Below, piece after piece: positions 1 to 23,996 of a stretch of DNA of 23,996 nucleotides (position 1 is the stretch's first letter; each line of letters starts with the position of its first letter). The stretch spans positions 1 through 23,996 of IMG/VR virus record IMGVR_UViG_3300021962_000646; one strand, 5' to 3'. The position numbers and the translations under genes are program-made. The stretch is from a virus. Under the pieces are notes generated by a model that was not told the origin of the DNA, ran no database searches, and was given only the letters and a program-made list of their open reading frames with translations.

Positions 1-22
1 CGTTTGAGGTGGACTGGAAACT

Positions 23-295
23 ATGGAAGAAGTGACGCCAAGAGAAGTGTGCCTTAAGTCTGCGCTTAGTGCAGTTAAGGTTCGACCCGATAACTACGGA
101 GATCCAAAGACAAACTTCCAAGACATCGCAAGACTGTGGAACAGCGTGCAGCATGCTTCTGTCTACGAGCCAGAAAACGTGGCGTTGTTCATGATTCTTG
201 TGAAGGTGGCTCGTCTAATGCACGACCCGTCCCATGAGGATAGCTGGATTGACATTGCAGGCTACGCTGCCTGCGGATATGAGGTGACTCAGTAA
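23..295 (+). CDS. DUF6378-like small phage protein
   Basis: A 90-residue soluble protein that I match from memory to the phage DUF6378 family. The visible pattern is a YGDP motif at residues 25-28, F32 and LW at 38-39, then KVARL at 61-65, DSW at 73-75 and DIAGYAA at 77-83. The K..R...DSW.D.AGYAA layout also recalls all-alpha MazG-like or nucleotide-modification-associated domains, so a link to nucleotide metabolism is possible but only inferred. The length suits a complete single domain. The stop overlaps the next ATG (TAATG), so it is probably translationally coupled to it. A purine-rich aggtgg lies about ten bases before the start. The gene that would precede it lies outside the window. 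Confidence 0.75.
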   Translation: MEEVTPREVCLKSALSAVKVRPDNYGDPKTNFQDIARLWNSVQHASVYEPENVALFMILVKVARLMHDPSHEDSWIDIAGYAACGYEVTQ

Positions 296-486
296 TGGGC
301 GGTATGCTTCCTGCAAAAGAGTTCGAGTTCCGACATTTCAATCCTAAGGCGAACCTTAAGTATTGTAGTGTCGATGACTGCACTCGCCTTGAATCTCGTC
401 ATGGCAAGTGCGAGCGCTGTCATGCACTTGACTGGTACCATCTAGAGCTAGCAAAGGAGCGGTACAATGCTAATTCTCGGCGTTGA
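295..486 (+). CDS. Small Cys-rich (putative zinc-binding) protein
   Basis: A 63-residue protein of unknown function. Four cysteines form a CX4C pair (C24, C29) and a CX2C pair (C39, C42), separated by a basic stretch (RLESRHGK). This spacing could hold one zinc ion. The rest is charged, with no membrane segment. The start overlaps the preceding stop in a TAATG junction, and the last 20 bases overlap the next gene, which is read in another frame. The layout argues for a real small gene in a coupled operon rather than a chance frame. Such small zinc proteins are common beside phage recombination genes. I cannot name a family. Confidence 0.65.
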   Translation: MGGMLPAKEFEFRHFNPKANLKYCSVDDCTRLESRHGKCERCHALDWYHLELAKERYNANSRR

Positions 487-886
487 TCCCGGCGGCACCA
501 TTGGTACTGCCTACCTTCTTGCCGACAAAGAGGGATGTTCTTGGCGGCTAGCCGAACAGGTCAAAGATAGCAACCTATTTAGCTGGCTAGACCATACAGA
601 GAAGCCCGATACTGTGGTCGTGGAAGATTTCATCGCCCGTCCTACACTTACAGATGGACGATGGACCCAGCTTCCTGTAGCTAAGCAGATCGGCGCGATT
701 GAATACTGGGCACACATCAACAAGATCCACTTCGTCCTACAGCAGCCCAGTTGTAAGCCTGTAGGATATGCGAAGGCGGGGCTTGAGTACAAGAAAGGAA
801 AGCAAGGGGTACACATGATGGATGCTATGGCGCACGCCGCGTTCTACGCATCCAAGATTGGCTACCAAACGAGAGAGCGTAACTGA
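467..886 (+). CDS. RuvC-like Holliday junction resolvase/nuclease
   Basis: A 139-residue RNase H-fold nuclease of the RuvC type, probably cutting Holliday junctions or branched DNA before packaging. The N-terminus has the first strand GVDPGG with catalytic D7. The second strand VVVEDF supplies E53. The C-terminal helix HMMDAMAHA supplies D119, with H116 three residues before it, matching the RuvC pattern of one acid per element plus a (H/D)xxD pair. The length is slightly below bacterial RuvC (about 170), as is common in phage versions. A strong aaggagc Shine-Dalgarno site lies six bases before the ATG, which supports this start despite the 20-base overlap with the preceding gene. The stop overlaps the endolysin start (TGATG). 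Confidence 0.85.
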   Translation: MLILGVDPGGTIGTAYLLADKEGCSWRLAEQVKDSNLFSWLDHTEKPDTVVVEDFIARPTLTDGRWTQLPVAKQIGAIEYWAHINKIHFVLQQPSCKPVGYAKAGLEYKKGKQGVHMMDAMAHAAFYASKIGYQTRERN

Positions 887-1686
887 TGGCATTCTACACG
901 AGAGCACAGATCGGCCTAGTTCCACCCAAGAGCACCACGTTTCTGGGCATGGTCGATAACCTATACATTCACCATAGTGGTAGCGGCGGGCCGGGAGCCT
1001 ACAGCGTAGAAGAAGCTATGTCTTATCTCCGTGGCGTGCAGCAGTACCACATGAGCGGGGAGTACGTTGACATTGCTTATAACTACGGGTTTGACCAGCT
1101 CGGAAACATCTATGAACTCCGAGGTTTTGGAGTCATGGGAGGCGCTACTTACGGCCAGAACGACAGCTCATACGCCTTTCTTTGGATTGGCGATAGCAAC
1201 GTTGATACTCCTGCAGATGCTTCTCTGCGGGCGATGGCCGCGCACGCAAGGGCCGGAGTAACTGGCGCCTACTTCTCACCGCATCCGAACTTTCGGGGGC
1301 ATCGAGATGCTGGAGGAACCTCCTGCCCAGGAGATACCCTCTACAATCTAATTCCTGCAATCAAAAACTATTTCAATGGAGGTGGATCCGTGGACGAAGC
1401 AACCGCTCGCCAATGGGTTAAGGAAGATTACAACACGATTCTTGGTCGGGAACCCGATCAGGAAGGCTGGGACTTCTGGACGCAGAAGCTAATGGATGGA
1501 GCACAGCGTAACGATATTCGCTGGATCTTTCTCACAGGTCCCGAGGGGCTTCCGGCACTTAGGAATCGAATCGCCGTACTAGAGAGCAAGCCAGCGGCAG
1601 ATCCGAACCGACCTGAGTCTGGTGCTCCGCAATACACGTTCCAGCAGATCGCCAACGACATGGCACGGCGACTGCTGAACGACTGA
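886..1686 (+). CDS. N-acetylmuramoyl-L-alanine amidase endolysin with DUF4214-like C-terminus
   Basis: A 266-residue lytic enzyme. Residues about 20-165 form an Amidase_2/PGRP zinc amidase, which cuts the bond between N-acetylmuramic acid and L-alanine in peptidoglycan. Visible marks are YIHHSG with zinc ligand H29 or H30, the AYNYGFDQLGNIYELRG strand pair (Y65, Y67), and GHRDAGGTSCPGD giving ligands H139 and C147. After a Gly-rich linker, residues about 175-215 contain LGREPDQEGWDFW, which matches DUF4214, an uncommon module in endolysins that probably serves for wall or surface binding (inferred). A short tail at 225-266 is helical and polar. There is no signal peptide or membrane segment, so export needs a holin. 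The gene ends just before a bidirectional terminator. Confidence 0.9.
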   Translation: MAFYTRAQIGLVPPKSTTFLGMVDNLYIHHSGSGGPGAYSVEEAMSYLRGVQQYHMSGEYVDIAYNYGFDQLGNIYELRGFGVMGGATYGQNDSSYAFLWIGDSNVDTPADASLRAMAAHARAGVTGAYFSPHPNFRGHRDAGGTSCPGDTLYNLIPAIKNYFNGGGSVDEATARQWVKEDYNTILGREPDQEGWDFWTQKLMDGAQRNDIRWIFLTGPEGLPALRNRIAVLESKPAADPNRPESGAPQYTFQQIANDMARRLLND

Positions 1687-1694
1687 TAGAAAGT

Positions 1695-1729
1695 AAAAGG
1701 CCCCCGGTCCAATGGACCGGGGGCCTTTT
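1695..1729. terminator. Bidirectional rho-independent terminator
   Basis: A perfect 16-bp inverted repeat with a three-base loop (AAT). The GC-rich core is GGCCCCCGGTCC paired with GGACCGGGGGCC, flanked by A4 on the left and a T-run on the right, so both strands give a stem followed by U residues. It lies between the endolysin stop (1686) and the stop of the last late gene (1730-1732), which read towards each other, so it serves both convergent transcripts. The leftward gene's stop codon lies within the T-run. Confidence 0.95.
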
Positions 1730-4700
1730 TTATATCCTACGACCTAGTGGTCGCGCATCAAAAGCTGCAGGAGACGATGGCGTGTACTTCCCACCTTCTT
1801 GCGCTGCCTTCTTTTTCTTACTGTATTCAGTAATAAACTTCTGTAGAGACTTCTTTGTTTCAAGAAGATTTTTGGCGTTAGGATCTTCGTAGACCCAACG
1901 ATTCCTGACCTTCTCCCTAGGCATTTCAGAGAGGATCTTCTCCAACTCTTCCTGCCTACGGATTGCTTCACTTACCTGCTGACCTTCAGTTACGGTCCGA
2001 ATGTCAAGACCTGTAAGGAAGCGGCCAAGTTCTCCACCAGAGAGGGCGCCCTTTAGGAAACCTCCTACACCGGGGTCGGTAGAGGGATCAATACCTCGTC
2101 GCCCCAAGTTGTAGGCTAGGTTAGATTGGGGTAGCTGCTGAGTTAGCCAGCGTCCCCAGCCCTGCTCGCTCAAATCCTGTCCGGTAAAGACAGACTTGCC
2201 CGTAGAGCGCTCAACAAAGTTCTTAATCAGCGGGTTGGACTGACCAGCAATGATGCGAGCCGTTTCCCCAACGCTTGATTGGACAGAGGGAATGTCTCTT
2301 TGGGCCAGATCCTGCACGACCTGAACAGGAGCGTCAATGTTTCGCAAGACGTCTACAGGCAGACCTGCTGTAGACATCATTACATCTTGCCCTGGCTGAA
2401 TCCCGAACGCTCCCCCCACCACAGAGCCTACCGGACCCGCCTTATCAAGCAGTTCTTGCAATCCGCTCTTTTGATTCTGCTTTTGGTACTGAGCTTGTAG
2501 TCTGAATGGCGCCATTTCGGTCATCCATTGCGGCACTAGTGGGTCCTCTTCGGGATCCGCCATGTCTGCGCCCAGCAGATTAGTGATTAGGTTCTGACCC
2601 TTCGGATAAAGGGCCATGAATCCAGGGTTTGTAAAGAGCAACGAAATTTGCTGGGGCAGAGCCTGTCGCAAATAGCTATAGAAGGGAATGACTCGCGACA
2701 TTACCTTCTTCTCAAAGACAGTCTTGTTGCCGTAGTCAAGGTTTACCCGACGTACAGCGTCACCTGCACCCGTAGCGGTCTTTACAATGTCGTCGTCCCA
2801 ACCACCAAGCTTATTTCGTTTAATCTCTTTAATGTTCTTTGGAAGGTCCTTGTCTAGGCGATCCATAAAGTGAGCTAGACGAACGAAATCTTCCTGCTTG
2901 TCTGCAAGATCTCCGGCAAATCCCTTCATCTTGCCGTAGGGCTTGCCAAGCTTTTGACCAATAGCCGCCCTCTTGCCAGACTCTGCAGTCAGAAGCTTGT
3001 CAAGACCAACAATATCACGGTATAGCAGGGAGGAGATCTGCCCAGCTTTGCCGCCCATTGTGGTGTAGAGTTCCCAGATATCCCTAGTAGAGATCTTTCG
3101 ATTCCCTATCTGAATCGTCCTACCCTTAAAGTCCGTAAGGCCCTTAAGATCAGCCTCTACAAACTTATCAATATCCTCGATAACCTTACGAGCCTGCGAA
3201 TACCTCTCGGGATTATATACTCCGTCAGAAGCATTCATAACAATGTCGCTGATAAGGTTACGAATACGAGTCTGAGGCGTTAGAGTTGCAAGAAAGCGCC
3301 ATTCATTGAGCGCTTTATCCGCGGTCCGCATGACCTTGCTGGCTACAGTAGTATCGTCAAAGATGCCCATCGTAGATTCAAGAGCCTTCATCTGCTCTAC
3401 AGGCATGTAGAGGTCCTCGAATTGATCTTTGAAGTTCTTAAACATCGGGTGTCGAAGAACATCATTGACCGGCAAGTAGTTGTACTTCTCAAGGAAGTCC
3501 GCATTCCGCTTAGTCTTGCGCACTCCAAACGTAGCTAGGGCATCTTGATAAACGCGAGCCTTAGCCACAGCTTGATGGTGCTGGGCTAGACGAATCGGAA
3601 GCCACTCTGCCCAGTCTACAATAGGATCTAGTCCTAGACGCTCTGCTTCTGCTAGGGTTAGATCCCCTTCACGCTTGTACTGGAAGGGCTGCTTTGATCG
3701 ACCCGTAGTCTTGACGGGGAATTTTTCTACACCGTCAATAACTACAGCGCCCTTACGATTCCTAATGACTCGGTGCGCGTAGCTTTCGACTTTCTGGTCA
3801 GGACCGAGAATACCGAGATTTCGTTCCGTTCTATAGATCTGGTCTAGAAACTCTCTAAAAACGTTTTGCATATCTGCTGCGTTGTCGATACCGTACTCGT
3901 TATCGGCAGCTTTGCTAGAAGGCAGCGCGGAAGCTACAGGGCTGTCCGCTTCGTCTAGCGCAAACGTGATGGCTCGCCGCTGTTCAGGGGTAAACAGCGA
4001 TGCCCACCGGTTAATCTTCATTTGGTGGATACGCATTCCCTCGGTAGCGCGCATCTCAGCGCGACGAGTGACGTCCGCCAAGCCTCCAGGCATTTCTGCC
4101 TGTCGGCTAAATGCCTTAGATAGGGTGCCGTATTCGCCTTCATCATTCGTAAAGAGGTTCTTTGCGCCCTTAGACAGCTTGTCGTAGACCTTCGTACTCT
4201 TTAGAATCGGCTTCCCACCAAAGCTTAGGTAGGCATAGCCTGCACTATCTGCGGCTAGGTCGTCTGCAATGCCCTTTACTAGTTCTTCGTATCCAGAGGT
4301 CTTCCCTTGAAACTTCTGATATTGGGCAGGAATAGCCCTACCCGCAGCTTTAGCTTCATAAAGCTCGTCTGCCTTCCTAGCAGCTTGCGCTTGAAGGGCT
4401 GCCCTGGGGGTCGTACCCTTCTTAAGCCCTACACTGGTGTAGGTAAGAGGATCAGCAAACACGTCGAAGCCAAAGCCCAGCGTGCTGCTCAACCAATCGG
4501 GAGTATCCTCACCGAACGCTGTTTCTACAACGTCCTTACCTGAGGCATAAGTATCGCCTTTAAGCCCGGCTCCGATACCGGAGACGAAACCGCCCAGGCC
4601 CTCACCTTCTAGGGCCCGGACGGTTCCTTCCGCTACACCTCTAGACGGCCTAGAAAGGAAATCGAACAGCTCAGGCAGAATACTGCGACTACGCTGCAGC

Positions 4701-4735
4701 TCCTCCAGTTCGCTTTCGGTGTAGTACTTTACCAT
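1730..4735 (-). CDS. Large internal virion / DNA ejection-like protein (1001 aa)
   Basis: The last gene of the late operon, with no catalytic motif that I can see. The N-terminus is charged (TESELEELQRSRSILPELF), then Gly-rich and amphipathic, with a DVFADPLTY motif (DPLTY at 95-99) that also occurs in the 1214-residue neighbour. A YAHRVIRN segment lies near 317-324. Residues about 655-705 carry DYGNKTVFEKKVM followed by IPFYSYLRQALPQQ, which resembles from memory a module of very large phage polyvalent proteins. The C-terminus is lysine-rich (YSKKKKAAQ). Size, position after the tail genes and amphipathic character fit a protein packed in the capsid and ejected with the DNA. That role is inferred. 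The start overlaps the preceding stop (TAATG). Confidence 0.7.
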   Translation of the reverse strand: MVKYYTESELEELQRSRSILPELFDFLSRPSRGVAEGTVRALEGEGLGGFVSGIGAGLKGDTYASGKDVVETAFGEDTPDWLSSTLGFGFDVFADPLTYTSVGLKKGTTPRAALQAQAARKADELYEAKAAGRAIPAQYQKFQGKTSGYEELVKGIADDLAADSAGYAYLSFGGKPILKSTKVYDKLSKGAKNLFTNDEGEYGTLSKAFSRQAEMPGGLADVTRRAEMRATEGMRIHQMKINRWASLFTPEQRRAITFALDEADSPVASALPSSKAADNEYGIDNAADMQNVFREFLDQIYRTERNLGILGPDQKVESYAHRVIRNRKGAVVIDGVEKFPVKTTGRSKQPFQYKREGDLTLAEAERLGLDPIVDWAEWLPIRLAQHHQAVAKARVYQDALATFGVRKTKRNADFLEKYNYLPVNDVLRHPMFKNFKDQFEDLYMPVEQMKALESTMGIFDDTTVASKVMRTADKALNEWRFLATLTPQTRIRNLISDIVMNASDGVYNPERYSQARKVIEDIDKFVEADLKGLTDFKGRTIQIGNRKISTRDIWELYTTMGGKAGQISSLLYRDIVGLDKLLTAESGKRAAIGQKLGKPYGKMKGFAGDLADKQEDFVRLAHFMDRLDKDLPKNIKEIKRNKLGGWDDDIVKTATGAGDAVRRVNLDYGNKTVFEKKVMSRVIPFYSYLRQALPQQISLLFTNPGFMALYPKGQNLITNLLGADMADPEEDPLVPQWMTEMAPFRLQAQYQKQNQKSGLQELLDKAGPVGSVVGGAFGIQPGQDVMMSTAGLPVDVLRNIDAPVQVVQDLAQRDIPSVQSSVGETARIIAGQSNPLIKNFVERSTGKSVFTGQDLSEQGWGRWLTQQLPQSNLAYNLGRRGIDPSTDPGVGGFLKGALSGGELGRFLTGLDIRTVTEGQQVSEAIRRQEELEKILSEMPREKVRNRWVYEDPNAKNLLETKKSLQKFITEYSKKKKAAQEGGKYTPSSPAAFDARPLGRRI

Positions 4736-7700
4736 TACTTGTTAGCCTCTCTCGCTCGTTGAGCTTTGATTCTTTCCCATTCGTCAGGAGTGTAAGACTT
4801 CCTAGTTACCTTGTCATAAATCTTTTTGTTGCTCTTAGCCTTATAACCGGTTCTCTTAATGGTCTTACCCTCGGCCTCGGCCTTAGCTTCTCGCTCTTTA
4901 CGGTCCTTGGCTTTTTCTTTTGCAAGCCGTTCGTTTGTGTAATCATTCCTACGCTTGACCATGAGCTTCTCAAGATCAAGGGGGTCCATCCATCTGCCCG
5001 TAAATGGATCTTGGGCTTTCGGAGTAAGCGTCTCACGTAGAAGCATCTCTACCTCGCTTTGGTCTCTAGTACCAAATCCAAGTCGCTTAGCAACCTCTTT
5101 GTTTTGGACAGACCCAAACCAGGGACGGCCCTTAGGATCTGCAACATCTTCCTTAAAGAGCATCCGCATCATGTAGCGCGCATCGCTAAGCCTAGGCTCA
5201 CGCCCTAGCTTTTTGGCTGCCTCTTGATACCAGGGTGAAAGCTCATAATTCTTAAGGGGATCAGGCCCTTGATTAAACACCTCACCAGTACCAATATTCC
5301 GTCGGACCCCAGCTGTTGCCTGAGATTCACGGAACTCGTTAATCTCTCTCGGACTACGGAAGTAGCTGTCTAGGATCTCACCAGTTAGCTCATCAACTTC
5401 GTCTAGTACCTCTGCGTCGGGATCCAGGGTACGACCAACGTCGCTGGCTTCTCCACCAGCCAACTGATTCATGACCCTACTATAGCCTTGTCCCTCCGTT
5501 AGCTCGGCTCCAGTACGATAGAAGTCTGGAAGCTCCTCTTCTACAAGGGCAGAAGTAGATGCACCGGACGGGCGCTTAATAGTACGGTTTGCAAGGTTCT
5601 TCAAGTACGCATCGTACTCTTCGGGATTGCTGGCTCGGCTAATAACTCTAGCATCATCAATCCACTCAACCTCACCTTTGCTATTGACGCGGGTAGGCTG
5701 TTCTCCCTTGATAGTCGGGAAAATCTCAGGATACTTCTTTCGAGCTTGCCAGCCTGGAATGTTTCCAGTCACGCGCTCCGTGCCTACGTAGGGAACGGCC
5801 CCCCTGACTGCATTAAGCTGTCCCGGCTTCTTATGCTTTTCAACCCAGTCTTTCCAGCCAGGAGTAAGCTCCATACCGGGAACGGTAGGATTCTTACCCT
5901 GCCTACGAAGATTTGAAAGATGGCGAGCTTCTCGCTGAACTAGCTCGATCTTGCCCGCGTCCCTAAGGTTTAGGTTCTTTAGAGATGCATTTTCTGGAAT
6001 CTCATCAATAAGCCGCATTAGCTGCTCGGTGGGCATGCTCTGTAGATACAGGGCATCCTCTTCGCTAATTCGATAAACGTTTAGCTGTTCTGGAAGTCGC
6101 CGTAGGTAGTCTCCGGTTAGCTCTACAGGCTCTCCGGTACGGGCTACCTGTATCTGTCCAAGATTAGGCTGAGTAACCGCAGGCACCCGTCCTTCTTGCC
6201 CCAGAACCCTGTTATACAGTTCATACGGATCTGCACCATAAGGAGCAGGAGTTTCTGGATACTTGAAGATTGGACGTTGTGTAGGCGTCCGTCCAGTTCT
6301 TGGAGATAGCGTTTCTGCTACGAGGTTAGTAAAATCTTCTCGCGTGTCAGGGATCTCAAATCCATAATCTACGTCATCAGGATTGACGTTGGAGAAGTCA
6401 TCCAGTACCCGCTCCTCTGCATTACGTGCAGCAATCTCTTGAAGTTCCTCTAGAGAGGTGAACTCCCATCCTTCTCCAAGATCCCCACGAACCTGAATAT
6501 TAGACAGGTCGTTGGGATCTGCAAGAATCATGTCTTCTAGCGTCAGGTCTTGCCTGGCCCTAGCAAGAGAATTGACAAGCTCAGAACGAGTCTTTGCAAA
6601 CTCTTCCTGAACTACTCGCGGTACGTCTGCTTCCTCAATCTCAAAATTATTTACCCTAGCTCTTGTTGTAGCACGGGCACGGGTCCATGCTTCATCGGTA
6701 AGGGCTTGTAGTTCGGGATCGTCTACTTTTAGAGCCTTAGGCAGCTTACCTAGGGCAGTAACCTTAGTTAGCTCAGGAACTGCCGGAAGTGCTTCTTCTA
6801 CACGGGCCGTGGGAAGGATCACTTCTTCTACAGGATTAGGAGTAATCTCCTCCAGTAGAGATTCAGGCGCAGGCTCCTCAGTTGTAGGCTTCTTTGTGCG
6901 AGGCTTGCGAGTGCGCTTTGCCTTCTGCTTCGCCGCTACACCCAGCCGTGCAGCTACTTCTGGGTCCGCCAAAGCTACGCCTAGCTTATTGGCAACGTCT
7001 GGATTACGCATCGCCACACCTAGAAGAATCTCCTCCATAGAAGCGGGCATATCAGAACGCTGTTGAGCAATAGCTCGGCCCGGCGCTCGTGTAGGCCCTG
7101 CAAGAAGTTCGCCTAGGCTCTGTCCTAGTTGTTGGACGGGAGTAGGAGCGGGCCCCATTGGACGTGCGAGACCAGGCCCCGGCATTAGTGCGCGAGGCGG
7201 AACTACAGGTCCCATTGGTCGTGCAGGTCCCGGTCCAGGCATTAGCTCCCGAAGTCCAGGCATTAGCTCCGGCGGCAAAGTGGGGGGAAACTCCGTGCGC
7301 TGCGCATCGGTAAGCCCAGTGATTCCCCCACGAGGACGAGAAAACCCGTAAAGCTTTCCAATAAAATCATCAAGCCCAGCAACTGCGCGGGATTTGTTGC
7401 GCAGCGATCGGATACCCCCTAGACCTAGGGTCATTCCTAGACCTAGGTCTAGATTTCCTGCGCTAGCAATATTGCTGAGGATTGCGTTCTCTAGAGTTCG
7501 AGGAGAAGTTACGGCTCGACCGGCCTTCCCCGCTACCTTGGCAATCTTTCCCGAATCTTCGGCCGTTCCTGCAGTTTTAATCGCCTTGCCCGCTTTGGCG
7601 GCTCCAGGGATCTTGCTACCATACTTAGCAGCTTTTGCGCCGATTCCTGCACCGCCCAAATAGGTTAGCGGATCGGATGCGATATCTCCTACGATTGTTG

Positions 7701-8379
7701 TAGGAACAGTAAAGAACTTGCTCTTAGTCCACTCTGCGTCGGGAGCTGCAATCTGGGACAGGCTTACAAGGCTTCCGCCACCGCCCTCTGGCTGCTTTCC
7801 GGTAGCCGCATCCAGAATGTTCTGGGCTACGCGCTTCATATTGCGCGTATTATCTTCGGTGGCTTCAGTGGGATCTGCAAAATTGGGCGTTTGCATGAGC
7901 CCTAACCCTGTAGGGTCAAAGAGTCCGAAACCCGAGCCGGTATTGTACTTATCCCTAAACTCATTACGGATACGAGAGAATCCCTTATCCGTATCGGGGT
8001 CCATGCTGCCAGCCTTGATCTTATCAACGGCTGTAGCAAGAGTTAGTAGGTCGTCGAGTTTCTCCCGGACAACCATCCCACCTAGACCAGAAGTAGCCCG
8101 AAAGACTTTCTGGGGAACAGAGTAAATCGCCTTTAGAGGGCTTAGAGGATTGAACCCTCCGTCATCTTCCGTGTCCTCTTCAAAGTCAACGGGGAGCGTA
8201 CGACTACTAAGCTTCCGTCGGTAGTTGTATTCTTCTGGCGTTAGGACTCGGGCTCCTACACGCTGAGATACCTGTGCATTAAAGTAATCAATCGGGCTCA
8301 CTTTATCTTGCTCTAGAGCCTTCTTATAAATCTTTTCTAGATCCTCGTCAGAGAGGAGGACTTTATCTTGTTTTGCCAT
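4735..8379 (-). CDS. Very large internal virion-like protein (1214 aa)
   Basis: The largest protein of the window and of unknown biochemical function. Residues 1-200 are charged. Residues 225-290 are Ala/Gly/Lys-rich and amphipathic and hold GDIASDPLTY (DPLTY at 236-240), shared with the 1001-residue neighbour. Residues about 365-415 are a Pro-rich repeat with two LMPGPG.ARPMGP units. Residues 459-482 contain two NPDVANKLGVAL-like units in tandem. A basic TKKP-type stretch follows near 485-500. The middle is acidic and probably helical, and the last 60 residues are strongly basic. No transglycosylase or peptidase motif is obvious. A gggagg site five bases before the ATG sets the start. An ejection or internal virion role is inferred from size, composition and position. 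Confidence 0.68.
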   Translation of the reverse strand: MAKQDKVLLSDEDLEKIYKKALEQDKVSPIDYFNAQVSQRVGARVLTPEEYNYRRKLSSRTLPVDFEEDTEDDGGFNPLSPLKAIYSVPQKVFRATSGLGGMVVREKLDDLLTLATAVDKIKAGSMDPDTDKGFSRIRNEFRDKYNTGSGFGLFDPTGLGLMQTPNFADPTEATEDNTRNMKRVAQNILDAATGKQPEGGGGSLVSLSQIAAPDAEWTKSKFFTVPTTIVGDIASDPLTYLGGAGIGAKAAKYGSKIPGAAKAGKAIKTAGTAEDSGKIAKVAGKAGRAVTSPRTLENAILSNIASAGNLDLGLGMTLGLGGIRSLRNKSRAVAGLDDFIGKLYGFSRPRGGITGLTDAQRTEFPPTLPPELMPGLRELMPGPGPARPMGPVVPPRALMPGPGLARPMGPAPTPVQQLGQSLGELLAGPTRAPGRAIAQQRSDMPASMEEILLGVAMRNPDVANKLGVALADPEVAARLGVAAKQKAKRTRKPRTKKPTTEEPAPESLLEEITPNPVEEVILPTARVEEALPAVPELTKVTALGKLPKALKVDDPELQALTDEAWTRARATTRARVNNFEIEEADVPRVVQEEFAKTRSELVNSLARARQDLTLEDMILADPNDLSNIQVRGDLGEGWEFTSLEELQEIAARNAEERVLDDFSNVNPDDVDYGFEIPDTREDFTNLVAETLSPRTGRTPTQRPIFKYPETPAPYGADPYELYNRVLGQEGRVPAVTQPNLGQIQVARTGEPVELTGDYLRRLPEQLNVYRISEEDALYLQSMPTEQLMRLIDEIPENASLKNLNLRDAGKIELVQREARHLSNLRRQGKNPTVPGMELTPGWKDWVEKHKKPGQLNAVRGAVPYVGTERVTGNIPGWQARKKYPEIFPTIKGEQPTRVNSKGEVEWIDDARVISRASNPEEYDAYLKNLANRTIKRPSGASTSALVEEELPDFYRTGAELTEGQGYSRVMNQLAGGEASDVGRTLDPDAEVLDEVDELTGEILDSYFRSPREINEFRESQATAGVRRNIGTGEVFNQGPDPLKNYELSPWYQEAAKKLGREPRLSDARYMMRMLFKEDVADPKGRPWFGSVQNKEVAKRLGFGTRDQSEVEMLLRETLTPKAQDPFTGRWMDPLDLEKLMVKRRNDYTNERLAKEKAKDRKEREAKAEAEGKTIKRTGYKAKSNKKIYDKVTRKSYTPDEWERIKAQRAREANK
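7151..7272 (-). repeat. In-frame Pro/Gly/Met-rich tandem repeat in the 1214-aa gene
   Basis: Two units of about 45 bases (7151-7194 and 7207-7251) plus a partial third (7253-7272) encode LMPGPGLARPMGP-like copies. Bases differ between units more than residues do, so the repeat is partly degraded but kept in frame. It probably forms an extended linker between the Ala/Gly-rich N-terminal part and the acidic middle of the protein. Confidence 0.75.
7418..7452. repeat. CTAG-rich direct repeat and 16-bp palindrome inside the 1214-aa gene
   Basis: The 12-mer CCTAGACCTAGG occurs at 7418-7429 and again at 7436-7447. The second copy extends into CTAGACCTAGGTCTAG (7437-7452), a perfect 16-bp palindrome. 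On the coding strand it encodes LDLGLGMTLGLG using CTA for every leucine, so it could be a simple result of codon choice. It could also be a recombination hot spot or a protein-binding site. Confidence 0.7.
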
Positions 8380-8388
8380 CGTGCCTCC

Positions 8389-9582
8389 CTAGCTTCCTAC
8401 GAGATCTATAAGTGTCTGAATGTCTTTGTCTGATAGGTAACGATTTCCAAAGCCGCTCCATCCAGCTCCGCCATTAGGAGTGGCCTCCGCGTTCCATGCT
8501 GGAATAGTGAAGCGGCCGCTTGCGGGATCATAGTCAGGAGAGGTTAGAAGTTCATTTTGTAGCTTCCAACTACTAAACGTTGGATTGCCGGAGGCATCTT
8601 TACCAGTGCCTAGATTTAGAATAAAATCTAGGCTATCTCCAGCAACCTTATTGTTGCGAGCCCATTCAAAAAGGGATTCGGGCTGACCTAGGCTGTCCTG
8701 CATCTCAGCTAGCTTGGCTCTCTGCAGAGCTAGTTCAAGCTGTCGCTCTGGGCTTGCCATTCGCTCAGCGTACTGCTGCCTATCAAACTCAAACTGTTCA
8801 CGAGCAAGAGCCGCAGATGCCGCACGGGCAGCCGCAGCCGCCGCAGCCTCTTGTTCAGAAAGATTGAATTGAGCGGCCTGAACTAGCTGATTCCAGTCAC
8901 GTTCATCAAGCTTATATCCATAATCGGTAGCAAATGCGCCACGCTCAGTAAAGATATCAAGCAAACGATTCCGAAGCTCTCGCTCACGGTCGGTAGCATC
9001 AAAACGAGCCTGCGCCAGAGAGCGACCTAGTTCCGACTCAAAGTCGGAGATTTCTCCAGCACGCTCGCGCTCTCCCATAGAAATGCCTTCACGCATTAGG
9101 GCATCCTGCTGGGCGCCCCATGTGGAGAGGTTTCCTACAGCGCCAGCCTCGCTCATTCCCATCTGCTCTAGCATTCGCTGGGCGGCTTGTTCCATTGGAG
9201 TAGCGGCAGCAACCATTGCTTGCTGTCCCGCCCCGATGTTTCCGCCTAGCTCAGCAAGACGCTGAGTAGCAAGCTGTCGAGCAGTCTCACTTACGTTACG
9301 AGTTCCCGCATAGACGTTTTGGAGATTAACTACTTCATCCCCAAGCCGCTTTTCGGTGGCGGCTCGGTTTTGCTCCATTCGCTCGCCAGCGAGTTTGTAA
9401 GCGTCTTCAATGGCGCCCTTGCCTCGCGTGCGATAAAATTCGAGAGCGTCAAGATTTGCTTGAAGATCTCCAGGAATAAGGGCAAGATCGCCTTCAACGC
9501 GCTGAATGGGGGCTTTGTAACGCGTGTCTACAGCGGCGTTTACTTGACCTTGCCTATCATTCTGTGGTGGTGTAATAGGCAT
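8389..9582 (-). CDS. Coiled-coil virion / ejection-like protein (397 aa)
   Basis: A 397-residue, mostly helical protein with no membrane segment. Residues about 60-120 and 195-300 are rich in Ala, Glu, Gln and Arg and should form coiled coils. One stretch (QEAAAAAAARAASAALARE) is almost pure alanine. The last 70 residues turn polar and aromatic (NPTFSSWKLQNELL, GGAGWSGFGNRYLS). I see no enzymatic motif. It lies between two other large proteins of similar composition, and its start overlaps the previous stop (TAATG) with a ggag site seven bases upstream. The set recalls podovirus internal core or ejection proteins in position and character, not in sequence. A tail or fibre-stalk role is an alternative. 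Confidence 0.65.
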   Translation of the reverse strand: MPITPPQNDRQGQVNAAVDTRYKAPIQRVEGDLALIPGDLQANLDALEFYRTRGKGAIEDAYKLAGERMEQNRAATEKRLGDEVVNLQNVYAGTRNVSETARQLATQRLAELGGNIGAGQQAMVAAATPMEQAAQRMLEQMGMSEAGAVGNLSTWGAQQDALMREGISMGERERAGEISDFESELGRSLAQARFDATDRERELRNRLLDIFTERGAFATDYGYKLDERDWNQLVQAAQFNLSEQEAAAAAAARAASAALAREQFEFDRQQYAERMASPERQLELALQRAKLAEMQDSLGQPESLFEWARNNKVAGDSLDFILNLGTGKDASGNPTFSSWKLQNELLTSPDYDPASGRFTIPAWNAEATPNGGAGWSGFGNRYLSDKDIQTLIDLVGS

Positions 9583-10991
9583 TAAATGACTCCAAATTCT
9601 AGCCAGGAGTAAGGATTGGCAATAAGATTACGAATCTGCGTTACGGTCAAGCCTCTACCTCCAGCGCTTGTTAGCGCTGAGGTTACCGCACTTAGTGCGG
9701 TTGGATTGGATGCAAGCGTGGGCGATACGTTGTTTAGCACCCACTGTTGTACAGAATTTACATTGCTACCCTGAGCTAGCGATGGTAGAGCAATGGTGGT
9801 CTTATCGGGGTTAGGAACACTGTTCCGAGTTATATCAAAACCATCCCCTCCCCCGAACTCGCGAGGATCGTACGTTCCTCGTAGCCCAGGATTAATGGTA
9901 AAGTTCCGAACCGCGTCAGTAAGTGTAGCAATCCGAGCGAGATCGTCTCTACGTTGCTGCTCTAGAAGATCTAGACGCTTTGCTTCTGCATCAAGACGAG
10001 CACGCTCCATCGCCTGCTGCTGCTCATACGACCGCTGGCCCTCAATAAGGCCCATGTATTCCGAACCGTAGTTCCGCTGGGCTGTAGAGAACTGGTCGAT
10101 CAGGTCCGCCAAGCTGCGGTTCGCTGTCCGATTTAGATCAAAGAGGTAGTCCTGATAGTTCTTCTGTACATCAGCGGAACTCTTTAGGTTGATTCCAGAA
10201 CGGCTAAGACCCCGAGCAGACATTTGCTGCTGTAGTTGCTGTGCAGCCTTACGAAGGCTCTCTTCTGAACGACCTAGAGTAGTCTGATAGTCTTCAAGCG
10301 TTCGATTCCTGTTGGTCTGTAGCTGCTTCTGCAGATCCGTGAGACCAGTTCGGAGTTGGACATCCCTCCGTGCAAACTCTCCAGAAAGGCCTGGGACTTG
10401 TTGTCCACCAGTTGCCTTATTCTGCAGATTTGTAATGTCTATAGTCGTATCGAGCGCAGAGGTATCTACACCGGGGCCTTGACTCTGGTCAAGGGTTGTG
10501 TAGGTTTTCCTGAAAAGATCTTCGTAAAGCTCAGGAAATTCGTTGGGATTCTGTTTGAGATACTCGGAGATTGCCTGCATCTCTCCAGTAGCGGGTCGCG
10601 CTTCTCCTTTGCCTCCCACGGGGCCAAAGAGCTTGTCGCGAACTGTGGCGTACTGCTCCATGATCTTGCTCTGTGCAGGAGTACGAACCGCTTGCTGTAG
10701 CTGCGCCTGAGCAATCTGCTGCAAACCGGTAGTAGGAGCGCTGTAAGAAACTGGGGCGCTCCCTGGCAACGCTTGAGAGGTTTGAGGAGCTGGAATAGAA
10801 GGGGTAGGCGGAGGAGCCTGCCCCTGCTGCGCCATATTAAACCCCTGTTGGCGCTCCATGTCTTCTTCTGTTGGCTGTGAAGGAAGTCCGCCGTATGCGG
10901 GCGCTCCAGCAGTAAGCTGGGCCTGGAGCTGCTTCTTCTTTTCTTCTTCTTGTCGCTGTAGCTCACTTAGAGCTGCATCTGCTAGGGCCAC
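9582..10991 (-). CDS. Gln/Pro-rich coiled-coil virion-like protein (469 aa)
   Basis: Residues 1-30 are a charged helix (LQRQEEEKKKQLQAQ). Residues 45-95 are Pro/Gln/Ala-rich and disordered. Residues about 205-345 are a long coiled coil rich in Gln, Arg and Asp, with AAQQLQQQMSARGLSRSGIN in the middle. Residues 350-469 are a globular polar end finishing with PYSWLEFGVI. There is no catalytic motif or membrane helix. The start is GTG: an aaggaggg site lies five bases upstream and the codon overlaps the previous stop (TAGTG). It probably acts with the three large proteins after it as an internal virion or ejection component, which is inferred from its place at the end of the late operon. Confidence 0.65.
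   Translation of the reverse strand: MALADAALSELQRQEEEKKKQLQAQLTAGAPAYGGLPSQPTEEDMERQQGFNMAQQGQAPPPTPSIPAPQTSQALPGSAPVSYSAPTTGLQQIAQAQLQQAVRTPAQSKIMEQYATVRDKLFGPVGGKGEARPATGEMQAISEYLKQNPNEFPELYEDLFRKTYTTLDQSQGPGVDTSALDTTIDITNLQNKATGGQQVPGLSGEFARRDVQLRTGLTDLQKQLQTNRNRTLEDYQTTLGRSEESLRKAAQQLQQQMSARGLSRSGINLKSSADVQKNYQDYLFDLNRTANRSLADLIDQFSTAQRNYGSEYMGLIEGQRSYEQQQAMERARLDAEAKRLDLLEQQRRDDLARIATLTDAVRNFTINPGLRGTYDPREFGGGDGFDITRNSVPNPDKTTIALPSLAQGSNVNSVQQWVLNNVSPTLASNPTALSAVTSALTSAGGRGLTVTQIRNLIANPYSWLEFGVI
9662..9701. other. Two tandem short hairpins near the 3' end of the 469-aa gene
   Basis: CAGCGCT-TGTT-AGCGCTG (9662-9679) and ACCGCAC-TTA-GTGCGGT (9685-9701) are each perfect 7-bp stems, five bases apart. 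No T-run follows on either strand. They lie in codons for a Ser/Ala/Thr-rich segment. They might slow transcription or protect mRNA, or be chance. Confidence 0.5.
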
Positions 10992-11350
10992 TATCCCTCC
11001 TTCAACATTTTTCGGGCAGCGTTGCTGCGACCACTCTTTGTGCTCTCGTACCGATCAAGCAGGTTGCGTCCCTTTGCAGCCAATCGGGCTGCTGCCGCAT
11101 CATTCGTAGGAACAGGCTCGCCCCAAGCGTTTGCAGAAAGTGCAAGTCGTGTGGGCTTGCCATCGCGCTGCATTGGACCAGACGGGTTCGTAAAGAAACG
11201 AGTAAGGAAACTTCCCTTACGCCGCATTTTCTCTGGAGTGTTGGCTGGCCCCTTCACTCCTGGCTTTAGATTCGCACCTTCTGTGCGTTTAAAGTGTTCG
11301 CGGCCCGCTTGCGTAAGCCCGCCGCGAGGATCTTTTAGGGGTCCGGCCAT
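10991..11350 (-). CDS. DUF6321-like small basic protein
   Basis: A 119-residue protein that I match from memory to DUF6321, found in phages and some bacteria. It shows the family's conserved run: KDPRGGLTQAGREHFKRTEG, then LKPGVKGPANTPEKMRRKGS, LTRFFTNPSGPM and TRLALSANAWGEPVP (together about residues 6-80), followed by an Ala-rich helix AAAARLAAKGRNLLDRYE and a basic end. The high conservation implies a defined function, but none is known to me. It is strongly basic and lies among other small basic genes after the tail genes. The start overlaps the 55-residue gene's stop (TAATG), and its own stop overlaps the next GTG (TAGTG). Confidence 0.8.
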   Translation of the reverse strand: MAGPLKDPRGGLTQAGREHFKRTEGANLKPGVKGPANTPEKMRRKGSFLTRFFTNPSGPMQRDGKPTRLALSANAWGEPVPTNDAAAARLAAKGRNLLDRYESTKSGRSNAARKMLKEG

Positions 11351-11517
11351 TACTTCTTAAACCTATTCATTCCTGGGGGCTGTGCCCCGAGCAGCCTCTG
11401 CGCCGCTCGGGACATTCCCTCTCGATTAATTCCATTCTTCGACGACATTCCTACACCGTTGTAGACATTAGCTCCACGGGAGAGAATGCCTCGCATCGAC
11501 CGAGGATCGTTATTCAT
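11350..11517 (-). CDS. Small basic protein, 55 aa, coupled on both sides
   Basis: A short gene filling what otherwise looks like a 166-base gap. The reading frame runs from ATG at 11517 to TAA at 11350-11352 and begins MNNDPRSMRGILSRGANVYN. It overlaps the upstream stop by one base (TGATG) and the downstream start by one base (TAATG), the same junction style as the rest of the operon. The protein is basic, with SRAAQRLLGAQPP near residues 36-48, similar to SRAAAQRMLASSEP in the upstream 135-residue protein and AARKMLKEG in the downstream one. Function is unknown. The start lacks a strong Shine-Dalgarno site, so translation probably depends on coupling. Confidence 0.7.
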   Translation of the reverse strand: MNNDPRSMRGILSRGANVYNGVGMSSKNGINREGMSRAAQRLLGAQPPGMNRFKK

Positions 11518-11924
11518 CAGCCTAGGAATCGGGGGCGCTGCGGTTCTGGCCTAAGCAGATCCATGATGATTTTGAGAGTTTCGTCAGGAAGATTGTCTGG
11601 AATGTACGTTTCTGGAGTAATTCCTCCTCCAGGGTTTCCGGTAGTCGGAATCGGAGGGGTCGGGCGTCCTGGCATCTGAGAATCTACGGCAAACGGGTTC
11701 GGTCGCATGGGTAACGAATCAAGCCCTGCTGGATTCATTCCCCCGTTGTACCGAGGATCGCCCTTACCCATAAGCTCCTGGGGGTTAAAAGGAGACCCCA
11801 CATCTCCTCGGGGGCGCCGCTCGCTCGGCTCGCTCGATGCAAGCATTCGCTGAGCTGCGGCCCGTGAATTTACTTTTGTACCAGGGGTCCGCTTCATCCG
11901 GCCCCGCATTTCAGTTTTAGCCAT
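11517..11924 (-). CDS. Hypothetical Pro/Arg-rich protein (135 aa)
   Basis: A protein I do not recognise. Residues 1-40 are basic (MRGRMKRTPGTKVNS, then RAAAQRMLASSEPSERRPRG). Residues 42-105 are Pro/Gly/Met-rich and probably disordered, and residues 112-125 form a short amphipathic helix (LPDETLKIIMDLL). There is no cysteine cluster or membrane segment. It starts one base after the zinc-ribbon gene's stop and ends in a TGATG overlap with the 55-residue gene. Its place in the late operon suggests a virion or assembly role, not shown by sequence. Confidence 0.65.
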   Translation of the reverse strand: MAKTEMRGRMKRTPGTKVNSRAAAQRMLASSEPSERRPRGDVGSPFNPQELMGKGDPRYNGGMNPAGLDSLPMRPNPFAVDSQMPGRPTPPIPTTGNPGGGITPETYIPDNLPDETLKIIMDLLRPEPQRPRFLG

Positions 11925-11925
11925 T

Positions 11926-12129
11926 TCACTTACCGCCTTCTGCTACGCGCTTACCGCACTTTTCGCACTTTGGTCCATTACCGTACATCTTACCACAAGT
12001 AGAGCACTTGGCGCTCTGCCCGCAATGGGGACAGGTTTCGCCTTCCTCGTACTCTTCTTTCTCTCCGCCTTCTTCGTAATCTTCGTTTTCAGCGATGAGT
12101 TCTTTGAGTTTACCTAGTAGCTCTTTCAC
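11926..12129 (-). CDS. Acidic zinc-ribbon protein (67 aa)
   Basis: Residues 1-32 are a lysine/glutamate helix followed by an acidic run (EDYEEGGEKEEYEEGE). Residues 33-58 contain three CxxC knuckles: CPHC (33-36), CSTC (42-45) and CEKC (55-58), the first and last followed by Gly as in classic zinc ribbons. Six cysteines can hold one zinc with a spare pair, or two zincs if other ligands join. The start is GTG with an aggag site about five bases upstream. The role is unknown. A zinc ribbon inside a late structural operon could be a transcription or host-takeover factor or a small virion protein, and neither is proven. Confidence 0.7.
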   Translation of the reverse strand: MKELLGKLKELIAENEDYEEGGEKEEYEEGETCPHCGQSAKCSTCGKMYGNGPKCEKCGKRVAEGGK

Positions 12130-12136
12130 TTAGCTC

Positions 12137-12715
12137 CTAATACTTAATCATGATATTAGCTGCGGCCCAGGGCTGCATGTTGTTGTGAGCCTGTCCGCCA
12201 CCAGCATAGTTGATGTAAGTGGGGTCGTTCTGCAGAGCGTTGTTGTATCCAGCCGGATATTCAACAACTTTATTCTGCACGCCTAATCCCGTAGTGCCTC
12301 CCCACGCCACATTGTGATTGTGGCTAGGCATTTCGTCAATGGTCAGGGTGTGAGTTTCTGAACCGCCAGTAGTTGCAAGAACTCTGTTCGTCAGACCACT
12401 TCCAGTACCTGCTCCTACAAGAACTCGTCCAGCCCAGTTTGGTAGCGTGATTGTTTCGCTTGCTACCCAGGCTGCGGGGACTACCGAAGCTAGCTCTTTG
12501 TAGACGTTTGCAGATACGGATTGTCCATTCATTAGTAGCCAGCCCTCTGGGGCTGTTGCTCTAATGGTATACTGCAAAGTTCCTACAGGTGCTGATTGAC
12601 TCTCGCTGTTGTCTGAGTTTAGTGCTCTGGCAATTGCCTGAAAGCTCTCGTTTAGGTAACTGAGCATTCCCTCTTCGTACCGAGGTACCATAAGAGGGGT
12701 GAATCTCTGCGCCAT
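12137..12715 (-). CDS. Tail collar domain protein (192 aa)
   Basis: A probable receptor-binding or tail-tip fibre protein. Residues 12-33 form an amphipathic helix ([19 protein letters not shown]) likely to trimerise. Residues 43-110 match the phage Tail Collar domain: [23 protein letters not shown], then [15 protein letters not shown] Gly/Thr-rich part includes [17 protein letters not shown] with an HNH motif at 132-134, as in metal-binding fibre tips. The end [18 protein letters not shown] is the family's closing signature. It is a paralogue of the collagen-like fibre, which ends [17 protein letters not shown]. The start overlaps the tail protein's stop (TAATG), and the gene has no collagen part. 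Confidence 0.82.
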
Positions 12716-14625
12716 TACGAGACACTTCCAGTCATAGAGCGTCCAACAAGTCCGTCGGGAGCCATTACAAATCCCAGACTGTTGATCTCAAAGTTATCGT
12801 CAGACGTGCCATAAACTTTAACACCGAGCCATCTACATCGGCCTGGCCCCTTAAACCTCCACATCGCCCGGTATTCATCTGCCTGTGCATCTTGTGTGGC
12901 GCTGTATGGGGTTTTGCCGTCTCTCTTATAGGTCAGAGTTAGAGTACGATTACCAGCGGAATTGGACGGGTCGGTGTCTACCATGACCGTATGTACCCGC
13001 TTCCATTCGTAGGGTTCACCAAAGTCAATTAGCTTGGTTTCTACCTGAAATGGAATGTTTTTACCGTTAACAGCTCCGTTAACGGCATTTCCGTCAGATG
13101 TGTGATACTGGTTCAGCTCCCAGAAATACGCCTTATACGTATCCTGTCCGTTCTGGTCCTTCGACGGTGTATACTTGTAGTCAAAATATACAAGAGCAGA
13201 CATGGCTGCGGAGGAGACGCTTGCTCCACCCCCGCCAATTGCCATTGGGTAACTATTGCCAGATTCTCCACTACCTGTGGTGGCGGTGTTGCTGTAGATA
13301 TTAATCATTGGGCCAGCGTAGGACGGCATGTCCCATAGGGTCCACGTCTGAGTTTTCCAACCATATACAAAAGCTAGTTTGTCTGCAGTGTAATTTTTGC
13401 GAACAATGTACCAGTCTTTCCATCTAACGGCGGCCGCCCTATTGCACGTATCAGGAGTAAACGCGATGTTTACTCCGATCATTGCGGGATCTACAGGATT
13501 GCTGAGATGCTCAAACGTGGTGCCGTCTGTGCGATATACGCCATCGCCAGCTAGAAAGTACAGGAAGTTCTGAATGACAAACGGCGTATCGCGACCAGTA
13601 CATCCTACAGTAGCGTGTGCTTTACGCAGCGACCACCCTGCTGGAGCGCCATCAGTGTAGAGCACCCATGTGCTAAAACGCTTAAAAAGAATTAATTGAT
13701 CGCCAAAGCTTGCTGCGGAAACTAGAAAATCGCCATTCCCAGGGTCTACATCAACATAGTTTAGCGGGTCGTATGCCTGAGAAGTATCAAAGTTGGCATC
13801 AGCCCATAGTTCCGTAAAATACAATCGAGACGTATACGGTCCCGGACTAGCTGATGTATCCTTGTTGTTGAAGTAAAAGATCCTATCTTTGTGTACGATA
13901 GAGAATGTAGCGCTAGCGTTGAAACTCTCTAGGTTTCCGCGAGCCCCGTACACGCCCATTGTGGTATCTGTAGAGGTGGTACCTGCGGTACCGCTTAGGG
14001 TAAGAACACCAGTACCTGCATTAATGTTAGTGATCGTACGATTCTGCAACCCTGCTGCAATTGCTCCAGTGGAGGTTACCCGAATATCTACCGCTTGACC
14101 TAGAGTAAAGACAGAAGTGTTGCCTACGCCTACAGTAACCGTGTTCCCTGCAGAAGTAGTAGCTGTTAGGGGCTTAATAAGGTTAAATCCTACGTCTACA
14201 AAAGTACCAGTAGTAGCTCCAGTACTAGTATAAACCGTGGGTCTACCCGTGCTGGAGAAAATGTACGCTTTATTTTCAAACTGTACGGCTGTTTCAATAT
14301 CAACTACAGCAGAAGAAGGCCCCAGGGTTAGAATTTCTGTGCCAGGATCAGGATAGTACCCGTAAACATTCGTACCGTTTGAGACGAAAACCATTGTCGA
14401 AGCGGTTGCGGAGTTCGCGTATCCTAGAATAATAAAACTTTTTCCAGAAATACTAGAAATTCCCTGATGCGCGCTTTTGATATTAATGCCGGGGCGCTTT
14501 TTAATCGTGCCCTGATCCCCAATTACTACGTTTTGGGCATCAACTAGTTGGCCGTCGGCAAGCATCGACTTCTGTTGTAGATTGATGCCCTTAAAACCGG
14601 TTAGAACAGCAGTCTCTGCTTTCAC
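12715..14625 (-). CDS. Large tail / DNA-stabilisation-like protein (636 aa)
   Basis: The N-terminus ([20 protein letters not shown], then [20 protein letters not shown]) has the pattern seen in P22 gp10-like DNA-stabilisation proteins and podovirus tail-nozzle proteins: FKGGxN, an LxxGQ.VDAQNV strand and a kRPG turn. The rest is beta-rich, with repeated short strands suggesting a propeller ([46 protein letters not shown]). Residues about 158-230 look like an inserted beta-domain that is also present in the major capsid protein. It follows the adaptor gene, as expected for a head-closure or tail-tube component. The start is GTG, overlapping the adaptor stop (GTGA), with an unusually complete Shine-Dalgarno site. 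Confidence 0.78.
13936..14154 (-). other. Beta-rich insertion in the 636-aa tail protein, shared with the capsid protein
   Basis: Residues about 158-230 carry NTVTVG, GQAVDI, STGA, RTIT.IN and TGV.T in the same order and at almost the same spacing as residues 150-220 of the major capsid protein. Roughly 25-30 of 70 positions look identical by eye. Bases are also alike in short runs, for example cctacagt followed by a near-match to the capsid gene. Confidence 0.75.
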
Positions 14626-15281
14626 TCGTAGATCACCTCCGGCTCAAGATCGGGCTGCTTGACTGTGGCAAAGTCGTACATTACAGGGTTCTGGCGATGG
14701 TAGTTGATGTTAGCGACTTTACGGCCATAATCTGCAACAGCAGCTCCCGCCATTGTCGTATCCCCTACCTTTAGATAAAGAAGGTATAGAGCGTAGCGTA
14801 TTAGGGCGTCCTCTACCTGACGATCAAAGCCTGTGGCGTTACCTAGCGTTACTAAGTCTGCCGGAACGACTACACCTTCTACAGTCTGCCAGTAGGGCTG
14901 TGAGATTACACGGGGGTAAAGCTGAACTGTTCCCTGCGAAAGCATCCAGTAGCCTAGAGGCTGAGCTGCATCGTAGCTATCTCGATAGTTGGCTGGATCA
15001 AGTGCTGGAATTCGTACCGCTGTTCCTGTACCGGGAGTAGAGGATCCAATGTAGATGCGGTACGAAGAGACTCGCAGCATGTCTACATCTAGACTAATAG
15101 TTCCGGTAGCAGAAGTAGTACCGCCAGTAGACAGAGTAGAAAAGAACCCATCAGTATCTTGAGCAAACTGTCGGATAGCTTCATTGACATAATCTACAAC
15201 CTCAGCAACAGTAGCTACAGCAGCATCCTCGTCACCGAACAACCGCTGTACCCGAGTTACGACCTGCTGTAGCGTTGACAT
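14622..15281 (-). CDS. Head-tail adaptor/connector protein (219 aa)
   Basis: An adaptor that probably docks under the portal and links head to tail. Residues 1-45 are helical, with VVDYVNEAIRQFAQDTDGFF near 28-47, a pattern common in phage adaptor (gp6 or P22 gp4-like) proteins. A beta segment follows (GTISLDVDMLRVSSYRIYIG), then a helix-rich part DALIRYALYLLYLKVGDTTM near 160-180 and an extended polar tail. There is no enzymatic motif. It lies directly before the 636-residue tail protein and shares a GTGA overlap with it, the usual adaptor-then-tail order. A gagg site seven bases before the ATG supports the start. Family assignment is by pattern and context, not strong sequence identity. Confidence 0.75.
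   Translation of the reverse strand: MSTLQQVVTRVQRLFGDEDAAVATVAEVVDYVNEAIRQFAQDTDGFFSTLSTGGTTSATGTISLDVDMLRVSSYRIYIGSSTPGTGTAVRIPALDPANYRDSYDAAQPLGYWMLSQGTVQLYPRVISQPYWQTVEGVVVPADLVTLGNATGFDRQVEDALIRYALYLLYLKVGDTTMAGAAVADYGRKVANINYHRQNPVMYDFATVKQPDLEPEVIYE
14631..14640 (-). promoter_or_regulatory. Extended Shine-Dalgarno site for the 636-aa tail gene
   Basis: The coding strand reads GGAGGTGATC, a ten-base match to the anti-Shine-Dalgarno tail of 16S rRNA, five bases before the GTG start. It lies inside the 3' end of the adaptor gene. It supports GTG as the true start and predicts strong translation independent of coupling. Confidence 0.85.
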
Positions 15282-15283
15282 AC

Positions 15284-15493
15284 TCAGACCTCAGGGTTCT
15301 CGCGACGACCGATTACAGGGGTGATCGGGTCAGACTTCTTGGCGCCAACGGTGTTGCCTGCCACATACCCAAGAACCGTCATAAGAGCGCCAGAAACGGC
15401 TTCTGGGGGTAGCACATCGGTAATACCAAGAACCACAACTGCAACCAAACTTAGACCAAGAAGGATAGCCTTCTGCCAGTTTACTACTGCCAC
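15284..15493 (-). CDS. Holin-like small membrane protein (69 aa)
   Basis: Residues 9-27 (AILLGLSLVAVVVLGITDV) are a clear membrane helix. Residues 32-51 (AVSGALMTVLGYVAGNTVGA) are a second, weaker one, separated by a Pro-Pro turn. The C-terminus is charged (AKKSDPITPVIGRRENPEV). Two membrane helices, a short length and a basic end fit a class II-type holin that would release the amidase to the cell wall. The assignment rests on topology, not on a named family. A short membrane protein of another role is possible. The start is GTG with a ggag site seven bases upstream, and it overlaps the glycosyltransferase end by ten bases. Confidence 0.6.
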   Translation of the reverse strand: MAVVNWQKAILLGLSLVAVVVLGITDVLPPEAVSGALMTVLGYVAGNTVGAKKSDPITPVIGRRENPEV

Positions 15494-16266
15494 TTTCTTT
15501 CTCCAAACTTTTCTGTGATTCGCTCATCGTATTCGCTCGCAATCTCTGCGACTAGAGTCTGAATCAGACCGTTTCTTGTTCGCTGGGCTGTTGCTGGCCC
15601 AATGTGCTGCTTATACAGCATCTGTGGAATATAATGATACTTTGTTTCTAGAACCGTTCGCACTACAAGCTCGTAGTCATCGGCTACAGGTAGCTGAGGA
15701 TCGTGCCCGTCTAGCTTACGGTAGACATTCGCTCGCCATGCTCTTACATGGTTTGGAGCAGATACAATGTGTCGGATCGTTGTAGCGTTGATAGGCGGTG
15801 CCTTCATTGCCCATACGTTGTGTTCTTCACACCAGTAATGCGATCCATATCCGAAAGCCCACCCATCCGGATAGATTCCCGATTCTCCTGAAAGCAGAAT
15901 CTCACACCAATCTGAGTAGACAAAGCCTACAGTCTTGTCAGAAAACGCGATATCCAGAACTGATAAAGCGTCGGGGGTAAGCTCGTCATCGTGATCCAGT
16001 TCTACTAGAATGTCGCCATCGGCAACCATGAAGGCGTTACGCTTGACTTCTCCGATCTTACCAGAATGAATGAGAGAACGGTGGGCAGACAGCTTGTATC
16101 GCTCATCTGAGGCGAAGCCGTACAGTTGTCGCCACACCTGTTCCCCTTCTGAATCATCCCACACAACCCACTCCCAGTCTGTGAAAGTCTGGGCTTTGAG
16201 TGAAGCCCATGTACGAGCCAGAACTTCGGGAGGCGTATTGTAAGTTGGAGTGATGACAGAAATCAT
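15484..16266 (-). CDS. Family 2 (GT-A) glycosyltransferase (260 aa)
   Basis: A cytoplasmic GT-A enzyme that moves a sugar from a nucleotide sugar to an acceptor. The N-terminus ISVITPTYNTP is the GT2 first strand. WDDSEG at 36-41 fits the nucleotide-binding acids. DGDILVELDHDDEL contains the metal-binding DHD at 91-93. VADDYEL at 194-200 gives the likely base (D196/D197). The length is typical for a single-domain GT2, with no membrane helix. It starts in an ATGA overlap with the fibre chaperone-like gene and ends overlapping the holin-like gene, so it is co-translated with the fibre. The acceptor is unknown. A virion fibre or a host surface sugar are both plausible. Confidence 0.88.
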   Translation of the reverse strand: MISVITPTYNTPPEVLARTWASLKAQTFTDWEWVVWDDSEGEQVWRQLYGFASDERYKLSAHRSLIHSGKIGEVKRNAFMVADGDILVELDHDDELTPDALSVLDIAFSDKTVGFVYSDWCEILLSGESGIYPDGWAFGYGSHYWCEEHNVWAMKAPPINATTIRHIVSAPNHVRAWRANVYRKLDGHDPQLPVADDYELVVRTVLETKYHYIPQMLYKQHIGPATAQRTRNGLIQTLVAEIASEYDERITEKFGERKWQ

Positions 16267-16514
16267 GTTGGCGGATCAGGGATAGTTACTTCGTCCCCGT
16301 TTCGTGTTGCTAGAATTGCTGGGCCGTCTCGCAAGGCTGCCCGATAAGCTTCCCATGCAATCTTGTCTGACACAACATCTGGAAGCATTTGGAAATCCGA
16401 AGCCGCTAGCGCCCCCTGCCTAACAATTAAAGTTCTCCACGCAAACTCATCGTCAGGCATCGGATTGGGCGGCTCAGTAATAATCCAACCATCTCTTAAG
16501 TTGACTACTGGCAT
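16263..16514 (-). CDS. Tail fibre assembly chaperone-like protein (83 aa)
   Basis: A short protein resembling phage tail assembly chaperones (PF16778-like) that help fibre proteins fold and trimerise. The typical end pattern is visible: a helix WRTLIVRQGALAASDFQMLP, then DKIAWEAYRAALRDGP and a closing VTIPDPP. The family shows R...L..SD...LPD, AW..YR.ALRD.P, and a Pro-rich tail. It lies directly behind the collagen-like fibre gene, where such chaperones usually lie, and overlaps the glycosyltransferase start (ATGA). A clear aggaag site precedes the ATG. The match is made by eye, and an alternative is an unrelated small fibre-associated protein. Confidence 0.7.
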   Translation of the reverse strand: MPVVNLRDGWIITEPPNPMPDDEFAWRTLIVRQGALAASDFQMLPDVVSDKIAWEAYRAALRDGPAILATRNGDEVTIPDPPT

Positions 16515-16520
16515 AACTTC

Positions 16521-17606
16521 CTAGGTCTTAATAATGTAGTTTAGAACCATGCTCGGCTGCACGTTGTTATGCGCGCTAGACGCATTTGCGGCCGTAGAGT
16601 TTTGATTGGTAGCAGTAGTGCTCTGGTTTGTAGCTGTCGTGCTTCCGGTTTGTGCAAGATTAGCCACGGCCTGTCCAAGAACAAAGCCGCTAAGCACTCC
16701 GCCTGTAACGCTAGTGTAGTCTACATAGTGCAAGTGAGAGTTCTGGGTATGTCCGTGGCTATTCTGGGTGTGAGTGTGAGAGCTTGTACCGGACTCCGCT
16801 CCAGTCAACGTGTGCGTTTGCGCGCCACCACTATTACCTAGAGTTGTTGCACCACCAGTAATTGTAGTAGAAGTAAGTCTATTTGCTGCGGTTCCACCCA
16901 TGTTGTCTAGACCAGCTACCGTTCGACCCCGTAAATCAGGGAGTCCGAAAGTGGTTGATCCATCGCCTACACCGTAGGCAGTTCCAATTGCGGTAAATAG
17001 ATTTGGGTAAGATGCACGGCTTACTACTTGACCGTAACAAAGCAGCCAGCCTGTAGGAGCGGTACTACCGGCGTAGGCGGTAACAGTACCTGACGGTAGC
17101 TGTGCATCAGTACCGGCGGCACCCTGTGGACCTTGTGCTCCCTGTGCCCCCTGAGGCCCCTGTGAGCCTTGTGGGCCGTAGTCACCCTGCGGTCCAGCAG
17201 GACCCTGCGCCCCTTGTGCTCCGTTAGCGCCCTGCGCCCCTGTAGCCCCTGTAGCACCCTGCGGACCGGGGACCGTACTAGCGTCACCCTGCGGACCTTG
17301 CGGTCCAGTATTACCTTGCGGACCAATATCTCCTTGCGGACCTTGTGGACCCAAGTTTCCTTGTGGTCCTTGCGGTCCAATATCTCCCTGTGGTCCCTGA
17401 ATTCCTTGTGGTCCCTGAACTCCCTGAGTTCCTTGTGGACCGAAATCTCCTTGGGGACCTTGACTACCTTGTGGGCCAGTAGAACCTTGCGGGCCTTGTG
17501 CTCCCTGAGGACCGATATCTCCTTGGGGTCCTACAGGACCGAGCGGACCTACAGGACCGTCTAGTCCTTTCTGGCCCCGAACTGAATACCAATCGGGGCG
17601 TGACAA
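16521..17606 (-). CDS. Collagen-like tail fibre with Tail Collar domain (361 aa)
   Basis: A trimeric fibre for host binding. After a short N-terminal anchor (residues 1-10), Gly-X-Y repeats run from G11 to about 165 with one break at 109-113. GPQ is the commonest triplet, as in bacterial and phage collagens lacking hydroxyproline. Residues 170-235 are a Tail Collar domain ([20 protein letters not shown], then [12 protein letters not shown]). Residues 276-293 hold three HxH motifs (277-279, 284-286, 291-293), as in metal-bound fibre tips. The end [17 protein letters not shown] matches the second collar protein. The start is TTG, directly after the preceding TAA, with an aggg site upstream. A chaperone-like gene follows. 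Confidence 0.9.
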
Positions 17607-17885
17607 TTATCGACCCTGCTGTGCAGCGAGATTTACTTTAATGCTGCCGCCATCTGCGATCATGCTATACTGAGTCCGCCAAGGAAGCACTACTGCTTCG
17701 CCTGGACCTACAGCTTCGCACTCGTCTCCGAATTGAGCGGCCACTGTACCGTCAAAAAGAGCTACCCAAAGAGTATGGGTGTTGTCGAGGTTCTTGCACT
17801 TGATTAGCTGCGGAGTTTTGTCGGGCGCTGCGTAGTTTGCGGCAGCGGTATGCACTACAGTGTGGGTTACTGCTACGTTAGCCAT
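17607..17885 (-). CDS. Small beta-rich virion-like protein (92 aa)
   Basis: A protein I do not recognise. It is predicted to be mainly beta strands (VAVTHTVVHTAAANY, LWVALFDGTVAAQFG, GEAVVLPWRTQYSMIADGG, SIKVNLAAQ), with two cysteines (C30, C56) and no membrane helix. The size, beta content and place just after the capsid genes and before the fibre suggest a head decoration or fibre-base protein, which is inference only. It overlaps the upstream gene by eight bases, and its stop directly abuts the fibre's TTG start. Confidence 0.65.
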   Translation of the reverse strand: MANVAVTHTVVHTAAANYAAPDKTPQLIKCKNLDNTHTLWVALFDGTVAAQFGDECEAVGPGEAVVLPWRTQYSMIADGGSIKVNLAAQQGR

Positions 17886-18333
17886 TCTTTACAACCTTTA
17901 GATCGCCGGACTCTTCGTCACGGAAGGTAAACCGAAGCTTACCGGAGCTAAGATGCTTCATTCCTGTAGCAAGCAGGTCCTGATTGACGCCAGCCTCTTC
18001 GGCTTTCTTTGCGTCCTTCTCGGCCTGTGCTTTTGCTACTTGATCGTCGTACAACTTCTGCACATCGACGTTCGCTTGGTCCATCATGTGCAGCTTATCT
18101 AGAACAGAACTGTCCATGTTCCACACCTGTAGAACGACTCGCTCTCGTCCATCTTGTGTGCGCTCTACGATTTGATACGGAGCGTCTACAATCCCGCTTG
18201 CTCGACTAGGATCTAGGTACTGAACTCGAAGATTGGGCCAGCGATATTGGATTTCTTCTACAACTCCTAGCATATCGCGCTCAAAGGCTTGGCCTGCAAT
18301 AATGACATATTGTTCTAGATTTAGATTTTGCAT
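17878..18333 (-). CDS. Hypothetical post-capsid protein (151 aa)
   Basis: An unrecognised protein encoded right after the capsid gene and its hairpin terminator. The N-terminal 80 residues mix strands and helices (LEQYVIIAGQAFERDMLGVV, YQIVERTQDGRERVVLQVW). Residues 90-115 are a charged helix (DDQVAKAQAEKDAKKAEEAG), and the end is beta-like (KLRFTFRDEESGDLKVVKNG). It has no enzyme motif or cysteines. The start is ATG with only a weak agga upstream. Because the terminator lies just before it, this gene and those downstream are probably transcribed by read-through. A minor head or fibre-attachment role is possible. Confidence 0.62.
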   Translation of the reverse strand: MQNLNLEQYVIIAGQAFERDMLGVVEEIQYRWPNLRVQYLDPSRASGIVDAPYQIVERTQDGRERVVLQVWNMDSSVLDKLHMMDQANVDVQKLYDDQVAKAQAEKDAKKAEEAGVNQDLLATGMKHLSSGKLRFTFRDEESGDLKVVKNG

Positions 18334-18348
18334 AGTCCTAAATGAAAA

Positions 18349-18392
18349 GAGGGAGAGTCCGTGGGGCCATAACCTCCCACGGACTCTCCCTC
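18349..18392 (-). terminator. Hairpin terminator/attenuator after the capsid gene
   Basis: A perfect 17-bp stem (GAGGGAGAGTCCGTGGG with its complement) closes a ten-base loop. On the leftward transcript it is followed by TTTTCATTT. It lies in the 97-base gap between the capsid gene stop (18431) and the next start (18333), the longest gene-free stretch of the late operon. It probably ends part of the transcription, so that capsid mRNA exceeds that of downstream genes, and may also protect the 3' end of capsid mRNA. Confidence 0.85.
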
Positions 18393-18430
18393 GATCGGAG
18401 GGCTGGAGCCCTATTAAATTGTAAGGTTTG

Positions 18431-19636
18431 TTACGCCTCGGTGATACCGGTCATTACTGCGTGACCGTTACGCCGGTAGGTCGAAACGTTCCAGTAACGC
18501 TTCATCATGACGTCGTAGGCATCGTAGCCGCCGACCCACTTGAAGATGCTACCGTCCCGGTCGTCGAAGTGCCAATCCTTCGTCTGCCGGATCGTAAGGT
18601 CCTTCTCGGTGAGGAAATACATTGTCGAAGCCGGGCAATCAGGATCTTCCACGACGGGAATCTCGGTACCGTAGTTGAACGGTAGACCGGTGTAACCGCC
18701 ATCGAAGGTCTGAGTGTTGACGAACTGGCGATCCTGACGAAGCAGGTTGAAGTATGCACGACGCACGCCAAGCGAAGTGAAGATCGCGGAGATCTTCCCA
18801 CCGTTTACACGAACTTCGTCACACCGCTTAATCATCGCCTCTTCGGTAAGAGAGCCACCAAGAGCGACCGAAACGGCCGCCCACTTTGGCTCGGAAGAGG
18901 GGTTGATATCGTGAAGAATACCAGTCGAAGCAACGATCTTGGCAAGACCGTTTGGCTCACGCTGCGTACCAGACGAGTAGTTACCTGCCCGGTAAATACC
19001 GTCGGTCGTAGCGGTAGCTACGGTTGCACCGTCGAAAGTAACTACGCCAGTGGTGTAGTTAATTGCGGTGATAGTACGGCCCGTTGCAACGGCAGCACCC
19101 GTCGAACGGGTGAGAATGTCAATTACTTGACCAACCTCAAGCCAGTAAGTACCAGAAGCACCTACAGTTACGGTGTTTGCAGCAGGCGAGGTGGCTGCGG
19201 AAACTGCGGCGAGAAGGCCAGTGCCATCACCGTAGAGGATCCGCTGCTGATCCTTAAGAAGCGAAGTCTTAAGCGACTCCATCTCAAGATCGGCTGCCTG
19301 AGCAAAAGCCTGCGGGTTCTTTGCGGTCTGATCGAAAATCTGACCGTTGAACCGAGCGCGGCCATAACCGTGGAAAAGGGTGACCTTTGCCTGGTTGTAC
19401 TTTGCCGCACCGGGATCGCCAAGAGCCTCGCCCTCAGCACGGTACGAAATACCCTGGTTACGGCCTACGATTACGGGGAAGTAAACGTACTTACCACCAG
19501 TGGTATCAACTACACCCTCGGAGGACTTTTCAATCCGCTTACCGAGGATCATCTCATCCTGAAGCTGCGAAGGAATCTTCGTCTCGTAGACTTCCTTGAG
19601 CAGCGACGAGATGGACGTAAGAGTTACGTTTGCCAT
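18431..19636 (-). CDS. Major capsid protein (401 aa)
   Basis: The main shell protein, of probable HK97 fold. The N-terminal part (LLKEVYETKIPSQLQDEMIL, then YVYFPVIVGRNQGISYRAEG) fits the N-arm and E-loop region. Residues 105-140 fit the long spine helix (FAQAADLEMESLKTSLLKDQ). Residues 150-220 are a beta-rich insertion also found in the 636-residue tail protein. The end (FKWVGGYDAYDVMMKRYWNV) fits the P-domain. Its place after portal and scaffold and its size support the call. A strong agggag site nine bases before ATG predicts high expression, and a terminator follows. No protease gene is seen, and the N-terminus lacks an obvious delta domain, so shell maturation may not need cleavage. Confidence 0.92.
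   Translation of the reverse strand: MANVTLTSISSLLKEVYETKIPSQLQDEMILGKRIEKSSEGVVDTTGGKYVYFPVIVGRNQGISYRAEGEALGDPGAAKYNQAKVTLFHGYGRARFNGQIFDQTAKNPQAFAQAADLEMESLKTSLLKDQQRILYGDGTGLLAAVSAATSPAANTVTVGASGTYWLEVGQVIDILTRSTGAAVATGRTITAINYTTGVVTFDGATVATATTDGIYRAGNYSSGTQREPNGLAKIVASTGILHDINPSSEPKWAAVSVALGGSLTEEAMIKRCDEVRVNGGKISAIFTSLGVRRAYFNLLRQDRQFVNTQTFDGGYTGLPFNYGTEIPVVEDPDCPASTMYFLTEKDLTIRQTKDWHFDDRDGSIFKWVGGYDAYDVMMKRYWNVSTYRRNGHAVMTGITEA
18977..19189 (-). other. Beta-rich insertion in the capsid protein, shared with the tail protein
   Basis: Residues about 150-220 of the capsid protein show NTVTVG, GQVIDI, STGA, RTITAIN and TGVVT, in the same order as residues 158-230 of the 636-residue tail protein. 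It follows the spine helix, where HK97-fold proteins can carry surface insertions. Confidence 0.75.
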
Positions 19637-19641
19637 CTTAA

Positions 19642-20415
19642 TTACTCCCTAGACATTTCTGAGAGCATCTTCGTAAGGTAGTCCTTAGTGTCCTTAGAAG
19701 ATGCGTTTGCCAAATCCGGTTTGTTTACAGGAGGAAGCCCGGATCCACTCAATACCTTTGGTGCAGGTGCCTTAGCGCGCTGATTGACAACATTCTGCAC
19801 GAGTTGGTGAAATTCTTGAACAGCCTCTTCTGGATCTGCCCCGGCAGCAATTGCACGCAGTACCCAAGTGCGATCATACTCGCCGTACTGCTGCTTTAGC
19901 TCTTCCATAGTGGTTTCCAGCATTTCCCGTTCATAGGCTTCCTGCGACATGGTTTCCTGATTCTGGATCCATGACGCCATAGCAGCGATGTACTTCTCAT
20001 ATTCTGCAAGTCGCTGCTCTGTCGGGTCTGGCTCTTCGGAGCTTCCCATTTCTTCGGCAATAGCTCTAGCTTCTTGCTTGCCATAGCCTTGGTTTACCAG
20101 ATAATCATAAATTACCTGGGGTTGGTTTAGTAGAGTATCGTAGAGACGACGGCTGTTTGTAAGGGTTTCGTAATCGCCTAGTTCGCGATAGCCCTTTAGC
20201 TCGCCTTGCACCTTCTGAGCATACTTTGTAAAGTTACTATCCCACTGTGGGAGATAGTTCTGCAGTACGGGTCGATGCTCTTCAGGAACGGTCTCTAGGA
20301 AACTCTTGGCGTAACCGCTGAGTCGCGGTTCAGAAGTTTCTTGAGCTGGCTCGGACGAATACTCATAACCGTCCGAGCTTTCATAGCCTTCTGATTCGCC
20401 TAGTTCATTTTCCAT
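19642..20415 (-). CDS. Capsid scaffolding protein (257 aa)
   Basis: A probable internal scaffold, placed between portal and capsid genes as is usual. Residues 1-32 are acidic and disordered (ENELGESEGYESSDGYEYSS). Residues 33-150 are helical (LSGYAKSFLETVPEEHRPVL, EYEKYIAAMASWIQNQETM). Residues 150-220 form a coiled coil (YEREMLETTMEELKQQYGEY). The C-terminus after a Pro-rich linker is a short amphipathic helix KDTKDYLTKMLSEMS, suited to bind the coat protein. It has no cysteine or enzymatic motif, so it is not a fused protease. The call rests on composition and context. It starts inside the 54-residue gene's last codons with an 11-base overlap. Confidence 0.82.
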   Translation of the reverse strand: MENELGESEGYESSDGYEYSSEPAQETSEPRLSGYAKSFLETVPEEHRPVLQNYLPQWDSNFTKYAQKVQGELKGYRELGDYETLTNSRRLYDTLLNQPQVIYDYLVNQGYGKQEARAIAEEMGSSEEPDPTEQRLAEYEKYIAAMASWIQNQETMSQEAYEREMLETTMEELKQQYGEYDRTWVLRAIAAGADPEEAVQEFHQLVQNVVNQRAKAPAPKVLSGSGLPPVNKPDLANASSKDTKDYLTKMLSEMSRE

Positions 20416-20569
20416 ATTGGATCTTAGACCTCGTTTTGGTATTGGCTATCCTGATCGCTTTTGCCTCGTCCCCAGTTTCCTTAAGGATTGCGTTAGCGAT
20501 TGATGCCCAACGGGATGGATTCTGTACGTCTTTTTTAAAACGTTTTGCGTCGCCAGAATTCCACGGCAT
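20405..20569 (-). CDS. Small conserved protein (54 aa), MPW...W..IAN...GDE..AI type
   Basis: A short gene filling the apparent gap between portal and scaffold. The frame runs from ATG at 20569 to TGA at 20405-20407. The protein begins MPWNSGDAKRFKKDVQNPSR and continues WASIANAILKETGDEAKAIR. This pattern (MPW..DAKR, W..IAN, L...GDE..AIR.AN) matches from memory a widespread small family of phage and bacterial proteins of unknown function. It is basic and helical. The start overlaps the portal stop (TAATG), with aaggagg twelve bases upstream. The end overlaps the scaffold start. Both overlaps and the family-like pattern make it very likely a real gene. Confidence 0.8.
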   Translation of the reverse strand: MPWNSGDAKRFKKDVQNPSRWASIANAILKETGDEAKAIRIANTKTRSKIQYGK

Positions 20570-22482
20570 TACTGCTGAGGTCCTCCTTGTGGCGGTGTGC
20601 CTCCGCTAACTTGTAGCAGAGTTGCCAGCCTCCAAAGTTCAGTTTCGTAATTCGGATCAATCGCGCCTGGGTTCATCGGATCTGTCATCTCTTGAACCTG
20701 CGGTTGTAGACCGAAACTCATAACTAGGAACTTGAGGTGGATGTAATTGTGCAGGCGGAACAAGTACTTAACTTGTTCGTCCGCATTCTCCCACTCTTCA
20801 CGCTTCATCTGATCTGTATGTTCAGCCAGGTGAGCCAGGTGGTCGTGCCAAACTTCTACAGGAGCAAATACCCCCTGCATAAGTTTTAGATTCTCTCGTT
20901 GCGCTTGACGCGCGTCTGCTTGTAGTTCTTCGTACAAGCGACCGAGTTCAGGCATATCGAGATAGGCTAGACCCTTGTGAGCGGGAATTACACCCATTTT
21001 CATTAGCTCCATCAGCTCTGCCTTCTTAGCAGCTCGGCTGACAGGGATTGCTGATCCGGGAACTACACGGAAGTCTGTGTTTCCTCGGAGATCTGCGCCA
21101 GAAAGAAGAAACGCTTCAAAGTTTTCGTTCTTTCCTACAACTTGAATGGTTCGCTGTGCGTCCCAATACTGAACAACCAGCGAAAGGAGTTGGCGTCCCA
21201 CCTCTTGATAGCTACGCTCCTTAGAGCGAATAGCTGGAACAAGAGCGGAATCGTCGCGTTCTTGTAGGTACGCGATTGCCGTGGCCGCTTCTACGCGGCC
21301 TGGAACGGTGCCCTTGCTCACTTCGTTCTGCGAAGCGATCTCGTTCATCTCTTCCCGTACGCGCTGGATATTGTCCAGCACATAGCTGGGAAGGGGAGAA
21401 AGCTGTGTTTGCTGAGGCCGCGAAGCTCCAGGGATCACCTGAATAATTGCACCTGGCTCGCTCGTCATCTGACGAACGTCTACGGTGCCCTTCTCTACAA
21501 CCCATTGTGGCTTGGTCATTAGGTTGACCGACTCCACAATCTTAGACCGCTGCTTGTTGTATTCCTTCTGTAGCGGAATAAGATCGTCGATGAAGCACGA
21601 TCCGTAGAAGCGGTTGGTTGGAGTATGAATCCGAGGGATAAAGGGGAAGTGGCCGTGAGCGTAGGGCCACGGGGAAATCGAGTCTCCGAGAAGCTTGCCC
21701 TGCGCTACGGCGCATAGTGCGCCGTCAGGGAACGAAGCGCACGGAGCGATCCAAACTTCCTTAACAAGGATGCCCTTCTTTGTTGCATTCTTGTCGGTGA
21801 TGCCCATTGCGTTGAACAGGCGCTCTTCAAGAAGATCGGTTCCGGCTTTATCTTCCGGCTTCATCTCGATACCGTAAGTCGAGTAGACCCAATCGGGACT
21901 CTTGACCGCTGCGTGCATTACCCACGGCTGCTTGTTAAGTCGGGGTTCATCAAGCGCAGGAACAAAAAGATGGAAGGGGGAGATCGGCTCTACGCAGATC
22001 TTTCCCATCATCCCCGTTGCTGGATCTACTTCCTCGGAGTAATACACTTTAAGGTAGCCGTTACCCGTAAGGATGCACCAGAGGTCTGCGATCTCTTCCT
22101 GTACGTCGAGTTCTGTAGACTCAATAAGGTAAGAGTGCAGGCTTTCTGCTGCGCGTGCAGCAGCCTGGTCCGCACCGTCACTCGTGGATGGCATGACATA
22201 TCCACGAGGAGCGTTGTTCGATAGTCGGGCCAGCTCCCGTCGAACATAAGACCGTAGGAGGTTGATAGTGAGTCGAACTCTCCACGGTGGTGCCGAAGGC
22301 TCAACCAACTTAGCGTTGGCGAACGAACCAGACTGCGCCCAGGTCACCCATTGCTTCCCAAGGTAGAAAGCAATGTTGGTGTACCACTGGCGTTCAAATG
22401 AAGTTCGTGCAGTCTTTGCCTGATCGAACTCCGTGTTTACCCAGGAAACGATCTCCTGGGGAGATGACTCCATCGAGATCAT
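20569..22482 (-). CDS. Portal protein (637 aa)
   Basis: The ring of twelve at the capsid vertex through which DNA enters and leaves. The N-terminal helix (SFERQWYTNIAFYLGKQWVT), the core LTINLLRSYVRRELARLSNN, then DVQEEIADLWCILTGNGYLK and the wing/stem part GSCFIDDLIPLQKEYNKQRS fit portals of about 600-700 residues in short-tailed phages. A helical C-terminal part (from about 500) and a Gly/Pro-rich end (GGTPPQGGPQQ) follow. The start overlaps the upstream stop (ATGA), and a strong aaggag site lies seven bases before it, which favours M1 over the in-frame Met at residue 4. It is followed directly by the 54-residue gene and the scaffold. Confidence 0.9.
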   Translation of the reverse strand: MISMESSPQEIVSWVNTEFDQAKTARTSFERQWYTNIAFYLGKQWVTWAQSGSFANAKLVEPSAPPWRVRLTINLLRSYVRRELARLSNNAPRGYVMPSTSDGADQAAARAAESLHSYLIESTELDVQEEIADLWCILTGNGYLKVYYSEEVDPATGMMGKICVEPISPFHLFVPALDEPRLNKQPWVMHAAVKSPDWVYSTYGIEMKPEDKAGTDLLEERLFNAMGITDKNATKKGILVKEVWIAPCASFPDGALCAVAQGKLLGDSISPWPYAHGHFPFIPRIHTPTNRFYGSCFIDDLIPLQKEYNKQRSKIVESVNLMTKPQWVVEKGTVDVRQMTSEPGAIIQVIPGASRPQQTQLSPLPSYVLDNIQRVREEMNEIASQNEVSKGTVPGRVEAATAIAYLQERDDSALVPAIRSKERSYQEVGRQLLSLVVQYWDAQRTIQVVGKNENFEAFLLSGADLRGNTDFRVVPGSAIPVSRAAKKAELMELMKMGVIPAHKGLAYLDMPELGRLYEELQADARQAQRENLKLMQGVFAPVEVWHDHLAHLAEHTDQMKREEWENADEQVKYLFRLHNYIHLKFLVMSFGLQPQVQEMTDPMNPGAIDPNYETELWRLATLLQVSGGTPPQGGPQQ

Positions 22483-22601
22483 TCGTCATCTCCTTCTAGG
22501 GACTTGAGGAAGGCAGCGAGATCAACTAGGATCTCGCCACCTTCCTCATGCAGCGCGTCAGGATCGCTAAAGTCAATCTCCTGAGGAGTTAAGATTGACA
22601 T
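22479..22601 (-). CDS. Small acidic hypothetical protein (about 40 aa; start uncertain)
   Basis: The frame ends in an ATGA overlap with the portal start, with the portal's Shine-Dalgarno site inside its last codons, so the end is probably real. The acidic sequence MSILTPQEIDFSDPDALHEE continues to a helix LVDLAAFLKSLEGDDE. I chose the ATG at 22601, after the previous gene's stop, with a weak ggaa site six bases upstream. Two longer starts exist: 22706 (75 residues) and 22832 (117 residues, with a hydrophobic N-terminus). They overlap the preceding gene by 68 and 194 bases and look less likely. Function is unknown. Confidence 0.55.
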   Translation of the reverse strand: MSILTPQEIDFSDPDALHEEGGEILVDLAAFLKSLEGDDE

Positions 22602-22638
22602 GGATCGTTCCGCAGCCGCGAACTCGGACCAACTGTGG

Positions 22639-23040
22639 CTAGATAGCCGGTTTAGCAGGCTTTGCTGGTGGTCTAGCTGAGTCTTTAGAATTTCCTCCAA
22701 CGACATCAGACAGCTCTGCAATGCGCTGCTCAAGTTGTTTAGTGACGCTCGCGAGATTTTCCACGTTAGCAAAATAAACGCGGTGATAAGCGAGTTCACC
22801 GACAAGACTGTCAAGGCTAGGGGCCAAGTCACTGATTTTATTCCTTAGCTCTTTGGAAGTATCCTGAGAATAACCCAAGTGCTTTGCAATCTCATCGAAG
22901 ATCTTCCCTGCGATCAGGATAGATCCGCGCTTGGCGTCCTTGGTGTAGAGGCGAACGTACCACTCGTCCTCCACGATGCCGGACAGACTGCAGGCAGCGG
23001 GCTGCTTCTGAGGTACGGTTTCACGCTCGTACTGGCTCAT
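22639..23040 (-). CDS. Hypothetical protein after terminase (133 aa)
   Basis: An unrecognised protein. Residues 20-75 are mixed (DEWYVRLYTKDAKRGSILIA, KIFDEIAKHLGYSQDTSKEL). Residues 80-115 are a coiled coil (VENLASVTKQLEQRIAELSD). The end is Lys/Pro-rich (ARPPAKPAKPAI). It lies between terminase and portal. A small terminase subunit normally precedes the large one, so I do not call it that. The ATG lacks a Shine-Dalgarno site and sits in the loop region of a 7-bp hairpin, and a perfect TTGACA box lies about 30 bases upstream, so it might be read from its own, possibly leaderless, transcript. Confidence 0.65.
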   Translation of the reverse strand: MSQYERETVPQKQPAACSLSGIVEDEWYVRLYTKDAKRGSILIAGKIFDEIAKHLGYSQDTSKELRNKISDLAPSLDSLVGELAYHRVYFANVENLASVTKQLEQRIAELSDVVGGNSKDSARPPAKPAKPAI

Positions 23041-23048
23041 AGAGCCAG
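23032..23048. repeat. 7-bp inverted repeat over the start of the 133-aa gene
   Basis: CTGGCTC-ATA-GAGCCAG is a perfect 7-bp inverted repeat with a three-base loop. The start codon of the leftward gene (23038-23040) lies partly in the loop. It could limit ribosome access or act as an operator, or be chance. Confidence 0.5.
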
Positions 23049-23075
23049 TTAGCGACAGCTATCTTAACTTGTCAA
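23047..23075 (-). promoter_or_regulatory. Possible sigma70-like promoter in the terminase-downstream gap
   Basis: In the 55-base gap after the terminase gene the leftward strand has a perfect -35 box TTGACA (23070-23075). At 17 bases spacing the -10 position is CTAACT, a poor match to TATAAT. Transcription would begin near 23040, at the ATG itself, which fits the missing Shine-Dalgarno site. The weak -10 box keeps this tentative. Confidence 0.3.
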
Positions 23076-23095
23076 GGGGAGATAGGATATTGCCA

Positions 23096-23996
23096 CTACC
23101 AGTCCGAGCCAAGCTCGTTATCATAGACGTGGTGCAAATTAGACTGTCTCCATTGGTAATCTGGAACGTAATTATCTACAGGAACTGCAACGCTTGCCCC
23201 GGTAAGGGGGAGGTTAAACACCGGCTGAGCTACAGTAATCGTGCTGAGATCGTCGAACGGCCGCGACATTACTCCGTAGCGCAGAGCGTCCATCGCGTGG
23301 TCATCCTTCTTCTTTGGACGAGCTTTAGGATCTTTCCGCGTACTAGTCTTGCGACTCGTGTACTCGTCCCACCGATACGACTTAATCTCTTTCTTGAGAT
23401 GTGTGCAGCGGTCCGAAATGTAGAGACGGTTTGAGTTGAACCATTCGTTGATACGATTGATTCCTACACCCATCTCATTGTTTCCGGGCTGAATGAAAAT
23501 TCCGTGGTTCGCGTACTCTGTCTGAACCGACTGACCGTTAACCGCGTTGCGGTTAACAATCGAGGGATCTCCTACACGGTACGTGGGCTCAAGTCCGAGG
23601 GCGCCTTCAATCTCGCGTACGATGCGCGCGTGGTCAGAAACGAGCATGTCCGTAGCGTAATGTTCGGCTACAACAAAAAGGTTTCCGTCCTCATCGGCTT
23701 GAAACCAGAGCCACGCAGTTGGGTTACGGAGTCCGTGATCCATCGCAGCAAACGTGAACATTCCCTTGCGGGGTTCTACAGGAACGAAGTTCGCCTTCGG
23801 GTAGACGAGTCCGCTGAACGAGAGGAACTCGCCTTCTAGTCGCGTACTTAGTTCTTCTGCGCCAAGGGTTGTCGTGAGCATGTCAATTGCGCCCTTAGAA
23901 AGGTAGCTGTTCTCACGAGTCTTGAACTTGAAAATGTCTACGAAAAGGTTCTGGTCTTCTTCCATGATAGGAACGTAGAACCGTTCGTAGAGCCAC
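23096..23996 (-). CDS. terL: Terminase large subunit, C-terminal nuclease part (truncated by window edge)
   Basis: The packaging motor's nuclease domain; the N-terminal ATPase lies outside the window. The frame is open to the edge (WLYERFYVPI before the first Met), so the Met at 23965 is not the start. Counting from that Met, the RNase H-like nuclease shows D76 in TFAAMDHGLRNPTAWLWF, D133 in YRVGDPSI and D226 in DDHAMDALRYGVMSRP, the three acids expected of Terminase_6C. The region 1-65 includes the linker (YLSKGAIDMLTTTLGAEELS). It ends before a 55-base gap and is the first late gene seen. Confidence 0.92.
   Translation of the reverse strand, partial: WLYERFYVPIMEEDQNLFVDIFKFKTRENSYLSKGAIDMLTTTLGAEELSTRLEGEFLSFSGLVYPKANFVPVEPRKGMFTFAAMDHGLRNPTAWLWFQADEDGNLFVVAEHYATDMLVSDHARIVREIEGALGLEPTYRVGDPSIVNRNAVNGQSVQTEYANHGIFIQPGNNEMGVGINRINEWFNSNRLYISDRCTHLKKEIKSYRWDEYTSRKTSTRKDPKARPKKKDDHAMDALRYGVMSRPFDDLSTITVAQPVFNLPLTGASVAVPVDNYVPDYQWRQSNLHHVYDNELGSDW

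Follow-up and report, generated by a model that had tools for sequence, protein, structure and literature searches.

A predicted ejection protein of a short-tailed phage has profile-level homology to cyanophage A-4L gp26 and to the LPD38 region of giant polyvalent phage proteins

Results

Locus and motif

The window, i.e., the whole stretch of 23,996 nucleotides that was analysed, covers positions 1-23,996 of the viral record IMGVR_UViG_3300021962_000646, and residue numbers refer to its 1001-aa protein. The features of the locus are as follows.

1730..4735, minus strand: 1001-aa gene that closes the leftward late cluster; proposed to encode an ejection (pre-ejectosome) protein
2618..2737, minus strand: motif, residues 667-706, D-Y-G-x-x-T-x-F-E ... 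I-P-F-Y-S-Y-x-R-x-x-x-P ... N-P
2141..3340, minus strand: extended conserved region, residues 466-865, about 400 aa, from hhalign and the domain model
3221..3286, minus strand: T-x-x-P-x-x-[HR]-x-R-N-x-x-x-D ... G-V signature, residues 484-505
2867..2890, minus strand: D-F-x-R-x-A-H-F signature, residues 616-623, within a long helix
2168..2239, minus strand: N-P-x-x-x-x-x-x-E-x-x-x-G-x-x-x-F-T-G signature, residues 833-856
4418..4678, minus strand: N-terminal LSRP ... GFxxDVxxDPLTY module, residues 20-106
4735..8379, minus strand: 1214-aa gene, proposed second ejected protein, adjoining the 1001-aa gene; N-terminal DPLTY module
8389..10991, minus strand: 397-aa and 469-aa genes, upstream; faint relatives in the compared loci

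The minus-strand ORF at 1730-4735 encodes 1001 aa without internal stops and is the last late gene in the window. The initial annotation had placed a conserved module at 2600-2790, and the module is indeed there, with an exact span of 2618-2737 on the minus strand of an intact 1001-aa ORF; the residue range given for it, about 655-705, began about a dozen residues too early, as its pieces DYGNKTV, IPFYSY and TNPGF start at residues 667, 683 and 702, respectively. In the predicted model the motif lies between long helices (589-634 and 648-664) and the helical C-terminal part, and the domain model of residues 195-880 had a pLDDT of 75.1 and a pTM of 0.78. As a guess from the model, the motif may be a hinge or an oligomer contact. 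The DPLTY motif of the N-terminal module is also present in the phage E1004 core protein Gp29 (9vvp), and DP[LTV]T[YF] was found in the N-terminal half of 42 of 76 full-length family ORFs versus 0 of 1520 shuffles.

Family and conservation

The family was built by a viral-contig scan with a five-sequence alignment, and 80 of 289 relatives were kept; an alignment was needed as the query, since the scan with the single window protein found no relatives. The scan required [IM]PFY[STD][WY]x[RG][KQM], so the conservation of these columns is partly selected. Of the 80 kept, 76 gave full-length ORFs, some of them identical, and the pattern [DN]..E..PFY..R..P occurred in 75 of these. The family set comprised 62 of 72 distinct sequences after de-replication, window protein included. 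Residues E675, R619 and G505, outside the search pattern, were present in all 62, N493, P694 and P704 in 61, P735 in 60, A657 in 59 and D667 in 50; position 663 was K in 58 of the 62 but R in the window protein. The motif is not a chance pattern, because columns outside the search pattern are invariant or nearly so in 62 sequences. Alignment A2 combined the window protein with 36 of the 80 viral loci kept, A3 with 33 and A4 with 43; A4 excluded L029, which has an unknown residue, and L042, L043 and L052, whose ends are short.

A genome scan gave 17 relatives, mostly metagenome-assembled contigs together with Paenibacillus and Cohnella isolates. Direct tblastn relatives (E 8e-14 to 5e-8) were Microbacterium phage Shocker gp37 and the proteins of Cellulosimicrobium phage DS1 and of ctEqG8, which carry the same motif, with G replacing the R in Shocker. 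The Shocker and DS1 proteins are longer (1743 and 1783 aa) than the window protein, and all three bring no function because they are annotated as hypothetical.

Domain searches and plasmids

Three family libraries gave no significant match to the window protein; Pfam/NCBIfam matches to MbnB_TglH_ChrH (E 0.3) and methionine synthase (E 0.017) were far under the cut-offs and were rejected. The initial annotation had likened the module to a segment of very large polyvalent proteins of phages and conjugative elements and had named a match to a Pfam LPD family as supporting evidence; the plain Pfam search found no such family. For PF18857 (LPD38), no match above the gathering cut-off of 27 bits was found in the window protein, so that it is not formally an LPD38 protein, and hmmscan of two of its fragments gave none at E up to 10. 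There was also none among 37 family members, nor in 12 other family records or A-4L in a search in which JC1 scored 122 bits. Polyvalent proteins in the sense of Iyer et al. (2017) carry multiple domains of disparate activity, and no known domain was found in the window protein; the domain search found no N-terminal transglycosylase in it, and a transglycosylase domain (SLT) was found in 1 of the 37 family members scanned.

Conjugative elements as relatives are not supported at the sensitivity of tblastn, which gave one weak plasmid match (E 1e-4) in 72,556 records, to a phage-like replicon that carries terL together with a lysis cassette. The LPD38 region matched 3 of the 72,556, all typed non-mobilizable; occurrence in conjugative elements is not true of every polyvalent domain.

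Homology to the LPD38 region

Profile-profile comparison upheld the phage side of this resemblance and reached beyond close phage relatives, to LPD38 proteins and to A-4L gp26. With hhalign, whose E-values refer to single comparisons, family residues ~445-856 matched seven LPD38-bearing proteins at 97.7% (E 1.6e-12) over 302 collinear columns, in a region that ends in LPD38. Reversed controls gave 0.2 and 0.4%, and the best of 20 block shuffles 27.6% (E 6.5e-4). These seven seeds were chosen among the matches listed from 136 matching phage records, a set without the Stx-converting phages and without many Vibrio records that are nearly identical to one another; all seven carry PF18857. Three family subsets matched the seven-protein profile at 97.9, 97.8 and 93.9%. 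A deeper profile of 127 sequences joined the seeds to 120 of at least 160 loci, after 8 loci had been removed because of their length, short flanks or unknown residues and another 32 because of redundancy (the PF18857 scan covered the seeds, not the 120); it was matched by the whole family at 97.3% and by the subsets at 97.9, 97.4 and 85.2%. API480, omitted from the profile, was recovered at 97.9% (E 5.5e-13).

The upstream part alone matched the LPD38-bearing proteins at 95.1%, the match confined to the Pfam LPD38 core was 72.4% (E 3.3e-5, 33 columns), and the C-terminal part 710-930 alone gave 72.8% (E 3.2e-5, 32 columns). The motif stretch 640-710 alone was not significant against LPD38 (0.7%), so the signal comes from the surrounding 400-residue region. 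The motif aligns with [ND]F-x-R-x-G ... PFxNxxxQG, immediately ahead of the Pfam LPD38 boundary, and a regular expression for this LPD38-side motif matched 62 of the 127 sequences; the LPD38 proteins have PFxNxxxQG where the window family has PFYxWxRK. The counterparts of the 484-505 and D-F-x-R-x-A-H-F signatures, T..NPxFxxRNxxRD and ExAxRxxxY, lie upstream of LPD38, and that of the 833-856 signature, P..E...N...F.G.PI, lies inside it. Collinear T..P..xRN..xD, R...[YF], AA, [ND]F/DY, PF and P..E...F.G are common to both sides; examples of the LPD38 proteins are Burkholderia phage JC1 gp69, those of Pondi and Vibrio phage 1.205.O, and Bacillus phage Pascal gp19.

The name LPD38 dates from 2017, when the function of the domain was described as elusive (PMC5512222). 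LPD38 proteins can far exceed the window protein in size: JC1 gp69 has 4515 aa with enzymatic domains and LPD38 near its C-terminus, and it was found in purified virions by mass spectrometry (PMC9144972). Many of them are also more hydrophobic past the motif, where 32 of 118 LPD38-side sequences reached a 19-residue Kyte-Doolittle value of at least 1.6, as compared to 0 of 85 family entries (duplicates included). The homology, and the fact that gp69 is annotated as DarB-like antirestriction and is virion-borne (PMC9144972), would fit a polyvalent effector proper, i.e., an LPD38-type multi-domain protein acting inside the host (antirestriction, DarB-like) and not a builder of a DNA path. We regard such an effector as improbable for the window protein, which has no known domain and formally no LPD38, while a clear enzymatic domain (the SLT above) appeared in a single family member. 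Conservation moreover falls on the C-terminal region and not on effector domains, and among matches with a solved structure a pre-ejectosome chain is the closest.

Homology to cyanophage A-4L gp26

The family matched the A-4L gp26 group (4 sequences) in hhalign at 99.0% (E 3.9e-18, 404 columns; reversed 0.1%), and its full-length alignment did so at 99.1% (E 1.2e-18). The A-4L group in turn matched the 127-sequence LPD38 profile at 96.4% (E 1.3e-9), which closes the triangle of family, LPD38 and A-4L; region 466-865 is homologous to both. A-4L gp26 is chain A ('Tail protein') of 9K3A, entitled 'Cyanophage A4 pre-ejectosome with C1 symmetry', as 61 residues are 100% identical and both proteins have 1114 aa. 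It is similar in length to the window protein (1114 versus 1001 aa) at 13% identity; its motif counterpart is F..DD ... RPFANWS..STP ... P.K, with PFA or PFS where the window protein has PFY, and the C-terminal F.G signature is also common to the two. The gp26 gene and the 1001-aa gene each come after another giant gene, of 1717 aa (gp27) and 1214 aa, respectively, but two more structural genes come after gp26, whereas the 1001-aa gene is the last late gene. A-4L infects cyanobacteria, and its gp26 has a solved structure, whereas the window protein is known as a predicted model. The GenBank annotation of gp26, 'tail fiber protein; host specificity', counts against the ejection reading. A HMMER whole-protein profile searched against the PDB had E1004 core Gp29 (1.1e-4) and A-4L (0.0025) as the best 2 of 177,635. 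The best single stretch of A-4L in the second PDB sequence search had an independent E of 0.074, and the first had given A-4L at E 0.13 beside a small unrelated helical protein at E 0.15.

A protein specific to this phage family and unrelated to anything characterised, with the LPD38 and A-4L matches as artefacts of helical composition, would agree with the lack of a significant HMM match in three family libraries and with the low structural scores given below. We give this very little credence, since the reversed and block-shuffled controls fail to match, family, LPD38 and A-4L agree three ways with motifs collinear over 300-400 columns, and the same groups head the BFVD list. Other long phage proteins also matched the family weakly (T7 gp16, 15.7%) or not at all (Gordonia tape measure, 1.1%).

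Structure comparisons

Of the 187 BFVD matches of the full model, 45 had E <= 1e-3, and 12 of these were named 'Large polyvalent protein associated domain-containing' with no domain number given; the domain model alone had 22 at this threshold. The A-4L tail protein was matched at E 3.5e-6 by the full model and 5.2e-6 by the domain model (TM-score 0.44 and 0.41 of the query). TM-scores were low: among the best 50 matches they did not exceed 0.45 of the query with the full model and 0.53 with the domain model. Foldseek against the PDB gave no match at E <= 0.001 and a list mainly of transporters. With VIA-align and the full model, four of the five best rows were phage core or pre-ejectosome chains, and the solved A-4L chain reached only Z 4.4.

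Ranks 1-3 of that VIA-align list were the T7 core chains 7eyb_I and 9jyy_I and the E1004 core chain 9vvp_W (Z 6.0-6.2), which speak for the window protein as a T7 gp16 orthologue in the strict sense. T7 gp16 also shares a collinear C-terminal LEQMP ... TGL stretch with the family, and the gene order is similar, gene 16 following genes 14-15. Strict orthology is nevertheless doubtful. The guidance of VIA-align itself describes Z values below 13 as common among helical proteins, and the match fell mainly at model residues 208-615, before the motif. With the domain model neither T7 gp16 nor A-4L was among the matches listed, which included two rows for terpene synthases as well as 7k5c_A, the periplasmic-tunnel chain of T7 (Z 2.2). 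The family matched the T7 gp16 profile weakly (15.7%, E 0.0017, C-terminal 77 columns only) and LPD38 did not match it (0.1%). The N-terminal transglycosylase is missing from the window protein, though it is not universal in T7 gp16-type proteins, being absent in P22 and Sf6 (PMC8954989). Kinship of the family with T7 gp16 is suggested, not proven, and T7 gp16 was rejected as the formal family. Past PFY, the 19-residue Kyte-Doolittle maximum of the 85 family entries had a median of 0.98 and a highest value of 1.56, i.e., no classical membrane helices by this measure, and five T7-group C-termini gave 0.92-1.66.

Gene neighbourhood

The DPLTY module of the 1214-aa protein (about residues 157-262, window 7594-7911) scored 37.9 bits, as compared to 9.0 for the best of 200 shuffles and -4.3 reversed, and tblastn of the gene against 50,697 phage records gave nothing at E <= 1. 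Among 19 loci compared, a faint relative of the 397-aa protein (L009) and one of the 469-aa protein (L007) were found upstream of the family gene; these two genes possibly encode smaller ejection proteins. Gene order varies. In Shocker, DS1 and API480, as well as in a phage-plasmid of Paenibacillus, the family gene adjoins holin or lysin genes, and no annotated lysis gene follows it in ctEqG8. The LPD38 gene, on its side also a giant late gene, precedes the lysis genes in JC1 and Pascal, near them in the former and adjoining in the latter, and in Ruegeria phage 45A6 it is followed by further same-strand genes. No tRNAs were found in the window.

The neighbours in the window look podovirus-like and comprise an SU10-type adaptor, collar-domain proteins and a protein related to the 'phage stabilization protein' of ctEqG8. 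SU10 has a short tail, the ctEqG8 record is labelled Podoviridae, and API480 carries the designation of a P-type phage. These neighbours and names argue against a role in a long-tailed phage, either as tape measure of tail length or as minor tail protein, which we consider highly improbable. Such a role was brought up by 38 Gordonia records, all annotated as tape measure, that tblastn matched at residues 666-769 (E 0.06-0.4), by a 'tail tube protein' annotated upstream in the Shocker record, and by BFVD matches of which some come from records named Myoviridae or Siphoviridae. The Gordonia matches were rejected because their stretch, while retaining PF and the R, lacks D667, E675, Y686 and the P694 position, and because the family profile matched the Gordonia protein at 1.1%, over 13 columns elsewhere.

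Discussion

We predict, with good confidence, that the 1001-aa protein is an ejection (pre-ejectosome) protein of a short-tailed phage. Such a mostly helical protein would be stored in the capsid within an internal core, would be expelled via the portal and tail at infection, and may then help to form the path of the DNA across the cell envelope; packaging in this virion, the order of ejection and the envelope passage are inferred, whereas the computations show the family and its conservation, its profile-level homology to both groups and the position of the gene at the end of the late genes. The DYG..FE / IPFY..R / P motif is the central signature of a region of ~400 residues common to A-4L gp26 and, more distantly, to the C-terminal part of giant polyvalent proteins, made up of LPD38 and the segment upstream of it. 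The LPD38 region is best read as a distant cousin of the window protein, and the LPD38 proteins might be packaged and ejected through the same region.

By a small margin of belief, we favour one superfamily of the LPD38 region, the window family and A-4L gp26, in which the shared region serves as a packaging and ejection module of podovirus core proteins. In the literature searched, which left out most subscription journals, we found no paper that joins polyvalent or LPD38 proteins with ejection. If the superfamily holds, the 'polyvalent' effector domains would be cargo fused to an ejection protein. The tie to a pre-ejectosome protein would give LPD38 a concrete and testable job, and would explain the place of polyvalent proteins among late genes. 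The motif may serve as a search handle for ejection proteins missed by Pfam, NCBIfam and PHROGs. With such a superfamily, phages of Gram-positive hosts (Microbacterium, Cellulosimicrobium, Paenibacillus and Bacillus) would have core-type ejection proteins. According to the review PMC8954989, phi29-like podophages, which infect Gram-positive hosts, lack ejected core proteins, and the relatives found here in phages of such hosts bear on the need for ejected core proteins there.

Conserved region of the 1001-aa protein

The window is the entire virus record (23,996 bases), in which a leftward late cluster closes with four long genes of 469, 397, 1214 and 1001 aa.

Late genes of the window and the gene that follows them
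23096-23995, minus: terminase large subunit, truncated by the window end; start of the leftward late genes
20569-22482, minus: portal
18431-19636, minus: major capsid protein
16521-17606, minus: collar-domain protein (Pfam Collar 9.1e-25) that also has a long stretch of collagen-like GPQG repeats (Pfam Collagen 3.7e-24)
15484-16266, minus: family 2 glycosyltransferase within the structural gene cluster (Pfam 4e-13)
14622-15281, minus: SU10-type adaptor
12715-14625, minus: virion structural protein
12137-12715, minus: second phage tail collar-domain protein (domain match)
4735-8379, minus: 1214-aa protein with a Pro-rich middle, adjoining the 1001-aa gene
1730-4735, minus: 1001-aa protein, intact ORF
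886-1686, plus: Amidase_2 then DUF4214 domain; next gene after the 1001-aa ORF, on the opposite strand to the late genes

The 1214-aa and 1001-aa proteins have an N-terminal DPLTY module in common (37.9 bits vs at most 9.0 in 200 shuffles), and tblastn of the 1214-aa protein against 50,697 phage records gave no match. The initial annotation had rightly noticed a conserved-looking motif in the 1001-aa protein: DYGNKTV at residue 667, IPFYSY at 683 and TNPGF at 702 are all present (window 2618-2737). The protein gave nothing significant in Pfam, NCBIfam or PHROGs, and tblastn of the same phage records found four at E <= 1e-3, namely podovirus ctEqG8, Microbacterium phage Shocker (two records) and Cellulosimicrobium phage DS1. 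Paenibacillus phage API480 also has the motif; its tblastn E was only 8 in the database and 5e-5 in a five-protein comparison, and a family profile made without API480 recovered it at 97.9% (E 5.5e-13). Two genes of ctEqG8 (MW202795.1), the phage with the best tblastn match, carry the annotation WhiB transcription factor; WhiB is a mark of actinobacteria, and the pair hints at an actinobacterial host.

An alignment of the window protein with its ctEqG8, Shocker, DS1 and API480 relatives was used to scan viral contigs and yielded 289 relatives, 80 of which were kept, with the approximate consensus V-[RK]-K-x-x-x-D-[YG]-x-x-L-T-x-F-E-x-x-x-M-R-R-x-I-P-F-Y-[ST]-W-x-R-K-x-x-P-L-x-x-E. Because the scan pattern required IPFY and its neighbours, it is the columns outside the pattern that are fair evidence of conservation; there, E675, R619 and G505 were invariant in all 62 non-redundant sequences and N493, P694 and P704 were kept in 61 of the 62, the window included in both counts. 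The conserved region spans about 400 residues.

Conserved signatures of the family (residues of the 1001-aa protein)
484-505: T-x-x-P-x-x-H-x-R-N-x-x-G-D ... G-V
619-623: R-x-A-H-F
667-706: the motif
735: conserved P
834-852: N-P ... E ... F-T-G

One member (L044:2233-5739) ends in a transglycosylase SLT domain (1.1e-11), the conserved region being fused there to a wall-cutting enzyme.

Relationship to a cyanophage pre-ejectosome protein

A profile of the conserved region matched chain 9k3a_A of the PDB ('Tail protein', 1114 aa) weakly (E 0.13), with the alignment falling on the motif (RPFANWSMQSTP...P.K); the sole other row was a small helical protein, BGL15 (E 0.15). The stretch of 9k3a_A shown in the alignment has 100% identity with Anabaena phage A-4L, in which gp26 likewise has 1114 aa. 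Against a profile of four cyanophage homologues the family scored 99.0% (E 3.9e-18, 404 columns), and 0.1% when reversed. The entry bears the PDB title 'Cyanophage A4 pre-ejectosome with C1 symmetry' and is apparently the one described by Hou et al. (2025, PNAS), whereas GenBank labels A-4L gp26 (L111:5835-9179) 'tail fiber protein; host specificity', a fibre label carried by its homologue in several other cyanophage records too. As in the window, two giant genes adjoin in A-4L (gp27, 1717 aa; gp26, 1114 aa), but in A-4L two more structural genes follow gp26.

AlphaFold2 gave pLDDT 70.6 and pTM 0.72 with the full alignment, and 75.1 and 0.78 for residues 195-880. Foldseek against the PDB returned no match at E <= 0.001. 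Against BFVD the full model had 45 matches at E <= 1e-3, including Shocker, Arthrobacter phage GurgleFerb and the A-4L tail protein (3.5e-6), with TM-scores of at most 0.45 of the query among the matches listed; 12 of the 45 were 'Large polyvalent protein associated domain-containing' proteins. The picture was similar for the model of residues 195-880 (22 matches, TM-scores up to 0.53 among those listed). In VIA-align, phage core entries took the first three ranks for the full model, with Z values that are modest for helical proteins, and matched mainly before the motif (model 208-615).

VIA-align matches of the full model
9vvp_W: rank 1, Z 6.2, rmsd 6.7, 233 aligned
7eyb_I: rank 2, Z 6.1, rmsd 3.6, 144 aligned
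9jyy_I: rank 3, Z 6.0, rmsd 5.3, 183 aligned
9k3a_A: rank 5, Z 4.4, rmsd 6.8, 186 aligned

None of these four was among the matches listed for the 195-880 model. A HMMER search of 177,635 PDB sequences with the whole-family profile placed E1004 core Gp29 first (1.1e-4), on the N-terminal DPLTY segment, and A-4L second (0.0025, its best single stretch having an independent E of only 0.074), with other proteins, mostly designed or helical, from 0.0078 on.

Kinship with the LPD38 region of giant phage proteins

The initial annotation had also likened the motif to large polyvalent proteins of phages and conjugative elements, of which the phage half held. The relevant domain is LPD38 (PF18857), found in giant phage proteins. 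Seven diverse LPD38 proteins, PF18857 being present in all seven, share the aligned order T..P.F..RN..RD, E.A.R...Y, AA, NF.R.G, PF.N..QG, P..E...N...G.PI, and hhalign matched the family to them at 97.7% (E 1.6e-12) over 302 collinear columns; reversed profiles gave 0.2% and 0.4%, and the best of 20 block-shuffled controls 27.6% (E 6.5e-4). Three family subsets scored 97.9, 97.8 and 93.9%. Against a profile of 127 LPD38-side sequences the whole family scored 97.3% as a crop and 98.2% at full length, and its three subsets 97.9, 97.4 and 85.2%. The cyanophage group matched this deep profile as well (96.4%, E 1.3e-9, 471 columns), which closes the triangle of family, LPD38 and A-4L.

The N part (383-640) and C part (710-930) of the family alone gave 95.5% and 72.8% against the LPD38 proteins. 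The motif on its own proves nothing for this kinship, since hhalign scored the stretch 640-710 at 0.7%. Its counterpart, [ND]F.R.G ... PF.N...QG, lies tens of residues ahead of the Pfam LPD38 start (in Pondi, residues 62-86 of the scanned piece, with LPD38 from 123), which partly explains the miss by Pfam: LPD38 matched none of 37 family members, and PF18857 was missing from the window, from 12 family records and from A-4L, and of the 14 records searched besides the window it was present only in the positive control, JC1. In Burkholderia phage JC1, gp69 (4515 aa) has its LPD38 domain at residues 4195-4401 and was found in purified virions, according to PMC9144972; upstream of LPD38 stand TGYNPAFILRNAARD and ENALRLSLY, similar to the family signatures.

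The conjugative half was not borne out by tblastn: among 72,556 plasmid records the family occurred in one, a phage-like replicon of 40.9 kb in which terL and lysis genes are present, and the LPD38 region in three, all non-mobilizable. The former, a Paenibacillus 'plasmid' (NZ_CP054610.1), is apparently a phage-plasmid. Holin or lysin genes follow the family gene in this replicon, Shocker, DS1 and API480, and the LPD38 gene in Pascal and, after two small opposite-strand genes, in JC1. The order is not universal: Ruegeria phage 45A6 has further same-strand genes after its LPD38 gene, and ctEqG8 has no annotated lysis gene after the family gene.

Proposed function

By analogy with podophage ejection proteins, as described in a review (PMC8954989), and from the title of the A4 pre-ejectosome entry, the 1001-aa protein would sit above the portal as a packaged core, would leave with the DNA or ahead of it and then refold, and may help to form a passage through the envelope. 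In LPD38 proteins the same region may bring fused effector domains into the cell. Membrane insertion is uncertain because none of 85 family entries showed a classical membrane helix. A transglycosylase domain, which the review describes in some ejection proteins, was present in one of 37 family members. The link to the solved pre-ejectosome protein is a stronger result than that to polyvalent proteins, and it gives the family and the LPD38 region alike a testable function.
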